Assembly (NCBI GenBank): GCA_947594425.1
Contig: CANQED010000002.1
Location: 188,364-252,363 of the forward strand
Direction of reading: 5' to 3'
DNA length: 64,000 nucleotides
DNA from: an uncultured Ruminiclostridium sp.
GTDB taxonomy: Bacteria > Bacillota > Clostridia > Oscillospirales > Ruminococcaceae
Part shown: positions 1 to 64,000 of the stretch, one piece after another
Position numbering within the stretch: the stretch's first letter is position 1
Layout: each line of letters starts with the position of its first letter
Notes under the pieces: generated by a model
What the model saw: the letters and a program-made list of their open reading frames with translations, nothing else
Told to the model about the DNA's origin: nothing
Databases searched by the model: none
Program-made: the position numbers and the translations under genes

Positions 1-3000
1 TAGACTTAAGTCCCGACTTCTTAAACTCAACGGTAGAGTTCTTAGTTAACTTGCCCGCGCGCTTCCATACGCCGCCCACTTTCATCTCTACGATATAACC
101 GTCGGCGCTTGTATTTTTGCTCCACGACAATCTAACCGCATTCTTAGCGGAGGCTTTGAGCTTCAGCCCGCTCACCGCGCTCGGGCTTGTGCGTACCGAT
201 ATGGTCTTAGCGGTGCCGTAGAGAGCGGTCTTTCCGCTCATCTTATAGGCTTTTACGCGGAAGGTGTACGCGGTGCCTGCCTTTAGCTTAGACTTCTTAA
301 ACTCTACGGTAGAGTTCTTGGCTATCTTGCCTACGCGGACCCACTTAGCGCCGTCTTTCATTTCAATGATATAGCCGTCGGCGCTTGTGTTCTTAGTCCA
401 AGTGAGGCGTAATGCGTCAGCAGCGCGTGCTTTGAGCTTAAGGCCGCTAATCGCGCTCGGGTTGGTGCGCGCGGATATGGTCTTGTACCCACTGTAAAGG
501 GCGGTCGAGCCTATCATCTTGTATGCGCGTATGCGGAAGCTGTACGCTGTGCCCGCTTTAAGCTTAGATATGCGGTACTCGGTGGTGGAATTCTTGCTTA
601 TCTTAGCGACACGCACCCACCTATTGCCGTCCTTGCGCTCGAGGATATACCCGTCGGCGGCGGTGTTCTTATTCCACGAAAGGCGCAGGGCGTCGGCCGC
701 GCGGCCTTTGAGCTTAAGGCCGGATACGGCGGAAACAGTTTTCTTTGCCGTGTAGGTATCCTTATAGCTGTCGCCGCAGACGGAGCAGGTGTGCAGTGTA
801 TAGCCCTCGGCGGTGTAGGTCGGAGCGACTACCTTATCGACATATGTGTGCTTACCGGTCGGGGGTATTATTTTCCCATCATGCGCATAACAAACCGAAC
901 ACCAGCGCGACATTACGCCGTTTACCACGCAGGTCGGCTCGGTGCTGACCTCCCACTCTCCCCAAGTGTGCTCACCCGTAGGGGGAATTTCGCGAGAGTC
1001 AAATTCGCCGCAAATAATACAGCTTCTGAGGTAATTGCCCGACGACCAGCAAGTCGGCGGGTTTAGCAGCTCCCACTCAGAGAAAGTGTGGACTATCTCC
1101 GTAAGCTCTTCGTCCGTCGGCGTCGGGTCTTTAGCCGCACCATTGCATATCGTGCAGCGATGTGTTTTTATCCCCAAGCTTAAGCATTTACCTAAGCACT
1201 CTAAGCTCCATTCGTCATTATAAACGTGCTCGTGCGGAGTATAATCAAAATGCACCTTATTTAATTTGACAAGGTCAACTAAGCTTGCGCTGCCATCTAT
1301 TTTGTCCCACTGCTCGCGAGTTCCCAAAAAGTATATCTCTCCCGGCAGATCGTAATATCTTTCGCCGTTTTCGGCGGTTTGCCATCCGTTGCTGACAAAT
1401 TCCCAGTTAAGCGCGTCAACGTCCAGCTTTTCCATGCTGCTCGGGACAGTCAGTGATTTAAGCGAATCGCAGCAATTAAACGCGTTGGGCTCTATGTTCT
1501 TTACACCCTCGCGCAATGTAACAGACTTTAAGGCGGTGCAGAAGAAGAACACATCGGTTTTTAATGTTTCGACGCCGCCCGATACTTCCGCCGTTTCAAG
1601 ACTGTCACAGCCCGAAAAAGCAAGGCCCTCTATATCGGTCACCGAGTCCGGGATGATTATTTGCTTAAGCTGGTCACATTCATTAAACGCATATTCGTCT
1701 ATCTTTGTTATCGTGTTAGGAATAGTAAATTCCGTAAACCCGCAGCCCGAGAAGAAGCCTTTAGGCAATTCGGTAAGGCTATTAGGAAGCTTTACGCTCG
1801 TTAACGAGCTGCAAGCGTCAAAGCAGTCATAGCCTATAGTCTTTATGCTCTCGGGGATGACCGCACTTTCGAGCGAGCCGCAAAGAGCAAACGCCCTATC
1901 GCCTATTTCGGTTACACCCTCGGGGATAACAAGCTTAGTTATAGCACTGTCATAAAACGCCTGATGACCTATCATCTCAACATTGTCGGAAAGGATAATA
2001 TCTTTAAGGCTTTTACATTCTCTAAATGTATATTGTTCTATTTCAAGTCTGTTATTGCCGCTCATAAATTCTACGGAAGCGAGATTTGGACACTGATAAA
2101 ATGCGCCCTCGCCTAACAAACGTACCGTACCCGGGATCGTTATGCTATTAATTCCCGAATTATTAAACGCCCCGCTTCCTATGCCATTAAGACCATCGGG
2201 CAATTCTATATCCTCAAGCAAGGTACAACCCTCAAACGCCATCGCACCTATTGTTTTAACGGTTTTCGGCAAAACGACGCTTTTGAGCGATTCGCAGAAA
2301 TTAAACGCCCAATACTCTACAGATGTAACGCCATCTTCAATGATAACACTTTCGAGCTTATCACAGCAGTTAAACGCGCTGCCGCCGACATATTCGACCG
2401 AGCCGGGTATTATCAATTCGCCGTCAAATTGACAGTGATCAAAGGCATATATGCCTATTTCGGTAAGATTATCAGGGAGCACAAGCTGTCCCGTAAAGGC
2501 ATTTCCTGCAAATGTATTTAATTCTATCTTTGTAACAGACTGCGATATTGAGAGCTCACCGGTAAGCCCGTCGTTATAAAAAGCGGCTTTACCGATAGAG
2601 CGTAAATTCTCGGATAATCTCAGCTTGTATCCCGCTAAACCTCTGTCTTCCGAAAACGCGCCTTCACCTATAGTTAGAACGTTGTCGCTTAAGATAAGGT
2701 CGCCGGTCAATAACGGGCAATGTGCAAAAGCGTAATCGCCTATATACTGTACCGAGTCCGGGATATTTATCGTCCCCGCCATATTTTCACACCAGCTAAA
2801 CGCACAGTCGTCTATAACTTCTACAGTGTCGGGAATGGTCGGCATAGTCTTTTTCCCCGCAAGGCAGGCGTATAATATAGTTTTATTTTTATTGTAAAGC
2901 ACACCGTCCTCTAAGCAAAACTCGGGATTATTGCCTATAGTAAATTCATTTAGATTAGGGCAACGCCAAAATACTCCGCTACCATAATTCAGCAAGGTAT

Positions 3001-4552
3001 CGGGTATAGCTATATCGCCTGTCATCTTTTCACAAAAGCCGAAAGCATTCTCGCCCAACGTAACAAGATTATTTGAAAGCTTTACACCGGTTATGCTGTA
3101 ACAGTTTTCAAACGCCGAGCTGCCTATGGTTTTGACACTGTCGGGAATGACCACATCACCCTCAAGGCTTGCGCAGTCTTTAAAAGCTTCTTGGCTTATT
3201 TCCGTAAGATTTTCCGAAAGCTTTAATGTGCCGTCAAAGCCGCAAGCTCTGAAAGCAGAGTCGCCTATTTCGGTCACGCTGTCAGGTATCACAAGCGGTC
3301 CCTCAAGGTTTATACAGCCATAAAACGCATTTTTGCCTATCTTGGTCACAGTATCGGGGATAGTGAGCTTTCCTCTGTTTTTAAGTCCCTCTAACGCACT
3401 GTCCGCTATCGCCGTAACGGTATAGCCGTCTATCTCGGAGGGTATATTCAATTCTCCTCCCCCGCGGCTGCCCGTGATAGTGCAAGTCCCGTCGCCGTTG
3501 GGAGTATAAGTAAACTCTATGGTGTCGTCTGTCTCTTCGGCAAAAATGCTCGTATCTATTTCGACGTCTATGTAATCATAGCTAAATTTGCCGTCTTGAC
3601 CCTCGGCGATATAATATTTGTCGGCTACCTCGGGATATAAAAACTCGTAAACATTACGTGCGCCATATTCTTTTCCCGCAGAACCGTACAGTTCGTTAAG
3701 CTCCTCGGGATAATTCTTGCCCCTAAGGAAATGAGCCGGATCGGTTTCCGAGGTGGCGTCAAGCATATACCATTTGCCGTCATCAAGCATAACATAATTA
3801 TACATATGAGTGTCGCTGAGAACTAAAACACAAGGTATGCCTAAAACATTGGCGAGCTTTTTAAAAGCTTCGGCATAGCTTACACATACGCCCTCTCCTA
3901 ATACGAGAGTGCCGTATACGCTCCATGCGTAATAAACGCGCTTTGATTCGTTCGATGCTACAAAAATATTGAAAGGGTTGACCGCCATATAGTCATATTC
4001 TGCATTGTCGCTTATAAGCATTAAGATAGCCTTGACCTTTTGAGCTACCGTATAGTCGCTGTTTATATTTTCGAGCATAAGGTCGATTTTTCTGTTAAGC
4101 TCTTGGTCTAAATACTCGTTGTAAAAATGACACGGTTCAGCGGTAATTGTCAGATAGACATCACCGCCTGCTTCATAATAGGAATATGTCATATCGGAGC
4201 ACCAGTCCGGCATAAGGTCATAGCAGAAAGCTAACCAAGCAAGTGAATAGTCATAATCTATGTTATCGGGACTGTAGTTATATATTGTATCCTCTATAGT
4301 AAGATCATTAACGGAAAGCTCTACCATCATATCATACATAGCCTTTTGCGGCTCGGTCAGCTGATAGTAATAAAATCTTCCGCTGCCGTACAGCTCAAAG
4401 GGGTCGCCGCTAAGCTCGGGAGGGTCGGCAGGCGCGTCCTGAGACGCCTCGGCAGACGCTGTAATCGTGAATAATTCTTCCCCTATCGGGACAAAAAGCG
4501 ACGTCAGCGCAACAGCGCAGCATAAGAATAACGATAAGATCCTTTTATACAT
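1..4552 (-). CDS. Secreted BspA-like LRR protein with transglutaminase-like and Fn3 domains (partial, runs off left edge)
   Basis: About 1516 codons are open from an ATG at 4552 with no stop before base 1, so the C-terminus is missing. The start follows AAGGAG/GAGGAAAT and opens with a signal peptide (MYKRILSLFLCCAVAL, cleavage near ASA-E). Domains in order: a transglutaminase-like fold around residues 170-280 with a Cys in GEGVCVSYAEAF, a His in DTHMYNY and an Asp in WYMLDATSE; a long run of BspA-type leucine-rich repeats (IPDSVTEIGDSAF pattern, about 23 residues each) at roughly nt 3420-1390; a segment with four CxxC pairs (for example TCSVCGDSY) at about nt 1230-750; then at least three fibronectin III-like units of exactly 276 bp (92 residues), recognisable by S-A-V/I-S-G-L-K-L-K. 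The layout predicts a large extracellular surface protein for binding host or glycan material; the ligand is not visible. The transglutaminase-like fold may act as a peptidase or a structural module. Confidence 0.88.
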   Translation of the reverse strand, partial: MYKRILSLFLCCAVALTSLFVPIGEELFTITASAEASQDAPADPPELSGDPFELYGSGRFYYYQLTEPQKAMYDMMVELSVNDLTIEDTIYNYSPDNIDYDYSLAWLAFCYDLMPDWCSDMTYSYYEAGGDVYLTITAEPCHFYNEYLDQELNRKIDLMLENINSDYTVAQKVKAILMLISDNAEYDYMAVNPFNIFVASNESKRVYYAWSVYGTLVLGEGVCVSYAEAFKKLANVLGIPCVLVLSDTHMYNYVMLDDGKWYMLDATSETDPAHFLRGKNYPEELNELYGSAGKEYGARNVYEFLYPEVADKYYIAEGQDGKFSYDYIDVEIDTSIFAEETDDTIEFTYTPNGDGTCTITGSRGGGELNIPSEIDGYTVTAIADSALEGLKNRGKLTIPDTVTKIGKNAFYGCINLEGPLVIPDSVTEIGDSAFRACGFDGTLKLSENLTEISQEAFKDCASLEGDVVIPDSVKTIGSSAFENCYSITGVKLSNNLVTLGENAFGFCEKMTGDIAIPDTLLNYGSGVFWRCPNLNEFTIGNNPEFCLEDGVLYNKNKTILYACLAGKKTMPTIPDTVEVIDDCAFSWCENMAGTINIPDSVQYIGDYAFAHCPLLTGDLILSDNVLTIGEGAFSEDRGLAGYKLRLSENLRSIGKAAFYNDGLTGELSISQSVTKIELNTFAGNAFTGQLVLPDNLTEIGIYAFDHCQFDGELIIPGSVEYVGGSAFNCCDKLESVIIEDGVTSVEYWAFNFCESLKSVVLPKTVKTIGAMAFEGCTLLEDIELPDGLNGIGSGAFNNSGINSITIPGTVRLLGEGAFYQCPNLASVEFMSGNNRLEIEQYTFRECKSLKDIILSDNVEMIGHQAFYDSAITKLVIPEGVTEIGDRAFALCGSLESAVIPESIKTIGYDCFDACSSLTSVKLPNSLTELPKGFFSGCGFTEFTIPNTITKIDEYAFNECDQLKQIIIPDSVTDIEGLAFSGCDSLETAEVSGGVETLKTDVFFFCTALKSVTLREGVKNIEPNAFNCCDSLKSLTVPSSMEKLDVDALNWEFVSNGWQTAENGERYYDLPGEIYFLGTREQWDKIDGSASLVDLVKLNKVHFDYTPHEHVYNDEWSLECLGKCLSLGIKTHRCTICNGAAKDPTPTDEELTEIVHTFSEWELLNPPTCWSSGNYLRSCIICGEFDSREIPPTGEHTWGEWEVSTEPTCVVNGVMSRWCSVCYAHDGKIIPPTGKHTYVDKVVAPTYTAEGYTLHTCSVCGDSYKDTYTAKKTVSAVSGLKLKGRAADALRLSWNKNTAADGYILERKDGNRWVRVAKISKNSTTEYRISKLKAGTAYSFRIRAYKMIGSTALYSGYKTISARTNPSAISGLKLKARAADALRLTWTKNTSADGYIIEMKDGAKWVRVGKIAKNSTVEFKKSKLKAGTAYTFRVKAYKMSGKTALYGTAKTISVRTSPSAVSGLKLKASAKNAVRLSWSKNTSADGYIVEMKVGGVWKRAGKLTKNSTVEFKKSGLKS

Positions 4553-4623
4553 ATTTCCTCGCTCCTTAGGCAAGATGATATCGGCAGTCAGCACCGCCGA
4601 CGATAAACAAATACTTATAGTAA

Positions 4624-4652
4624 ATTATATCACAATTTCAGAATAATGTCAA
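4624..4652 (-). promoter_or_regulatory. Sigma-A-type promoter of the LRR surface protein
   Basis: On the minus strand TTGACA (4652-4647) and TATAAT (4629-4624) are separated by 17 bases, a perfect match. The predicted start near 4617 gives a leader of about 65 bases before the ATG at 4552. Confidence 0.8.
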
Positions 4653-5366
4653 CGGAGACATGGCGAGGCAATGAGTACAGAAAATGACATTAAAATGATT
4701 GCTAAGCGGGAGACAAAGCGTTCGGGAGCCGCAATGTATTCAATAATAGACACTAAGCGTGTTGAAAATAAGTGCGAGGGTGAAAATAGTACGAATTAAA
4801 AAGATGTAATATAATTATAATAGCTATATATGACATAAATTATATTCGCTTACTTTTTTACGGGCTCTCCGAGGGAATATATATGTTGTAAAAATGCGCG
4901 TTTTTCTGTAAATGTGTTCGCAAATGTCTGTCTGTGTAGAAATGTTAGCGGACACTAATGTCACTAAAAAGTGTCGTAACTTGAGGGAAATTTTGCACAC
5001 ATTATATGACTGTATCTTATTGTAAAAATAGTGCGGTGCGAATGTGTGCTCGGCGGGGATACTTCGCTGTATGATCGCCGTCTCGGCGGCAGGCCTCGGC
5101 TAAAATCGACCGCTTGTGTGAGCTTTATAACGAATACTTATGTATGTATATGCATAAGCACGAATGCAATGATAAGCTTCATTTATTTTTTCGCACATTT
5201 GCTAAAGTGGGCTGCTATCGCGGCCGCCGGCACCTCCTCGCCCACCTGCGCCGCACGCAGCAAGGATGAAATCATCGCAGTTGTTTAGCGCGGTAAAGTG
5301 CCCGCACCCCTCCGTCCGACATCAGCCTTTGGGGAAAAAATAAATAAAACTTACATTGCATAAGTA
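4653..5366. other. Intergenic stretch without a convincing gene
   Basis: About 700 bases lie between the LRR promoter and the promoter of the 5556 gene. A 42-codon frame (4671-4799, plus, begins MSTENDIKMIAKRE) has ordinary codon use but a poor ribosome binding site; it could be a small protein or a gene remnant. A GTG-started 85-codon frame at 5031-5288 lacks a ribosome binding site and family resemblance. A short inverted repeat (GACACT / AGTGTC) lies near 4953-4974. I see no tRNA, known riboswitch or mobile element here. Confidence 0.4.
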
Positions 5367-5395
5367 TTGACAACTTAGGTAATTCGTGCTATTAT
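5367..5395 (+). promoter_or_regulatory. Promoter of the transglutaminase-like lipoprotein gene
   Basis: TTGACA (5367-5372) and TATTAT (5390-5395) are spaced by 17 bases. The start codon at 5556 is about 155 bases downstream, so the mRNA has a long AT-rich leader. Confidence 0.7.
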
Positions 5396-5555
5396 TAATG
5401 AGTACGCTCGGTGGTCTTGTTCCAATTTGTGCGAAAGATTATATATTTTTTCGCAATTTAAGCCTGCCGACCCTCGCTATTTTTATTTTTCTCTAAAAAA
5501 TTTTAATATATGAGGTAAAATTTAACGCCGTACTTTTCGGCAAGGAGATATCTAT

Positions 5556-6728
5556 ATGCGATCAATTTCTAAAGCAGCCGCAATAGCGGTTTTTTCGCTG
5601 CTATTATGCTCGTCCTGTGCAGCGTCGGTCACAAATTCAAGCGACAGCGCCCTGCCGCTCTCGACTGCGGCTTCTGCGACAGCCGATACCGTCTCGCCTG
5701 CGCCGTATAGCAGCGAAGAAGCGATTTTTTCCACGGCGACGGATACTTCCGCCCTTGCGACGACCGATAACACGCCTACCTCTGCTGACATTACTGCCTC
5801 AAGCGCCGAGGCGCACAGCTCGACTGCTCCCCCTGCGACAAGCGTAACGCCGCCTGCGACGACTGCAATCAGCACCACCGCGCCCACGACCGTCCCCGCC
5901 GCGACCACCCCGCCCGCCCCTAAGTGGACGGAGAGCGCCGCCTCGGGCATAATGTACGTCAACACCGACGGTATCTACAGCCGCAACAAGGCGTTGCTCG
6001 GCGCGCCAACAGTAAGACGGTACGCCTTTGGCGAGGCGGTCACGGTAACGGCTGTGACCGATACGGATTATTACAAGCTTAATGACGGCAGCTTTATCCA
6101 TAAGGATTATTTAAGCAAAAGCAAGCCCGTGCAAACGACCGCCGCGACCACCGCAGCCACCGCCCCTCCCGCTACAAAAGCACCCGCAGCAACAAAAGCA
6201 CCCGCCGCGACAAAAGCACCGTCTGATACTAAAAAGCCCGACAGCGCCGAGCCCGAAAAGTATATCTCATCAGGGTATAAGCCGCTTGACGAGAAGATAT
6301 TTCCGATACTCGACAGCCTGATAACCGATAACATGACCGACGAGCAAAAGCTTAAGGCAGTTTATCAATACCTCACGGGACTAAAATACTTTGAGCGGAC
6401 ATTGCTTATAAGTCAGTCGCAAAAGCAGTACGCCGAACAGCTCTATGCCATATGGCTTATCGATAACGGATACGGGGTCTGCTATGATTTTTCGTCGGCG
6501 TTTAAATATATGACGAGGGCGCTCGGCTTTGACACGCAGATGATATACGGTATGCACACTAATCCCTCGGGCGGCGCGGGAGAGCATTCGTGGGACGAAT
6601 TAAACATAGGCGGCACGGTATACATTTTCGACCCCTCAATAGAATTGCTTATGAAAAGCGAGGGATATTACACCACCGACCGCTTTATGAAAACATATAA
6701 TGAAATAGGGCATTTTTACATAAAATGA
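5556..6728 (+). CDS. Lipoprotein with SH3-like segment and transglutaminase-like domain
   Basis: The 390-residue product starts at an ATG 7 bases after AAGGAGAT. It has a lipoprotein signal (hydrophobic stretch ending LLLCSSC), a Thr/Ala/Pro-rich linker to about residue 125, and a segment resembling a bacterial SH3-like module (VNTDGIYSRN to YKLNDGSFIHKDYLS, about 132-185). A second low-complexity linker of A-P-A-A-T-K units (about 190-220) leads to a C-terminal transglutaminase-like domain with the expected Cys (GVCYDFSSAF), His (GEHSWDEL) and Asp (YIFDPS). It should sit anchored outside the membrane. The family includes peptidoglycan or protein-modifying enzymes, but the substrate cannot be read from the sequence. 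It is followed after 10 bases by another lipoprotein gene, probably in one transcript. The upstream LRR protein also carries a transglutaminase-like domain. Confidence 0.85.
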   Translation: MRSISKAAAIAVFSLLLCSSCAASVTNSSDSALPLSTAASATADTVSPAPYSSEEAIFSTATDTSALATTDNTPTSADITASSAEAHSSTAPPATSVTPPATTAISTTAPTTVPAATTPPAPKWTESAASGIMYVNTDGIYSRNKALLGAPTVRRYAFGEAVTVTAVTDTDYYKLNDGSFIHKDYLSKSKPVQTTAATTAATAPPATKAPAATKAPAATKAPSDTKKPDSAEPEKYISSGYKPLDEKIFPILDSLITDNMTDEQKLKAVYQYLTGLKYFERTLLISQSQKQYAEQLYAIWLIDNGYGVCYDFSSAFKYMTRALGFDTQMIYGMHTNPSGGAGEHSWDELNIGGTVYIFDPSIELLMKSEGYYTTDRFMKTYNEIGHFYIK

Positions 6729-6738
6729 GAGGGCATAT

Positions 6739-7329
6739 ATGAAAAAAGTAATCGGCGTTTTCCTTATGATATTGCTGCTTTGCTCCTGCTCCGACAGGCA
6801 GCTTGACAGTGTAGGCGAGCAGAGCGCTTTGACAGAAGTAAATACCGCGGATGATGCGGTAAGTATAACGCGGTCGCTTATACCTAAAGCCGACGAGCTT
6901 TACAGGATATTCTATCGGTGCTCTATCGCGGCGGACGAAAATATTATAGTTACCGAGCCTAACGGCTTTCGCTATTCTCCCGTCAGTGAAAAATATCAAA
7001 CGTTAGATGAGCTTAAGGGGGACGCGGAAAAGACCTTTACCTTGCAATATTTAGAGAATAATTTTTATGTAAACCTCAACGACGACTATGCGTATTTTAA
7101 GGATATAGACGGCCGCTTGTACAAGAATATCGACGCTGTTTCCGAGGGCGAAAACACATGGTATCCCGAGCAGACGGAGATACTCGAACAAAGCACGGAC
7201 GGCTTTACCGCAAAAGTTCCCTACACCGACTTATACGACACACAGCGCAGCGCAAAGCTCGAGGTCATAAAGGACGGCGAGGATTGGAAAATAGCCGAGT
7301 GGGTATTGGATCTCCCCTCAGACGCATAA
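6739..7329 (+). CDS. Small lipoprotein, possibly IseA-like
   Basis: The 196-residue protein has a lipobox (LLLCSC, Cys near residue 17). The mature part resembles small secreted domains with the pattern S-x-K-Y-x-T-L-D-E-L followed by a hydrophobic helix, DIDGRLY and a terminal WKIAEW strand. This pattern recalls IseA (YoeB), the inhibitor of DL-endopeptidase autolysins, but the resemblance is by eye and weak. The gene follows the transglutaminase-like lipoprotein by 10 bases, so the two are probably co-transcribed and may both act at the cell wall. The transcript ends at the hairpin at 7346-7376, shared with the convergent argF. Confidence 0.75.
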   Translation: MKKVIGVFLMILLLCSCSDRQLDSVGEQSALTEVNTADDAVSITRSLIPKADELYRIFYRCSIAADENIIVTEPNGFRYSPVSEKYQTLDELKGDAEKTFTLQYLENNFYVNLNDDYAYFKDIDGRLYKNIDAVSEGENTWYPEQTEILEQSTDGFTAKVPYTDLYDTQRSAKLEVIKDGEDWKIAEWVLDLPSDA

Positions 7330-7345
7330 CAGTGAGCAAAATATT

Positions 7346-7376
7346 AAGGCAGGCTATAAATTACAGCCTGCCTTTT
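7346..7376. terminator. Bidirectional terminator between the lipoprotein gene and argF
   Basis: The arms AAGGCAGGCT and AGCCTGCCTT flank a 9-base loop. A T-run follows on the plus strand and an AT-rich tail on the minus strand, fitting the convergent genes on either side. Confidence 0.75.
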
Positions 7377-7395
7377 ATACTATGATATTATCCTA

Positions 7396-8310
7396 TCAAT
7401 CCTTGTCAGCCATAAGCATTACCATAACGGCTTTCTGGGCGTGCAGGCGGTTCTCCGCCTCGTCGAATATCTCGGCGGCATGCTGCTCGAACACCTTGGT
7501 GGTTATTTCCTCCTCGCGGTGAGCGGGCAGGCAGTGCTGTACCATAGCGTCGGGCTTAGCGGACTTCATGACCTCGTCGTTTATCTGATAGCCCTTAAAC
7601 GCCGCGCGGCGCTGCTCGGCTTCGCCCTCCTGACCCATCGACGCCCACACGTCGGTAAAGAGCACGTCCGCGTCTGCCGCCGCCTCGACGGGGTCGGTGA
7701 CGAGCTTAAAGCTGTCGGGATAATTCTTTGCAAATTCGAGCACGGTCGGCGCGGGGCGATAATCCTCCGGGCAGGCGAGGCTTACGTTCATGCCCACCTT
7801 AAGGCAGCCCACCGCCAAAGAATTAGCCATATTGTTGCCGTCGCCGATATAGCACATATTCAGCCCGTCGAGCTTGTTTTTATACTCCCTTACGGTCATA
7901 AGGTCGGCGAGCACCTGACACGGGTGCGACAGGTCGGTAAGTCCGTTTATTATCGGGATAGAGCCGTACTCAGCCAAATTTTCGACCTCGGACTGCTCAA
8001 AGGTCCGTATCATTATGCCGTTTAAGTAGCGCGAAAGCACACGGGCGGTGTCCTGCACCGGCTCTCCCCTGCCTATCTGCATCTCGGAGGAGGACAAAAA
8101 CAGCGCGTTCCCTCCGAGCTGATACATACCCGTTTCAAAGGATACCCTTGTACGGGTGGAAGCCTTACGGAATATCATTCCGAGCGTCTTGCCGCTTAAC
8201 AGCTTATGCGGTATGCCGTGCTTAAGCTCGTATTTTAGCTGGTCGGCAAGGTTAAGTATCTCGATTATATCCTCTGTATCTAGATCCATCATCTTTAATA
8301 AATGCTTCAT
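7396..8310 (-). CDS. argF: Ornithine carbamoyltransferase
   Basis: The 304-residue enzyme converts ornithine and carbamoyl phosphate to citrulline in the cytoplasm. The carbamoyl-phosphate loop STRTR (51-55), HPCQ (about 129-132), the ornithine-type signature DVWASMGQE and the C-terminal HCLPAHR are all present, which separates it from aspartate carbamoyltransferase. The start is set by AGAAAGGAG in front of the ATG. It is the last gene of the arginine operon, 15 bases after argD, and ends at the shared terminator. Length and motifs are normal. Confidence 0.97.
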   Translation of the reverse strand: MKHLLKMMDLDTEDIIEILNLADQLKYELKHGIPHKLLSGKTLGMIFRKASTRTRVSFETGMYQLGGNALFLSSSEMQIGRGEPVQDTARVLSRYLNGIMIRTFEQSEVENLAEYGSIPIINGLTDLSHPCQVLADLMTVREYKNKLDGLNMCYIGDGNNMANSLAVGCLKVGMNVSLACPEDYRPAPTVLEFAKNYPDSFKLVTDPVEAAADADVLFTDVWASMGQEGEAEQRRAAFKGYQINDEVMKSAKPDAMVQHCLPAHREEEITTKVFEQHAAEIFDEAENRLHAQKAVMVMLMADKD

Positions 8311-8325
8311 TATTTATCTCCTTTC

Positions 8326-9492
8326 TTACTCGCTGAGTAATCTTTCAAGTATCTTTAGTCCCTTGTCTATTTCTTCATAAGTGATATTTAGCGGCGGCAG
8401 CAGTCTTATTTTTTCCTTTGCGGTAAGCATCATCACGCCCTCGATAAGCGCTGCCTTTACTACATCAGCCGCGTTTTTGGTCTTTAGCTTTATGCCTATC
8501 ATAAGCCCCATACCCGTGACAAGCTCTACCTCGGGGATCTTTAGCAGCTTTTGCTTTATATATGCGCCCTTTTCGACAACGTCGTTTAAAAATTCCTTGT
8601 CCCCCGCCTTTTTCAGTACGGCAAGTCCTCCCGCGCAGGCTATCGGGTTGCCGCCGAAGGTCGAGCCGTGCGTGCCGGGTGTTAGGGTATCCGCGCACTT
8701 TTCGCCCGCGAGGCATACGCCCATAGGTATGCCGCCCGCGATACCCTTTGCGAGAGTGACAATGTCGGGGGTGTGGCCGTAATACTGCCCCGCTAAAAAT
8801 TTGCCGGTGCGCCCGACTCCGGTCTGAACCTCGTCGGTTATCACCAATATATCCCTTTGCGCGCAAAGCTCATACAATTCGTCGACGTATTCTTTATTAA
8901 GCGGCACAACTCCGCCCTCGCCCTGAATGTACTCTATCATGACCGCGCAGACCGTGTCGTCAAGCTTAGCTTTAAGGTCGTCGGCGTTATTCGCCTCGGC
9001 GTAAATAAACCCCTCCACAAACGGGAAAAAGTAGTTGTGAAATACCTCCTGCCCCGTCGCGGACAGTGTGGCTAATGTCCTGCCGTGAAATGAATTTATC
9101 AGCGTGATTATATTATGCCTGCCCCGCCCGTACTTGTCAAAGCTGTACTTTCTCGCAAGCTTTATCGCGCACTCGTTAGCCTCCGCTCCCGAATTGCCGA
9201 AGAACATCTTCTGCATACCGGTAAGGCCTGCAAGCTTTGTCGCAAAGTCCGACTGCACCTTGGTATAATAATAATTAGAGGTGTGCTGAACGGTGCGCGC
9301 CTGCTTGCATACGGCGTCAGCCCAGTCCTTATCGGCATAGCCGAGAGAATTAGTGCCTATCCCGCTGCCGAAGTCTATATACCGCTTTCCGTTTTCGTCG
9401 GTGGCAAAATCTCCCTCGCCCTTATCTATAACGAGATCGTATCTGCCATATGTCCCCATAACGTGGGAGTTAAATTCTTCAATAGTACCCAT
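8326..9492 (-). CDS. argD: Acetylornithine aminotransferase
   Basis: This 388-residue class-III PLP aminotransferase transfers an amino group from glutamate to N-acetylglutamate semialdehyde, giving N-acetylornithine. The PLP lysine is K249 in VTLAKGIAGG; the glycine-rich FFGNSGAEANECAIK and the ITDEVQTGVGRTG segment are typical. The ATG follows TTAGGAGATAAT. It lies between argB and argF in the arginine operon with gaps of 18 and 15 bases. The context makes ArgD the best call; such enzymes often also serve as succinyldiaminopimelate aminotransferase. Confidence 0.96.
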   Translation of the reverse strand: MGTIEEFNSHVMGTYGRYDLVIDKGEGDFATDENGKRYIDFGSGIGTNSLGYADKDWADAVCKQARTVQHTSNYYYTKVQSDFATKLAGLTGMQKMFFGNSGAEANECAIKLARKYSFDKYGRGRHNIITLINSFHGRTLATLSATGQEVFHNYFFPFVEGFIYAEANNADDLKAKLDDTVCAVMIEYIQGEGGVVPLNKEYVDELYELCAQRDILVITDEVQTGVGRTGKFLAGQYYGHTPDIVTLAKGIAGGIPMGVCLAGEKCADTLTPGTHGSTFGGNPIACAGGLAVLKKAGDKEFLNDVVEKGAYIKQKLLKIPEVELVTGMGLMIGIKLKTKNAADVVKAALIEGVMMLTAKEKIRLLPPLNITYEEIDKGLKILERLLSE

Positions 9493-9510
9493 ATTATCTC
9501 CTATTCTATT

Positions 9511-10359
9511 TTAATTGAACTGCGTGCCTAAGCCCTCGTTAGTAAGCAGCTCGATAAGTATCGAGTGCGGCACGCGTCCGTCTATTATATTGGCTTTCTT
9601 TACCCCGCGCCGTACCGCCTCTACGCAGCAGTCGACCTTAGGTATCATACCGCCCGAGATTATGCCCTGCTTTTTAAGATAAGGCACCTCGGACAAGCCC
9701 ACCATACGTATAAGCGTATCGTCGTCGTCCTTATCCTCTAGCAGCCCCTTTATATCGGTAAGGAGTATAAGATTTTCCGCTTTCATCTGCGCTGCTATTC
9801 TTGCAGCGGCGGTGTCGGCGTTTATATTGTAGACCTTGCCGTCCGCCCCTGCAGCTACGGTGGATATGACGGGTATATACCCCTTTTCGAGCACGTCGTT
9901 TATGACCTTGACATTAACTTTGGTTATCTCGCCGACAAGGCCTAACTGCGGGTCGAGCTGCTCTGCCTCTATCATATGATCGTCCAGCCCGCACAAGCCT
10001 ATCGCCTCGCCGCCCGAGTTGTGCAACAGGTCGACAAGGTCTTTATTTACCTTTCCGCAAAGCACCATCTGCACTATCTCTATAGTCTCCTCGTCGGTAT
10101 AACGCAGACCGTTTACAAATTTGCTCTCCTTGCCGACCCGCCCGAGCATATCGTTTATCTCGGGGCCTCCGCCGTGGACGAGCACTATCTTCATGCCGCA
10201 GGTGGACAGCAATACTATATCCGACATCACCGCGTCTTTCAGCCGCTGATTAGTCATAGCGTTGCCGCCGTACTTTATCACTATTACCTTATTTGCGTAT
10301 TTTTGTATATAGGGCAGGGCGTCTATAAGGACCTTAGCCCGTGTGTCGTTATCTACCAT
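9511..10359 (-). CDS. argB: Acetylglutamate kinase
   Basis: The 282-residue amino-acid kinase phosphorylates N-acetylglutamate. VIKYGGNAM near residue 30, VLVHGGGPEI and the C-terminal KVDCCVEAVRRGV are family motifs. Before the kinase core there is an extra helix (VLIDALPYIQKYANK). In this family that helix marks the arginine-inhibited hexameric enzymes used with the cyclic ArgJ pathway, so feedback inhibition by arginine is likely here. It lies between argJ (10-base gap) and argD (18-base gap). Confidence 0.96.
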   Translation of the reverse strand: MVDNDTRAKVLIDALPYIQKYANKVIVIKYGGNAMTNQRLKDAVMSDIVLLSTCGMKIVLVHGGGPEINDMLGRVGKESKFVNGLRYTDEETIEIVQMVLCGKVNKDLVDLLHNSGGEAIGLCGLDDHMIEAEQLDPQLGLVGEITKVNVKVINDVLEKGYIPVISTVAAGADGKVYNINADTAAARIAAQMKAENLILLTDIKGLLEDKDDDDTLIRMVGLSEVPYLKKQGIISGGMIPKVDCCVEAVRRGVKKANIIDGRVPHSILIELLTNEGLGTQFN

Positions 10360-10369
10360 TATCTTCTCC

Positions 10370-11605
10370 TCAGCTTCTGTACTCGGCGTTTATCTTGACA
10401 TAATCATAGGTAAGATCGCAGCCCCACGCCACCGCGCGGTGAAATCCGCTCTTAAGGTCTACGGCAATGGTAACCTCGTCGGCGGAAAGTATATCGTGTG
10501 CCGTATCCTCGTCGTACGGCAGGCTCACGCCGTCCTCGTATACCTTTATGCTGCCTTTATTGCTGAGCAGTACCACCTCGGTGCGGTCGATGTCAAAATC
10601 TCCCTCGGTATAGCCCAGCGCGCAGAGTATCCGTCCGCAATTTGCGTCCGCGGCAAAAAGCGCCGCCTTTACAAGCGAGCTTGATATCACAGACTTTGCG
10701 GCGCGTCGCGCGACCTCCTCGCTCGGCGCGCCCTTAACTGCGCACTCGATAAGGCGGGTAGCGCCCTCGCCGTCGCGCGCGGTCTCGCGCGCAAGGTTCA
10801 TCATAACGGCATACAGCCCGTTGACAAAAGTCTCATAATCCCCGTCCTCGGAGGTTATCTCCTTATTCTCGGCAAGACCCGACGCCATAATGCACGCCAT
10901 ATCGTTAGTGGAGGTGTCTCCGTCCACGCATACCATATTGTAGGTGATATCCGCCGTGCGCTTAAGCGCCTTTTGCAGCAGCTCCGCGCGTATAGCCGCG
11001 TCGGTGGTGATAAAGCACAGCATAGTAGCCATATTAGGATTTATCATACCGCTGCCCTTACTTATCCCGCCGATATGACAGGTCTTGCCCCCGAGAGTAA
11101 ACTCTACCGCGACCTCTTTCTTTCTGGTGTCGGTGGTCATAATGGCCTCGCAGGCGTCCGAGCTGCCGCTTTCGCTGAGCATAGACGCGAGCTCGGGGAT
11201 TTTATCCTGTATAGGGTCTATAGACAGCTTTTGCCCGATAACGCCCGTCGAGCCGACTATTATATCCGCGTCGTCTATATTAAGCGCGTTAGCCGTAAGG
11301 ACGCACATCTTCTCGGCTATCTCGATACCGTTTTCGTTGCAGGTGTTGGCGTTGCCGCTGTTTACTATGACGGCCTGAGCGACGCCGTTCTCGAGGTGCC
11401 GCTTTGTTACGGCTATCGGCGCGCCCTTGACCTTATTTTGCGTATATATCGCGGCGGCGGCGCATTTTTTCTCGCAAGAGATAAGCGCGAGATCCTTTTT
11501 GGTGCTGCCCGCCTTTATCCCTGCATTAACGCCTCCTGCCTTAAAGCCCTTAGCGGCGCATATGCCGCCCTCGATAAATTTATAATCCTCAAATTCTACA
11601 AGCAT
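10370..11605 (-). CDS. argJ: Glutamate N-acetyltransferase (ornithine acetyltransferase)
   Basis: The enzyme recycles the acetyl group from N-acetylornithine to glutamate. Members may also use acetyl-CoA, which I cannot decide from sequence. The ATG at 11605 (411 residues, MLVEFEDYKF) is preferred over an upstream TTG because AAAGGAG lies just before it. The self-cleavage site is visible as NPNMATML, with Thr194 becoming the N-terminal nucleophile of the beta chain. The C-terminal LTYDYVKINAEYRS is typical. Because ArgJ is present, no argE is needed, and none is in the operon. Confidence 0.96.
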   Translation of the reverse strand: MLVEFEDYKFIEGGICAAKGFKAGGVNAGIKAGSTKKDLALISCEKKCAAAAIYTQNKVKGAPIAVTKRHLENGVAQAVIVNSGNANTCNENGIEIAEKMCVLTANALNIDDADIIVGSTGVIGQKLSIDPIQDKIPELASMLSESGSSDACEAIMTTDTRKKEVAVEFTLGGKTCHIGGISKGSGMINPNMATMLCFITTDAAIRAELLQKALKRTADITYNMVCVDGDTSTNDMACIMASGLAENKEITSEDGDYETFVNGLYAVMMNLARETARDGEGATRLIECAVKGAPSEEVARRAAKSVISSSLVKAALFAADANCGRILCALGYTEGDFDIDRTEVVLLSNKGSIKVYEDGVSLPYDEDTAHDILSADEVTIAVDLKSGFHRAVAWGCDLTYDYVKINAEYRS

Positions 11606-11615
11606 AATTTCTCCT

Positions 11616-12551
11616 TTAAACAAGCCCTTTGGTCTCTTCTATGCCGCACATAATGTTCATACACTGTACCGCCGCGCCGCTCGCGCCCTTTCCGAGGTTG
11701 TCGAACCTCGAACACAGCAATACCCTGTCGTCCGTTCCGAAAACGTATATCTCCATATAGTTTCTGCCCGAGAGGGTATTAGCCGCCAAAAATCCCCCCG
11801 ACGGAAGTTCTCCGAGCGGCTGCACCTTTACGAGCTTTTGCCCCGCATAATGCTCGCTCAAAGCTTTATGTATATCTTCTACAGTGCGATATTTATTAAG
11901 CAGCCGCGTAACTATCGGCACCGTGACCGTCATACCGCTGTAATAGTCGCACACATACGGGCAGAACACGGGCTCGTACTTTAGCCCCGATATTATCTTC
12001 ATCTCGGGCAAGTGCTTATGCTGCTGCGTCAGCGCATACTCTCTGGGCGCATCAAACTCCTCCGAGCGGTCGGGGGCCTCATACTGGGCTATGCCCTTTT
12101 TGCCCGCGCCGCTGTACCCCGACACCGCGTGCACCGTGACGGGATAGTCCGCGCTCATTATCCCCTTGCTTACAAGCGGGTATACAAGCGAGATAAATCC
12201 CCCCGCATAGCAGCCCGGCACGGCTACCCTGTCCGACCCCGCTATCTTGTCGCGGTGCGCCTTGGACAATTCGGGAAAGCCGTACGCCCAGTCGGGCAGG
12301 GTGCGGTGGGCGGTAGACGCGTCTATTATCCTCACCTTGTCCCCCGCGAGACCTACCGCCTGTCTTGCCGCGTCGTCGGGCAGGCATAAAAAGGTTATGT
12401 CGGATAAATTTATCAGCCTTTGCCGCTCTTTCTCGTCCTTGCGCTTATCCTCGTCTATTTTGAGCAATTCTATATCGTCTCTGCCGTTAAAGCGCTCGAG
12501 TATCTTAAGCCCCGTCGTGCCCTCTTGTCCGTCAATATATACCTTAATCAT
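11616..12551 (-). CDS. argC: N-acetyl-gamma-glutamyl-phosphate reductase (type 2)
   Basis: The 311-residue NADPH-dependent reductase makes N-acetylglutamate semialdehyde from the ArgB product. It starts YIDGQEGTTGLKI, the signature of the shorter type-2 ArgC group rather than the GxTGYxG of type 1. The catalytic cysteine is C114 in VPGCYAGG. It lies between the GNAT gene and argJ with 10-base gaps on both sides. Confidence 0.95.
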   Translation of the reverse strand: MIKVYIDGQEGTTGLKILERFNGRDDIELLKIDEDKRKDEKERQRLINLSDITFLCLPDDAARQAVGLAGDKVRIIDASTAHRTLPDWAYGFPELSKAHRDKIAGSDRVAVPGCYAGGFISLVYPLVSKGIMSADYPVTVHAVSGYSGAGKKGIAQYEAPDRSEEFDAPREYALTQQHKHLPEMKIISGLKYEPVFCPYVCDYYSGMTVTVPIVTRLLNKYRTVEDIHKALSEHYAGQKLVKVQPLGELPSGGFLAANTLSGRNYMEIYVFGTDDRVLLCSRFDNLGKGASGAAVQCMNIMCGIEETKGLV

Positions 12552-12561
12552 AAATATCCTT

Positions 12562-12984
12562 TCAGACCTCTCCCTTAGTCAAAAATCTCGTCATACCCGA
12601 GCCGCGCTCGTCGTTGGGGCGGCGCATGAACCCGAGCTTTTCGTAAAAGGGCTCTTTGTCCTTAGCGGACATAAGGTTTACCATTATCGTTTCGCCCTCC
12701 TCGGCGACAGACAACGCGCAGTTCATAAGCTCTTTTAACATCCTGCTTCCTATCCCCATACGCTGATATTCGGGGCGGACGATAACGTCCGAGATAAAAA
12801 ACTGATACCCGCCGTCGCCCACTACCCTCGCCGAGCCGACCTCCTTTTCTCCGTCAAGCGCGGTTATCGCGAACACCGAGCGCTGCTCGGCACAGGCGAG
12901 CTGGCGCGGTGACAGTTCGTACCAGCCTACGCTGCGGCGAAAGGAATTTATATCCTTAGGGAGCCTTAATTCGTATGTGATCAT
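12562..12984 (-). CDS. GNAT-family N-acetyltransferase in the arginine operon
   Basis: The 140-residue protein is a single GNAT domain. The acetyl-CoA loop is visible as VVRPEYQRMGIGSRML (about residues 70-85), and the C-terminus has the usual FYEKLGF strand-helix. Its start overlaps the argH stop by four bases (ATGA), so it is translationally coupled to argH and lies 10 bases before argC. Position suggests an arginine-related job, for example a short N-acetylglutamate synthase that feeds the ArgJ cycle, but unrelated GNATs are also found as passengers. Substrate is unknown. Confidence 0.85.
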   Translation of the reverse strand: MITYELRLPKDINSFRRSVGWYELSPRQLACAEQRSVFAITALDGEKEVGSARVVGDGGYQFFISDVIVRPEYQRMGIGSRMLKELMNCALSVAEEGETIMVNLMSAKDKEPFYEKLGFMRRPNDERGSGMTRFLTKGEV

Positions 12985-14366
12985 ATCTTTATATTTTTCA
13001 CCCGCTCTTTTAACTCGGCTATCTGTGCCTTTACCGCGTCGGGCGCGGGTCCTCCCTCGACGCCTCTGGTCATAACGCAGCGGTCGAGCGCTATCGCGTC
13101 GTATACATCGCTGTCAAAGAGCTCGGACAGCTTATTGTATTCTTCTATCCGCAGCTGCTCAAGGGTGGTATTTAGCTCTATGCACCGCGCTACAAGCGTG
13201 CCGGTTATCTTGTACGCCGTTCTGAACGGCATGCCCTTTTTTACCAAATAATCCGCGCAGTCGGTCGCGTTAATAAAGCCCTTAGCCGCAGCGGCGCGCA
13301 TATTGTCCTTATTCACCGTCATGGTCTTTAGCATGGGGATAAAGGTCTTTATGCACATCTTAACGGTGTCCGCCGCGTCGAATATCGCCTCTTTATCCTC
13401 CTGCATATCCTTATTGTATGCAAGCGGCAAGCCTTTCATCATGGTGAGCAGGGTCTGCAGGTCGCCGTACACGCGGGCGGTCTTCCCGCGTATTAGCTCG
13501 GTTATGTCGGGGTTCTTCTTCTGCGGCATTATCGAGCTGCCCGTGGAGTAGGCGTCGTCGAGCTCTATAAACTTAAATTCCCACGAGCACCAGAGTATTA
13601 TCTCCTCGGAAAATCTCGACAGGTGCATCATGATAATAGACAGCACGCCCGCAAGCTCTATCGCATAATCTCGGTCGCTGACCCCGTCAAGGCTGTTCAG
13701 CGTTATATCTCTAAAACCGAGCAATTCGGCGGTGCGCCTGCGGTCGAGCGGATAAGTAGTCCCCGCCAAAGCGCAGCTGCCTAACGGCATAACGTCCGCG
13801 CGGCGGCAACAGTCACTGAGCCGCTCAAGATCCCTCGCAAACATCTGCGCATACGCCATAAGGTGGTGGGCAAAGGTCACGGGCTGTGCGCGCTGCATAT
13901 GCGTATACCCCGGCATAACGGTTTCAATATGCTCTTGTGAAATGGCAATAAGGCAGCCTATAAGCTCTCTTACCATATCCGCGATAGTCTTAATCTCGTC
14001 TTTAAGGTACAGCTTAAGGTCGACGGCTACTTGGTCGTTCCTGCTGCGGGCGGTATGCAGCCGCTTTCCCGCGTCGCCGATACGCTTAGTAAGCTCCGCC
14101 TCGATAAACATATGTATGTCCTCGGCGTTAGGGTCTATTTTAAGGCTGCCGCTCTCCATATCCTCAAGTATGCCTTTTAGCCCCGCGATTATTGCCTCGC
14201 TCTCGGACGGGTCGATTATCCCCTGCTCGCCGAGCATACGCGCGTGCGCTATCGACCCCGCTATGTCCTGACGATACATACGCGAGTCAAAGCTTATCGA
14301 CGAATTAAAATCGTTAACGTCGGAGGCTATCTCTTTTGAAAAGCGCCCCGCCCACATCATTGCCAT
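12981..14366 (-). CDS. argH: Argininosuccinate lyase
   Basis: The 461-residue enzyme splits argininosuccinate into arginine and fumarate. The superfamily signature GSSIMPQKKNPD is intact, with HTARSRNDQVA near residue 100 and the catalytic His in GYTHMQRAQP. The ATG at 14366 (MAMMWAGRFSKE) is chosen because AGAGAGG lies about 8 bases upstream; ten extra in-frame codons upstream are not supported. It follows argG after 86 bases and overlaps the GNAT gene by 4 bases. Confidence 0.96.
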   Translation of the reverse strand: MAMMWAGRFSKEIASDVNDFNSSISFDSRMYRQDIAGSIAHARMLGEQGIIDPSESEAIIAGLKGILEDMESGSLKIDPNAEDIHMFIEAELTKRIGDAGKRLHTARSRNDQVAVDLKLYLKDEIKTIADMVRELIGCLIAISQEHIETVMPGYTHMQRAQPVTFAHHLMAYAQMFARDLERLSDCCRRADVMPLGSCALAGTTYPLDRRRTAELLGFRDITLNSLDGVSDRDYAIELAGVLSIIMMHLSRFSEEIILWCSWEFKFIELDDAYSTGSSIMPQKKNPDITELIRGKTARVYGDLQTLLTMMKGLPLAYNKDMQEDKEAIFDAADTVKMCIKTFIPMLKTMTVNKDNMRAAAAKGFINATDCADYLVKKGMPFRTAYKITGTLVARCIELNTTLEQLRIEEYNKLSELFDSDVYDAIALDRCVMTRGVEGGPAPDAVKAQIAELKERVKNIKI

Positions 14367-14400
14367 TTTGTGTACCTCTCTATTCGTAAAAAGCATAAAC

Positions 14401-14428
14401 AGGGGAAAACCGCTCGCAGTCTTCCCCT
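14401..14428 (-). other. Inverted repeat between argG and argH
   Basis: AGGGGAA and TTCCCCT flank a 14-base interval between argG and argH. Only a short TTTATGC tail follows on the minus strand, so it is a poor terminator. It may stabilise or partly attenuate the distal arginine mRNA. Confidence 0.35.
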
Positions 14429-14452
14429 TTTATCAGCAATTCAGCTTAAAGC

Positions 14453-15682
<1,230 letters not shown>

Positions 15683-15748
15683 TTTCTTTCTCTCCTTGAT
15701 ACTGTATTTATCGGACTGACCTCGCCCGTTTTGAACATTACATTGAAT

Positions 15749-15776
15749 ATTATACACGCTATTTTTCAAAAGTCAA
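15749..15776 (-). promoter_or_regulatory. Promoter of the arginine operon
   Basis: On the minus strand TTGACT (15776-15771) and TATAAT (15754-15749) are 16 bases apart. The predicted start near 15742 gives a leader of about 60 bases before argG. No other strong promoter was seen inside the operon. Confidence 0.75.
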
Positions 15777-15792
15777 GGGATTTTATACATTA

Positions 15793-15821
15793 TTATGCAT
15801 AAAATACAGTATATTCTGTAT
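15793..15821. promoter_or_regulatory. Two palindromes upstream of argG and xre (candidate operators)
   Basis: TTATGCATAA (15793-15802) is a perfect 10-base palindrome. It is followed at once by ATACAG-N6-CTGTAT (15804-15821). They lie between the divergent argG and xre promoters. They share the AT-rich look of ArgR/AhrC boxes but do not match the classic consensus well, so an ArgR site is only one option; autoregulation by the XRE protein is another. Confidence 0.4.
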
Positions 15822-15859
15822 ATTTATTGAATTTTTAAAAAAATTTTTGAAAATTTCGA

Positions 15860-15888
15860 TTGACAGCGGCATAAAAGCGGACTATAAT
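15860..15888 (+). promoter_or_regulatory. Promoter of the XRE regulator gene
   Basis: TTGACA (15860-15865) and TATAAT (15883-15888) are spaced by 17 bases, with the start codon 36 bases further on. Confidence 0.8.
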
Positions 15889-15923
15889 ATATATAGAAGT
15901 TTATTTTCTGTGGGAGGGATACG

Positions 15924-16310
15924 ATGCTGCTCGGTGAAAAGCTTGAAGTGCTTATTAAAAGAAACGGATACAAAAAGACGGATTTTGCGCGCGAGGCGGG
16001 GATAACCTACCGCGCCCTTGCAAATTACCTGAGCGGCAGCAGAAAGCCGCGCGGAAAGATACTCGACAAGATGGCCGAGCTGCTGAACACCTCCGCCGAA
16101 GAGTTGACGGGCGGGGACGATATTACCCTCACCTCAGCAGAGAAGCTGTACTTTACCGGCAGCTCGGACAAAAAGCTGCTTAGCGCGGCGGACGATATAT
16201 TAAAGCAGCTCGATGAGATCTTCTCCTCCGATATGGAAGAAAAGGACAAGACCGCGTTCTTTAATTGCATTGCCGAAAAATATTTTGCACAAAAAGCGGA
16301 AAATGAATAA
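15924..16310 (+). CDS. XRE-family DNA-binding regulator
   Basis: The 128-residue protein has an N-terminal helix-turn-helix of the Cro/CI type (residues about 5-60: KTDFAREAGITYRALANYLSGSRKPRGKILDKMAELL), followed by an acidic helical C-terminal half of unknown role. The ATG is preceded by GGGAGGGA. It has its own strong promoter and is divergent from argG. Its targets are unknown; the palindromes at 15793-15821 are a plausible autoregulatory or arginine-operon site. Confidence 0.85.
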   Translation: MLLGEKLEVLIKRNGYKKTDFAREAGITYRALANYLSGSRKPRGKILDKMAELLNTSAEELTGGDDITLTSAEKLYFTGSSDKKLLSAADDILKQLDEIFSSDMEEKDKTAFFNCIAEKYFAQKAENE

Positions 16311-16317
16311 AAAGCTA

Positions 16318-16346
16318 TTGACAAATATCAGGAAAAGTGATATAGT
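16318..16346 (+). promoter_or_regulatory. Promoter of the metal-efflux operon
   Basis: TTGACA (16318-16323) and TATAGT (16341-16346) are spaced by 17 bases. The first operator-like palindrome begins 13 bases downstream of the -10 box, a usual place for an ArsR/SmtB-type repressor to block transcription. Confidence 0.75.
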
Positions 16347-16358
16347 TATATTAAACAG

Positions 16359-16374
16359 TTGAACAATCGTTCAA
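16359..16374. promoter_or_regulatory. ArsR/CadC-type operator 1
   Basis: TTGAACAATCGTTCAA is a perfect inverted repeat (TTGAAC-N4-GTTCAA) directly between the promoter and the repressor start codon. Its form agrees with known ArsR/SmtB operators. Confidence 0.7.
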
Positions 16375-16389
16375 ATGAAAGGAAGTCAG

Positions 16390-16758
16390 ATGTCACCTAA
16401 CAACGTCGGCGACGCCGAATTTTGCAAGTGCAATACGATACACGACGAGATAATAGCCAAGGTCAGCGAGGGTATGCTGGAAAAGGAGCAGTTTGAAAAG
16501 CTGTCAATGTTTTTCAAAGCGATAAGCGACGAGACAAGGATAAAGATACTTTACTCTTTGTCCATATCCAAGATGTGCGTGTGTGATCTCGCGGCACTGC
16601 TTAATATGACCGTGTCCGCTATTTCTCACCAGCTTAGAGTATTACGGGCGGCTCAGCTCGTCCGCAGCGAAAAGCAGGGCAAGGTCGTGTATTATATGCT
16701 CAGCGACGAGCACGTAAACACCGTGTTCGGCAACGCGATAGAGCATATTATGGAATAA
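16390..16758 (+). CDS. cadC: ArsR/SmtB-family metal-sensing repressor, CadC-like
   Basis: The 122-residue winged-helix protein carries Cys pairs near the N-terminus (FCKCN) and at the start of the recognition unit (KMCVCDLAALL). These are the places where CadC binds Cd, Pb or Zn. The DNA-reading helix is NMTVSAISHQLRVL. The ATG at 16390 is favoured over the one at 16375 because AAAGGAAG lies in front of it. It precedes the P1B ATPase gene and should derepress it when metal binds. A short GC hairpin with a T-run (16774-16800) follows, which could weaken read-through into the ATPase gene. Confidence 0.9.
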   Translation: MSPNNVGDAEFCKCNTIHDEIIAKVSEGMLEKEQFEKLSMFFKAISDETRIKILYSLSISKMCVCDLAALLNMTVSAISHQLRVLRAAQLVRSEKQGKVVYYMLSDEHVNTVFGNAIEHIME

Positions 16759-16811
16759 TTTTGGCGAGCTTCTGCCCTGCCGAGTGGGGCGGTTATTTTT
16801 TAAGCTTACAC

Positions 16812-16827
16812 TTGAATGATTACTCAA
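16812..16827. promoter_or_regulatory. ArsR/CadC-type operator 2, before the ATPase gene
   Basis: TTGAATGATTACTCAA has the same TTGA-N8-TCAA form and length as operator 1 and lies 34 bases before the ATPase start codon. This suggests that the repressor also acts directly in front of the pump gene. Confidence 0.55.
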
Positions 16828-16861
16828 TTGTTCAATCCTGCGAATGAATTACGGAGGCAAT

Positions 16862-18946
16862 ATGGAATACAAGTACATCTTAGAGGGGCTCGACTGTGCT
16901 AACTGCGCGGAGAAGATACGCGCCGCCGCGGAAAAGGACGCTTTAGTCAAGAGTGCGGCAATGAATTTTATGAGTAAAGAGCTTACTCTCACCGCACCGC
17001 GCGCCGACGCCGACGAGCTTTTCTCCCGAGTAGAAAGGACGGTAAAGGCGATAGAGCCCGACGTAAGGGTAATACCTAAATCCGACTATACCGAGGAGAA
17101 CGAGAGCCATACGGCCGATATTATAAAGATAATCGCGGCGGGCGTGCTGTTTGCGGCGGGGCTTGTTACGGAGCACCTGATACTTAATAATAACGCGGGG
17201 CATATTGCGGCGCTGATATGCTATCTTTTAGCGTATATCCTCACCGCCGCAGAGGTCGCGATAACGGCGATAAAGTCCATTATACGCCTGAACTTTTTTA
17301 ACGAGAACACGCTGATGCTTATTGCGAGCATAGGCGCGATAGCCTTGGGAGAATATGAAGAGGCGGTCGCGGTAATGCTGTTTTACTCTATAGGCGAGCT
17401 TTTTGAGAGCATAGCGGTTAATCGCTCGCGCCGCAGCATAAACGCGCTGATAAAGACAAGACCCGAAGAGGCGGAGCTTTTATCCGACGGGGAGTATATC
17501 ACCCTCCCGCCCGAGCAGGTACCCACCGGCTCGGTGATAAGGGTGCGCGCGGGCGAAAAAGTACCGCTCGACGGGGTGATAATCTCGGGGGCTACCTCCC
17601 TCGACACCTCGGCGCTGACGGGAGAGAGCCTGCCGAGAGACGCGGGCGAAAACGACGAGGTAAAAGCAGGCTCGATAAATCTGTCGGGCACGATAACCGT
17701 CCGCACGACTGCGGAGTTTTGCGATACTGCGGTGTATAAAATGCTCGAGAGCGTCGAGCACGCGGCGGAGAAAAAGACCCGCACCGAGAACTTTATCACG
17801 GTGTTCGCAAAATATTACACCCCCGCGGTGGTACTGCTCGCGGTGCTTGTGGCGCTGATACCGCCTCTGTTTACGGGGTACGACTTTGCGACGTGGATAC
17901 AGCGCGGGCTGATATTCTTGGTAATATCCTGCCCCTGCGCGCTGGTCATATCGGTGCCTATGGGGTATTTTGCGGGAATAGGCAGAGCCTCGCGCGAGGG
18001 CGTGCTCGTAAAGGGCAGCAACTATTTAGAGGCGTTCGCTAAAGCGGGAGCGGTGCTCTTTGACAAGACCGGCACGCTTACCGAGGGGAGATTTAAGGTG
18101 TCCGAGGTCTATCCCGTCGGTGTGTCAAGAGAGCAGCTATTGGAAATTTGCGCCCACGCCGAAAGCAGCTCTAACCACCCGATAGCGCTGTCTGTCGTAG
18201 AAGAATACGGCGGGGCGGCGGACGTTACGCGCATGACCTTATGCGAAGAGCTTGCGGGCAAGGGCATACACGCGATAACCGACGGCAAGGACGTATTATG
18301 CGGAAACGCAAAGCTGCTGTCCGATAACGGCATATCCGTGCAAAAGCAGGACGGCACGGCATTATACGCCGCCATAGACGGAAAATACATCGGCTGCATA
18401 TGCTTTTCCGATACGCTGAAGAGCGGCGCAAAGGAGACCATAGCCGAGCTAAAGCGCAGGAATATCAAGACATATATACTCACAGGCGATAATGAAACCG
18501 CCGCCAAGGCCGCCGCAAGCGAGCTCGGCGCGGACGGCTGCTATTATGAGCTTATGCCCGACGACAAGAGGCAGATAACCGAGCAAACAAAAAGTGAGCT
18601 CAAAAAAGGCAAGCGCGTTATCTTTGTCGGGGACGGTATAAACGACGCGCCCGTCATAGCGCAGGCGGATATCGGCGTGGCAATGGGCGCGGGGTCGGAC
18701 AGCGCGATAGAGACCGCCGACGCGGTGCTTATGAACGGAGACCCGAAAAAGCTGATAAGCGCGGTGGATATAAGTGCAAAGACAAACCTCACGGTAATGG
18801 AGAATATAGTGTTCGCGCTTGCGGTAAAGCTGATACTACAGGTGCTCGGGCTTGTCGGGCTTGCCAATATGTGGGCGGCGGTGTTCGCGGACGTGGGCGT
18901 TACCCTGCTCGCGATACTCAATTCGCTGAGACTGCTGAAAAGATAA
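16862..18946 (+). CDS. cadA: Cd/Zn/Pb-exporting P1B-type ATPase
   Basis: The 694-residue membrane pump has an N-terminal heavy-metal domain with GLDCANCA (C12, C15). It has about eight membrane segments, the CPC metal-transport motif in SCPCALVIS (about residue 356), the phosphorylation site DKTGTLTEG (Asp about 400), SSNHPIA and GDGINDAPVIA. CPCALVIS, a Lys in AVKLILQVLGL and an Asp in FADVGVTLLAILNSLRLL point to the Zn/Cd/Pb group (P1B-2) rather than copper. ATG 16862 follows ACGGAGG; an upstream in-frame ATG at 16844 lacks a signal. It is controlled by the CadC-like repressor just upstream. Confidence 0.93.
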   Translation: MEYKYILEGLDCANCAEKIRAAAEKDALVKSAAMNFMSKELTLTAPRADADELFSRVERTVKAIEPDVRVIPKSDYTEENESHTADIIKIIAAGVLFAAGLVTEHLILNNNAGHIAALICYLLAYILTAAEVAITAIKSIIRLNFFNENTLMLIASIGAIALGEYEEAVAVMLFYSIGELFESIAVNRSRRSINALIKTRPEEAELLSDGEYITLPPEQVPTGSVIRVRAGEKVPLDGVIISGATSLDTSALTGESLPRDAGENDEVKAGSINLSGTITVRTTAEFCDTAVYKMLESVEHAAEKKTRTENFITVFAKYYTPAVVLLAVLVALIPPLFTGYDFATWIQRGLIFLVISCPCALVISVPMGYFAGIGRASREGVLVKGSNYLEAFAKAGAVLFDKTGTLTEGRFKVSEVYPVGVSREQLLEICAHAESSSNHPIALSVVEEYGGAADVTRMTLCEELAGKGIHAITDGKDVLCGNAKLLSDNGISVQKQDGTALYAAIDGKYIGCICFSDTLKSGAKETIAELKRRNIKTYILTGDNETAAKAAASELGADGCYYELMPDDKRQITEQTKSELKKGKRVIFVGDGINDAPVIAQADIGVAMGAGSDSAIETADAVLMNGDPKKLISAVDISAKTNLTVMENIVFALAVKLILQVLGLVGLANMWAAVFADVGVTLLAILNSLRLLKR

Positions 18947-19033
18947 GCTTGTGCAGAAAATATAAAATTAATTTCCGATTTTGTGCGATATGACAAATTT
19001 TTCATAAAGCGGAGATATTATCAATAAATTGAC

Positions 19034-19062
19034 TTGACTTTAGCGAATATCAGTGATATATT
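19034..19062 (+). promoter_or_regulatory. Promoter of the SurA-N-like lipoprotein gene
   Basis: TTGACT (19034-19039) is followed after 17 bases by TATATT (19057-19062), with a possible alternative -10 TATTAT two bases later. The start codon is at 19102. Confidence 0.6.
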
Positions 19063-19101
19063 ATAGTTTAGAGGGTGAATAATTTTTTAAGGAGCAATGT
19101 T

Positions 19102-19737
19102 ATGAAAAGTAAACTATCTGCTGCAATTATCAGCCTTATGCTTATGCTGACCCTCACCGCCTGCGAGGAAGAAATCGAGCCTAAGATACTCGCCTCGGTG
19201 AACGGGCATAATATCACCCAAGAGCAGTTTGACGAGACCCGCAAATTTTATCGCCTTCAAACGGAAAAAATGAAAGATGTGATATTCAGTTCCGACGATT
19301 ATACCGAGAGTGATCTCGCACAGCTCTCACAGACAGGCATTTTCGAGCTTAAGAGCGATAAAGAATATCTCGATATTATGATAGAGAATGAATATTTTGC
19401 CTCGTTAGAGCCATCGGATGAGACATACAAGGATATGTACAACTCCGCAAAGGATTCATATGAAGTGACAGCCGCCGCGGATGACGACTATTCGGTAAAA
19501 TATAATAACGCCGTAAACGAGATAATAAGCGAGATGGGCTGGACGTTAGACGATTATTTAGACGCTATTGCCGATCTATGGCTTGCGACCTATGAAAAGA
19601 AAGAGCTCAAGATAAAATACGCCGAGGAAAACGACACATCAGACGTCGAACAATTTGATAAGGAATTTGAAGATTACCTTAATTCCGAGATAGAGAAAGC
19701 CACCGCTGTCTATTTAGATACCGGCGGAGACAATTAA
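19102..19737 (+). CDS. Lipoprotein with SurA/PrsA N-terminal-like domain
   Basis: The 211-residue protein starts at the ATG 7 bases after AAGGAG; an earlier in-frame start is unsupported. A lipobox ends TLTAC (Cys about 21). The mature part begins ILASVNGHNITQEQFDE, the hallmark of SurA/PrsA-type chaperone N-domains, and continues as charged helices. It is too short to hold the parvulin prolyl isomerase domain of PrsA, and none is visible. It may be an extracytoplasmic chaperone-like protein, or its role may be unrelated to folding. It stands alone between its own promoter and the terminator at 19749. Confidence 0.82.
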   Translation: MKSKLSAAIISLMLMLTLTACEEEIEPKILASVNGHNITQEQFDETRKFYRLQTEKMKDVIFSSDDYTESDLAQLSQTGIFELKSDKEYLDIMIENEYFASLEPSDETYKDMYNSAKDSYEVTAAADDDYSVKYNNAVNEIISEMGWTLDDYLDAIADLWLATYEKKELKIKYAEENDTSDVEQFDKEFEDYLNSEIEKATAVYLDTGGDN

Positions 19738-19748
19738 AACTACATACA

Positions 19749-19778
19749 AAAAGGACGTTCATTTGCGAACGTCCTTTT
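19749..19778. terminator. Bidirectional terminator
   Basis: AAAAGGACGTTC and GAACGTCCTTTT form a 12-base stem with a 6-base loop and T-rich flanks on both strands. It separates the convergent lipoprotein and DUF4956 genes. Confidence 0.85.
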
Positions 19779-19793
19779 AATTTGCCTGTTTAC

Positions 19794-20489
19794 TTAATTC
19801 ATATATTCGCCGTTGTACTCGAGCAAGGTCACGCTGTCCACGCCCTCTATCGCCTTAAAGCGCGAAAGCTGGGAGGTGTCGTTGTTCTTGACCTTTATCT
19901 CGACAGAGAGCTCTAATTTATCGCCGACCTGCGTTTTATTCTTAAGGCGGTGCTTTATCGAGCCGAGCTGAGCGGATACGTTATCCTCCGCCGAGGCGCT
20001 GTAGCGCACCACTAACAGATAGCAGCGGCGCTCTTTCTTAACTATGCTCATAACTATGTAAAGCACGCCGACGAACACCGAGCCGATTATCGCTACAAAA
20101 TAGAGTCCCGCGCCCGCCGTCAGTCCCGCGGCTACTCCCCAGAATAAAAAGCCCACGTCGAGCGGGTCCTTTATCGCCGAGCGAAAACGCACAATAGACA
20201 ACGCGCCGACCATACCGAGCGACAGCACTATGTTTGCGCTTATCGTCATGATTATAAACGCGGTGACTACCGTCACGAGCACAAGCAGTATGTTGAAGTT
20301 GTCTGAGTAGACCACTCCGCGATAAAACATACGGTATACAAAGTAGATGATAAGCCCGCAGACCGTCGCGGTCAGCAGCGCCAGTATAATTCGCGGCAAA
20401 GACAGATTTTCGAGCTGTGCGGACAGGTCAAAGCTCTGCCCGATAAGGGATAATATGTCGGCGTTCTCCGCCATAGCAGTAATGTACAT
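19794..20489 (-). CDS. DUF4956 membrane protein
   Basis: The 231-residue protein starts at the ATG 5 bases after GGAGG. It has about four membrane segments (residues 30-150), including the conserved GMVGALSIVRFRSAIKDPLD block that defines this family, followed by a soluble C-terminal domain. It is 17 bases downstream of the VTC-domain gene; the same pair is often seen in Firmicutes and actinobacteria, which suggests a joint membrane-linked function, possibly polyphosphate-related. The biochemical role of DUF4956 is not established. Confidence 0.88.
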   Translation of the reverse strand: MYITAMAENADILSLIGQSFDLSAQLENLSLPRIILALLTATVCGLIIYFVYRMFYRGVVYSDNFNILLVLVTVVTAFIIMTISANIVLSLGMVGALSIVRFRSAIKDPLDVGFLFWGVAAGLTAGAGLYFVAIIGSVFVGVLYIVMSIVKKERRCYLLVVRYSASAEDNVSAQLGSIKHRLKNKTQVGDKLELSVEIKVKNNDTSQLSRFKAIEGVDSVTLLEYNGEYMN

Positions 20490-20506
20490 TTTTTCCTCCG
20501 AAAAGA

Positions 20507-21217
20507 TCAATATACGCTTTTGTGCAGCTGCGAGAGCTTGTCACGGCAGATAAGAAATTTTGAGAACGCCGCGCGCTCGAGCTTTACACCCTGTACAAGC
20601 TGTGCGAGATGGTCGGGCAGCAGCTCGTCATATTTTAATTCTACGACTGCGGGAGAGTCGGTGACGGGGATATATCTTATATCCGTCGAAAACATATCGG
20701 GCGAGAATACACCCGCCTTAAACCCGCTGTCTATCGTAAAGCGGACATTGCCCTCGCGATTTATAAACGCCTCGCGGTTATAATCCACCACCACCGACGG
20801 CAAAAGCCGCGAAAGCGAATTACTGACCGACGCGTCCCACAGCACGCTGTCCTCGGGCATCTCTTCTAAAGAAAAAAGAAAATCCCCGTTAAGTATCCTT
20901 ATGTACTGCTCTTTGGTTATCCACATACCGCGCTTAGATACCATATCGCGATCCTTGTACTTGCACTCAAAGCGCAATAGCGACGGATCGAGGTCATAAG
21001 TGCGTATGCGGTACTTTTTCCTGACGTCGCCGCCTAACAGCTTATCATTGTACGCGCTCATATACACGTCGTCGAGATAAAGGCTCGTCACTCTATAGCT
21101 ACCGCCGTGCTCGTCGGGCTTCATCGCCGAGGCAAAACGCTCGCGCAGTATCTCACACTGCGCCGCCGTCGCGGGAAATTTCAGCTCATAGCGCAGCTTT
21201 CTGTCCTTGTACAGCAA
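20507..21217 (-). CDS. VTC-domain protein (polyphosphate polymerase-like)
   Basis: The 236-residue protein starts at TTG, supported by AAAGGAGG 5 bases upstream. It matches the VTC/CYTH-like tunnel fold: an RYELKF strand, YLDD, KKYRIRTYD and FECKYKDRDMVSKRG provide the rows of Arg, Lys and Glu that bind phosphate chains in yeast Vtc4. Bacterial members are thought to make or bind polyphosphate. No membrane segment is seen; the partner DUF4956 protein would supply it. Confidence 0.88.
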   Translation of the reverse strand: MLYKDRKLRYELKFPATAAQCEILRERFASAMKPDEHGGSYRVTSLYLDDVYMSAYNDKLLGGDVRKKYRIRTYDLDPSLLRFECKYKDRDMVSKRGMWITKEQYIRILNGDFLFSLEEMPEDSVLWDASVSNSLSRLLPSVVVDYNREAFINREGNVRFTIDSGFKAGVFSPDMFSTDIRYIPVTDSPAVVELKYDELLPDHLAQLVQGVKLERAAFSKFLICRDKLSQLHKSVY

Positions 21218-21260
21218 AGCGTCCTCCTTTAGCGGTGTAATTTATCGTCCGTTTTTTGTA

Positions 21261-21289
21261 AGTATAGCATAAACTTTAATCGATGTCAA
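21261..21289 (-). promoter_or_regulatory. Promoter of the VTC/DUF4956 operon
   Basis: On the minus strand TTGACA (21289-21284) and TATACT (21266-21261) are spaced by 17 bases, about 44 bases before the TTG start codon. Confidence 0.75.
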
Positions 21290-21320
21290 GAATTTATAAT
21301 ACAATGCATTGCAAAAAATA

Positions 21321-21354
21321 AAGGGTGTAAAAAGCTCTCGCCCTTTACACCCTT
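21321..21354 (-). terminator. Terminator of the YabE-like gene
   Basis: AAGGGTGTAAA and TTTACACCCTT form an 11-base stem with a 12-base loop. On the minus strand it is followed by TATTTTTTGC. Confidence 0.8.
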
Positions 21355-21366
21355 GATATTGACAAT

Positions 21367-22602
21367 TTAATATCCCGCTCTTATAACGTATATATCTACC
21401 AAACGGTAGCCCCACGCGCACGCGTCACTGTAGTGGGTCTCGTTGCCCATATACACGTCCACGGGGATAGTGCCGTCCATCATACCGTTTCCGGTGTCGG
21501 CGGCAATAGCGTAGCCGTAGCATACATCGTTATTCTGTCCGACGATGTATAGAAGCGAGCCGTAAGGGATAACGTTAGGATTTACCGCAACGGTGCCTAT
21601 CTCGGCGGGAAGTCCGCTCGCGGTCTTAGCTCCGTCATACGCGGTATAAGCGGTAGCGGGTCCCGAGATAATATACTCATAATTAACGGGTCTGCCGTTC
21701 TCGAGTACTATAGCGGGGTCGTCGATTTGGCAGTACGGCGTTGTCACCGCCGCGCCCTCGTATATCACCTCGTCGACCTTTTCGGAAATGACCTTAGTCT
21801 TAGATACGCTGTCGGTCTTTACCCCGTCGATATAGGTCTCGGTGACGGTGGTCTCGGTGACACCGTCTACGCCCTTAACGCCGACAGTTACCGTGCCTAT
21901 TGCCGAAAGATTATCCTTAACGGTCGAGGTCTCATAAGGCACTATCTCTTTAACGGTGCGCACCTTCTTTTCTACTCTGGTGACCTTTATCTCGCAGGGA
22001 GAGGTTATCTTTTTATCAAGCTTTACGCTTACTTTGTCGTCGCTGTCCACCTTAATATCCGCGCGGGCAAGAAGCTCTGCCGCGGTGTTGTTATTGCAGG
22101 ACACGCTCTTAGTTTCGCCGTCGGCGGTTATCTTTACTTCAAACGCCTTGGTGATGGATATCTTGTCGCCCTTTTTCACCGACTCTTCGCGGGCGGGAGA
22201 TACTATGTCAAATTCTCCTACGTCTATCGCAAATTCGTCGAGCAGCTCGCCTACGGTGCTGTCTATATTGTATACGGTGGCAATTTCTTCCCCGTCCGCC
22301 GTTACGGGAACCTCATAGGCGCGTATCACGTCAAGCTTAGCCACCGCGCTGTCCGCGCCGGTAAACCTTATCCTGTCGTATGCGCCGAGCATTATCTCGT
22401 TTTCGTCGAGTATCTCATAGGGGTCCGCCTGCATTGTGTACACCGTGGTGCGCATACCGCCGTCGGTTATCGTGACGTCGTATCTGAAATACATAAGACC
22501 CGTAAGTAAAAACGTGCTGATAAGACACGTAAGTATCAGGGCGATCTTTATGATCACCTTTCTTACAGAACGTAATCCGCTCTGCTCCTTTCTAAAATGC
22601 AT
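21367..22602 (-). CDS. YabE-like 3D-domain cell-wall protein (DUF348-G5-3D)
   Basis: The 411-residue protein has an N-terminal signal-anchor (about residues 17-38). Two DUF348 ubiquitin-like repeats follow (around 45-110 and 112-175). A G5-type domain follows with VRTVKEIVPYETSTVKD, and the C-terminus is a 3D barrel with the conserved acidic residues in AADTGNGMMDG and DVYMGNETHYSDACAWG. This resembles B. subtilis YabE and the catalytic barrel of lytic transglycosylases, so it is probably a wall-bound peptidoglycan hydrolase. The promoter, a tandem WalR-like site and an unusual leader lie upstream. Confidence 0.9.
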   Translation of the reverse strand: MHFRKEQSGLRSVRKVIIKIALILTCLISTFLLTGLMYFRYDVTITDGGMRTTVYTMQADPYEILDENEIMLGAYDRIRFTGADSAVAKLDVIRAYEVPVTADGEEIATVYNIDSTVGELLDEFAIDVGEFDIVSPAREESVKKGDKISITKAFEVKITADGETKSVSCNNNTAAELLARADIKVDSDDKVSVKLDKKITSPCEIKVTRVEKKVRTVKEIVPYETSTVKDNLSAIGTVTVGVKGVDGVTETTVTETYIDGVKTDSVSKTKVISEKVDEVIYEGAAVTTPYCQIDDPAIVLENGRPVNYEYIISGPATAYTAYDGAKTASGLPAEIGTVAVNPNVIPYGSLLYIVGQNNDVCYGYAIAADTGNGMMDGTIPVDVYMGNETHYSDACAWGYRLVDIYVIRAGY

Positions 22603-22788
22603 ATTACCATATCCTTTCTAACTGGGGAGCTGTTTTGCAGATCCTTTGTTTTGAAAAAATCGGTTTTAAATTTATCAAGTGATTTTTATATTGCTTTTCT
22701 TGATTTGTTTGTTCTTTCAAAGATCCGATTTTTCTGTCCGCGGCAAATGTCGCATTACAATTATGGTCGGTTTCTCAAGACCATAATC
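22603..22788 (-). other. Structured leader of the YabE-like gene
   Basis: The roughly 180-base leader contains a long-range stem AAAAATCGG (22655-22663) / CCGATTTTT (22725-22733). This stem encloses a second one, ATCAAG (22674-22679) / CTTGAT (22699-22704). A further inverted repeat ATTATGGTC / GACCATAAT (22760-22787) overlaps the predicted transcription start. I looked for the c-di-AMP (ydaO) riboswitch core and did not find it. Confidence 0.45.
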
Positions 22789-22817
22789 ATTATAATTTTT
22801 TCCTTTGTAAATGTCAA
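22789..22817 (-). promoter_or_regulatory. Promoter of the YabE-like gene
   Basis: On the minus strand TTGACA (22817-22812) and TATAAT (22794-22789) are separated by exactly 17 bases. The predicted start near 22782 gives a leader of about 180 bases. Confidence 0.8.
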
Positions 22818-22863
22818 ATAATTTTGAGAGGGCGTTTTTGGTGAATATGCACAAAAAAATAAT

Positions 22864-22902
22864 TGTAACCGTTTTGTAACTATTTTGTTACCGTTTTGTA
22901 AT
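22864..22902 (+). promoter_or_regulatory. Tandem WalR-type binding site (four hexamers)
   Basis: Four hexamers TGTAAC, TGTAAC, TGTTAC, TGTAAT start at 22864, 22875, 22886 and 22897, each 11 bases apart with 5-base spacers. Each neighbouring pair fits the WalR (YycF) consensus TGTWAH-N5-TGTWAH. The site begins 47 bases upstream of the -35 box of the YabE-like gene, a typical place for activation of autolysin genes. Confidence 0.65.
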
Positions 22903-22960
22903 AAGTAAAATTTTGTCAAAAACAGTAAAATACTGTATTTCTTCTTGTCAATTTAGCCAA

Positions 22961-23100
22961 AATTGAAAGCTCGGATTTTTGATGGCAAAAGTGCTAAAAA
23001 TTTTAACCGCCTCGGCTTATTTTTGGATAAATCTTACAATGCGTCTGTTATCCGAGCTTATTTTTATGATAGACGCATTGTCATAAAAAGCGTTTCAAGG
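22961..23100. other. Intergenic region with nested inverted repeats
   Basis: ACAATGCGTCT (23036-23046) and AGACGCATTGT (23071-23081) form a perfect 11-base inverted repeat. GCTCGGAT (22969-22976) and ATCCGAGC (23050-23057) form a second, interlocked 8-base repeat. It lies between the htrA terminator and the WalR-like site and codes for no recognisable protein. A small RNA or a mobile palindromic remnant is possible. Confidence 0.4.
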
Positions 23101-23104
23101 CGCA

Positions 23105-23147
23105 AAATACCCCGACGCGGGCGATACGCTTACGCGTCGGGGTATTT
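23105..23147 (-). terminator. Terminator of the HtrA gene
   Basis: AAATACCCCGACGCG and CGCGTCGGGGTATTT form a 15-base stem with a 13-base loop, followed on the minus strand by T-rich sequence, 26 bases beyond the htrA stop codon. Confidence 0.8.
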
Positions 23148-23172
23148 GGAATAGAGGAAAAATAAGACGTTG

Positions 23173-24681
23173 TCACTGTTTAAATTCGGCAAGCTCGCAG
23201 GTAATGGTCATCTGCTTTATATTGCCGACCTGGTTTGGTCTGAGCACGGTAAGCTCTACCGTGTCTCCGATATTGTGGTTAGCTATCTCGTTTTGGATAT
23301 CGGTCATGGAGGATACCTCCACATCGTCTATCTTTATGATGACGTCGCCGACGGTAAGACCGCTCTTTGCGACAGGCATATCCTCATCTATATATGTCAC
23401 GCGCAGTCCGTCCGACGGAAAGCCGTACATATATGCCGCATATTCTCCGAGCATCTGGCCGTTTATGCCCAGTCCCGGACGGTTAGACACATAGCCTAAG
23501 CTCATAAGGTCCTGTATTATCGGCTTAGCCTCGTTTATGGTTATCGCAAAGCCTATGCCCTCGGCTATCGTGCCCGAAGTGGTGTAGAAGTACTTGGTAT
23601 TCACTATGCCTATTACATTGCCGTACATATCAAACAGTCCTCCGCCGCTGTTGCCGTTATTTACCGCGGCGTCTATCTGTATGGTGCTGCACGCATAGCT
23701 GCTCTGGAGCAAGGACACGCGGTCAAGTCCCGATACTATGCCCTTTGTAAGCGAATTAGTAAGGGTATTCGGGTTGCCGATAGCGCATACCTCCTGCCCT
23801 ACCCGCACATTGTCGGAGTTGCCGAGCTTTGCGTACTCAAACGGGCGGTCGCGGGTGACCTTGAGCACCGCTATATCCGTCGCGTCGTCGATGCCGAGCA
23901 CCTCGGCCTCATACTCGTGCATTTCGTCGTTGTCGTCGGGGTCGGCCGCCTTTACCGTTACCTTTGCCGCGCCGTCAACAACGTGGGCGTTGGTTATCAC
24001 GTGCCCATCGGAGGTAAATATTACGCCGCTTCCGAGCGAGTCGGCGACAGGCTGGTCGCTGCCTTGGACGTTAGAATAATGATATACCACCACGGCGGAA
24101 TTTTTTACCTTTTCATAAAGCTCCTCGGCGTTTAACAGGACATTATTCTCGTCGTTATGCACCTTGCTTTCGTCGAGGGGGGCCTGCGTAGCGGTATTCT
24201 CATCGAGTATGGGGACGGACGTACGCTCTTCCGAGCTCTCAGTCGGCTGCTCGCCGACGCTGTCGGACACGACCGAATCGGTCGGCATTGAAAAGGGCTT
24301 AGTCCCTACGCCGTTAGCGAGCACCGAGCCCGCATATCCCGCGCCTAGCCCTACGACGAGCGCGGCGGCTACTGTCCCCGCGACAAGTCCTATGCGCCCC
24401 GAGCCCTTTTTGCGCGGCTCTTTTTCTTTCTTTACCTTTTTATTCTGCCCGCCTGCGGAGGTGTCGTACGGGGTGTTCTGCCAGCTGTTATAGCCGCTCG
24501 CCTGATCGGTGCGGTAATAGCCGTTGTATACGTTGTCCCTCATAGTCTGCTGCTCGGGCTGAGGGTTAAAATAAGGCTTTTCCTCAGCGGGGGCGGGCTG
24601 CTCGGCGGTGCCTAAGCTTTCTTCATTTACCTCGCCGTTTTCGGTAAGCTCGTTTTTTTCTTCAAAAATATTTTCAGACAT
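23173..24681 (-). CDS. htrA: HtrA/DegP-family membrane serine protease with PDZ domain
   Basis: The 502-residue protein has an acidic, disordered cytoplasmic N-terminus (about 1-90), one membrane segment (IGLVAGTVAAALVVGLGAG, about 95-118) and a Thr/Glu-rich linker. The trypsin-like domain has the triad His (ITNAHVVDGA, about 231), Asp (DDATDIAVLKV, about 264) and Ser (NNGNSGGGLFD, about 343). A PDZ domain ends the protein (PVAKSGLTVGDVIIKID). It should degrade or refold damaged proteins outside the membrane. It stands alone with its own terminator, not beside walRK as in many Firmicutes. Confidence 0.93.
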   Translation of the reverse strand: MSENIFEEKNELTENGEVNEESLGTAEQPAPAEEKPYFNPQPEQQTMRDNVYNGYYRTDQASGYNSWQNTPYDTSAGGQNKKVKKEKEPRKKGSGRIGLVAGTVAAALVVGLGAGYAGSVLANGVGTKPFSMPTDSVVSDSVGEQPTESSEERTSVPILDENTATQAPLDESKVHNDENNVLLNAEELYEKVKNSAVVVYHYSNVQGSDQPVADSLGSGVIFTSDGHVITNAHVVDGAAKVTVKAADPDDNDEMHEYEAEVLGIDDATDIAVLKVTRDRPFEYAKLGNSDNVRVGQEVCAIGNPNTLTNSLTKGIVSGLDRVSLLQSSYACSTIQIDAAVNNGNSGGGLFDMYGNVIGIVNTKYFYTTSGTIAEGIGFAITINEAKPIIQDLMSLGYVSNRPGLGINGQMLGEYAAYMYGFPSDGLRVTYIDEDMPVAKSGLTVGDVIIKIDDVEVSSMTDIQNEIANHNIGDTVELTVLRPNQVGNIKQMTITCELAEFKQ

Positions 24682-24873
24682 AACGCTCGCATCCTTTCAA
24701 AAATAAGCGATATATTATCTTTCGGACATACAGAGTGTAATTTTTCTCCTTTGCCCTATCGTATGATTAAAGTATAACCGCTATTTGTGAAAATATCGTG
24801 ATACGGTTTTGTTTTTTATGGGATATTTCTTTGTGGGTTTTTAAATATATTAAGGCTGTTTTTGCCGAATGCC

Positions 24874-24902
24874 TTGACAAATTATCCCGATGATACTATA
24901 AT
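24874..24902 (+). promoter_or_regulatory. Promoter of the AI-2E family gene
   Basis: TTGACA (24874-24879) and TATAAT (24897-24902) are spaced by 17 bases, and the start codon is about 50 bases downstream. Confidence 0.8.
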
Positions 24903-24954
24903 AATATATAATGATACCGATTATGTTTTGGTCTTCCGCAGGAAAGGAGGAGCT

Positions 24955-26337
24955 ATGAACTTTAAGTGGGATAAAAAATATCTCTACTGGGGAGTTACCG
25001 CGTTTTTGGTGCTTGTAGGCGCGATAGTGTTTTTCCTGTTACTGTCGGGGCTTGACTCTATACTCGGCACTGTCGGCAGCTTTCTTTCCATACTCACCCC
25101 CGTTTTATACGGCTTTATAATAGCGTATGTGCTTGCGCCTATCGCTAATTTTATCGAAAAGCCGTGCCTGCGCAGGCTGTTTTATACCATTCAGGACAAA
25201 AAGCGTGAAAAATTTCTGCGCGAGCACCCCGGGCAAGAGCCGCCGCCTAAGACCTTTCCGGTAAGAAAGGTCGCGAGGGTGACCAGCGTCGTTATCACTA
25301 TGCTTTTCGCCTTAGCGATAGTCACCACCATCATATGGATATTATTGCCCGAGATGATAGCGACTATAAATCTCCTTATCGGCAATATGTCGGGCTATAT
25401 CGACCAGATAACCGTATGGACGAGCGACATGCTTAAGAATTATCCCGAGGTAGAGCAGTACGTCCTGCAATTTACCAACGGGCTGTCCTCTATGCTCAAT
25501 AACTGGCTGTCCACCGAGCTGCTTCCGTCTATGACAAATGTGTGGAACTTGATAACCTCCAACGTTATGACGATAATAAGCGTATTTCTTAATCTGCTGC
25601 TCGGCTTTGTGATAGCGATATACTTTCTCAATAGTAAAGAGCTGTTCGCCGCGCAGTTTAAAAAGCTTACCTACTATCTGTTCAAGACCCACGCCGCAAA
25701 TAAGATAATAAGCACCGTGCGCGACGTGCACAAGTCTTTCGGTCAGTTTATTACCGGTACGCTGATAAACGCGTTTATAGTCGGCGCGCTGTATATAATA
25801 ATACTGAGCGTGCTTAATATGCAGTACGCCATACTTATCGGCGTAATAATGGGCATAACCTGCATTATACCGTTTTTCGGACCGTTTATCGGGGCGATAC
25901 CGAGCATATTTTTGCTACTGCTCGCCGACCCGTGGCAATGCTTGTATTTCGTGATAATTATGGTGATAATCCAGCAGCTGGACGGAAATGTGATCTCGCC
26001 GAAGATTATCGGCGACTCGATAGGGCTCTCGAGCTTCTGGGTAATATTCGGTATGCTGGTAGGTCAGGGGATATTCGGCTTTGCGGGACTTATCATAGGA
26101 ATACCGCTGTTTGCGGTGCTGTATTCGTTTGTCAAAAACAGAGTGTCCCACCGCCTGCAAAAGCGCGAGATGCCGTACGACTCGGACGACTATCGCGAGA
26201 TACACCATATAGACGAGGACACCGGCGAGCCCGTGCTGTTCCCTCACCCGCCCTATATGAAAAAGGATAAGCAAAAGCTGAGTCTTAAAGAAAAGTTTTC
26301 GTCCAAGAATAAGGATAAAAAGGATAAGAAAAAATAA
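24955..26337 (+). CDS. AI-2E family transporter (YtvI/TqsA-like)
   Basis: The 460-residue membrane protein starts at the ATG just after AAAGGAGG; an upstream extension has no signal. It has about eight membrane segments in the family pattern: two near the N-terminus (about 12-65), a long soluble loop, and a C-terminal block with GFVIAIYFLNSKE, FITGTLINAFIVGALY, ITCIIPFFGPFIGAIPSI and GIFGFAGLIIGIPLFAVLYS. The tail is very basic (KKDKQKLSLKEK and KDKKDKKK). The family is named for AI-2 export, but many members are ion or osmolyte exporters, so the substrate is open. Confidence 0.9.
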   Translation: MNFKWDKKYLYWGVTAFLVLVGAIVFFLLLSGLDSILGTVGSFLSILTPVLYGFIIAYVLAPIANFIEKPCLRRLFYTIQDKKREKFLREHPGQEPPPKTFPVRKVARVTSVVITMLFALAIVTTIIWILLPEMIATINLLIGNMSGYIDQITVWTSDMLKNYPEVEQYVLQFTNGLSSMLNNWLSTELLPSMTNVWNLITSNVMTIISVFLNLLLGFVIAIYFLNSKELFAAQFKKLTYYLFKTHAANKIISTVRDVHKSFGQFITGTLINAFIVGALYIIILSVLNMQYAILIGVIMGITCIIPFFGPFIGAIPSIFLLLLADPWQCLYFVIIMVIIQQLDGNVISPKIIGDSIGLSSFWVIFGMLVGQGIFGFAGLIIGIPLFAVLYSFVKNRVSHRLQKREMPYDSDDYREIHHIDEDTGEPVLFPHPPYMKKDKQKLSLKEKFSSKNKDKKDKKK

Positions 26338-26346
26338 GTTATGTAT

Positions 26347-26373
26347 AAGGGAAAGCCCAAGCGGTTTTCCCTT
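26347..26373 (+). terminator. Possible terminator after the AI-2E family gene
   Basis: AAGGGAAA and TTTCCCTT form an 8-base stem with a long loop and a weak T-run. The next gene (nnr) starts 27 bases later, so partial read-through is possible. Confidence 0.5.
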
Positions 26374-26400
26374 AAGCTTTAAGAATAAGAAAGGACGCTT

Positions 26401-27912
26401 ATGGAGCAATATCTTGTTACCCCCAAGCAGATGAAAGCGGCGGAGCAGTATTCCGAGCAAAACGGCATATCCTGCGCCCGCCTTATGGACAACGTCGGCA
26501 GGCTGACGGCGCTTAAGCTCGATACCTTGTACGGGGTCGGCGAAAAGAGGATACTGATACTGTGCGGCGCGGGCAATAACGGCGGCGACGGCTTTGCTGC
26601 GGCAAAATATCTCAGCCGCTTAGGCACGGATACCGAGGTGCTGATTTTAGCCGAGCCTAAGACAGCACTGTCAAAGCAGTGCTATGAGAGATGTGCGCCG
26701 TATTTTTCCGCCGTATATACTATAGATAATGTAAATGCCGACAGTCTGATAAGCGGCGCGGATATCATACTCGACTGCGTGTACGGCACGGGCTTTCACG
26801 GCACACTTGACCAAAGCACCGCGCAGCTGTTTTCGTTGTGCAATAAGAGCAAGGCGATACGGTGCTCGATAGACATAGCGTCGGGCTGTGACGCTAAGAG
26901 CGGCGAGGCGGACGAGCACGCCTTTTGCGCGGACGTGACCTTTGCCGCGGGGGCGGTAAAGACGGGGCAGATAATTTCCCCCGCCGCTAAGCTTTCGGGC
27001 AAGATCATCACGCTCGACATCGGGATAGAAGATTATCCCGAATATACCGCCGTGATAAATACCGACAGCCTGTTTAAGCTTTTGCCAAAGAGAGAAAGGC
27101 TCTCCCACAAGGGTGATTATGGCAGACTGCTCAATATAGCGGGCAGCGAGCGGTTTATCGGCGCGGCGTGGCTCTCGACAAACGCCGCAATGCGCATAGG
27201 TACGGGGATAGTGGAGCTTGCCTCGATAGAAAAGGTCATATCGGCGGCGTCCGCGTCACTGCACGAGTGCATTTTCCTCCCGCTTAAAAACAGCTCTGAG
27301 TACATCGACGCGGAGGATATAAAGGATATACTCAAATCGGCAGAGCACGCCTCGGCCATAACGGTCGGCTGCGGTATGGGATATCGCGAGGACACCCGCC
27401 TAGTGGTAAATGCCGTAATCGAAAACGCAAAATGCCCCGTCCTTATAGACGCGGACGGCATAAATTCGCTTAGCGGGCATATAAATGGTCTTAAGGACAA
27501 CGCAAACAGGCTATTGCTTACTCCGCACGCTAAAGAATTTTCCCGCATAAGCTCTTTGCCGCTTGACAGGATATTAAGCGACCCGCTCACCGCCGCGCGC
27601 GATTTTGCCAAAGAATATAAGGTGCATATTTTGCTAAAGGGCGGATACTCCGTGATAGCCGCGCCCGACGGCAGAGTGGCTGTAAATATGAGCGGCTGCT
27701 CCGCGTTAGCAAAGGGCGGAAGCGGCGACTGCCTTACCGGCACGGTCGGCGGGCTTCTCGCACAAGGGTTAGGCGAGTATGACGCGCTTAGGCTCGGGGC
27801 GTATATCGCGGGGCTTGCCGCCGAAAGAGCGTCGCTCACCCGCGACGAGAGCGGCATACTGCCCGGCGAGCTTGCCGAGCTGTACCCTTATATATTAAAA
27901 GAGTATAGGTAA
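26401..27912 (+). CDS. nnr: Bifunctional NAD(P)HX epimerase / ADP-dependent NAD(P)HX dehydratase
   Basis: The 503-residue protein joins the two YjeF domains. The N-terminal epimerase domain (about 1-215) shows GAGNNGGDGFAAAKYL and the Asp in ILDCVYGTGF. The C-terminal ribokinase-like dehydratase domain (about 225-503) shows LLTPHAKEFSRI and GGSGDCLTGTVGGLLAQG, with the catalytic Asp. It repairs hydrated NADH and NADPH in the cytoplasm. The ATG follows AGAAAGGA. It is followed after 35 bases by a lipoprotein gene, probably in the same transcript. Confidence 0.95.
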   Translation: MEQYLVTPKQMKAAEQYSEQNGISCARLMDNVGRLTALKLDTLYGVGEKRILILCGAGNNGGDGFAAAKYLSRLGTDTEVLILAEPKTALSKQCYERCAPYFSAVYTIDNVNADSLISGADIILDCVYGTGFHGTLDQSTAQLFSLCNKSKAIRCSIDIASGCDAKSGEADEHAFCADVTFAAGAVKTGQIISPAAKLSGKIITLDIGIEDYPEYTAVINTDSLFKLLPKRERLSHKGDYGRLLNIAGSERFIGAAWLSTNAAMRIGTGIVELASIEKVISAASASLHECIFLPLKNSSEYIDAEDIKDILKSAEHASAITVGCGMGYREDTRLVVNAVIENAKCPVLIDADGINSLSGHINGLKDNANRLLLTPHAKEFSRISSLPLDRILSDPLTAARDFAKEYKVHILLKGGYSVIAAPDGRVAVNMSGCSALAKGGSGDCLTGTVGGLLAQGLGEYDALRLGAYIAGLAAERASLTRDESGILPGELAELYPYILKEYR

Positions 27913-27947
27913 AGCATAATAAACGTTGTCTTAGAAAGGAAATAATT

Positions 27948-28451
27948 ATGTCAAAGACAATGTTTGTTACCGTGATAGCTTTTTGCGTATTATTGTTTAC
28001 CTCCTGCGGCGCGAAAAAGCCGTCCGTGCCGAGCCTTGACGGGGATATCTCGGTACAGGGCACGCTATGCGTCAGCGGTCTTGAGGCAAAGGTGAGCCTA
28101 AGCAGGGCGGACGGGGTGTGGACGGCAAGCTTTACCTCCCCCGAGAGCATAAACGGGCTTGAGCTGACGATTAGCAAAAACAAGCTCGGCTCAAAGCTCG
28201 ACGGCATAAGCTTTGAGCTCCCTACCGACACTAAAGGGTACGAGAATATCCTCTGCCCGATAATAAACGCAATCGACAACGCCGAAAGCTACACCGACGC
28301 TAAAGAGAGCGGCGGGATATGCACCGTTATCGGCACGGGAGAGGACGGCGGCTGGCAGATAACGGCTGCCTCTGACGGCAGTATAATCTCCGTCACCGTA
28401 GGCGACGTATCATTTGCCGCGGAAGAGGAAAACAAAGATACGGACAGCTAA
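27948..28451 (+). CDS. Lipoprotein of unknown function
   Basis: The 167-residue protein has a lipobox (LLFTSCG, Cys about 21) after a short signal peptide. The start follows AGAAAGGAAA. The mature part alternates beta strands with VWTASFTSPESINGLELTISKNKLGS and ends in a charged tail (AAEEENKDTDS). I do not recognise the family; similar small lipoproteins with this fold-like pattern are common in Oscillospiraceae. It follows nnr and precedes the promoter of the pseudopilin gene. Confidence 0.75.
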   Translation: MSKTMFVTVIAFCVLLFTSCGAKKPSVPSLDGDISVQGTLCVSGLEAKVSLSRADGVWTASFTSPESINGLELTISKNKLGSKLDGISFELPTDTKGYENILCPIINAIDNAESYTDAKESGGICTVIGTGEDGGWQITAASDGSIISVTVGDVSFAAEEENKDTDS

Positions 28452-28487
28452 TAAAGTAAATTTTCTTTAAAAAACGCTAAAACTGTG

Positions 28488-28516
28488 TTGACATACCGAA
28501 AAAAATATGTTAAAAT
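28488..28516 (+). promoter_or_regulatory. Promoter of the pseudopilin gene
   Basis: TTGACA (28488-28493) and TAAAAT (28511-28516) are spaced by 17 bases, and the start codon at 28584 lies about 60 bases beyond the predicted start site. Confidence 0.75.
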
Positions 28517-28583
28517 ACTCTATATAAAGAGACATTATGCCGTAATGGGCGGTTTGAATATATTATTTCGGGAGGGACCGGTT

Positions 28584-29261
28584 ATGCTTAGGTATCTTCG
28601 CTCCAAAAAGGGCTTTACAATGATCGAGCTTGTTGTGGTCATCGCCATAATAGGTATTTTGGCGGCTATTATCGTGCCTATGATGGCGGGCGCGGGCAGA
28701 CCGCAGGAGGCGGACACAAGAGCGGAGAGCTTTTATTACGCTCTGCAGAATGTATTTATAGATTATAAGGCCGACAACCCCGACAGCGCGCCGGGCTATT
28801 ATACCCTTGCCGACGGCACTAAGCTTGACGACGAAACGCAGTATTTTATGGTGTACGCCGAGGCTAATTCGCAGGGCGCGGTGACCTCGGGGGCCGACGA
28901 GGAGCTGCCGGGCAATTTTACCGATATCAGCGTAGCGATGACCCCCTCGGGAGTAACGCCGAGCGCAGCGTATACGGCATATCAGACGGGCGTATCCGAC
29001 CCCATGCTGTTAAATAAGCTTAATGCCAAGACCTCGGGAGAAGAATACGGATATTACTGCGCGCTAGTCGACAGCGAGTGCCGCGTGCTGGTGACCTACT
29101 GGTGCCGCGAGCCCTTTGACGACGTATTCGGCGATTATAATTCCGAATACGGCTCGCCGTCGACCGTAATGTTCACCGACTATAATTATATCGGAGATTA
29201 TTGCGTCGGCTCGTTCCCGAATGTTTACAGTGTAAAGAGTAAGACGGTATTCGATGTTTAA
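28584..29261 (+). CDS. Type IV pilin-like protein with prepilin cleavage motif
   Basis: The 225-residue protein starts at the ATG after GGGAGGG. It carries a classic class-III signal (LRSKKGFTMIELVVVIAIIG), with cleavage expected between Gly and Phe, Glu at +5 and a hydrophobic helix of about 20 residues. The rest is a globular domain without a recognised family. No prepilin peptidase, assembly ATPase or platform gene is in the window, so any machinery must be elsewhere. It has its own promoter and terminator and so is a one-gene unit. Confidence 0.85.
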   Translation: MLRYLRSKKGFTMIELVVVIAIIGILAAIIVPMMAGAGRPQEADTRAESFYYALQNVFIDYKADNPDSAPGYYTLADGTKLDDETQYFMVYAEANSQGAVTSGADEELPGNFTDISVAMTPSGVTPSAAYTAYQTGVSDPMLLNKLNAKTSGEEYGYYCALVDSECRVLVTYWCREPFDDVFGDYNSEYGSPSTVMFTDYNYIGDYCVGSFPNVYSVKSKTVFDV

Positions 29262-29274
29262 ACGAAATTTATAT

Positions 29275-29302
29275 AAAACCCCCGTTTGGGGGTTTTATTT
29301 TT
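29275..29302 (+). terminator. Terminator of the pseudopilin gene
   Basis: AAAACCCCC-GTTT-GGGGGTTTT is a perfect 9-base stem with a 4-base loop followed by ATTTTTAT. Confidence 0.9.
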
Positions 29303-29328
29303 ATGCTGTGTATAACGAGCCTTCGCGC

Positions 29329-29357
29329 TTGACAGCAAAAGCGATTTGTGATAATAT
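29329..29357 (+). promoter_or_regulatory. Promoter of proBA
   Basis: TTGACA (29329-29334) and TAATAT (29352-29357) are spaced by 17 bases, about 45 bases before the proB start codon. Confidence 0.7.
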
Positions 29358-29401
29358 TATAAAGAGCAAAATAAATCCGCAAAAGAAAAGAGATAACGGC
29401 A

Positions 29402-30190
29402 ATGGATTATTCCGATAAAAAAAGAATAGTGATAAAGGTCGGCACGAGCACTCTCGCCCACAGCACGGGCAGCCTTAATATAAGGCGGGTGTCTAAGCTT
29501 ATCGAGGTATTCTCCGACCTTAAAAACGCGGGGCGCGAGATAGTATTCGTGTCCTCGGGCGCGCAGGGCGTAGGGGCGGCCCGCGCGGGACTGCGCACTA
29601 AGCCTAAGGAGATACCCGAGAAGCAGGCGTGCGCCGCGATAGGTCAGTGCGAGCTTATGCACATATACGACCGCGAATTTCAAAAGTACGACCACACGGT
29701 CGCGCAGCTGCTGCTTACGCGCGACGTTATCAGCAACAAGCTGCGCAAGGAGAACGTTATAAACACCCTCGAAAAGCTGCTCGATATGGGCATAGTACCG
29801 ATAATAAACGCAAACGACACGGTGTCTATAGAAGAGCTCGACTTTGACGAGAACGACACCCTTTCGGCGATAGTGGCAAGGCTGTGCGAGGCGGATCTGT
29901 TGGTGATACTCACCGACGTGGACGGGCTATATGATAAAAATCCTAAATACCCCGACGCAAAGCTTATCCCCGTTGTCGAAAAGGTGACCGACGAGATGAT
30001 AGCCTCGGCAAAGGACAAGGGCAGCGAGTTTGCGAGCGGGGGTATGCTGTCAAAGCTCGAGGCGTCGCTTATCGCGGGAGAGGGAGGCATTCCTACCGTG
30101 ATAATAAGAGGCTCGGACCCTAATATACTGTACGATCTGTTTGAGAATAAGGCTACCTGCACGGTATTTCTTCCGCACAAGGACAATTGA
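29402..30190 (+). CDS. proB: Glutamate 5-kinase
   Basis: The 262-residue amino-acid kinase phosphorylates glutamate as the first step of proline synthesis. VIKVGTSTLA, FVSSGAQGVGAARAGL, ANDTVSIEELDFDENDTLSA and GGMLSKLEAS are family motifs. It ends after the kinase domain; the C-terminal PUA domain of E. coli ProB is absent, as in many Firmicutes. The proA gene begins 11 bases downstream, so the two form an operon. Confidence 0.95.
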   Translation: MDYSDKKRIVIKVGTSTLAHSTGSLNIRRVSKLIEVFSDLKNAGREIVFVSSGAQGVGAARAGLRTKPKEIPEKQACAAIGQCELMHIYDREFQKYDHTVAQLLLTRDVISNKLRKENVINTLEKLLDMGIVPIINANDTVSIEELDFDENDTLSAIVARLCEADLLVILTDVDGLYDKNPKYPDAKLIPVVEKVTDEMIASAKDKGSEFASGGMLSKLEASLIAGEGGIPTVIIRGSDPNILYDLFENKATCTVFLPHKDN

Positions 30191-30201
30191 AAGGACAAGC
30201 T

Positions 30202-31446
30202 ATGACATATATACAGCAGCTCGGCGAACGGGCAAAGACAGCCGCCGCGGCTTCGGCTCGGCTTTCGCGAAAGCAAAAGGATAATATACTGCTCGATATA
30301 GCAGCGCTTATTATAGATAAGAGCGAGGAGATAAAGGCACAGAACCGCCTCGACATAGACAACGCCGAGAAAAACGGCATATCACGGTCGCTTATCGACC
30401 GCCTCACCCTCACCGACGCGCGCATAGAGGGTATGGCCGAGGGCGTAAGGCAGGTGGCGGCGCTGCCCGACCCCGTAGGACGGGTGATAGGCGGCGGCAC
30501 TCTCGACAACGGGCTTGAGATAGTTAAAAAGACCGTGCCGCTCGGCGTTATCGGTATAATATTCGAGTCAAGACCTAATGTGACGATAGACGCGGGGTGC
30601 CTTTGCTTTAAGGCGGGCAATACCGTGATACTGCGCGGCGGCAGCGACGCGATAAATTCTAACAAGTGCCTTGTAGAGCTTATGCGCCGTGCAATAGAAA
30701 AGGCGGGCGCGGATCCGAATATTATACAGCTTGTAGAGGATACCTCACGCGATACCGCGCGCAGCCTTATGAAAGCTAACGAGTACCTCGACGTGCTTAT
30801 CCCGCGCGGCGGCGGAGGGCTGATACACACAGTTATGACCGAGTCTACAGTCCCCGTCATACAGACCGGCGAGGGCAACTGCCATGTCTACGTCGACGAG
30901 AGCGCCGACACCGATATGGCGGTAAGGATAACCGACAACGCAAAGACTCAGCGCCCCTCCGTATGCAACGCGATAGAAAATGTGATAGTGCACCGCGCTA
31001 AGGCTGAGGAATTTCTCACCCGCCTTAAAGAATACTGGAACGGCAAGGTCGCTTTTATCGGCGACGAGGAGAGCGCAAAATACCTCACCCTCGAAAAGAC
31101 CGCCGACGATGCCGACTACCGCAAGGAATTTTTAGACCAAAGGATAGCGGTAAAGATAGTCGGGGATATCGACGAGGCGATAGCGCATATCAACCGTTTC
31201 GGCACGCGCCACAGCGAGTGCATAGTCACCCGCGATATGGACAACGCCGCAAAATTTCAGCGAGAAATAGACGCGGCAGCGGTATACGTCAACGCGAGCA
31301 CGCGCTTTACAGACGGGTTTGAGTTCGGTTTGGGCGCGGAAATAGGCATCTCCACCCAAAAGCTGCACGCAAGAGGACCTATGGGGTTAGAGGCGCTGAC
31401 GACCTATAAATATCTGATAAACGGCAATGGTCAGATAAGAGGCTGA
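30202..31446 (+). CDS. proA: Gamma-glutamyl phosphate reductase
   Basis: The 414-residue aldehyde-dehydrogenase-fold enzyme makes glutamate semialdehyde. It shows GVIGIIFESRPNVT, LRGGSDAINSN and the catalytic Cys in RPSVCNAIENVIV. The ATG at 30202 is chosen over one 15 bases upstream, because GAAAGGAC lies just in front of it. proC is not in the window. A gene for a membrane protein follows after 17 bases. Confidence 0.95.
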   Translation: MTYIQQLGERAKTAAAASARLSRKQKDNILLDIAALIIDKSEEIKAQNRLDIDNAEKNGISRSLIDRLTLTDARIEGMAEGVRQVAALPDPVGRVIGGGTLDNGLEIVKKTVPLGVIGIIFESRPNVTIDAGCLCFKAGNTVILRGGSDAINSNKCLVELMRRAIEKAGADPNIIQLVEDTSRDTARSLMKANEYLDVLIPRGGGGLIHTVMTESTVPVIQTGEGNCHVYVDESADTDMAVRITDNAKTQRPSVCNAIENVIVHRAKAEEFLTRLKEYWNGKVAFIGDEESAKYLTLEKTADDADYRKEFLDQRIAVKIVGDIDEAIAHINRFGTRHSECIVTRDMDNAAKFQREIDAAAVYVNASTRFTDGFEFGLGAEIGISTQKLHARGPMGLEALTTYKYLINGNGQIRG

Positions 31447-31463
31447 CCTTAAAGGAGCAAATA

Positions 31464-32306
31464 ATGAAAAAACGCAAGGACGATAAAAAGCGCGAGGACA
31501 ACCGCGTACTGCGCAGCATAGCAGGCTCGCTCGAGGAGGCGTTTTCCGACGACGAGCCCGACGAATTTAACGACGATGACGTGATATTCGTCGACGTGCC
31601 GCAAAAGACGCGCAAGGGGCAGGGCAAAAAGGTATTCTTCTTTGTCTGCGGCCTGTTGATTATATTTTTTACCATAATAGGGATAGTGTCCTCGTCGATA
31701 TACATAGCAAATATGGCGTCGGATATAGCTAACAACACCGCGCTTAAAAACGAGTTTGAGCTGTATCTGTACCCCTTGGTGGCGACAGACCCGCCGACCT
31801 TTGAGGACAGCACTGGGATACCGAATTCTACGCTGATAAACGCCGCGATATCTAAGATACTGCTGACCGGCGATATTTCCAATTATGAGGTGGACACGGG
31901 CATAACCTATATACCCGAGCTTGACGTGGAGACCAACGCCGCGAGCCTGTTCGGCGGGAGCGTCGAGATAACGCACCAAACGGTCGGCAGCGTAATGGAG
32001 CGCGCGACCTATTATCCCGAGAAAAAGGCGTACGGCATATCTACCACCAACCGCACCGCAAATTATGTCCCTAAGGTGACCGAGATATCAAACGTCGGCG
32101 AGACCTATACGCTGACTGTGGACTATTACCCGCTGACAGCCTCTATAGCGGGGCTCGAGCAGCACGTCGCCTCGGCTAAGCAGATGAAGTACGTCGTTAT
32201 CAAAAGCGCGGGCGACCGCAAGACGGTAACGTCGATAAGCTTTGGCGAGGGCAGCCCGTTCGCGGATATAAGCAGCAACGCCTCAAGCGTTGACAGCAGC
32301 AGATAA
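31464..32306 (+). CDS. Single-pass membrane protein of unknown function
   Basis: The 280-residue protein has a highly charged N-terminus (about 1-52, KKRKDDKKRE then acidic DDEPDEFNDDD), one strong membrane segment (VFFFVCGLLIIFFTIIGIV, about 57-80) and an extracytoplasmic domain rich in beta strands with a Ser-rich end. I do not recognise a family. It starts 17 bases after proA behind AAAGGAG and is followed by the hairpin-rich element at 32313-32507, so it ends the proBA transcript. Confidence 0.78.
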   Translation: MKKRKDDKKREDNRVLRSIAGSLEEAFSDDEPDEFNDDDVIFVDVPQKTRKGQGKKVFFFVCGLLIIFFTIIGIVSSSIYIANMASDIANNTALKNEFELYLYPLVATDPPTFEDSTGIPNSTLINAAISKILLTGDISNYEVDTGITYIPELDVETNAASLFGGSVEITHQTVGSVMERATYYPEKKAYGISTTNRTANYVPKVTEISNVGETYTLTVDYYPLTASIAGLEQHVASAKQMKYVVIKSAGDRKTVTSISFGEGSPFADISSNASSVDSSR

Positions 32307-32312
32307 CTTATT

Positions 32313-32507
32313 ACCCCCGTAAATTTTACGGGGGTCAGCTTGTCGAAAAACACCTTGCGGTGTTTTCCGAAGCTGAAACTTATCTCAAATGGGGGCAAAA
32401 ACCTGATGTTTTTACCCCCATACCCCCTTTTTCTTCCGATTATTTTAGCTTGATATTTTTTATTAAAACCTTTTTCGACAGACAAACCCCGTAAATTTTA
32501 CGGGGGT
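32313..32507. repeat. Palindrome-rich extragenic element (MITE-like) or multi-hairpin terminator
   Basis: Two nearly identical palindromes bound the element: ACCCCCGTAAA / TTTACGGGGGT at 32313-32335, and ACCCCGTAAA / TTTACGGGGT within 32486-32507. Inside lie inverted copies of TGTCGAAAAA (32341-32350) and TTTTTCGACA (32471-32480). Two further hairpins are CAGCTT / AAGCTG with GAAAAACACC / GGTGTTTTCC (32336-32375), and ATGGGGG / CCCCCAT (32389-32421). No protein is encoded. Confidence 0.55.
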
Positions 32508-32563
32508 CGTTTTATACACCGTACAGCCATATCTCATAGACCGTATCACGAGTTCTCCAACGA

Positions 32564-32592
32564 TTGACAATATTCGCGATTTATGTTATACT
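32564..32592 (+). promoter_or_regulatory. Promoter of the phosphoglycosyltransferase-pyrB operon
   Basis: TTGACA (32564-32569) and TATACT (32587-32592) are spaced by 17 bases. The start codon is about 75 bases downstream. Confidence 0.75.
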
Positions 32593-32671
32593 TAAGATAA
32601 TTAAAGCTTTTTTTGTCCCATTTCGGGGAACACTACGGTAAAACGCCGCAATGTGTCGGGAGGGTCGCTGC

Positions 32672-34069
32672 TTGAACAGAGAAAAAGAAAAATACAAGCG
32701 TGTCGCGCTGTTTGTGGATTCGCTGGTGCTGCTCACTTGGCTGACGTCCACCTTCGGTCTTATATGGATCAATTTTTACAATAACAAGATAGCCAACAGC
32801 TTTTTCGCACGCGGAAATTGGCTGCTGTTTGGGCTGTATATAGTTATACTGTGGGTATTTTCTAAAGTCTACAAGGGGCTTAAGGTCGGCACGCTGAAAA
32901 CCATAGACCTTATAGTGTCGCAGGTGCTTGCGACGCTGTGTACCAATATCGTCGCCTATTTGCAGATAAGCCTTATCGCGCGGCATATGCTCGAGATAAC
33001 GCCGCTGCTGCTATGTATGCTTATTCAGACGGTCATAATTATTATCTGGGCGGTAATAAGCGGCGTTATCATGCGCAACCTCTACCCCGCCAAAAACGTC
33101 GTTATGCTGTACGGAAACGAACACCCCGCTATGCTGCTCGCGGAAAAAATGGGACATCGCTCGGACAAGTATCTTGTGTCGGAGATGATAAACGTATCTA
33201 TGGGGCTCGACTATATCACGAGCAGGCTGGACGAGTTTGACGCGGTGGTGATATGCGACACCCCTAACGATATACGCAACGATATACTCAAATACTGCTT
33301 TAAGCACTCGATACGCTCGTATCTTGTGCCGAAAATATCCGATATAATCATACGCGGCTCGGACAATAACGAGCTGTTCGACACGCCGCTGCTCACCGCC
33401 AAAAACGAGGGCCTCGGCATAGAAAAACGCGCGGTAAAGCGCATATCCGATATAATAATGTCATCTATCGGCATAATAATCGCCTCGCCCTTTATGCTGA
33501 TAACCGCCATAGCGATAAAGCTGTACGACGGCGGCCCCGTGCTGTATAAGCAGGTGCGCTATACTCGGGATAAAAAGGAATTTAAGCTGCTTAAGTTTCG
33601 CAGCATGGTCGTAAACGCCGAGAGCGACGGAGTAGCGCGCCTCGCAAGCGAAAAAGATAAGCGCATAACCCCCGTCGGCAGGGTGATAAGAAAGATACGC
33701 TTTGACGAGCTGCCGCAGCTGTTCAATATATTTAAAGGCGATATGTCGGTAGTAGGACCTCGCCCCGAGCGTCCCGAGATACACGCTCAGTACGAGAAAG
33801 CTATGCCCGAATTTTCATTCAGGCTAAAGGTAAAGGCGGGGCTTACGGGCAACGCTCAAGTGGTCGGCAAGTACAATACCACCCCCTACGACAAGCTTAA
33901 GCTCGACCTTATGTATATAGAAAAATATTCTATCGCGCAGGATATCCTTATAATATTAAAGACTATAAAGATAATATTCCTGCCGGAAGAGAGCACTAAA
34001 GGGATAAAAGAGGGCGACGCCACCCCCGAGGTGACCACCGCCGCAAAGAAAAAGGAGAACGAAAAATGA
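32672..34069 (+). CDS. Polyprenyl glycosylphosphotransferase (WbaP/CpsE-like sugar transferase)
   Basis: The 465-residue enzyme is expected to load a sugar-1-phosphate onto undecaprenyl phosphate to start a polysaccharide. The N-terminal third has about four to five membrane helices, the middle is a Rossmann-like region, and the C-terminal catalytic domain (about 260-455) has GPVLYKQVRYTRDKKEF, FKLLKFRSMV, RFDELPQLFNIFKGDMSVVGPRPERPE and a KxKAGLTGNAQV block. A TTG start at 32672 is chosen because GGGAGGG lies 7 bases before it; an in-frame ATG at 32651 has no signal. It overlaps pyrB by 4 bases. It is far from the capsule cluster at the right end but could initiate its polymer. Confidence 0.9.
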   Translation: MNREKEKYKRVALFVDSLVLLTWLTSTFGLIWINFYNNKIANSFFARGNWLLFGLYIVILWVFSKVYKGLKVGTLKTIDLIVSQVLATLCTNIVAYLQISLIARHMLEITPLLLCMLIQTVIIIIWAVISGVIMRNLYPAKNVVMLYGNEHPAMLLAEKMGHRSDKYLVSEMINVSMGLDYITSRLDEFDAVVICDTPNDIRNDILKYCFKHSIRSYLVPKISDIIIRGSDNNELFDTPLLTAKNEGLGIEKRAVKRISDIIMSSIGIIIASPFMLITAIAIKLYDGGPVLYKQVRYTRDKKEFKLLKFRSMVVNAESDGVARLASEKDKRITPVGRVIRKIRFDELPQLFNIFKGDMSVVGPRPERPEIHAQYEKAMPEFSFRLKVKAGLTGNAQVVGKYNTTPYDKLKLDLMYIEKYSIAQDILIILKTIKIIFLPEESTKGIKEGDATPEVTTAAKKKENEK

Positions 34070-35136
34070 GCGCGTATGAGCATCTTATCGACCTGGACGA
34101 TTACAGCGACGAGGATCTTGACAGCATAGTCACCCTCGCACAAGATATAGTTAAGTACCCGAGGAGCTATTCCGAGCGGTGCGGCGGCAAGATAATGGCG
34201 ACGCTGTTTTATGAGCCGTCCACCCGCACGCAGATGAGCTTTCAGACCGCTATGCTAAAGCTCGGGGGGACGCTGATAGGCTTTGACAACCCCTCCGTGT
34301 CCTCGGTCGCTAAAGGGGAAAATCTTAAGGATACCACAAAGATAGTCAGCGGCTATGCCGATATACTCGTTATGCGCAACCCCTTTGAGGGCAGCGCAAA
34401 GGCCGCGGCGCTGACCGCCTGCTGCCCGATAATAAACGCGGGGGACGGCGGACATCTTCACCCGACCCAGACCCTAACCGATATGCTGACGCTAAAAATG
34501 GAAAAGGGCAGGCTCGACCACCTGAAGATAGGCGTGTGCGGCGACCTTATGAACGGCAGAACTGTGCATTCATTGCTAAAGGCGTTGTCCTGCTATGAGG
34601 GCAACGAGTTTGTACTTATCTCTACAAAAGAGCTTAGACTTCCCGATTATATAAAGGACATAATCACAAAGCGCGGGTGTAAGTACACCGAGGCATTCTC
34701 GATAGAAGAGGCCGTGGGCGACCTTGATATGCTGTATATGACGCGCATACAGCGCGAGCGCTTTGCAAGCGAGGAAGAATACGACCGCCAGAAAAACGTC
34801 TACATCCTCGACACCGATAAGATGGCAAAAGCGCCTAAGGATATGATAGTCCTGCACCCGCTGCCCAGAGTGGACGAGATAGCCTCCGAGGTGGACGACG
34901 ACCCGCGCGCACTGTACTTTAAACAGGCGCATTACGGCGTATATGTGCGTATGGCGCTGATAATAAGCATACTCGAAAACCGCATACACCCCCTCCCCCT
35001 GCTAAAGGGAGAAATAATAAAGGACAAGCACTGTCATAATCCTAAGTGCATAACCTCCACCGAGCCGTATCTTCCTAACAGCTTTAAGCGCTCGGGCGAC
35101 GCTCTTGTGTGCGACTACTGCGACAGCAAGCTGTGA
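34066..35136 (+). CDS. pyrB: Aspartate carbamoyltransferase fused to a PyrI-type zinc domain
   Basis: The 356-residue protein makes carbamoyl aspartate for pyrimidines. The catalytic part (1-310) has YEPSTRTQMSF, HPTQTLTDMLT and HPLPRVDEI, which fit aspartate rather than ornithine as substrate. The last 34 residues contain four cysteines (C323, C328, C349, C352) in the pattern CHNPKCIT ... CDYC, as in the zinc domain of the regulatory chain PyrI. The nucleotide-binding domain of PyrI is absent. Fused PyrBI polypeptides are known from Thermotoga. The ATG overlaps the preceding sugar transferase stop (ATGA). No other pyr gene is nearby. Confidence 0.93.
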   Translation: MSAYEHLIDLDDYSDEDLDSIVTLAQDIVKYPRSYSERCGGKIMATLFYEPSTRTQMSFQTAMLKLGGTLIGFDNPSVSSVAKGENLKDTTKIVSGYADILVMRNPFEGSAKAAALTACCPIINAGDGGHLHPTQTLTDMLTLKMEKGRLDHLKIGVCGDLMNGRTVHSLLKALSCYEGNEFVLISTKELRLPDYIKDIITKRGCKYTEAFSIEEAVGDLDMLYMTRIQRERFASEEEYDRQKNVYILDTDKMAKAPKDMIVLHPLPRVDEIASEVDDDPRALYFKQAHYGVYVRMALIISILENRIHPLPLLKGEIIKDKHCHNPKCITSTEPYLPNSFKRSGDALVCDYCDSKL

Positions 35137-35180
35137 CAATAAGCGGCACGCTGTGACAAGAAGCGGCATGCTGTGACAAG
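35131..35180 (+). repeat. 20-bp tandem repeat at the 3' end of pyrB
   Basis: CTGTGACAA(T/G)AAGCGGCA(C/T)G is repeated at 35131 and 35151, with a half copy at 35171. The first copy contains the last codon and the stop of pyrB. The duplication is therefore just outside the coding frame. Confidence 0.75.
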
Positions 35181-35218
35181 AAAAATAAAGCGTTTTTGCA
35201 TATTCCGTGATAGGGGTA

Positions 35219-35247
35219 TTGACAAAAGCGTCTTACTGTGGTATAAT
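35219..35247 (+). promoter_or_regulatory. cysK: Promoter of cysK
   Basis: TTGACA (35219-35224) and TATAAT (35242-35247) are spaced by 17 bases, about 55 bases before the start codon. Confidence 0.8.
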
Positions 35248-35248
35248 T

Positions 35249-35275
35249 CCTATATAATCTATAGGTTTTATAGAT
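35249..35275. promoter_or_regulatory. Overlapping palindromes at the cysK transcription start (candidate operator)
   Basis: CCTATA-N5-TATAGG (35249-35265) and ATCTATA-N5-TATAGAT (35257-35275) overlap right after the -10 box. A repressor binding here would block cysK. An Rrf2-type regulator such as CymR is a guess from the gene, not from a consensus match. Confidence 0.45.
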
Positions 35276-35302
35276 AAGCATATTAAGTAAAGGAGAACAG
35301 CT

Positions 35303-36232
35303 ATGAAGGTATACGAAAAGATAACCGACCTTGTCGGAGGTACGCCGCTGCTTAAGCTTTCTAATTACATAAGCGCTAATTCGCTCGGTGCGGACATCTA
35401 CGGAAAGCTTGAGTATTTTAACCCCGCAGGAAGCGTAAAGGACAGGATAGCAAAGGCTATGCTCGACGACGCGGAGGAAAAGGGGCTTATTAAGCCCGGC
35501 GCGGTCATAATAGAGCCGACCAGCGGCAACACGGGTATAGGGCTTGCGGCCACTGCCGCCGCAAGAGGATATAAGATGATACTCACCATGCCCGAGACCA
35601 TGAGCGTCGAGCGGCGCAATCTGCTTAAAGCATACGGCGCCCAGATAGTGCTGACCGACGGGTCAAAGGGTATGAGCGGCGCTATAGAAAAGGCTAACGA
35701 GATAGCCGCCGAGACACCCGGCAGCTTTATCCCCGGGCAGTTCGAGAACCCCGCTAACCCCGCTATGCACTTTAAGACAACGGGTCCCGAGATATGGGAG
35801 GACACCGACGGCAAGGTGGATATATTTGTCGCGGGAGTAGGCACGGGCGGCACACTGAGCGGCGTAGGAAAATACCTCAAGAGCAAAAATCCCGATATAA
35901 AAATAGTCGCGGTAGAGCCGTCGACCTCGCCCGTACTCTCGCAAGGAAAGGCGGGCCCTCACAAGATACAGGGCATAGGCGCGGGCTTTGTGCCTAAGAC
36001 CTTAGATACCTCGATATACGACGAGATAATCCCCGTAGACAGCGAGGACGCATTTAAGACAGGAAAGGCACTCGCGCGCGGCGAGGGGCTGCTTGTCGGC
36101 ATTTCGTCGGGTGCGGCGGTATGGGCTGCGGCGCAGCTCGCAAAGCGCCCCGAGAATAAGGGCAAGCTGATAGTAGCCCTCCTCCCCGACACGGGAGAAA
36201 GGTATCTGTCAACGCCGATGTTTGCAGACTAA
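35303..36232 (+). CDS. cysK: Cysteine synthase (O-acetylserine sulfhydrylase)
   Basis: The 309-residue PLP enzyme makes cysteine from O-acetylserine and sulfide. The PLP lysine is in [13 protein letters not shown], the substrate loop is [12 protein letters not shown], the phosphate-binding loop is [16 protein letters not shown], and [11 protein letters not shown] is near the end. Length is standard and the ATG follows AAAGGAG. It is a single-gene unit with its own promoter, palindromic operator candidate and terminator. Confidence 0.96.
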
Positions 36233-36250
36233 AAGATATAATTCTTACAT

Positions 36251-36286
36251 CGCACCGATGGGTTTTCTCGTCGGTGTGAATTTTTT
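36251..36286 (+). terminator. Terminator of cysK
   Basis: CACCGA and TCGGTG arms flank a 12-base loop, followed by TTTTTT. Confidence 0.75.
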
Positions 36287-36309
36287 ATATATGAATTTAG
36301 CCGATAACG

Positions 36310-36338
36310 TTGACATTTGCCTTGAATTATGCTAAAAT
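36310..36338 (+). promoter_or_regulatory. putP: Promoter of putP
   Basis: TTGACA (36310-36315) and TAAAAT (36333-36338) are spaced by 17 bases, 28 bases before the start codon. Confidence 0.75.
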
Positions 36339-36366
36339 TTATCTGTATTTTTTTAAGGAGGGTTTT

Positions 36367-37923
36367 ATGTCAACTTCACAGATAATAATGATCGTGACAA
36401 TAGCTCTGTACCTGATCATGATGCTGGTAATAGGCTTTGTCTGTTCAAAGAAAAACAATTCCGTCGGCGACTTTTACCTCGGCGGGCGAAAATTAGGACC
36501 GATAGTCACCGCAATGAGCGCGGAGGCGTCGGATATGTCGAGCTGGCTGCTTATGGGTCTGCCCGGTCTTGCATACGCGAGCGGTATCTGCGACCCCGGC
36601 TGGACGGCGTTCGGGCTTGCGATAGGTACATATTTTAGCTGGCTGGTAGTGGCGCGCAGGCTGAGAAACTATACCGAGCACAGCGGCTCGATAACGATAC
36701 CCGACTTTTTCTCCAACCGCTGGAAAGAAAAGAAAAAGGTACTGCTCGGCGTGTCGGCGGCGATAATAATAATCTTCTTCGTCCCGTACACGGGCTCGGG
36801 CTTTTCGGCCTGCGGCAAGCTGTTTAACTCGCTGTTCGGCATAGACTATCATCTCGCTATGATAATATCGGCGATAGTAATTGTGGCGTACACCTGCCTC
36901 GGCGGATTTTTAGCCGCAAGCACCACCGACCTTATACAGAGCATTGTTATGACCACGGCGCTTGTTATAGCGGTATTTCTCGGCATATCCTATGCGGGCG
37001 GCTGGGACAATGTTGTAAACACCGCGACGAGCCTGCCCGGATACATATCGGTATCGCAGACCTTTGACCCGACCACGGGACAAGCTAACGACTACGGACT
37101 GCTGACCATCTTCTCTAACGCCGCGTGGGGCTTGGGATATCTCGGTATGCCGCACTTCTTGCTGAGATTTATGGCTATACGCGACAGCCGCGAGATAAAG
37201 ACCTCGCGCAGAATAGCGTCGGTATGGGTAGTCATCGCTATGACGGTAGCTATACTGATAGGTGTTGTAGGGCTCGGCATTACCGCCAACGGCGAGCTTG
37301 AAAAGCTTGCGGACCCTGAGACGATAATGATAGCTCTCGCTAATCTTATGGGAAATAAACACGTGCTGCTCGCAATTGTCGGCGGCGTGATACTCTCGGG
37401 CATACTCGCCTGCACAATGTCCACGGCGGACTCTCAGCTGCTCGCCGCCTCCTCAAGCGCATCGGAAAACCTCATACGCGGCACTTTCGGCATAAAGATA
37501 TCCGACAAGGCGGCTATGATCATCGCGCGTGTAGCGCTCGTAATAATAGCAATAGTAGGCGTAATAATCGCGTGGGATCCGAACAGCTCGGTATTCCAGA
37601 TAGTGTCCTTTGCTTGGGCAGGGTTCGGCGCGTCATTCGGTCCGATAGTAGTAGCGGCGCTCTTCTGGAAGCGGTCCAACAAATACGGCGCTGTCGCGGG
37701 CCTTATAGCGGGCGGCGCAATGGTATTCATCTGGAAGTTCCTTATAGCTCCTATCGGCGGAGCATTTGCGATATATGAGCTGCTCCCCGCGTTTATCGTC
37801 AGCCTTATAGCAATAGTGGTGGTATCGCTGCTCACTCCTCCTCCCGAAAAGGAGATAACCGATGAGTTTGACGCGGTACAGCAGATAAATCGCAATAAGT
37901 CGACTGTGGTTAACGCAGAATAA
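36367..37923 (+). CDS. putP: Sodium/proline symporter
   Basis: The 518-residue membrane protein belongs to the sodium:solute symporter family, with about 12-13 helices. The proline-type signature SAEASDMSSWLLMGLPG (sodium and substrate site in helix II), GGFLAASTTDLIQ and ILACTMSTADSQLLAASS (helix IX) closely follow PutP. The ATG at 36367 stands 5 bases after AAGGAGG; an upstream extension would overlap the promoter. It imports proline with sodium and complements the proBA genes 6 kb upstream. Confidence 0.94.
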   Translation: MSTSQIIMIVTIALYLIMMLVIGFVCSKKNNSVGDFYLGGRKLGPIVTAMSAEASDMSSWLLMGLPGLAYASGICDPGWTAFGLAIGTYFSWLVVARRLRNYTEHSGSITIPDFFSNRWKEKKKVLLGVSAAIIIIFFVPYTGSGFSACGKLFNSLFGIDYHLAMIISAIVIVAYTCLGGFLAASTTDLIQSIVMTTALVIAVFLGISYAGGWDNVVNTATSLPGYISVSQTFDPTTGQANDYGLLTIFSNAAWGLGYLGMPHFLLRFMAIRDSREIKTSRRIASVWVVIAMTVAILIGVVGLGITANGELEKLADPETIMIALANLMGNKHVLLAIVGGVILSGILACTMSTADSQLLAASSSASENLIRGTFGIKISDKAAMIIARVALVIIAIVGVIIAWDPNSSVFQIVSFAWAGFGASFGPIVVAALFWKRSNKYGAVAGLIAGGAMVFIWKFLIAPIGGAFAIYELLPAFIVSLIAIVVVSLLTPPPEKEITDEFDAVQQINRNKSTVVNAE

Positions 37924-37943
37924 GACAATATAAGCTCAGTATT

Positions 37944-37974
37944 CCCTCGGTATTTTATACCGAGGGGATTTTTT
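37944..37974 (+). terminator. Terminator of putP
   Basis: CCCTCGGTAT-TTT-ATACCGAGGG is a perfect 10-base stem followed by GATTTTTTAT. Confidence 0.9.
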
Positions 37975-37990
37975 ATAACACAAAAATCTC

Positions 37991-38029
37991 ATTTCGTAAA
38001 AGTCAAGTTTGATTTCGTAAAAGTCAAGT
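37991..38029 (+). promoter_or_regulatory. 18-bp direct repeats upstream of the M4 protease promoter
   Basis: ATTTCGTAAAAGTCAAGT occurs twice (37991-38008 and 38012-38029), exactly 21 bases apart (two helical turns). The second copy ends 8 bases before the -35 box. Direct repeats with this spacing are usual for dimeric activators such as LytTR-type response regulators; the identity of the regulator is not known. Confidence 0.55.
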
Positions 38030-38037
38030 CACAAATA

Positions 38038-38066
38038 TTGAAAAAAATGTAATGCAATGATATAAT
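38038..38066 (+). promoter_or_regulatory. Promoter of the first M4 metalloprotease
   Basis: TTGAAA (38038-38043) and TATAAT (38061-38066) are spaced by 17 bases. The -35 box is imperfect, in keeping with activator control. Confidence 0.7.
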
Positions 38067-38138
38067 TTATTTAATGAGATTATGTGCTTGCAAATTTAGC
38101 TTAATTAAGACATAAGCGTACAACTGGAGGAGAGAATT

Positions 38139-40874
38139 ATGATAAAGGAAGTAAAGCGCGTCGCGTCGCTTATCGCGGTATCGGCCGTATTTATCGCGTC
38201 GGCGCTGAGCGTATCGGCTGCCGAGGCCGACGGGATACAAGCCTCGCTTGCCGCCGAAAGTCAGACGGGCGGCGCTAAGGTGACCGCGACCGTTGACAAC
38301 AGCAATTATTTTGCTGTGGGCGGCATATCCTACAGCATACAGGTATCCGACAATGCGGTCATTACGGGCAGTGCTGAGAAAAAGGACGTCACTGTCGACG
38401 CATACGGCTCGGACAGCCAGACGATAGAGGTAGCTTTGGCTCAGACAGAGCCCGAGGACACCACTGCTCCCGAGGATACTACCGTTCCCGAAGATACTAC
38501 CGTTCCCGAGGATACGACTGCCCCTGAGGACACCACAACTCCCGAGGAAACAACCGCTCCCGAGAGTACTACCGCTCCCGAGACCGAGATACCCCCTGCC
38601 ACCGACACTCCGAGCGACAATGAGGGCAACAACCCCCAGACAGGTATTGCCGCCGACGGCGCGGCGATAGCGGTATGTATCGCGGCGGCGGGCGTGTGCG
38701 TATGGGCCATTGCAAAGAAAAAGACACGCATACTGTCTCTCGTGCTCTGCGCGGCGATAATGGGCTCGGCGGTGACGCTTAGCATACCCGCAAGCGCAGA
38801 CTCGTCAACACTCGTATACACCGGCGGCGAGCCGCTGCCGACCCCGGAGGAAAGGGACGAAACCACAACACTCACCGAAACGCTCGACCTTGATATCGAC
38901 GGCGAGAATGTCACGGTGACGCTGACGGCGGTATTTGACACCCTGCCCGAATATCACTCGAATACCGAGGAGGACATACAGACCCTAAACGGTGGTAACG
39001 CGGTCATACTTAAGGATGAGGACACGGGCGCTGTGACCTTTATAAACGGCAGCTTTACCGACAAAAAGATAAACGACGTATACGACGCGTCAATGGCGAT
39101 ACATACCGTGGCAAGCCTGCTCGGCTTTGACACGGATACGGTCTCTTTAATTCCGTACAGGAACGACCTTGCGATAAACGGCGATATGTACTTTACCTTT
39201 GCGCAGATGAATGAGCTTGCGTTAGTGCCCGACGCATATTTAAAAATAGGCATAGACAAGGACGGCAACACGATATGCCTGTCGAGCTCGCTCGACGTCA
39301 CTGAGGGTTGGAAAGCGCCCGAGGACTTTATCCCCGAGCACTTTGAGCAAGCGTACGCCACCGCCGAGGAATATGCTAAGAGCGTAGGCGGCGAGGTCGT
39401 AGGGGGTTTTGACTTTCCTGTGGTATGCGATAACTATGAAAAAGAGCTCTGCTATAATTTCTATATAAAGAAACAAGAAGACTTTCCGCTGGAAAAGCTC
39501 GATATCACCTGTAAAACCGCCGAGATATTCGACAAGGCGCCTATCTCCGAGCTTCCGACAGTAGAGAATAACGCTTATCCCAACGACATCTACTATGATG
39601 TAACGACCGAGGATATGACCTTTACCGATTATTTCGGAAATGAGGTCTCTCTCCCAGTAGCAAAGGACGAAGAAGGCTATTACTTTGTCGACCCCGAGCG
39701 CAGCATATTATGCGTTGACAGTGACAGCATGCTCGATGATACGGCGTACAGAATTAAAGAACTAAACCCCGTGCATTTTGACAGCGCCGAGGACGCCGAC
39801 CCGATACTCGTGACGGTATTCAACAATATGAGGACGGTATACGATAGCTATAAGGCGGAGGGCATACTTTCGATAGACGGCTATGGGCTGCCGCTGCTTA
39901 TCGGCTACGGCTATCCCGTAAACGGTCAGGAGGCGGACAATGCCTGCTATCTGTCCACGCTTAACGGCTTTGGCTGTTTCTTATTCGGTAAAACCGATAT
40001 AAGCGTCGCACTCGATACCACCGCGCACGAGTTCGCCCACGGCATAAGGTCCTACCTCGGCAGCGCGGGCGCGTACCTAAACAACACCGGCGCTATCGAG
40101 GAGGCACACGCCGACATACTCGGCAACCTCATACAGTTACAGTATGCCCCCGAGAGCGGAGAGACCGAAAAGTGGTACATAAGCGAGCAATCGAGCGCGC
40201 CGATACGCTGTATGTCCGACCCTCATATGTTCTGCCAGCCCGAATATATAGGCGACGTGTACTATGTTATGAATTCTCTTTGTACCGAAGATACGTTAGC
40301 CGACGACCACGGCGGAGTACACAGAAACAGCTCGATACTCGGATATGTAGCATGGCAGATGTATCAAAGCGGCATTAGCATAGAGGACAGCCTTGATATA
40401 TGGGAATATATGATCTTCACGCTTAACCCGCACAGCGAATTTGCCGACGCCGCCGAGATGATAAGGTTTGCGCTGGAGCGGCTCGGACTTTCTGAAAATA
40501 CAGACGAGGTAAATGAGATACTCGCAAAGGCGCACCTTGAGGACAGCACCGTATCGTGGGAGGGCTATGAGCGTCCCGAGGGCGCGGTAAAGCTGACCTT
40601 TACCCTTAAAAACGCTCCCGAGGACAGCGTATGGAGCGGACTTGTAGAGATTATAGTAAACGGCAGAGTAGTGCCGATAAAGTTCACCAGTGACAAAAAT
40701 GACACGGCGAGCGGCTATATCCTGCCCACCGACTTGGGCTTTACAGGTTTTTGGATAGAAAGCAGCGACGGGCAGAAAGTGCCGCTTCAGTATACCGGCC
40801 CGATAACCGAGGATATGACATTTGACCTCGACTATAATGATATACCCGCGACGGCGGGAAATGAATTGCCGTAA
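38139..40874 (+). CDS. Thermolysin-type (M4) metalloprotease with internal NPQTG-membrane-signal segment
   Basis: The 911-residue protein has a signal peptide (1-28, SVSAAEA), a small beta domain (30-100), a P-E-D-T-T repeat linker (105-148), and NPQTG (165-169) followed by a hydrophobic stretch (170-192), KKK (193-195) and a second signal-like hydrophobic stretch ending ASA-DS (197-220). Then comes a propeptide-like region and an M4 catalytic domain with HEFAH (630-634), the zinc ligand Glu654 twenty residues after His634 in GAIEEAHAD, and the active-site His728 in GGVHRNS. The catalytic set is complete. An NPxTG motif normally ends a protein; here it is internal, so the N-module and protease may be two membrane-linked outer domains. 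The ATG follows GGAGGAG. A homologous gene follows after 58 bases. Confidence 0.9.
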   Translation: MIKEVKRVASLIAVSAVFIASALSVSAAEADGIQASLAAESQTGGAKVTATVDNSNYFAVGGISYSIQVSDNAVITGSAEKKDVTVDAYGSDSQTIEVALAQTEPEDTTAPEDTTVPEDTTVPEDTTAPEDTTTPEETTAPESTTAPETEIPPATDTPSDNEGNNPQTGIAADGAAIAVCIAAAGVCVWAIAKKKTRILSLVLCAAIMGSAVTLSIPASADSSTLVYTGGEPLPTPEERDETTTLTETLDLDIDGENVTVTLTAVFDTLPEYHSNTEEDIQTLNGGNAVILKDEDTGAVTFINGSFTDKKINDVYDASMAIHTVASLLGFDTDTVSLIPYRNDLAINGDMYFTFAQMNELALVPDAYLKIGIDKDGNTICLSSSLDVTEGWKAPEDFIPEHFEQAYATAEEYAKSVGGEVVGGFDFPVVCDNYEKELCYNFYIKKQEDFPLEKLDITCKTAEIFDKAPISELPTVENNAYPNDIYYDVTTEDMTFTDYFGNEVSLPVAKDEEGYYFVDPERSILCVDSDSMLDDTAYRIKELNPVHFDSAEDADPILVTVFNNMRTVYDSYKAEGILSIDGYGLPLLIGYGYPVNGQEADNACYLSTLNGFGCFLFGKTDISVALDTTAHEFAHGIRSYLGSAGAYLNNTGAIEEAHADILGNLIQLQYAPESGETEKWYISEQSSAPIRCMSDPHMFCQPEYIGDVYYVMNSLCTEDTLADDHGGVHRNSSILGYVAWQMYQSGISIEDSLDIWEYMIFTLNPHSEFADAAEMIRFALERLGLSENTDEVNEILAKAHLEDSTVSWEGYERPEGAVKLTFTLKNAPEDSVWSGLVEIIVNGRVVPIKFTSDKNDTASGYILPTDLGFTGFWIESSDGQKVPLQYTGPITEDMTFDLDYNDIPATAGNELP

Positions 40875-40932
40875 ATATCAGCATGACCGCATAGGCGGCT
40901 AAGCTGTATTTAAGAAAAGAAGATTTGCCGCG

Positions 40933-41361
40933 GTGGCAATAACCGCCTCGGCAATGCTGTTCTCACTCACATATGCCGCGTCTGCCGAGCAGTACGGCGT
41001 ATGGGGAGATCTAAACTACGAGAGCAGCGCCGACTCTGATACGGTATCTGTGACCGCCGAGATCCAAAACGATATGTTTTACAAAATCGACGGGATAAGC
41101 TACAGCGTATCCGTATCCGACAACGCTGTTGTCGTAGAGGGCGACACCTCAAAGACCGACGTGTCGCTTGACGCGGGCGAGACCGACAGCTTATCCTTTG
41201 AGATAAAGCTTGCGGAAAAGACCCCCGCAGATACCGACACACCCGAGACCGAGGCTCCCGAAACGGAGGCACCCGAGACTGAGGCTCCCGAGACCGAAGC
41301 TCCGTCTACAGACACACCCGACACCGATAATCCTAACCCCCGACACCGGTGTTGCCGCTGA
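40933..41361 (+). pseudogene. N-terminal part of the second M4 protease paralogue, separated by a frame change
   Basis: This 142-codon frame matches the N-module of the first protease: a signal-like stretch (TASAMLFSLTYAASA), a beta domain with IDGISYSVSVSDNAVV, and an E-T-E-A-P repeat linker. It then leaves frame at NPNP inside a C5 run (41337-41341) and stops at 41361. Skipping one C restores NPDTGVAADGAA and continues in the downstream frame. It also lacks a clear start: the only in-frame candidate is GTG at 40933, with a weak AAGAAAAGAAG upstream, although the reading frame seems to begin earlier (VFKKRRFAAVA). This may be a decayed start, a sequencing error, a phase-variable tract or a +1 frameshift site. 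Confidence 0.6.
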
Positions 41362-43642
41362 CGGCGCGGCGATAGTTCTTTGCCTTGCGGCGGCGGGCGT
41401 ATGCGTGTGGGCTTGCGCTAAGAAAAAGACCCATATCCTTTCGCTCGTACTGTGTGCGGCTATTATCGGCTCGGCTGTGACGTTTGCAATTCCCGCAGGC
41501 GCGGAAGAGCCCACCGTGGGCGTAAGCGGCGTTATCCCCGACGACACCGACGACGGCTTGCCCGACACGTTCACTCTCGAAGATAATATCGAGATCGACG
41601 GCGAGAATGTAGAGGTAACTCTCGAGATATCTTTCCCGCAGCTGCCTAAGATACACGACAATTCCGAGGAGGATATACAGTACCTAAACGACGGCAAAGC
41701 GACTATACTGAGATACGATAACGGCGAGATATCCTTTATCGGCGGCAAATTTACCGACTACAAGGTAACCAACTATGAAGAGGCGACTGACGCGCTGCAG
41801 GCGGTAAATACCCTCTTAAACGGCGATGATATCTGCGTTATGGCTGTACGCGCGGATGAAGCGCCTAACGGCGACGTATATTATACCTTTGCTCAGTTGA
41901 CAGACAACGAGGCTCACCCCGGCGTACCCTGCGCAGTAGTGCCTAACGCTTTTATTAAGGTAGGTGTAGACAAGGACGGCAACACGATAAGCCTTACCTC
42001 CTCTTTAGATCCTACAATGCAAAATAAGGACGGGTATGTTGACCAAGACAGCCCCGAGATGACGGCCGTATTAAAAGATACACTTACCACCGCTCAGCAA
42101 TATGCTGAAGAACACGGCGGAAAGGTAGTGGATACCGGAGACGAGATCCTCGTTGATTTTCGCTTAAACATCAGCAACGCTGTTTGTGTAATATACTACA
42201 TAGAGCCCGTGACGGAAGACTCGGATATAGTGGGCTACACTGAGCTGTTCGTCAATATCGCCGACAATCAGGTATTCGACCATGTGGCTGTAAGCGAGAT
42301 AGACACTCAAACATGGGAGAATAACGATAACGACGTGTATTTTGACGTTGAGACCGAGGATATGGAATTTACCGACGCGCTCGGCAATAAGGTGACCCTC
42401 CCCGTCGCAAAGAACGAGAACGGCTATTACTTTATCAGCCCAGAGCGCAAGATGGTAGTCGTAGATTCATTCACCACCTTTAACACCGCGGATACTAATT
42501 TTATATTAGACCCCGTTGAGTTCGCAACGGCGGAGGATGCGCCTAAGCGTTTAGTCACCGTATTTTCAAATATGATAAAGGTCTATGACTTCTATGCCGA
42601 CAACGGCATAAGATCCCTTGACGGACGCGGAATGCCGCTGCTTATAGGCTACGGCTATTACAACGGCGTAGACAGAGACCCCGAGGGCAGGGATATGAAT
42701 AATTGCGGATACACGTCCGTAGTAAACGGCTTCGGCTGCTTTATGTTTACCGACTCGTACGACCTTAGCAACTGCCTTGACATTACCGCGCACGAATATA
42801 CTCACGGTATAAGAGTATGCACAAACTGTCATGGTCCGTATTATAATAACACCGGCGCTGTCGAGGAGTCTATCGCGGATATACTCGGCAACCTTATCGA
42901 GCTGCAATTAGACCCCACCAGCGATACCGAAAAGTGGTACATCGCCGAGGCGTCGGGAGATCCTATGCGTTCGCTCGCAGACCCGCATATGTTCGCTCAG
43001 CCCGAGTATATAGGCGATATCAACTTTGTTATGAACACAAGATATCAGACCGGAACATCACAATGCGATGACAACGGCGGCGTGCATGTAAATAACTCCA
43101 TACTGCCCTATGTCGTATATCAGATGTATGAAAACGGGCTCAGCTACGAGCAGCTTTATGACATATTCAGATACTCGCTCGACGCATATGTACCTATGTG
43201 CGAATATAAAGAGGTCGCAGAGATAACAAAGTTCGCTATGAGCAGACTTGACATCAGCGAGGAGCAAATAGTAAAGGCAGACGAGTTGTTTGACAATTCT
43301 AACCTTTACGGCGATACAAAATCTTGGGACAACTACGAGAAGCCCGAGGGTATGGTATCTATCGAGGTAAAGCTTGAAAACGCTCCGACAGACTGCCAGT
43401 GGTCCTGCGGTATACTCAAGAAGATACAAGGCAGCAAGCGCGTAGTATTCGCTACCTCCGACAAAAATGAGGTCGCTAAGTATTACAGCGAGCCCATTGA
43501 GGACGAGGACTGCACGCTCACGATATTTATGATGAAGAGTGACGGCGGAGTCTACACCTCGACCATCAACGTAGGTCCGATAACCTCCGATCTGTCTCTC
43601 AGTAAGGACTATAACGATCTGGAGTTTGAGAGACTGTATTAA
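41339..43642 (+). CDS. Second thermolysin-type (M4) metalloprotease, C-terminal and catalytic part
   Basis: The open frame (formally 41210-43642) is homologous to the first protease only from about 41339: PDTG, hydrophobic stretch, KKK, second signal-like stretch ending PAGA-EE, a propeptide-like region and an M4 domain with HEYTH, the Glu ligand in GAVEESIAD and the active-site His in NGGVHVN. Roughly 765 codons are undamaged, so selection has acted recently. Residues before 41339 in this frame are an out-of-frame reading of the E-T-E-A-P linker and should be ignored. Translation would need a frame shift at the C5 run. It has no promoter of its own and probably shares the transcript of the first gene, ending at the hairpin at 43671. 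Confidence 0.8.
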   Translation, partial: PDTGVAADGAAIVLCLAAAGVCVWACAKKKTHILSLVLCAAIIGSAVTFAIPAGAEEPTVGVSGVIPDDTDDGLPDTFTLEDNIEIDGENVEVTLEISFPQLPKIHDNSEEDIQYLNDGKATILRYDNGEISFIGGKFTDYKVTNYEEATDALQAVNTLLNGDDICVMAVRADEAPNGDVYYTFAQLTDNEAHPGVPCAVVPNAFIKVGVDKDGNTISLTSSLDPTMQNKDGYVDQDSPEMTAVLKDTLTTAQQYAEEHGGKVVDTGDEILVDFRLNISNAVCVIYYIEPVTEDSDIVGYTELFVNIADNQVFDHVAVSEIDTQTWENNDNDVYFDVETEDMEFTDALGNKVTLPVAKNENGYYFISPERKMVVVDSFTTFNTADTNFILDPVEFATAEDAPKRLVTVFSNMIKVYDFYADNGIRSLDGRGMPLLIGYGYYNGVDRDPEGRDMNNCGYTSVVNGFGCFMFTDSYDLSNCLDITAHEYTHGIRVCTNCHGPYYNNTGAVEESIADILGNLIELQLDPTSDTEKWYIAEASGDPMRSLADPHMFAQPEYIGDINFVMNTRYQTGTSQCDDNGGVHVNNSILPYVVYQMYENGLSYEQLYDIFRYSLDAYVPMCEYKEVAEITKFAMSRLDISEEQIVKADELFDNSNLYGDTKSWDNYEKPEGMVSIEVKLENAPTDCQWSCGILKKIQGSKRVVFATSDKNEVAKYYSEPIEDEDCTLTIFMMKSDGGVYTSTINVGPITSDLSLSKDYNDLEFERLY

Positions 43643-43670
43643 AATTAGCTAACGTGCAAACTTCCTTATA

Positions 43671-43705
43671 AATTTCCCCCTTGCAAAAAAAGCAAGGGGG
43701 AAATT
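43671..43705. terminator. Bidirectional terminator after the protease pair
   Basis: AATTTCCCCCTTGC and GCAAGGGGGAAATT form a 14-base stem with a 7-base loop between convergent genes. Confidence 0.9.
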
Positions 43706-43730
43706 CTTTATAAAAATCAAATTAACGCTT

Positions 43731-44120
43731 TTAACCAACCTCGTCACGGGTCAGAGTATATACTATCCTTAGCCCGCCGACCTCGCCCGAGTAGGTGAGG
43801 GTGTCCTTTTCGGCGTTAAAGGTAAAGGTCGTGGTCGCGTTGTCGCCCTCTACCGTAAAGCCGTTATCGGTGTACTCTATCGGCTTATCCTCGATAAGCG
43901 GGCTGTCGCCGACCTTAGCCGTGACGGTGTCGCCGCTTATTATCCACGATATATTGAGCCCGCTGATATCTATGCCGCTCTGCTTAGAATATTCGGCTAC
44001 CGTCATACCGTTTACGCTGTCCAGCCGCCATGTGCCGCGCAGCCTGTCCTTTATACTGCCCGAGCAGGCGCTGAGCAACAAAAGCCCCGCCGCGAGCAGA
44101 CATACAGCTATACGTTTCAT
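43731..44120 (-). CDS. Small lipoprotein with lipocalin-like fold
   Basis: The 129-residue protein has a lipobox (LLLLSACSG, Cys about 19), followed by GTWRLDSVNGMTVAEY and a string of beta strands ending LRIVYTLTR. The GTW opening is typical of lipocalin-like small lipoproteins in gut Firmicutes. No ligand can be inferred. It is the last gene of the operon that begins at 46697, 9 bases after tsaD. Confidence 0.8.
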   Translation of the reverse strand: MKRIAVCLLAAGLLLLSACSGSIKDRLRGTWRLDSVNGMTVAEYSKQSGIDISGLNISWIISGDTVTAKVGDSPLIEDKPIEYTDNGFTVEGDNATTTFTFNAEKDTLTYSGEVGGLRIVYTLTRDEVG

Positions 44121-44129
44121 ATTTCTCCC

Positions 44130-45137
44130 TTACAGCATATGCAGCTTTTTGGTGGCGTAGGCGTTGAGTGACATATCCGCAGTGTTGCCCGCGAGATACT
44201 CATAATAGCCCTGACAGCCTATCATAGCCGCGTTGTCTGTGCATAGTCCCAGCTCAGGGACATAAAAGTTCATACCGTGTGCCTTTGCGGCGGCGGATAT
44301 ATTTTCTCTTAAAGCAGAATTTGCCGCTACCCCGCCCGCAATGGCTATCTTGTCATAGCCGAGCTCTTCTGCCGCCGCGATAAGCTTATCGGTCAGCATA
44401 TTGACGGCAGTCAGCTGAAATGCCGCCGCGAGCGACTCTTTATCGAGCTCTTCTCCCCTTTGTCGGGTGTTGTGTATAAGGTTTATCACTGCGGTTTTCA
44501 GCCCCGAGAAGCTGAAATCGTACTTCTCGCGGGTATTGGGCACGGGCAGGTGATACTTAGTCGGGTCGCCCTTTTTCGCGGCGCGGTCGATATGCACACC
44601 TCCGGGGTAAGGATAGCCCAGCGCCCTAGCAGCCTTGTCAAACGCCTCGCCCGCCGCGTCGTCTACAGTCCTGCCGACAGTGACAAGCTCTGTGTAGCTT
44701 TGTACCCTGACAATATGTGTATGACCGCCCGATACCACAAGGCAGAGGTACGGCGGGGCGAGGTCTTTATGCGTGATATAATTTGCGGCGATGTGCCCCT
44801 TAATATGATGTACGGGTATAAGCGGCTTGTCCGCCGACATAGCGAGCCCCTTAGCAAAGCCTACCCCCACGAGCAAGGCGCCGATAAGCCCCGGGGCGTT
44901 GGTCACCGCCACCGCGTCTATTTCGTCAAGCGTCAAATCAGCCTCAGACAGCGCCTCGTCCACAACGCCGACGATATTCTCGCAATGCCTGCGCGAGGCT
45001 ATCTCGGGGACTACCCCTCCGTACAGCTTGTGCTCGTCTATCTGAGTGGCTATCACCGACGAGAGCACGTTTCTGCCGTCCTCGGTGACTGCCGCCGCTG
45101 TTTCGTCGCAGGAGCTTTCTATAGATAAAATTTTCAT
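44130..45137 (-). CDS. tsaD: tRNA N6-adenosine threonylcarbamoyltransferase
   Basis: The 335-residue ASKHA-fold protein transfers the threonylcarbamoyl group to A37 of tRNAs that read ANN codons. It begins MKILSIESSCDETAAAV; the metal-binding HHIKGHIAAN, SGGHTHIV and the C-terminal GGVAANSALRENI are all present. The start at 45137 is chosen by homology; an extra 22-residue extension in the track-length frame overlaps dacF. The dacF stop and this ATG are separated by one base, so translation is coupled. Confidence 0.96.
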   Translation of the reverse strand: MKILSIESSCDETAAAVTEDGRNVLSSVIATQIDEHKLYGGVVPEIASRRHCENIVGVVDEALSEADLTLDEIDAVAVTNAPGLIGALLVGVGFAKGLAMSADKPLIPVHHIKGHIAANYITHKDLAPPYLCLVVSGGHTHIVRVQSYTELVTVGRTVDDAAGEAFDKAARALGYPYPGGVHIDRAAKKGDPTKYHLPVPNTREKYDFSFSGLKTAVINLIHNTRQRGEELDKESLAAAFQLTAVNMLTDKLIAAAEELGYDKIAIAGGVAANSALRENISAAAKAHGMNFYVPELGLCTDNAAMIGCQGYYEYLAGNTADMSLNAYATKKLHML

Positions 45138-45138
45138 A

Positions 45139-46158
45139 TCATTCTTCGGTATCGGCGGGCTCGAGCCTGTCGCGATAGTCCTTTCTTTCGTCGTACAGCC
45201 CAAAGCCGAGATCCATCAGCTTTAGCGTGTCCTCGTATCTGTATTCTACCCCGCAGCCGAATGCGAGCGTCAGTATCCTCTTTCCGTCAAGCTCGGCAAG
45301 CCCGATAAAGCAAAAGCCCGCCTCGTCGGTATAGCCGGTCTTAAGCCCCACGGTAGTATAATCGGTATACGGGTCCTCGAGCAGCAGGTTGCCGTTATTC
45401 CAGCTGTGAGTATAGCCGTCAAGGTCGTAAACCACCGCGAGCGGCTGACTTGTGATATCCACAATGTCCTTGCACTCTGCCGCCGCAATGGATATCTTAA
45501 GCATATCCGCGCAGGTCGTGACGTGTTCTTCGTCATGATATCCGTCGGGCACGGTAAAATTGGTATTTTCGCACCCGAGCTCCGCCGCATAGTCGTTCAT
45601 TAGGTCGGCAAAGAGCCGCACCGCGTCGCTGTCGGAGATATCGCTGCCGTAGCGCTTTCGCGCGACGTTTACCGCGACGCTGTATGCAGCGTCATTTCCC
45701 GACGGGGCAAGCATAGCGGTAAGCAAGTCGTTGCGCTCGTACTGCTCGCCCTCGCTTATCCACGCCACGCTCGAATCGGGCTCGATAAGCTCTATCTCGG
45801 TGCCGACCGTGTATATGTCGGTCTTTTCGGTATATTTTATAGCGGTAAGAGCGGTCAGCAGCTTAGTAAGTGAGGCGGGATAGATTATCTTGTCCTCGTT
45901 TTTAGAATAAACTATCGCTTTCTCACTCAGGTCATAGCATATCGCCGCCGTGCAGTCTACAAAATCATCGCCGTAGACAGGCTCGGGCTCAGGCAAAGAG
46001 GTCTGCTCGGTCTTAATGACTTGAACAGCCTCGGTCTCGGCGGTCTCGGCCGTGGTATATTGCTCTTTCGGCTTACCGCCGTCAAGAGTAAGGTCTATCT
46101 TGCCGCAGCCCGTAAGCAACAGGGCGAAAAGTGCAGCCGCCGCGATACGCCTTTTCAT
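45139..46158 (-). CDS. dacF: D-alanyl-D-alanine carboxypeptidase (S11, DacF-like lipoprotein)
   Basis: The 339-residue penicillin-binding protein trims the terminal D-Ala from peptidoglycan peptides. It has the three motifs: SxxK (S96-L-T-K99), SGN (153-155) and KTG (LKTGYTDEAGF, about 274). A lipobox (LLLTGC, Cys18) followed by a Glu/Thr-rich linker implies lipid anchoring rather than the usual C-terminal amphipathic helix. The ATG overlaps the stop codon of the preceding membrane protein gene by one base (TAATG). Confidence 0.93.
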   Translation of the reverse strand: MKRRIAAAALFALLLTGCGKIDLTLDGGKPKEQYTTAETAETEAVQVIKTEQTSLPEPEPVYGDDFVDCTAAICYDLSEKAIVYSKNEDKIIYPASLTKLLTALTAIKYTEKTDIYTVGTEIELIEPDSSVAWISEGEQYERNDLLTAMLAPSGNDAAYSVAVNVARKRYGSDISDSDAVRLFADLMNDYAAELGCENTNFTVPDGYHDEEHVTTCADMLKISIAAAECKDIVDITSQPLAVVYDLDGYTHSWNNGNLLLEDPYTDYTTVGLKTGYTDEAGFCFIGLAELDGKRILTLAFGCGVEYRYEDTLKLMDLGFGLYDERKDYRDRLEPADTEE

Positions 46159-46697
46159 TATTCTTCCTCTTGCTCGTCTTCGTCTTTGGGCAAATTAAGC
46201 TGCGCCTTAAGCTTATGCGGTATGCCGTTTGCAATAAGCGACACCGTCCTCTTGTCGGGGGTGAAAAGCAGCATAGTCCTGCCGTGATTTTTGTGGTTGG
46301 CAATAAGATACCACGCGTTTAGCCCCGTGCCGTCTGTCGCGATAACGGTAGCTTGGACATTCTCCCCTTGTGAGCCGTCATATACGCCGAGAGCCTCGGT
46401 GCTGGTAAGCTTTATTGTGATAAGGCGCTTTCTTTTGCGCTTTCCTGTTATTTTATCGATATCGAGGTCCTCGTTTGTGACTATATATTCATATTCGCAG
46501 CTAAGTCCAGTAAGCAGCCATACCATACCGAATATGATGCCCACCGATATAAACGTCAGCACCATAAAATTAGTCAAAAACGACAGCGTCATAAATCCCG
46601 CCGCAAGCACAAGTCCGCCCGCAGCTATGCCGACCCTCTTTAATATATCCGCTGTAGTGGTCTGCTTTCTTACAAGCTGTTCTCCAAAGCTGTCCAT
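46158..46697 (-). CDS. Membrane protein with two helices and a PH-like domain (function unknown)
   Basis: The 179-residue protein has a short polar N-terminus, two membrane helices (about 22-65) and a soluble C-terminal part (EYIVTNEDLDIDKITGKRKRKRLITI and RTMLLFTPDKRTVSLIAN). That part resembles bacterial PH-like (bPH) membrane domains and ends in an acidic tail. I cannot assign a function. It is the first gene of the operon with dacF, tsaD and the lipoprotein gene, with its own promoter and AAGGAG site. Confidence 0.8.
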   Translation of the reverse strand: MDSFGEQLVRKQTTTADILKRVGIAAGGLVLAAGFMTLSFLTNFMVLTFISVGIIFGMVWLLTGLSCEYEYIVTNEDLDIDKITGKRKRKRLITIKLTSTEALGVYDGSQGENVQATVIATDGTGLNAWYLIANHKNHGRTMLLFTPDKRTVSLIANGIPHKLKAQLNLPKDEDEQEEE

Positions 46698-46732
46698 ATC
46701 CTATCTCCTTAAACTAAATTATGTACTTAATT

Positions 46733-46761
46733 ATTGTAGCATAATCCTTTCGGTTTTGCAA
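46733..46761 (-). promoter_or_regulatory. Promoter of the dacF-tsaD operon
   Basis: On the minus strand TTGCAA (46761-46756) and TACAAT (46738-46733) are spaced by 17 bases, about 36 bases before the start codon at 46697. Confidence 0.6.
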
Positions 46762-46792
46762 GTCTTTTTGGCAAAAAGCCGTCAGCCGCTAC

Positions 46793-46824
46793 GGGTAACC
46801 TTTCTGAAAAACGCGCATAAACTA
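46793..46824 (+). promoter_or_regulatory. Possible mother-cell sigma (E/K-type) promoter of cotJ
   Basis: CATAAACTA (46816-46824) agrees with the -10 pattern of sigma-E/K promoters. An AAC lies about 15 bases upstream. B. subtilis cotJ is transcribed by sigma E. No vegetative promoter was seen between the divergent genes for this direction. Confidence 0.35.
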
Positions 46825-46872
46825 AAGAAATCGGCGATTTCGACGAAAACCGATAAACGAAAGGAGCATTTT

Positions 46873-47055
46873 ATGTCACAGGAAAATTGCTGCCGCGGCG
46901 AAACGGTCAAGATGTGCCTCGGCTACGGTTATGTGCCTTTTCAGCAGCTCGGAAAGCTGTACTCGCCCGAGGCGGCTTTGAAAAACGGCACGGTATTTCC
47001 CGAGCTAAACCTTACTATCGAAGAATACGAAAGGGGTCTTTATAATGGCAGGTAG
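46873..47055 (+). CDS. cotJA: Spore coat-associated protein CotJA
   Basis: The 60-residue protein shows the CotJA core: YVPFQQLGKLYSPEAALKNGTVFPEL. It is small, without signal peptide, and begins 6 bases after AAAGGAG. It is the first gene of the cotJ operon and overlaps cotJB by 11 bases. In sporulating Bacilli and Clostridia, CotJA is needed to put CotJC into the coat. Its presence shows spore-former ancestry. Confidence 0.92.
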   Translation: MSQENCCRGETVKMCLGYGYVPFQQLGKLYSPEAALKNGTVFPELNLTIEEYERGLYNGR

Positions 47056-47296
47056 TATGACTCCGCAATGCGCAAAGCTTATGCAGCAGCTTGCGGCGGC
47101 GGACTTTTTCGCCATAGATATGAAGCTGTACCTCGACACCCATCCCGACGACGTAAAGGCGCTCGAGATATACCGCGAGGCGGTAAAGCAGGCTAAAGCG
47201 TGCAAAAAGGCGTTTGAGGCGTCCTGCTATCCGCTTTGCGCCGAGAGCGCGGGAGAGGGCTGCACCTGGAACTGGCTCAACGGGCTTTGGCCGTAA
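47045..47296 (+). CDS. cotJB: Spore coat protein CotJB
   Basis: The 83-residue protein matches the CotJB domain: a helical start (LMQQLAAADFFAIDMKLYLDTHPDD), a basic central helix, YPLCAES and a Trp-rich end (WNWLNGLWP). The start overlaps cotJA by 11 bases, so translation is coupled. It is followed after 9 bases by a shortened cotJC. Confidence 0.92.
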   Translation: MAGSMTPQCAKLMQQLAAADFFAIDMKLYLDTHPDDVKALEIYREAVKQAKACKKAFEASCYPLCAESAGEGCTWNWLNGLWP

Positions 47297-47305
47297 GGAG
47301 GAACT

Positions 47306-47521
47306 ATGTTTATATTTGAGAAAAGACTTGAATTTCCCGTCGTTATACGCAATAAGAACCCTAAGCTCGCAAGCTATATCCTGTCGCAGTACGGCGGTCC
47401 CGACGGCGAGCTTGCCGCAAGCCTGAGATACCTCTCTCAGCGCTTTGCACAGACGGATAAGAGAGCCGTGGCACTGCTGACGGATATAGGGATATACGTG
47501 ACGGAAATGTTCCGCATTTAA
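47306..47521 (+). pseudogene. cotJC: Truncated CotJC (manganese-catalase family) stub
   Basis: The 71-residue frame begins exactly like CotJC (MFIFEKRLEFPVVIRNKNPKLASYI, then QYGGPDGELAASLRYLSQRF and ALLTDIG). It loses similarity where the family continues with the metal-binding TEE-x-x-H segment, and ends in YVTEMFRI. Full proteins have about 190 residues. The four-helix ferritin-like core and nearly all Mn ligands are missing, and I see no continuation in another frame before the terminator at 47539. It starts after AAGGAGG. It is probably a degraded gene, although the short product may still be made as a coat scaffold. Confidence 0.8.
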
Positions 47522-47538
47522 GTATTTGGCATAAAATT

Positions 47539-47560
47539 ATCCGAGGAGCAAGCCTCGGAT
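47539..47560. terminator. Bidirectional terminator between cotJ and the capsule cluster
   Basis: ATCCGAGG-N6-CCTCGGAT forms an 8-base stem with AT-rich flanks on both strands, between the convergent cotJC stub and manC. Confidence 0.75.
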
Positions 47561-47577
47561 ATTTGTTATTTAATGTA

Positions 47578-48867
47578 TTAAACCTCTACCTGCACTTCTA
47601 AAATCACCGTATCCTCCGCGGCAGTAAGCGAGTGAGCTATACCCTTGTCTATCGTGTATGTATCCCCCGGGAAAGCGTCGTGATTGCGGCCGTTTATCCG
47701 TATCACAGCCTTACCGCTGAGGACTGTCCATACGGTGCGGTTTGCGGTGTGGGTCTTTTCTTTTATCTCGCTGTTTTTCTTTACGGTTTTCTTTTTGGTG
47801 ACGGCTTTGTTTCCCACTTCGTCCACCGAGACATTAAGCACGGTATAGTCGCCCCACTCGCGTTCCTCATACATCGGACGAATATCCATATTCTCGACAT
47901 ATTTCTTTATAAATGAGCTTTGCTCCTTGTCCGCGACAAGTATGCCGTCGGGTCCCGCCGCGACGATCATATTATGCGCGCCCATTACTACGATAGGTAT
48001 CTCGAGCTCGTTTACTATATGGGTGTTGGTGCAGTCGTCGCTCGCTATAGCAAAGCCGTACAGAGGGTCCATGACCTCGGTGATTGTGTTCCATGTGCCG
48101 AGATCCTTCCATTCGCCGTCATATGGGATAACGGCCACGCTGTCCGCTTTTTCAAGCACGGCGTAGTCAAAGCTGTTCTTTTCAAAGGAAGAATAGCTGT
48201 TTAGGACATCCGCATAGCTTTGCGACGGGACGATTTTCCTAACTATATCAAGCATATATGACAGCTTGAAAGAAAATACTCCGCAATTCCACAGCCCGCC
48301 CATCTCGATAAATTTTTGCGCGGCAGCGGAATTGGGCTTTTCTTTAAACTGCGATACGGGAGAGGGCTCGGCGTCGGTACTCTCGGGGATTATGTAGCCG
48401 TATTTTTCGGAGGGGTATGTAGGTTTTACTCCCATAAGGACAATGTCCGCGGCGGCTGACTGTACAGCCTTGTCGAGCTTTATCAGTGTGCGAAAATATT
48501 CGCTGTCAACATACGGGTCGACGGGCAGGACGATAACGGTCTCGTCGGGGTCGCAGTGTCTTTCGTAATAGAGATACGCCGCCGCGAGCGATATCGCGGG
48601 AAAAGTGTTGCGGCGCTGAGGCTCTACGATTATCGACACCTTAGAGCCGAGCTGATTTTTTATCGCCTCGACCTGCGTCGCGCTGGTGGCGACAGAAATG
48701 TCTGCGTCGGGGACGGCGGAGGCTATCTGCTCGTACACGCGGCGGACCATCGAGTCGACCTCGCCGTTTTCGGTCTTTATCAGCTTGAGGAACTGCTTAG
48801 AGCGCACCTCGTTTGAAAGCGGCCAGAGGCGCTTGCCGGAGCCGCCGGAGAGTAAAATTATTTGCAT
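47578..48867 (-). CDS. manC: Mannose-1-phosphate guanylyltransferase
   Basis: The 429-residue protein makes GDP-mannose, the precursor for the Gmd pathway further up the cluster. The nucleotidyltransferase domain starts IILLSGGSGKRLWPLS with RSKQFLKL, and continues with PVDPYVDSEYF and FKEKPNSAAAQKF. The C-terminal 100 residues form a cupin half (WTVLSGKAVIRINGRNHDAFPGDTYTI), as in the mannose-6-phosphate isomerase type II fusion, but shorter than in full bifunctional enzymes, so isomerase activity is doubtful. It is the promoter-distal gene of the cluster. Confidence 0.93.
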   Translation of the reverse strand: MQIILLSGGSGKRLWPLSNEVRSKQFLKLIKTENGEVDSMVRRVYEQIASAVPDADISVATSATQVEAIKNQLGSKVSIIVEPQRRNTFPAISLAAAYLYYERHCDPDETVIVLPVDPYVDSEYFRTLIKLDKAVQSAAADIVLMGVKPTYPSEKYGYIIPESTDAEPSPVSQFKEKPNSAAAQKFIEMGGLWNCGVFSFKLSYMLDIVRKIVPSQSYADVLNSYSSFEKNSFDYAVLEKADSVAVIPYDGEWKDLGTWNTITEVMDPLYGFAIASDDCTNTHIVNELEIPIVVMGAHNMIVAAGPDGILVADKEQSSFIKKYVENMDIRPMYEEREWGDYTVLNVSVDEVGNKAVTKKKTVKKNSEIKEKTHTANRTVWTVLSGKAVIRINGRNHDAFPGDTYTIDKGIAHSLTAAEDTVILEVQVEV

Positions 48868-48952
48868 TTTTTATTCCTTTTCTTTAGGTGACAAATAGGT
48901 CTATAATTTTACAGCATTATTTTTTATGAATAGATATGTATTCCTCGGGTGC

Positions 48953-49831
48953 TTAATTCAACAGTTTTTCAAGACTTTGATAAATGTATTTAGCTGTTAA
49001 TTGGTTATACATATCATTTTCCTGTTTAGATCCGTATTTTCTTAATATCTCTCGATTTACGCCGACGCAGGAAATCTGAATTGGCTTGTTCTCGAATGTC
49101 TTATATATTTCATATGTTAATGTTCCCTCATAGTGCGGCTCACATAAAAGGATCTTTCCGCCGTTATAGTGATTTTTAAGCGTTTCATGGTCAAAAGGCA
49201 ACAGTGTAGTATAATATAAAATACTTACGTCTTCATTTTCACAAGTCTCAAGGACAATATCCAATGTTGTTGATACAGCTATCACTGTGGCTTTACTGCC
49301 TGCTTTGATAACTGTCGCCTTTCCGAAGCTTACCTCAACATTCGTTTTATTAACATGATCGCTCAGGCGATAATATGTCGGATGAGCATCCCGCCGTGTC
49401 TGCTCAAAAAGCTTGGTAAACTCAGGCGCTGTACCGGGAGTTATAAATTCAAAGCCTGGAATCATAGAAATAGTCCCTATATCTTCAGGACAATAGTGCG
49501 AATATCCAAGCGTAGCAAAATCATACGAGGCTCCTGTTGTGATAAAATTACCTTGTAATTTCTGATAAGCAAAATCAAGCTTCAACTGCTCCATAGCACG
49601 ATTTACTATGAAAGGAGAAATGCCGTAAATTGTGGGTATGATCCCGCCAAGTGACATGCCGGCAGCAAGGCTTACCATTCCATCCTCAAAAATTCCTATA
49701 TTCATGGCACGATCGGGGTAATCGTTCAATATATCCCTAAAAGCCCAAACACCAATGTCCACTAAAAATAAAGACGTGTCGCTTTCGTTTTTGATCATAT
49801 CGCTCACTGCTTTAATCATCGCTTTTCTCAA
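48953..49831 (-). CDS. Split transketolase, C-terminal (pyrimidine-binding) subunit
   Basis: The 292-residue protein covers the transketolase pyrimidine-binding and C-terminal domains. The Glu that activates thiamine diphosphate is in NIGIFEDGMVSLAAGMSLGG, and TYGISPF-like and STTLDIVLE segments follow. It overlaps the N-terminal subunit gene by 20 bases, so the two form one alpha2-beta2-type enzyme that transfers a two-carbon ketol unit or a related acyl anion. In this capsule context it is unlikely to serve only central metabolism. The base composition is visibly more AT-rich than in the flanking genes. Confidence 0.9.
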   Translation of the reverse strand: MRKAMIKAVSDMIKNESDTSLFLVDIGVWAFRDILNDYPDRAMNIGIFEDGMVSLAAGMSLGGIIPTIYGISPFIVNRAMEQLKLDFAYQKLQGNFITTGASYDFATLGYSHYCPEDIGTISMIPGFEFITPGTAPEFTKLFEQTRRDAHPTYYRLSDHVNKTNVEVSFGKATVIKAGSKATVIAVSTTLDIVLETCENEDVSILYYTTLLPFDHETLKNHYNGGKILLCEPHYEGTLTYEIYKTFENKPIQISCVGVNREILRKYGSKQENDMYNQLTAKYIYQSLEKLLN

Positions 49832-50621
49832 AGGTTTCTACCTCCTTTTTAAGCATTTCAAGTTCATCACTGTCCGGCGATCTGTGAAACCACGAATTGT
49901 CAGTCATAAGTGTTTGGGAACCGTATCCTCTGATTGTATGAGCAATTACTGCCTGAGGCTTTCCGGAAATTCCCCTGCATTTGTTCAATGTGCTTTTAAG
50001 GTCGTCAACATTATGACCATCTGCTTCAAATACAGCAAAGCCGAACGCCGACAGTTTATCTTTGAGCGGTGACAAATCCAGCATTTTTCCTATTGAATCA
50101 TTGTCATCAATTATAAGCGTGATATTTTCGAGCATGCGTCCTCCGGCAAACGCACACGCTTCCCACATACTTCCCTCGTTCATTTCACCGTCGCCGGCAA
50201 GCACATATATATGATTGCCGCCGTTCTTTTTGATTTTGCAGGCATAAGCAAGACCAACCGCCATTGGGAAACCGTGTCCTAAGGATCCGGCAGAATTTTC
50301 TATTCCGCCATCCGGGAATTTTGTCCTGTCCAACTGCATGCTGAATCTGCTGCCGAATTTGCAGAATGTATTAAGCTCCTCGTTTAAGAAAAGCCCCTTT
50401 TCTTCAAGCACAGCAGAAAGCGCAAGGCTCGACTGCCCTTTGCTGAGAATAAAGTAATCACGATTAGGTGACTTTGCATTTTCCACAGACCAGTTCATTA
50501 CGCCGTTATAAAGCGTATAGAGTATCTCAATTGAGGAAAAGCAGCTTTGAAGGTTGCCGTCTTGACCCAAATGGGATATTTCAAGAAGACGGGTGCGAAT
50601 CGATTTAATTATATTGTTCAT
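49812..50621 (-). CDS. Split transketolase, N-terminal (thiamine diphosphate-binding) subunit
   Basis: The 269-residue protein has the thiamine diphosphate motif GDGEMNEGSMWEAC ending IDDNDSIG, and the substrate-side SAGSLGHGFPMAVG. Such split transketolases occur in many bacteria, often in secondary or surface-sugar clusters. It lies directly after the alcohol dehydrogenase gene (16-base gap). Together with the aldolase and dehydrogenase it makes a four-gene block, 48953-52823, of distinct AT-rich composition inside the sugar cluster. Confidence 0.9.
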   Translation of the reverse strand: MNNIIKSIRTRLLEISHLGQDGNLQSCFSSIEILYTLYNGVMNWSVENAKSPNRDYFILSKGQSSLALSAVLEEKGLFLNEELNTFCKFGSRFSMQLDRTKFPDGGIENSAGSLGHGFPMAVGLAYACKIKKNGGNHIYVLAGDGEMNEGSMWEACAFAGGRMLENITLIIDDNDSIGKMLDLSPLKDKLSAFGFAVFEADGHNVDDLKSTLNKCRGISGKPQAVIAHTIRGYGSQTLMTDNSWFHRSPDSDELEMLKKEVETFEKSDD

Positions 50622-50637
50622 TTCATGCCTCTCTGAC

Positions 50638-51804
50638 TTACATACACATTTTCAATATATTTATTATATCTTGCGGCACAAGTTCTTTTATTCCGCCTAT
50701 TGATCCTCCCCAGCATACATTTTCAGCAATTTCTTCAAACGCATCCTCGGTAATACCTATTTCGCTGAGCTTAGAGTTCAAGCCAAGCATTTCATACAGA
50801 AATTCTTCTAATTTTTTTATTGTCAATTCAGCACACTCTATATTGTTCGCAGAATCAATATCGAATACTGCTCTGCCGAACTGTGCAAATAAACATGCAT
50901 TTTCACTATTCAGGACATATTTCATCCATTTCGGAAGAATTATTGCCATGCCAAGACCGTGGTTAACATCATAATATGCAGATATTTCATGCTCGATTAT
51001 ATGGCATACTGCTGGTTGGCGAATACCGTTTTTTAAAATTCCATTAAGAGCCCATGTGGACGCCCACATAAGATTTGCCCTTGCAGTGTAATTGTTGGGC
51101 TCCCTTAAAGCAATATAGCCGTATCTTATTATGATTTTACTAATTGATTCCATAACCACGCAAAGCATATCCATTCTGTCGCCCGGCATAAAATATGCTG
51201 TATCTAAAACGTGAGAAAGCATATCCGCACATCCACAAGCGGTTTGGAAAGTTGATACAGAAAATGTAAGAACAGGATCCATAAAAGATACTTTAGGATA
51301 TAATAAATCATTAGAATAGCCACGTTTTATTTTTAGGCTTTCATTACTTATAACACAACTGTTGTTCATTTCAGTTCCGGTTCCAGCAACAGTTACAACT
51401 GTAATTAAAGGGATCGCTTCGTGTGGCGGTGTTTTTTTAGTTATTATATCCCAACATCCACAATCTTCGTTTGCAGTTACCGAAATAGCTTTAGCGCAAT
51501 CTATAACAGAACCGCCCCCTACAGCTAAAATAACATCAATGCCATTTTCTTTACAGATCTTCGCGCCATAATCCACCTTAGTATGTCTCGGATTAGACGC
51601 TACGCCGTTCAATTCAAATATTTCTGCGTTTTGACGTTTTAGACTGTCAATTATTTCATCATATAATCCTATTTTTTTTATTGACTCTTCACCGTAAACA
51701 AGGAGAATTTTATTACCATAAGATGATACAATTGACGAAAGCTGTTTTCGGCTTTCGGAACCAAATAATATTTTCGTTGGTATATTAAGTACAAAATTAT
51801 ACAT
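50638..51804 (-). CDS. Iron-containing alcohol dehydrogenase
   Basis: The 388-residue protein belongs to the group-III dehydrogenases. It begins NIPTKILFGSE and shows the nucleotide loop GGGSVIDCAKAIS, VAGTGTEMNNSCV, and metal ligands in CGCADMLSHVLD and HIIEHEISAYYDVNHGLGMAI. It resembles the BdhA/YqhD aldehyde reductases, so it probably reduces a small or sugar-derived aldehyde. It lies 2 bases after the aldolase gene, suggesting that it handles the aldolase product or protects the substrate of the transketolase. Confidence 0.9.
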   Translation of the reverse strand: MYNFVLNIPTKILFGSESRKQLSSIVSSYGNKILLVYGEESIKKIGLYDEIIDSLKRQNAEIFELNGVASNPRHTKVDYGAKICKENGIDVILAVGGGSVIDCAKAISVTANEDCGCWDIITKKTPPHEAIPLITVVTVAGTGTEMNNSCVISNESLKIKRGYSNDLLYPKVSFMDPVLTFSVSTFQTACGCADMLSHVLDTAYFMPGDRMDMLCVVMESISKIIIRYGYIALREPNNYTARANLMWASTWALNGILKNGIRQPAVCHIIEHEISAYYDVNHGLGMAIILPKWMKYVLNSENACLFAQFGRAVFDIDSANNIECAELTIKKLEEFLYEMLGLNSKLSEIGITEDAFEEIAENVCWGGSIGGIKELVPQDIINILKMCM

Positions 51805-51806
51805 AT

Positions 51807-52823
51807 TTACACTCCATCCCCTTTATCTTCAATTATTTTATCTGCCACATCTTTAAACAACGTGTATCTTTTATCATCTGGTATTTTTTCAAGAATAGAT
51901 TTTATTTGATGAAAATCAGTTATGCCTTTTCTTGACAAATACCAAACATAAGCGGGATTAGTTTCATATTTTGAAACTAAAAATTGTTCCGGAAGATAGC
52001 CCCAATCAAATTGCTTTCTAAGATCGGCAAACCAATCGGTATATAATCTCCAAACTACATCTTCATCATATTTTTCGCCGCTTTTATTAAGATAGTGCAT
52101 TAAAATTTCCGTATGCGCATTTCCCGCTCCTCTGCCCATACCATAAATAGAACCGTCAACAATGATGTTTCTGTCTAACGCTTCGCTAATAAAAGTAATG
52201 GCGTTAGCGTCAGCCATTTGTAAATTATTGTGAGCATGTATCCCGAAAAGGATCTCTTTGTCCAATGTATCATCTACTACATGATAGAGTTTTTTAATAT
52301 TCTCCGGGTAAAGCGACCCAAAGCTGTCAACTATGTAAAACGCATACGGTCTTATCTTGTTTATCTCCTTAACGAGTGAAACCAGTTCACTGTCAGAATA
52401 CTGGAAGGTTGCCATTGTCTGTGCAAACACCTTATAGCCCTTTTCGATAAGGCTGCTCATGTGTTCCAGCGCTTCACGGACGTCCGCTTTAAAAAACGCA
52501 TATCTAATTGCGTCTACACTTTTTTCAACGTTATAATCGCAAACAGTCATCTTTTTATATTCTGTTCCCGTCATCATTACGGTAAACTTAGATTTACAGT
52601 CTTTCAGCTTATTCGGAACAGGAATTTCTTCAAGGCTTCTAAACTTTGTCTTAAAATGGTCGGCATTGTGAGAGCCCATGATCCCAAGCTCTATAAAATC
52701 AACGTTTGCCAACTGTAAATCTTCCGACACGGCATTATAAATATCACGAGAAAATTCCCAGTCGTTTATGTATCCGCCGTCTCGCAGCGTACAATCAAGA
52801 AGATAAATTCTGCGATCGCTCAT
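51807..52823 (-). CDS. DRE-TIM-type aldolase (HMGL-like family)
   Basis: The 338-residue protein opens with YLLDCTLRDGGYINDWEF, the divalent-metal and base motif of 4-hydroxy-2-oxovalerate aldolase, HMG-CoA lyase and related enzymes. FGIHAHNNLQMADANA supplies the second metal-binding part. It may split or join a 2-oxo acid and an aldehyde. Homologues are known from surface-polysaccharide clusters, where the substrate is not settled. Its ATG overlaps the stop of the preceding reductase gene by 4 bases, so it is coupled to GDP-sugar synthesis. Confidence 0.87.
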   Translation of the reverse strand: MSDRRIYLLDCTLRDGGYINDWEFSRDIYNAVSEDLQLANVDFIELGIMGSHNADHFKTKFRSLEEIPVPNKLKDCKSKFTVMMTGTEYKKMTVCDYNVEKSVDAIRYAFFKADVREALEHMSSLIEKGYKVFAQTMATFQYSDSELVSLVKEINKIRPYAFYIVDSFGSLYPENIKKLYHVVDDTLDKEILFGIHAHNNLQMADANAITFISEALDRNIIVDGSIYGMGRGAGNAHTEILMHYLNKSGEKYDEDVVWRLYTDWFADLRKQFDWGYLPEQFLVSKYETNPAYVWYLSRKGITDFHQIKSILEKIPDDKRYTLFKDVADKIIEDKGDGV

Positions 52824-53779
52824 ATATTCTCCTTCTGTGAATTATCATTTTTACGCACCATCTCCAAATACCACCCAAACAGCTTTTCAACGCCTGTTTT
52901 CATGGTATACTGAGGCTGCCAGCCTAAATTATGCAGCTTTTCGGAATTGATAAAGCTTCTCATTTTTCCGTCGGGCTTTGTGGGATCGGTGACAATTTCG
53001 CCCTCATAGCCCACGACCTCGCTTATCAGCCTCGCAAGGTCGAGGATAGATATTTCCGTTCCCGTTCCGACATTGATGTGTTCATAATCGGAGTAGCTGT
53101 CCATAAGGTAGACGCAGGCGCCTGCAAGATCGTCCACGTATATAAATTCTCTCAGCGCCTTTCCGCTGCCCCATAGCTCGATTTTGGGCGTTTTGCTAAG
53201 CTTGGCGAGATAATATTTTTGTATCAGGGCGGGAATTACGTGGGAATTTTGCGGGTCAAAGCTGTCGCCTTCTCCGTAGCAGTTTGAGGGTACAGCCGCA
53301 ATAAAGTCATCGCCGTATTCTTTCCTGAAATATCCGCAAAGCCGCACTCCGAAATTCTTTGCAAGAGCGTAAGCCTCGTTGGTGACTTCCGGGTTCCCGT
53401 CAAGAAGGCTTTCTTCCTTTATCGGCATCGCCGCATTGTTCGGATAGCAGCAGGCGCTTCCGAGATACAAAAGCTTTTTTACCCCGCTGTTATGAGCGGC
53501 TTGCAGGACGTTCGCAACAATATACATATTAGTAAGCCCGAACTCGACCGGATAGGTGGAGTTTGCCTTTATCCCGCCTACCTTTGCGGCTGCTACAAAA
53601 ACATAGTCCGGCTTCTCCGCGGTGAAAAACGCCTCCGTCGCCGCTTTATCGGTGAGGTCAAGCTCGCTGTGAGGCTTACAGATGATGTTTTCGTACCCCT
53701 GCCTTTTCAGCTCTCTTACTATGGCAGAGCCTACCATACCGGTATGACCTGCGACATAGATCTTGGAATACTTGTTCAT
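52820..53779 (-). CDS. fcl: GDP-L-fucose synthase
   Basis: The 319-residue short-chain dehydrogenase/epimerase begins KIYVAGHTGMVGSAIV. It keeps the catalytic Ser-Tyr-Lys (GSACCYP, NEAYALAK) and the Cys and His epimerase residues (SACCYP and NSHVIPALI). It converts GDP-4-keto-6-deoxymannose to GDP-L-fucose. NCYGEGDSFDPQNSHV and the length are typical of Fcl, so of the two reductases in the cluster this one is the better Fcl candidate. Confidence 0.88.
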   Translation of the reverse strand: MNKYSKIYVAGHTGMVGSAIVRELKRQGYENIICKPHSELDLTDKAATEAFFTAEKPDYVFVAAAKVGGIKANSTYPVEFGLTNMYIVANVLQAAHNSGVKKLLYLGSACCYPNNAAMPIKEESLLDGNPEVTNEAYALAKNFGVRLCGYFRKEYGDDFIAAVPSNCYGEGDSFDPQNSHVIPALIQKYYLAKLSKTPKIELWGSGKALREFIYVDDLAGACVYLMDSYSDYEHINVGTGTEISILDLARLISEVVGYEGEIVTDPTKPDGKMRSFINSEKLHNLGWQPQYTMKTGVEKLFGWYLEMVRKNDNSQKENI

Positions 53780-53825
53780 TGCTTACACCTCCATACAAAT
53801 AGAGGCGTAAGAATAAACGATACAG

Positions 53826-54779
53826 TTAAGCTGTACCCCCCCCGCGTTTGTCAACAATATTGTTCAAAAACCACTCGTATGTAAGCTTTAGTCCCTCGTC
53901 AAGAGTTACTTTCGGCTTCCAGCCAAGCGAGTTGATTTTTGAAGAATTCATCAATCTTGCCATTGTTCCCTCCGGTTTAGAGTTGTCGGTCGTTATCTCG
54001 CCGTCATAGCTCACTGTATTCTTTATCTTTTGCGCTATCTCAAGTACGGAATAGTCGCTTCCGGATCCTATGTTGTAATATTCTCCACCCATACCGTTAT
54101 CTAACAAAAACAGGCAAGCGTCCGCCAAATCATCGGCAAATAACAACTCCCTGCGGGCGTTGCCACTGCCCCATATCGTCACTTCTTTATTGCCGTTTAT
54201 CTTCGCTTCGTAAAAGCGTCTTATAATTCCCGGGACAATATGCGAACGCAATACGTCGAAATTATCATTATATCCGTATAAATTGCAGGGAATTACGCTC
54301 ATATATTCTGCGCTGTATTCTTTGTGAAGATATTCGCACGCTTTAATTCCACAGATCTTAGCCAAAGAATATCCCTCGTGCGAATCTTCCGGCTTGCCTG
54401 TCAGCATAGCCTCTTCGCTTATTGGCTGCTCCGCTAATTCGGGATACACGCAGGCTGAACCTATGAAGATCAGCTTTTTTACCTTTTGCATTAAAGAAGC
54501 CGAAAATATATTATTCTGTATCTTGAGATTATCCATCAGAAATTCAGCGGGAGATTTTATGTTAGCCCCTATCCCGCCTACCTTTGCGGCTGCCAGAAAA
54601 ACGTATTCCGGTTTTTCACGGTCGAAAAACTCTTCAACGTCAGACTGCCTTGTAAGGTCTAATTCCTCAAAAGTCTTGCCTATTATGTTCGTGTACCCAC
54701 GAGCGGTCAAATTACGAACAAGAGCAGAACCTACCATTCCCGTGTGTCCTGCAACGTAGATCTTGGAATTCTTTTCCAT
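53826..54779 (-). CDS. GDP-fucose-synthase-like epimerase/reductase (ColC candidate)
   Basis: The 317-residue protein is a paralogue of the neighbouring Fcl: KIYVAGHTGMVGSALV, GSACVYPELAE, EGYSLAK, RSHIVPGII. It lies 23 bases after the ColD-like dehydratase gene. By analogy to the E. coli colitose pathway, ColC is an Fcl-like enzyme that epimerises and reduces GDP-4-keto-3,6-dideoxymannose. It could equally be a second Fcl, or act on a branched product. The choice rests on position, not on a diagnostic residue. Confidence 0.8.
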   Translation of the reverse strand: MEKNSKIYVAGHTGMVGSALVRNLTARGYTNIIGKTFEELDLTRQSDVEEFFDREKPEYVFLAAAKVGGIGANIKSPAEFLMDNLKIQNNIFSASLMQKVKKLIFIGSACVYPELAEQPISEEAMLTGKPEDSHEGYSLAKICGIKACEYLHKEYSAEYMSVIPCNLYGYNDNFDVLRSHIVPGIIRRFYEAKINGNKEVTIWGSGNARRELLFADDLADACLFLLDNGMGGEYYNIGSGSDYSVLEIAQKIKNTVSYDGEITTDNSKPEGTMARLMNSSKINSLGWKPKVTLDEGLKLTYEWFLNNIVDKRGGGTA

Positions 54780-54802
54780 ACCTTTTCTCCTTGTTTTTTT
54801 GT

Positions 54803-55963
54803 TTACAGTACGGACCTGAGCGTTTTCACAAGGTGGTCTATCTCAGCAAAATTGTTTTTGCTGTGGTTGCCGACGAAAAATCCGTTATCGTGGATATCAT
54901 CCGCCGCGGCAAGCTCACCGCTTACGGTATGGTCCATATATTCAATGACCTTGTTTCGTGTAAAGTTGCCCGCAACTATGGGGCGGACCTCTATCTCGTT
55001 TTCCGCAAGCTTCTTTACGACCTCGTCGCGCCTGCCGAGATTTTTGCCCTCAAGGATAATGGCAAAGCCGAACCATGAACTGCTCTCGGTTTCCTTTTGA
55101 GTGCGCAGGTCGGGAATATCCTGCATTTTCTCCTTGAAATAGCGGGCGTTCTCTCTGCGCTGTGCGATTATGCCGTCCATCTTTTTAAGCTGCTGCGTGC
55201 CTGCCGCTCCCTCTACTTCAAGCGGGCGGAGGTTAAATCCGGGTACGATAAAGTTAAAGCTCTCGTAAAACGGGTTTTCGCTCTTGGCGTATATTTTGCT
55301 GTCCTTAGGCAGATTTCTTGTCCAGCCGTGAGCCCTTATGCAAAGCATATAATGGTACAGCTCCTCGTCATCCGTGACCACTACCCCGCCCTCCATTGTG
55401 CATAAGTGGTGGGAATAGAATGTCGAATACGTCCCCACAAGCCCGAACGTTCCGGCTTTTTTGCCGTGGTATTCCGCACCGAGGGATTCGCAGTTGTCTT
55501 CCATTATGATGATGTCTTTGTCCTTGCATATCTGCTCTATCGGGTCAAAGTCGTTGGGATTGCCTAAAAGATTAACAAGGCAGACAAGCTTTGTGTTTTC
55601 GGTTATCGCCGACTTAAGCTTTTGTACGTCGATATTAAGGGTATCCTTATCGATGTCCGCAAAGCGCAGCTTTAATCCCATCTGATACAGCGGGAAATAT
55701 GTGGTGCTCCACGAAACGGCGGGCACGATAACCTCGTCGCCCTTTTTCAGCCTGCCCGAATACACAAGCCCCGCGACCGCAAGCAGATTAGCCGCCGATC
55801 CCGAGCTTACCATAAGCGCGTATTTCACGCCGAATTTGTCAGCAAAGGCTTTTTCAAACTCCGCCACGCGCTCGCCCATTGAAAATTTTCCCGATGAGAG
55901 AACACGCTGTATGGCGTCAAATTCTTTGCTGTCCCATGTGTCGTCGCTCAATCTGTACTTCAC
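54803..55963 (-). CDS. GDP-4-keto-6-deoxymannose 3-dehydratase-like protein (ColD/RfbH type)
   Basis: The 386-residue DegT/DnrJ-fold protein has no PLP-binding lysine at the usual place. In TYSTFYSHHLCTMEGG the position is held by H185-H186, as in ColD and RfbH, where a His takes over and the enzyme removes the 3-hydroxyl instead of transaminating. VSSGSAANLLA and EDNCESLGAEYHGKKAG are standard for the fold. It directly follows gmd with no gap, so its substrate should be GDP-4-keto-6-deoxymannose and its product GDP-4-keto-3,6-dideoxymannose. No iron-sulfur motif of the RfbH type is seen, which favours ColD. Confidence 0.85.
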   Translation of the reverse strand: MKYRLSDDTWDSKEFDAIQRVLSSGKFSMGERVAEFEKAFADKFGVKYALMVSSGSAANLLAVAGLVYSGRLKKGDEVIVPAVSWSTTYFPLYQMGLKLRFADIDKDTLNIDVQKLKSAITENTKLVCLVNLLGNPNDFDPIEQICKDKDIIIMEDNCESLGAEYHGKKAGTFGLVGTYSTFYSHHLCTMEGGVVVTDDEELYHYMLCIRAHGWTRNLPKDSKIYAKSENPFYESFNFIVPGFNLRPLEVEGAAGTQQLKKMDGIIAQRRENARYFKEKMQDIPDLRTQKETESSSWFGFAIILEGKNLGRRDEVVKKLAENEIEVRPIVAGNFTRNKVIEYMDHTVSGELAAADDIHDNGFFVGNHSKNNFAEIDHLVKTLRSVL

Positions 55964-56995
55964 TTATTTTCCCTCCCGAACGCTCTTTATATCATTCTCC
56001 GTCATCAGCCTTACAAGCTCCTCGAACGAAGTCTTTGTGGGGTTCCAGCCGAGGGTCGCTTTTGCTTTGGCGGGATTTCCCAGCAGGGTAACAACATCAG
56101 TGGGACGGAAAAATTCGGGAGATACCTCCACCAGTACTTTGCCTGTCTTTTTATCTATGCCCTTTTCGTCAACACCCTCGCCCTGCCATTCAAGCTCTAT
56201 TCCCGCTATCTTGAACGACAGCGTGCAAAACTCGCGGACGGAGTGCTGCTCGCCGGTCGCGATAACGAAATCGTCGGGCTCGTTATGCTGCAATATCAGC
56301 CACATACACTCGACATAATCCTTGGCGTAGCCCCAGTCGCGCAAAGCGTCAAGGTTGCCGAGATACAGCTTGTCCTGCTTTCCCGCGGCGATATTCGCGG
56401 CGGCAAGAGTTATTTTTCGGGTGACAAAGGTTTCGCCCCTGCGCTCGGATTCGTGATTGAACAGTATGCCGTTAGAGGCAAATATCCCGTACGCCTCGCG
56501 ATAATTGCGCACTATCCAGAAAGCGTACTGCTTTGCGGCGGCGTAGGGAGAATAGGGGTAGAACGGCGTAGTCTCCGACTGAGGTATCTCCTGCACCTTG
56601 CCGAACAATTCGGAGGTCGACGCCTGATAAAACTTGCAGGTCTTTTCGAGCCCCGCCATCCTTATCGCCTCAAGGCACCTCAAAGTTCCCACCGCGTCGG
56701 CGTCCGCCGTGTACTCGGGGACTTCAAACGATACCTTGACATGGCTTTGCGCAGCCAGATTGTACAGCTCGTCCGGGCGCACCTCGGAAATGACCTTAAG
56801 CAGGCTTATCGAATCAGTCATATCCGCATAGTGGATATGAAAATGCTCATTGCTCATAAGGTGCTCTATGCGCGCCCTGCGGTCTACCGACGAGCGCCGC
56901 ACTATGCCGTGTACCTCGTAACCCTTTTCGAGCAGAAATTCCGCAAGATACGAACCGTCTTGCCCGGTGATACCGGTTATCAGTGATGTTTTCAT
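55964..56995 (-). CDS. gmd: GDP-mannose 4,6-dehydratase
   Basis: The 343-residue enzyme has [23 protein letters not shown], the [18 protein letters not shown]-binding segment, [13 protein letters not shown], the catalytic [16 protein letters not shown] and [13 protein letters not shown], and [17 protein letters not shown]. It makes GDP-4-keto-6-deoxymannose, the branch point for both fucose and 3,6-dideoxyhexoses. The stop is followed at once by the ColD-like gene. Confidence 0.95.
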
Positions 56996-57012
56996 TTGAT
57001 CCTCCTTATTTT

Positions 57013-57026
57013 TGGTTATATAACCA
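57013..57026. repeat. 14-bp perfect palindrome upstream of gmd
   Basis: TGGTTATATAACCA lies between the GT11 gene stop and the gmd start, 18 bases before the gmd ATG. It could be an operator or a processing hairpin, or may be chance in AT-rich DNA. Confidence 0.3.
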
Positions 57027-57044
57027 TGACCAATAGCATCAATT

Positions 57045-59696
57045 TTAATGTGATTTAGAAATTTGTTTATGACGATTTACATTATAATTTCTGGAAAATT
57101 CTCCTACATCATATTTGTTTTTAAAAAAACTTGCAAATAGTTGTTTTCTTTGACTATTTGAACATATGAATACTTCTAAATTTCTATTATATAAAGCAGC
57201 AATAACCGGAAAATAACTTTCTCCCGCTATCATAATTTTACCGCAAGACATTAATTGTATATCTCTAAAACTTTCGTCGCCCTTATTACCTTCAACAAAT
57301 ACAACTTCACATTCTCCGACTTTATTCAATCCGAGTTTTTCCTTATTGGCTATGCACCAACGAATATCATCGGAAAAAACAAAAAATTTTTTATTTTTAT
57401 AATCAGAAATCGACATAACCTTTTCTATGGCTTCATCGTAATATTCATTATCCACATCCCAACCTAATGATACATAATCTCCTTTTCTAATATGAACAAC
57501 GACGGCATCGCATGAGTTCATTTGTTTTGATAGTTCAATGTGTTGTTGCTGTATAAAAGGCGGGAATTCGATAAAATCATAAAGTTCAAATTGAAAAATC
57601 TTTTTCATATTTTCGATTCTTATTAAAGAATTAAAGTATGTTTGATTAAGATTATTCAAAACAAACTTTCTTAAATTATTACCTGACAGGAAACATGCAC
57701 AGTGGATCCCACATGAAGAATATCGTTTATAATCATTTGTCATAAATATATAATCATCAGATATTTTATAAAACAAATTTAGAAAAATTTTTCTTTTATC
57801 AAGCGTTTTTAATCTTATCGACAGTTTATTGGTCAACAAGTTCATCTTGACCTTTGAAAACCTATTAACTTCTAATCCATTGAAATCTGTGCATACTGTG
57901 TCATCATATAAAATTGGTTTGCCAGATAAAGAAGATATAATTTGCCCCAATACTAAATAGCAGAATTGATCTCCTAATCCGTTACATATTTTAACAACTA
58001 CTAATTCTGGATTGAAAAGTTCGCTAAAATCAACAACAGAAATGTAACTTTGTGTCATTATCGGCTTGTTATCGCATATGGAGAATACAAACCTCTCATT
58101 TTCAAGCAGCGAGGGATAATCAACATAATTAAGGCTGTCGAGAAAGTCACGTTCTGTTTCAAACTTAAGAACGGTCGGCTTATTGCCGTCGCCCTTTCTC
58201 GCCTTTTCAACATAATAATCATAGCTGTATGTCAATGCGTCGGCATCCTCTATCGAGCAGATATACCCGTCGGAGATGACTTTATTGTGATCAAACTCTT
58301 TGCACGCATTAAAGTCAAATTTCTTTATCGGCGTGTCGGAATTAGCATTTAATACAAGCCAGCAGTTATTTTCGAGGGGCAGATACAAATCGCCGTTGTC
58401 TTCCGTAAATTCTTTTACGGAGATATACGGGTATTCTTTAAGAAAGGCGATATTTTTCTCTTTAAATCCCCTTGCAGAATTAACGGGTATACAATCGCTG
58501 CTGTTTAAAATATCAGACACGATCTTTTTATATTCGGCGGCATTCTCGCTGATATTGCACAGTAAATACACCGCGATAATATCGTTAAGGTCAAGCTTAA
58601 AGTATCGGGTGTAGAGCTCGATAAGCTCGGTATCTGCAGCAAATTTTTTATTCTGCACGTCGACCGCGTATTCCGCGAGGCGATACTTGGTCTTAACGTC
58701 AAGGAACCGCCTCAGCTTTATTATATTGTCGAAGAATTCGCAGGCGGCGGGCTGAGTTTTGCTAAGCTTATCTACGGTGAGCATATTGTCGTCGATGTAC
58801 TTCAACTGCTCAGCATTTTGTTCAATTACATCTTTTGACAGCCTTGAAAGCAAAACCTTGGAAAAATCACTTGTATATCCATAAAAATGTGATTTATGTG
58901 TATCAATGTTTTTATTGACAATAATATCATAGATAGCGTCAGCTATTGCCGCGGATAATTTACTGCCCATTTGAATATACGGAAAAAGACAAGGAACATA
59001 TCTTGGAGGAATATTATTGAAGTGATCATCGACAACAAGGCAGTGCGTCTTTTCAATGAAATAATTATCCATCTGCTCCATCGCACCGATAAATTGATCG
59101 GATAATGTGCTATCATATGCTTTAATATCTTTCTCTTCCATATAAAATCGAGAGCAATTTGAACGGATAAAAATAATATGCTCAGGATCATATTCGTTCA
59201 GTATGACATCAATAAATCTGTCATAATAATACTTCCAGTTAAATGAGCCCGAAAAAGGAAATGTTCTTCTTGTACATCCACCTTCGCTGTTTTTTATTGC
59301 ATTTACAATCTCAGCTGTTGTATATTCGGAATAAACAGTATCCGCTTTTTCCATAACCGGTAGCAGTATGCAGGAGTTCATATACACCAGATACTCTGTT
59401 GTGTTCTGAAAACGTACTTCCACTCCATTTGGCTGAACATTAAAGTTATCAGAAAAATTGTTTGGGTCGTGTGATAACACTTTTTTTAAGTTTTTCCTTA
59501 TATTAAGCAGTTCATGAGGTTTCAAATCAGGCATGTCGGAATATTTCTGATATGTCTTATCAAATGTGCCGGTCATCGCCAAAGGGCTGCAGTTATTGAT
59601 TATATTTTCTGTAAAGATACCCATAGTATCTAATACTCTTGTTACCTGCTCAAGGTAACTTCCTACAATTTGAATCCTACTTTTGTTATAACTCAT
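57045..59696 (-). CDS. Large fusion protein with C-terminal GT11 alpha-1,2-fucosyltransferase domain
   Basis: The 883-residue protein has no signal peptide or membrane helix. The C-terminal part (about 565-870) matches glycosyltransferase family 11: [16 protein letters not shown], the donor motif [10 protein letters not shown] (about 733), [11 protein letters not shown] and [18 protein letters not shown]. It should transfer fucose, or a similar GDP-deoxyhexose, onto the growing glycan. The N-terminal part (about 1-540) is not recognised; it has [14 protein letters not shown] and [17 protein letters not shown] blocks which faintly resemble SGNH-like domains of polysaccharide clusters. The two ends are strongly AT-rich, but the middle (nt 58140-58800) is like the rest of the window, so the gene may be a composite. 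Confidence 0.87.
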
Positions 59697-59759
59697 TTGT
59701 GTTTATCCTCATTTCACTGTATTATGTCTGAAACAAAAATAATAATTATGTATATCCGC

Positions 59760-60962
59760 TTAATTACACTCAAAAATATCTCTTGTATAGACCTTATCTT
59801 TAGCAGCCTTAAGCTGTTCATCTACCCTATTCGCCGCTACTACATCAGCCATACCTACGAACTCATCAAAATCGTTTACGACCTTGTAACCGTTAAAGGT
59901 GTCCGCTTTCAGCGTGGGTTCATATATTATCACGGTCGCGCCTTTGTCCTTAAGTCGCTGCATTACGCCCTGTATCGCGCTTTGGCGGAAGTTGTCGGAG
60001 CCGGCTTTCATTATAAGGCGGTATATTCCGACCATGACATGCTTTTCGGGATAGCCGCCTTTTTCAAGAATGCGCTTTGCGACGACACTCTTACGGGTGT
60101 GGTTTGCCTTGACTATCGCCTCTATGATGTTCTGCGGCACGTCCTTATAATTTGCAAGCAACTGCTTTGTGTCCTTAGGCAGGCAATACCCTCCATAGCC
60201 GAAAGACGGGTTGTTATAATGGCTGCCTATTCGCGGGTCGAGGCATACGCCCTCGATGATCTGTCCGGCATTGAGGCCGTTCAGTTCGGCGTATGTATCA
60301 AGCTCGTTAAAGTAGCTCACGCGGAGGGCAAGGTATGTATTCGCGAACAGCTTTACCGCCTCGGCCTCGGTGGGGTCTAAGAAAAGCGTGGGTATCTCCC
60401 GCTTTATCGCTCCCTGCTGCAAAAGCTTGGCAAACTTATGCGCGGCGGCGGTTATCTTCTCACTGTCGTGCGGCACTCCGACTATTATCCTTGAGGGGTA
60501 GAGGTTATCGTATAGCGCTTTCCCCTCGCGCAAAAATTCGGGGCTAAAAATAATATTTTCGGTATGGTACTTTTTGCGCATCTCCATGGTAAAGCCTACG
60601 GGCACGGTGGATTTTATCACCATAACAGCCGAGGGGTTTATATCTAAAACCTGCTCTATCACTAATTCCACCGACGAGGTGTCAAAATAATTCTGCTCCT
60701 CGTCATAATTAGTCGGGGTGGAAATCACCACCAGCTCCGACTGCCTATAGGCGGTTTTATAATCAAGCGTCGCGGTAAGGTCGAGCGGCTTGTCGGCAAG
60801 GTACTCCTCGAGCTCCTTATCCGCTATCGGCGAGCGGCGGGAGTTTATCATCTCCACCTTTTCGGGGATTATGTCCACCGCAAAGACCTTGTTGTGCTGA
60901 GCTAAGATCACGGCGTTTGAAAGTCCGACATAGCCTGTCCCGGTCACAGTTATCACAGACAT
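59760..60962 (-). CDS. ugd: UDP-glucose 6-dehydrogenase
   Basis: The 400-residue protein has [42 protein letters not shown] and [14 protein letters not shown]. The catalytic Cys is in [14 protein letters not shown]. It oxidises UDP-glucose to UDP-glucuronate, implying an acidic polymer. The C-terminal NAD-dependent half is present. It lies between the GT11 and GT2 genes and shares their transcript. Confidence 0.94.
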
Positions 60963-60979
60963 TTTTGATCTCCTTGATA

Positions 60980-63496
60980 TTACTTATTTTTCTTAAACAG
61001 CCCTCTTATCTTGCGCGGGAGCCAGGTGATGGCAAGACCGATCTTGTACGAAAACGAAGCGCGGGTGAGCAATAGTTGGGTCTTATAATCTTCGCTGTCG
61101 CGCATCGATTTTTTAAGCTCATCAAAGCCTTTCTTAATTAAGACCTCGTTTTGCTTTTGGATAATGTCCTTATCGGCAAATTTGATCTCCAGCATATTCT
61201 TACGCTTTATGTCTTCTATTTCCTTTACTTTTTTCGTTATCTGCCCATTAAGGTTCTTAATTTTTGCGCTCAGCTCTTTTACCTGAGCAGTCATTTTTTC
61301 TGAATTCTCCCTATGATACGTCAGCTTATCAAACATATACTCTTCATATGTCATAAGCCGAATATTCACGCATTCTTTATATGCCCTGGTATTGCTCTTT
61401 GATATTTCCGAAATGTCGAAAGTGTCAAGTCCAACCTTTTCAAGGCCTTCATCGTGAAGATAGCGGTATAATTGTGCAAATGCATTCGCGTCGGTTAAAG
61501 AATTGAGGTTATACAGCGAGCTTCTTACCACCAGATTATGAAAGCTTTTTATAAAAAGCTCACCGTTTTCGCTTGATTTTATCTCATTCTGAAGCTTTAG
61601 CAAAGCGGCAAAGAAATCTGTAGGGTACAAAAAATTTGTCGCTTGACAGTTAGACGAACCTCCCATACGATAGTTTACAAGTTCTTTATTTACGACCGTT
61701 ATCCTGTGTGCTTTTATCAATGCAGTATTTACAAAAGCCATATCATTTGTTCGGTGTATTTCTTGGAATGATAGCTTTTCCCTTTCGACAAAGTGCCTCA
61801 TAAACAGCTTATTCCACGCCCACGTCTGAAAAGTTTCAAAAATCGTTTCGTTCATTTCCTCCGGGGTAAAAGAGTCAATGTTAGGCATATTAGATACGAC
61901 AAAAGAATTAGAGCTTGAGGTAGTCTTGCCGGTATCTTCGTGGTAGATCTTTACTTTGAAAACACCTATATCCGCCGAGCGTTTCTTGCACTTGTCGTAT
62001 ATGCTTTCAAGCATTTCGGGCTCAAAGAAATCGTCAGAATCAAGAAAAGACAGATATTCACCTTTAGCAATGGCTAAGCCCTTATTTCTTGCAGCACCTG
62101 CGCCGAGATTATCCTGATAAAGCACCTTTACACGATCGTCATTGGCTTCATATTCTTTAAGTATTTCGGCGCTGCTGTCAGTCGAGCCGTCGTCAACGCA
62201 TATGACCTCTATCTCTTTCATTGTCTGGTTCAAAACGCTGTCAAGGCATTGACGTAGATATTTTTCGGTATTGTAAACGGGAATTATCACAGAAACCTTA
62301 ATACTGTCGGCGCAGTGCTGTTCATAATAATCTTCAGGGGCAAAAGCGACCCATTCAAATTCATCTGCCTCATACGGCATAAATGCGTCTTTGACATATT
62401 CTCCATTTTCGATAGATTTTCTGAAATCCTCAGAGATATTGATAAGGTACTCCTTTTGATCATCTGCACCTATCCTGCGATAATTATTCATATAATTATG
62501 GAATTTTTTCAAAGTATAAATTCCTATAAATTTTGTAAAAAGCTCAGGCTCTGAACTTAATATGTCGTGTATATAATTGTATTCGTGATTGATGTTGTAA
62601 ACTTTCTTTTTATTGTAAACCGAAGAATTAGGATTGTCTCTTCTGTTCATATAATACGGTTTGTCAACTACATATATCCTGTCGGCTCTTATCATAGTCT
62701 GAAACCAAAATCCGTTATCCTGAAAAGACGCGCCGGGGGTTTCCTGATGTCTGATACAGTTATCCACCAAAAAATCACGTCTGTATATACCGCTCCAAGT
62801 ATTCATTATAAATCTAAACGAAAACGGTTCATCCAACGGACACATAACTTTGTTGTAGTATTCTTTCTTTTTTGCAACATCATTATATGTACATTTCAAA
62901 CTGCCGTCGTTTTCTCTTAAGAAACGGTTGAAATCCGCTTTGACCCAGTCCACGCCGTTTTCCTCAGCGGTCTTGTACAGCTCCTCATACATATTAAGCT
63001 CTACAAAGTCGTCGCTTTCAACAATGCCTATGTATTCGCCTCTTGCCATATCCATGCCGATATTCATGGTGTGGCCGTAACCCGCGTTGTCCTTATCTAT
63101 TACTTTTACTCTGTCATCCTTTTCGGCGTATTCCTTAAGTATATCAAGGCAGCCGTCTGTCGAGCCGTCGTTTACGCAGATTATCTCTATTTCTCGCAGG
63201 GTCTGATTTACACAGCTGTCAAGGCATTCGCGAAGATACTGCTCGACGTTGCAGACAGGTACGACTATAGACACCTTTATGGGGCTGTCGGGCTGCTTGT
63301 CAAAGTTTATGAGCTGATGTATCGTAACCTTTTCGCGTGTCAGCCTGACAGCGCTCTCATATTCGTCCGATACGGCAGAAAGCGCTTTTGCGCCGTTATT
63401 GATACTGTTCTGTTCTTCCGCCTGAGTGTAGATCTCGGTTACAACGCCGCTTTGCGCCTCGGTATGATTTCTTTTCTTTCTTTCGTTTTTCGCCAT
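60980..63496 (-). CDS. Double-domain GT2 glycosyltransferase
   Basis: The 838-residue cytoplasmic protein contains two GT-A domains in tandem. The first (about 73-290) shows [20 protein letters not shown] and a VESDDF DxD-type motif. The second (about 397-620) shows [20 protein letters not shown] and FLDSDDF. A coiled coil follows (about 735-815), then a basic tail ([17 protein letters not shown]). The tail is shared with the next glycosyltransferase, so it is likely a membrane-binding or assembly element. It should add two sugars of the repeat unit. The ends and middle of the gene differ in AT content. Confidence 0.92.
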
Positions 63497-63532
63497 TTTC
63501 TATCTCCTACATAAATTTACGGTTATATATAT

Positions 63533-64000
63533 TTAATATCCCCTTATCTTCCTCGGCAGCCAGGTTATCGCCCTGCCTATCTTAAAGGACAGAGAATTTC
63601 TTGTTTCCTCCAGCGCATGCCGCCAGTATGCCGCCTCCTGCGTGTCGACAGAGATCTGCGGCGTGTCCGCTTGGGTGAGACGTACATCCAACCGCTTTTT
63701 AAGCTCGATGTTCTCGATGTTCATAACGGCGAGCCGATAGGTCACATAATCGTTATCCGACCGCATTATCTGCTCGTATTGCTTGTACTCGGCGGGCACC
63801 CTAAACCATACCTTGGGCGCGTCGGTTATGCCGAGCTTGCCGAACCATTCGGCCTTAAGCTTATCGTACAGCTTCTTCCCCTCGTTGTCGCTGAGGGTCT
63901 TTAAATTCCACAAACAGCTGTTAAGCGCATAGTCGGTAAAATCGGGGCGGTATTTTTCCCATATCCCCATATTTTTAAGCTCTGTGCGCATTGCGCATAA
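63533..64000 (-). CDS. C-terminal end of a glycosyltransferase (partial)
   Basis: The visible frame is open to the right edge (codons continue before the ATG at 63991), so the N-terminus lies outside the window. The end resembles the helical C-terminal half of GT2 glycosyltransferases (TELKNMGIWEKY, DYALNSCLWNLKTL). It finishes [18 protein letters not shown], nearly the same tail as in the downstream double GT2 protein. It belongs to the same operon, 36 bases upstream of that gene. Confidence 0.8.
   Translation of the reverse strand, partial: LCAMRTELKNMGIWEKYRPDFTDYALNSCLWNLKTLSDNEGKKLYDKLKAEWFGKLGITDAPKVWFRVPAEYKQYEQIMRSDNDYVTYRLAVMNIENIELKKRLDVRLTQADTPQISVDTQEAAYWRHALEETRNSLSFKIGRAITWLPRKIRGY

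Follow-up and report, generated by a model that had tools for sequence, protein, structure and literature searches.

A DRE-TIM aldolase and a remodelled split transketolase form a candidate carbon-branching module in a GDP-deoxysugar operon of an uncultured Ruminiclostridium

In a stretch of 64,000 nucleotides from an uncultured Ruminiclostridium sp. (the window), GDP-deoxysugar genes share an operon with a DRE-TIM aldolase, an iron alcohol dehydrogenase and a split transketolase, three components for which a role as a carbon-branching module for the GDP-linked deoxysugar is about an even call. This rare set probably attaches a carbon side chain to a deoxysugar, by way of an enzyme type that so far is only proposed for the reaction. 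The more specific reading, in which the dedicated aldolase feeds a transketolase-family enzyme that builds a carbon chain onto the ketone of a GDP-linked deoxysugar destined for a bacterial surface glycan, is advanced tentatively, as a real possibility.

The operon occupies the minus strand, as do all window genes described below, in the order Gmd, ColD 3-dehydratase, two Fcl-like genes, aldolase, iron alcohol dehydrogenase, split transketolase and a ManC-type gene. The positions given by the first-pass annotation were confirmed, and its junctions are correct, including (i) a 4-base overlap between the second Fcl-like gene and the aldolase, (ii) a 2-base gap between the aldolase and the alcohol dehydrogenase, (iii) a 16-base gap between the latter and the transketolase N subunit, and (iv) a 20-base overlap between the two transketolase subunits. 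The ManC-type mannose-1-phosphate guanylyltransferase (47578..48867) carries NTP_transferase and Cupin_2 domains and scores 188 bits against GMP_PMI, below the equivalog cut-off of 373, and a large protein (57045..59696) carries in its C-terminal part a glycosyltransferase domain of family 11 (fucosyl-type; 46 bits to Pfam Glyco_transf_11, with the best stretch at residues 670-855). At 49-53 kb the four 1-kb bins have a GC content of 35-41%, compared with 44-56% for the nine at 44-49 and 53-57 kb; low values also occur outside the block, at 57-60 kb (28-40%).

The 4-keto-3,6-dideoxy acceptor genes, Gmd and ColD, are present in the window, as GDP-type rather than CDP-type genes. The GDP-mannose 4,6-dehydratase Gmd (55964..56995) reaches 543 bits with TIGR01472, whose cut-off is 415, and is 68-73% identical to the Gmd of loci L005, L007-L011 and L062. 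The ColD-type GDP-4-keto-6-deoxymannose 3-dehydratase (54803..55963), with 475 bits to the E. coli WbdK/ColD structure 2gms, keeps the SHH motif and shows His where, in the alignment, entries 3b8x and 2r0t read Asn and Lys, respectively; by sequence it is a true ColD member, with His replacing the PLP lysine. Two epimerase-reductases follow, one Fcl/ColC-like (53826..54779) and one Fcl-like (52820..53779), with 404 and 416 bits against NF047922, both below the cut-off of 500, and an Fcl gene immediately precedes the aldolase in L007, L008, L009 and L011 as well. This part of the operon resembles the GDP-colitose pathway in its Gmd and in its ColD with a His-type active site, and the adjoining Gmd, ColD and Fcl genes alone could yield ordinary GDP-colitose and GDP-fucose. 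The established colitose pathway needs no aldolase, transketolase or iron alcohol dehydrogenase, and a further difference is that the clusters of the block relatives at L009 and L010 lack a ColD-type gene.

The DRE-TIM aldolase-like protein (51807..52823; Pfam HMGL-like, 79 bits) has as its nearest structure 3dxi, a 'putative aldolase' (108 bits), with 58 bits to the 4-hydroxy-2-oxovalerate aldolase 1nvm. It shares with the 4-hydroxy-2-oxovalerate aldolases DmpG/BphI the DRE-TIM fold family and the RDG and HxH motifs, the metal-site HxH being kept in 62 of 62 aldolase rows, but scores below the NCBIfam cut-offs (103 versus 229 and 95 versus 286) and reads Tyr at the His of the 1nvm RDGSH motif, a residue that we take to be of the catalytic type in those enzymes; Tyr occupies this position in 51 of the 62 rows and His in four. 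The adjacent iron-containing alcohol dehydrogenase (50638..51804; Pfam Fe-ADH, 164 bits; 288 bits to 7w9x) is a proposed carbonyl reductase.

The split transketolase comprises an N subunit with the thiamine diphosphate (ThDP)/Mg domain (49812..50621; Pfam Transketolase_N, 90 bits) and a C subunit with the pyrimidine domain (48953..49831; Pfam Transket_pyr, 47 bits), the TTG start of the latter being plausible because GGAGG lies just upstream and an (L/M)R(K/R) start is common to its relatives. Among block-type sequences, the ThDP motif GDG of the N subunit and the catalytic Glu of GIxE and His of YSH of the C subunit are kept in 10/10 rows. The N subunit reads DGN for SGH in all nine rows covering the site and SKGQ for SKGH in all ten, and in the C subunit the Arg of LGR gives way to SD or TD in 10/10 rows, the window reading SD. 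The missing two His and Arg, which presumably bind ketose hydroxyls and phosphate, are kept by ordinary relatives, represented for the C subunit by 10 sequences picked from the 29 loci L068-L096, plus the second copy of the same genome, and excluding row HK_L089, which aligned as an N subunit. Their loss makes a plain ketol donor doubtful, and with it the plain ketol transfer that the first-pass annotation had assigned to this enzyme. An ordinary housekeeping transketolase was rejected, the second split transketolase of the same genome being 34% identical and keeping SGH, SKGH and FGR; a PDH-E1-type pair was likewise rejected (E1_dh, 18.8 bits, below the cut-off of 22).

The same gene set recurs in other genomes, so its assembly is more than chance, and a lone local oddity was rejected. 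In contexts taken from MAGs or other genomes, several on short contigs, the block-type transketolase (DGN/SKGQ) was found in ten genomes including the window, every one of which also encodes a sugar 4,6-dehydratase and the aldolase, and eight a His-type 3-dehydratase in the cluster (none in L009 and L010); on the earlier question of whether the block occurs mostly away from deoxysugar genes, these counts place it with them. Six of the clusters are GDP-type and four CDP-type. The window was given and six genomes were first reached through the aldolase scan, so only the four recovered besides the window by transketolase-only searches (G273, G809, G1303 and G1342, the first also among those six) freely test the pairing, and all four carry the aldolase. 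G990 carries a more distant relative of the transketolase (L126), which was placed outside the block family since SKGH is intact there and the aldolase has no match in that genome. A divergent copy, L125, with an aldolase 39% identical, retains the content GMD-DegT-Fcl-ADH-aldolase-TKN-TKC-ManC, and in the CDP clusters L037, L040, L127 and L128 the same transketolase and aldolase stand alongside RfbF-G-H, L128 having an ALS-family gene in place of the second transketolase pair of the other three. Compared with the window, full-block GDP clusters display 77-80% identity for the aldolase, 79-84% for the transketolase C subunit, 47% for ManC and 55-57% for Fcl, the alcohol dehydrogenase (67-71%) being no better conserved than Gmd (68-73%). 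The block is rare: of 394 genomes from the order, two have it. The aldolase is also present in the GDP clusters L005 and L011; in their genomes no block-type transketolase turns up at E <= 1e-30, and the ALS matches are all distant (best 207 and 238 bits, 31-32%). The L006 genome, where the contig is cut inside the alcohol dehydrogenase, has neither a block-type transketolase nor a close ALS.

Relatives of the window aldolase also adjoin YerE-like enzymes, the kind to which the first-pass annotation drew its analogy. Of 59 aldolase loci, 29 have an ALS-family ThDP gene nearby, 26 of them at a distance of at most 1.2 kb, the background being three genes over the cut-off in the 2.60 Mb of the window's own genome; RfbF, RfbG or a 3-dehydratase is visible in the stretch at only 15 of these 29 loci, and a ThDP partner is absent from the examined stretch in 24 of the 59. 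The nearest solved entry to the ALS protein of L022 is 8rph (403 bits), which we take to be the YerE-like enzyme JanthE. The reverse test, covering 30 of the 67 YerE-like places listed, places the aldolase within ~1.5 kb in 21 of 30 loci (18/19 in one group versus 3/11 in the other). This two-way pairing suggests the DRE-TIM aldolase family as a source of functionalised keto-acid donors for long-branched sugars. The window cluster itself has no ALS-family (TPP_enzyme N/M/C) carboligase, the TPP_enzyme_N matches of its genome lying outside the window.

From the observed gene content and residues, and from the way in which genes for the aldolase, a ThDP enzyme and 4-keto-deoxysugars keep recurring together, we infer the chemical steps, donor, acceptor, order and product of the module as follows. 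Gmd would produce GDP-4-keto-6-deoxymannose, from which ColD, in the window cluster, would remove the C3 hydroxyl, with a possible change of stereochemistry by an Fcl- or RmlC-type enzyme. The aldolase would condense pyruvate with an aldehyde into a 4-hydroxy-2-oxo acid donor; the remodelled transketolase would decarboxylate this acid on ThDP and attach the resulting acyl anion at the C4 ketone, so that C4 becomes a tertiary alcohol bearing a carbon chain, and the iron alcohol dehydrogenase may reduce the chain carbonyl, or make or remove the aldehyde. The branched-sugar pathway outlined earlier is thereby partly supported: gene co-occurrence is upheld, but 3-deoxygenation is not obligatory, L009 and L010 having no such gene; the same enzyme pair also occurs in CDP-sugar clusters; and, of preparing or finishing the branch, making the donor is the more likely task of the aldolase. 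For CDP-4-keto-3,6-dideoxyglucose as acceptor, the donors that ErwE takes are 4-hydroxy-2-oxo acids (PMC12247030). The caryophyllose branch is 1,3,4,5-tetrahydroxyhexyl, and MMAR_2331 has been linked to the synthesis or transfer of caryophyllose (PMC5706390); passages of PMC5706390 and PMC12395582 contain no identification of this protein as an aldolase. By analogy, a pyruvate aldol donor would leave a 2'-deoxy pattern as in the caryophyllose branch. Several observations weigh against branching. The aldolase family mostly has Tyr at the His of 4-hydroxy-2-oxovalerate aldolases, L009 and L010 have no 3-dehydratase, the G990 genome has a related transketolase but no aldolase, and many aldolase loci show neither a ThDP partner nor, among those with an ALS-type gene, RfbF, RfbG or a 3-dehydratase. 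An Fcl is present in most GDP clusters and could remove the ketone on which the branch depends, and the aldolase occurs without a block-type transketolase or close ALS in L005 and L011 and has paralogs beside cytidylyltransferases.

These last observations would suit a block that makes a separate small unit for the same polysaccharide (3-deoxy-ulosonic acid, polyol or acyl group, for instance), never carbon-joined to the GDP sugar, a reading that we consider unlikely. Three aldolase paralogs of the window's own genome adjoin CTP_transf_3 cytidylyltransferase genes, and one of them has TPP_enzyme_N and HAD genes beside it as well; the aldolase of L005 and L011 has no ThDP partner; at L062 an aldolase match limited to 44 residues is followed by a KdsA/KdsC-like cassette; and an NTP_transferase gene lies upstream of Gmd in L010. 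A second nucleotidyltransferase is nevertheless absent between Gmd and ManC in the window, L008, L009, L010 and L125 (by matches and by eye, some small ORFs being unscanned), the block accompanies a 4,6-dehydratase in all ten genomes, and its alcohol dehydrogenase is the only recognised reductase between Gmd and ManC of L010. In an ordinary cluster, GDP-colitose and GDP-fucose would come from Gmd, ColD and the two Fcl-like enzymes, and the aldolase, reductase and transketolase would be mere passengers serving general metabolism. This would explain the true ColD, the two Fcl-like genes and the family-11 domain in the operon; it is highly improbable given the rarity of the block, its recurrence in distant genomes within clusters of this type, even with the 39%-identical aldolase, and in CDP-type clusters, and the better conservation of aldolase and transketolase than of the flanking ManC and Fcl.

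The aldolase might add pyruvate straight to the C4 ketone, producing a pyruvyl branch of the shewanellose kind and leaving the transketolase and reductase to trim or extend it. The partnerless aldolase of L005 and L011 and the departure of the family from 4-hydroxy-2-oxovalerate aldolases at the catalytic-type His are in line with such a route, which we regard as very unlikely, the strong YerE-like pairing being simpler to explain as supply of donors of the kind that ErwE needs (PMC12247030). Transfer of an ordinary two-carbon ketol to the 4-keto sugar, with the aldolase acting later or unrelated, is the model of the first-pass annotation and has a parallel in the split transketolases proposed for such a step in miharamycin and amipurimycin synthesis (PMC12247030); it is quite unlikely here, since the aldolase accompanies the block-type transketolase in ten of ten genomes, including all four found from the transketolase alone, and the two active-site His and the Arg of ordinary relatives are missing.

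The preferred reading, chain addition by an aldolase-fed transketolase, has parallels in two known systems, compared here by description. YerE and ErwE are likewise ThDP carboligases acting on 4-keto-3,6-dideoxy sugars, and relatives of the window aldolase adjoin such ALS-family genes, but the window combines GDP-sugar genes with a split transketolase rather than a one-chain ALS-family carboligase. The miharamycin and amipurimycin transketolases are also split and proposed to add to a keto sugar, but would deliver a hydroxyacetyl unit in antibiotic pathways, whereas here GDP sugars and an aldolase belong to a polysaccharide cluster of Clostridia type; ketone-accepting transketolases are described as proposed without experimental proof, in vitro included (PMC12247030). 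Beyond that review, titles and abstract openings from searches of open-licence literature gave no pointer to an aldolase-transketolase pair with GDP sugars. The block, with relatives up to 84% identical, offers a compact gene set for a direct test of a ketone-accepting transketolase. If the proposal is true, the sugar would be both GDP-linked and C-branched, the transketolase would be one that takes a ketone as acceptor, and evolution would have placed a second type of ThDP carboligase next to this aldolase family.

The minus-strand operon that the first-pass annotation had described was borne out when its gene positions and order were re-read. In transcription order, it opens with a glycosyltransferase-like gene named by eye (60980-63496, minus strand), a UDP-glucose/GDP-mannose dehydrogenase family gene (59760-60962, minus strand) and a gene (57045-59696, minus strand) for a large protein that contains a family-11 glycosyltransferase domain, and continues with Gmd, ColD, two Fcl genes (a and b), a DRE-TIM aldolase, an Fe-ADH, the N- and C-subunits of a split transketolase (TK-N and TK-C) and a ManC-type gene. 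The ColD-like gene scores 475 bits against WbdK/ColD and displays a His where 3b8x has Asn and 2r0t has Lys, and is thus, judged from its sequence, a true ColD member. Elsewhere, the window comprises a tandem pair of thermolysin-like (M4) peptidase genes (38139-43642), the second with its start in a different frame (40933-41361 vs 41210-43642) across a PETEA-type repeat, and a region (7396-14396) with matches to argininosuccinate lyase, semialdehyde dehydrogenase, class-III aminotransferase and carbamoyltransferase genes, resembling an arginine synthesis operon.

The aldolase, Fe-ADH and transketolase subunits, hereafter the block, had been proposed to build a carbon branch onto a GDP-linked 4-keto deoxysugar. 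An aldolase scan restricted to one genome per species returned 59 loci (L005-L063), the eight closest of which (L005-L011 and L062) show 60-84% identity, the L062 match covering 44 residues only. All eight contain a GDP-type Gmd, split over two frames at the contig edge in L006, and the aldolases of the window and L005-L011 form one clade (support 100/100). The full order Gmd ... aldolase, Fe-ADH, TK-N, TK-C, ManC is present in L008, L009 and L010, with an additional second transketolase pair between aldolase and Fe-ADH in L009. L010 shows the minimal set, comprising Gmd, an RmlC-like gene, a cupin gene, aldolase, Fe-ADH, TK-N and TK-C, with neither Fcl nor ColD. The L007 contig stops after Fe-ADH, but its genome has a further contig (L114) that starts inside TK-N and continues with TK-C and ManC; the L006 contig breaks off inside Fe-ADH. 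L005 and L011 comprise Gmd, aldolase and ManC, with no transketolase at the locus or genome-wide at E ≤ 1e-30. L062 retains the aldolase start alone, the match ending after residue 48; between Fcl and ManC (L062:6316-10950), this start is followed by ThDP-enzyme halves and KdsA-like, RraA-like and KdsC-like genes, a swapped cassette that may provide another route to a 3-deoxy-ulosonate donor.

Further searches were led by the transketolase itself. Of the order's 394 genomes, two matched TK-N (E ≤ 1e-60), the window's own (G000) and G273, whose contig agrees with that of L010 in length and gene order. TK-C (E ≤ 1e-20) matched 45 of 398 genomes of the phylum, only the own copy exceeding 101 bits. 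At E ≤ 1e-50, the TK-C of L009 matched 3 of 397 genomes in the family of G790 (G790, G809 and G990), and that of L037 matched 4 of 192 in the order of G794 (G794, G795, G1303 and G1342). The TK-C searches added L125 from G809, comprising Gmd, a His-type DegT, Fcl, Fe-ADH, aldolase, TK-N, TK-C and ManC, and two CDP-type clusters, L127 and L128, resembling L037 and L040. Altogether, ten genomes carry the block-type transketolase (G000, G788, G789, G790, G791, which is G273, G809, G794, G795, G1303 and G1342), and all ten contain the aldolase and a 4,6-dehydratase, a count that is not free of choice for the aldolase since six of them (G788-G791, G794, G795) were first reached through it. The selection-free test of the aldolase pairing (G273, G809, G1303, G1342) gives 4/4, or 4/5 if G990 is included; this genome, placed outside the block-type family, has no aldolase match, and its more distant split transketolase (L126:5667-7323; 42% to that of L009) retains SKGH and adjoins DegT genes, possibly reflecting another sugar use of split transketolases. 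Aldolase and transketolase share a single contig in 9/10 genomes, the G788 linkage being deduced from two contig ends, and a His-type DegT 3-dehydratase lies in the cluster of 8/10, with none in L009 and L010. In L037:10004-13165, L040:10004-13165 and L128:11132-14341, the aldolase belongs to a longer protein of 1054-1070 residues, that of L037 with a family-2 glycosyltransferase domain in its C-terminal part.

The block-type transketolase departs from ordinary enzymes at its active site. In TK-N, DGN replaces SGH in 9/9 rows covering the site and SKGQ replaces SKGH in 10/10, and in TK-C the Arg of LGR gives way to SD or TD (10/10), with the Glu of GIxE and the His of YSH retained (10/10). The SGH/SKGH His and the LGR Arg are residues that we take, from studies of the E. 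coli and yeast transketolases, to bind the ketose hydroxyls and phosphate. The own second copy keeps both His, as does the second transketolase pair in each of L009, L037, L040 and L127, and the Arg is present in nine of ten usable comparison C rows, L071 having Thr. The aldolase retains RDG and HxH, but where 4-hydroxy-2-oxovalerate aldolases have their catalytic-type His, the window enzyme has Tyr (Tyr in 51 and His in 4 of 62 rows), so that we only infer its identity as a pyruvate aldolase.

Across the 59 loci, the aldolase commonly neighbors a ThDP enzyme. An ALS-family gene, i.e., a one-chain YerE-like ThDP enzyme scoring at least 300 bits against that of L022 (distant ALS-type genes score 189-239), occurs in 29/59 aldolase loci, within 1.2 kb in 26, and the block-type transketolase in 5/59; including L062, 35/59 have a ThDP partner, the other 24 showing none within the stretch examined, some stretches being incomplete. 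The expectation for TPP_enzyme_N is ~0.02 per 20-kb stretch, with one genome as background, the own one, where three matches exceed the Pfam cut-off in 2.60 Mb. One of these directly adjoins an aldolase paralog in L100, and three such paralogs of the own genome lie beside cytidylyltransferase (CTP_transf_3) genes (L098:1935-4940, L099:4514-7551, L100:6699-10589). The TPP_enzyme_N gene of L100 is split over two frames that overlap (8313-8843, 7250-8380), and a HAD gene also lies beside this paralog. RfbF occurs in 14/59 loci, RfbG in 12/59, a 3-dehydratase (RfbH, ColD or a third DegT kind) in 19/59 and a YerF-like reductase in 17/59; 15 of the 29 ALS-type loci have RfbF, RfbG or a 3-dehydratase. 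The aldolase of L022 (9965-11599) and similar ones of 530-550 residues have ~200 additional C-terminal residues, a region with no Pfam match in the L002 copy, and a HAD-like gene separates aldolase and ThDP gene in several loci.

The reverse search, with the L022 ALS against 299 genomes in the family of G790, matched 61 genomes at 67 places (E ≤ 1e-130). Among the 30 places examined, nearly all of the best, the aldolase lies within ~1.5-kb flanks of the ALS gene in 21. In the ALS tree (12/29 inner branches well supported), it is next door in 3/11 rows of one supported group (95/89) and in 18/19 outside it, label shuffling giving as few changes in 1/500; within the group, RfbH directly adjoins the ThDP gene in L157, L158, L159 and L164. 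This suggests that one YerE-like group depends on an aldolase-made donor and the other mostly does not, in agreement with the donor preferences described in PMC12247030, where YerE prefers pyruvate and ErwE takes 4-hydroxy-2-oxo acids and leaves pyruvate unused.

In the branching model, the aldolase would make the donor, the transketolase would decarboxylate it and transfer the remainder to the C4 ketone, and Fe-ADH would reduce the carbonyl. According to section 9 of PMC12247030, additions to keto sugars during the biosynthesis of both miharamycin and amipurimycin have been ascribed to transketolases as a proposal; the 13 putative sequences that it quotes from a survey (Krug et al. 2024, cited there) are all from Streptomycetes, and none has been characterized in vitro. 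A search of open-licence papers found none on an aldolase-transketolase pair combined with GDP sugars. The strongest point against the model is C4 reduction by Fcl, where it happens, as it would leave no ketone for the branch. Fcl in L007, L008, L009 and L011 is exchanged for an RmlC-like gene in L005, L006 and L010, which suggests that epimerization, not C4 reduction, may be the step that matters, although Fcl may also act as a reductase. In addition, where L037, L040 and L127 have their second transketolase pair, L128 carries an ALS-family gene with all three TPP_enzyme domains (14358-16085), which suggests that the two kinds of ThDP enzyme can replace one another.

Across the full-block GDP clusters, identity to the window amounts to 77-80% for the aldolase, 79-84% for TK-C and 74-80% for TK-N, compared with 47% for ManC and 55-57% for Fcl, Fe-ADH (67-71%) being about level with Gmd (68-73%). 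The closer resemblance of the aldolase and transketolase subunits, together with the lower GC of the block, fits a block that would have moved between clusters.
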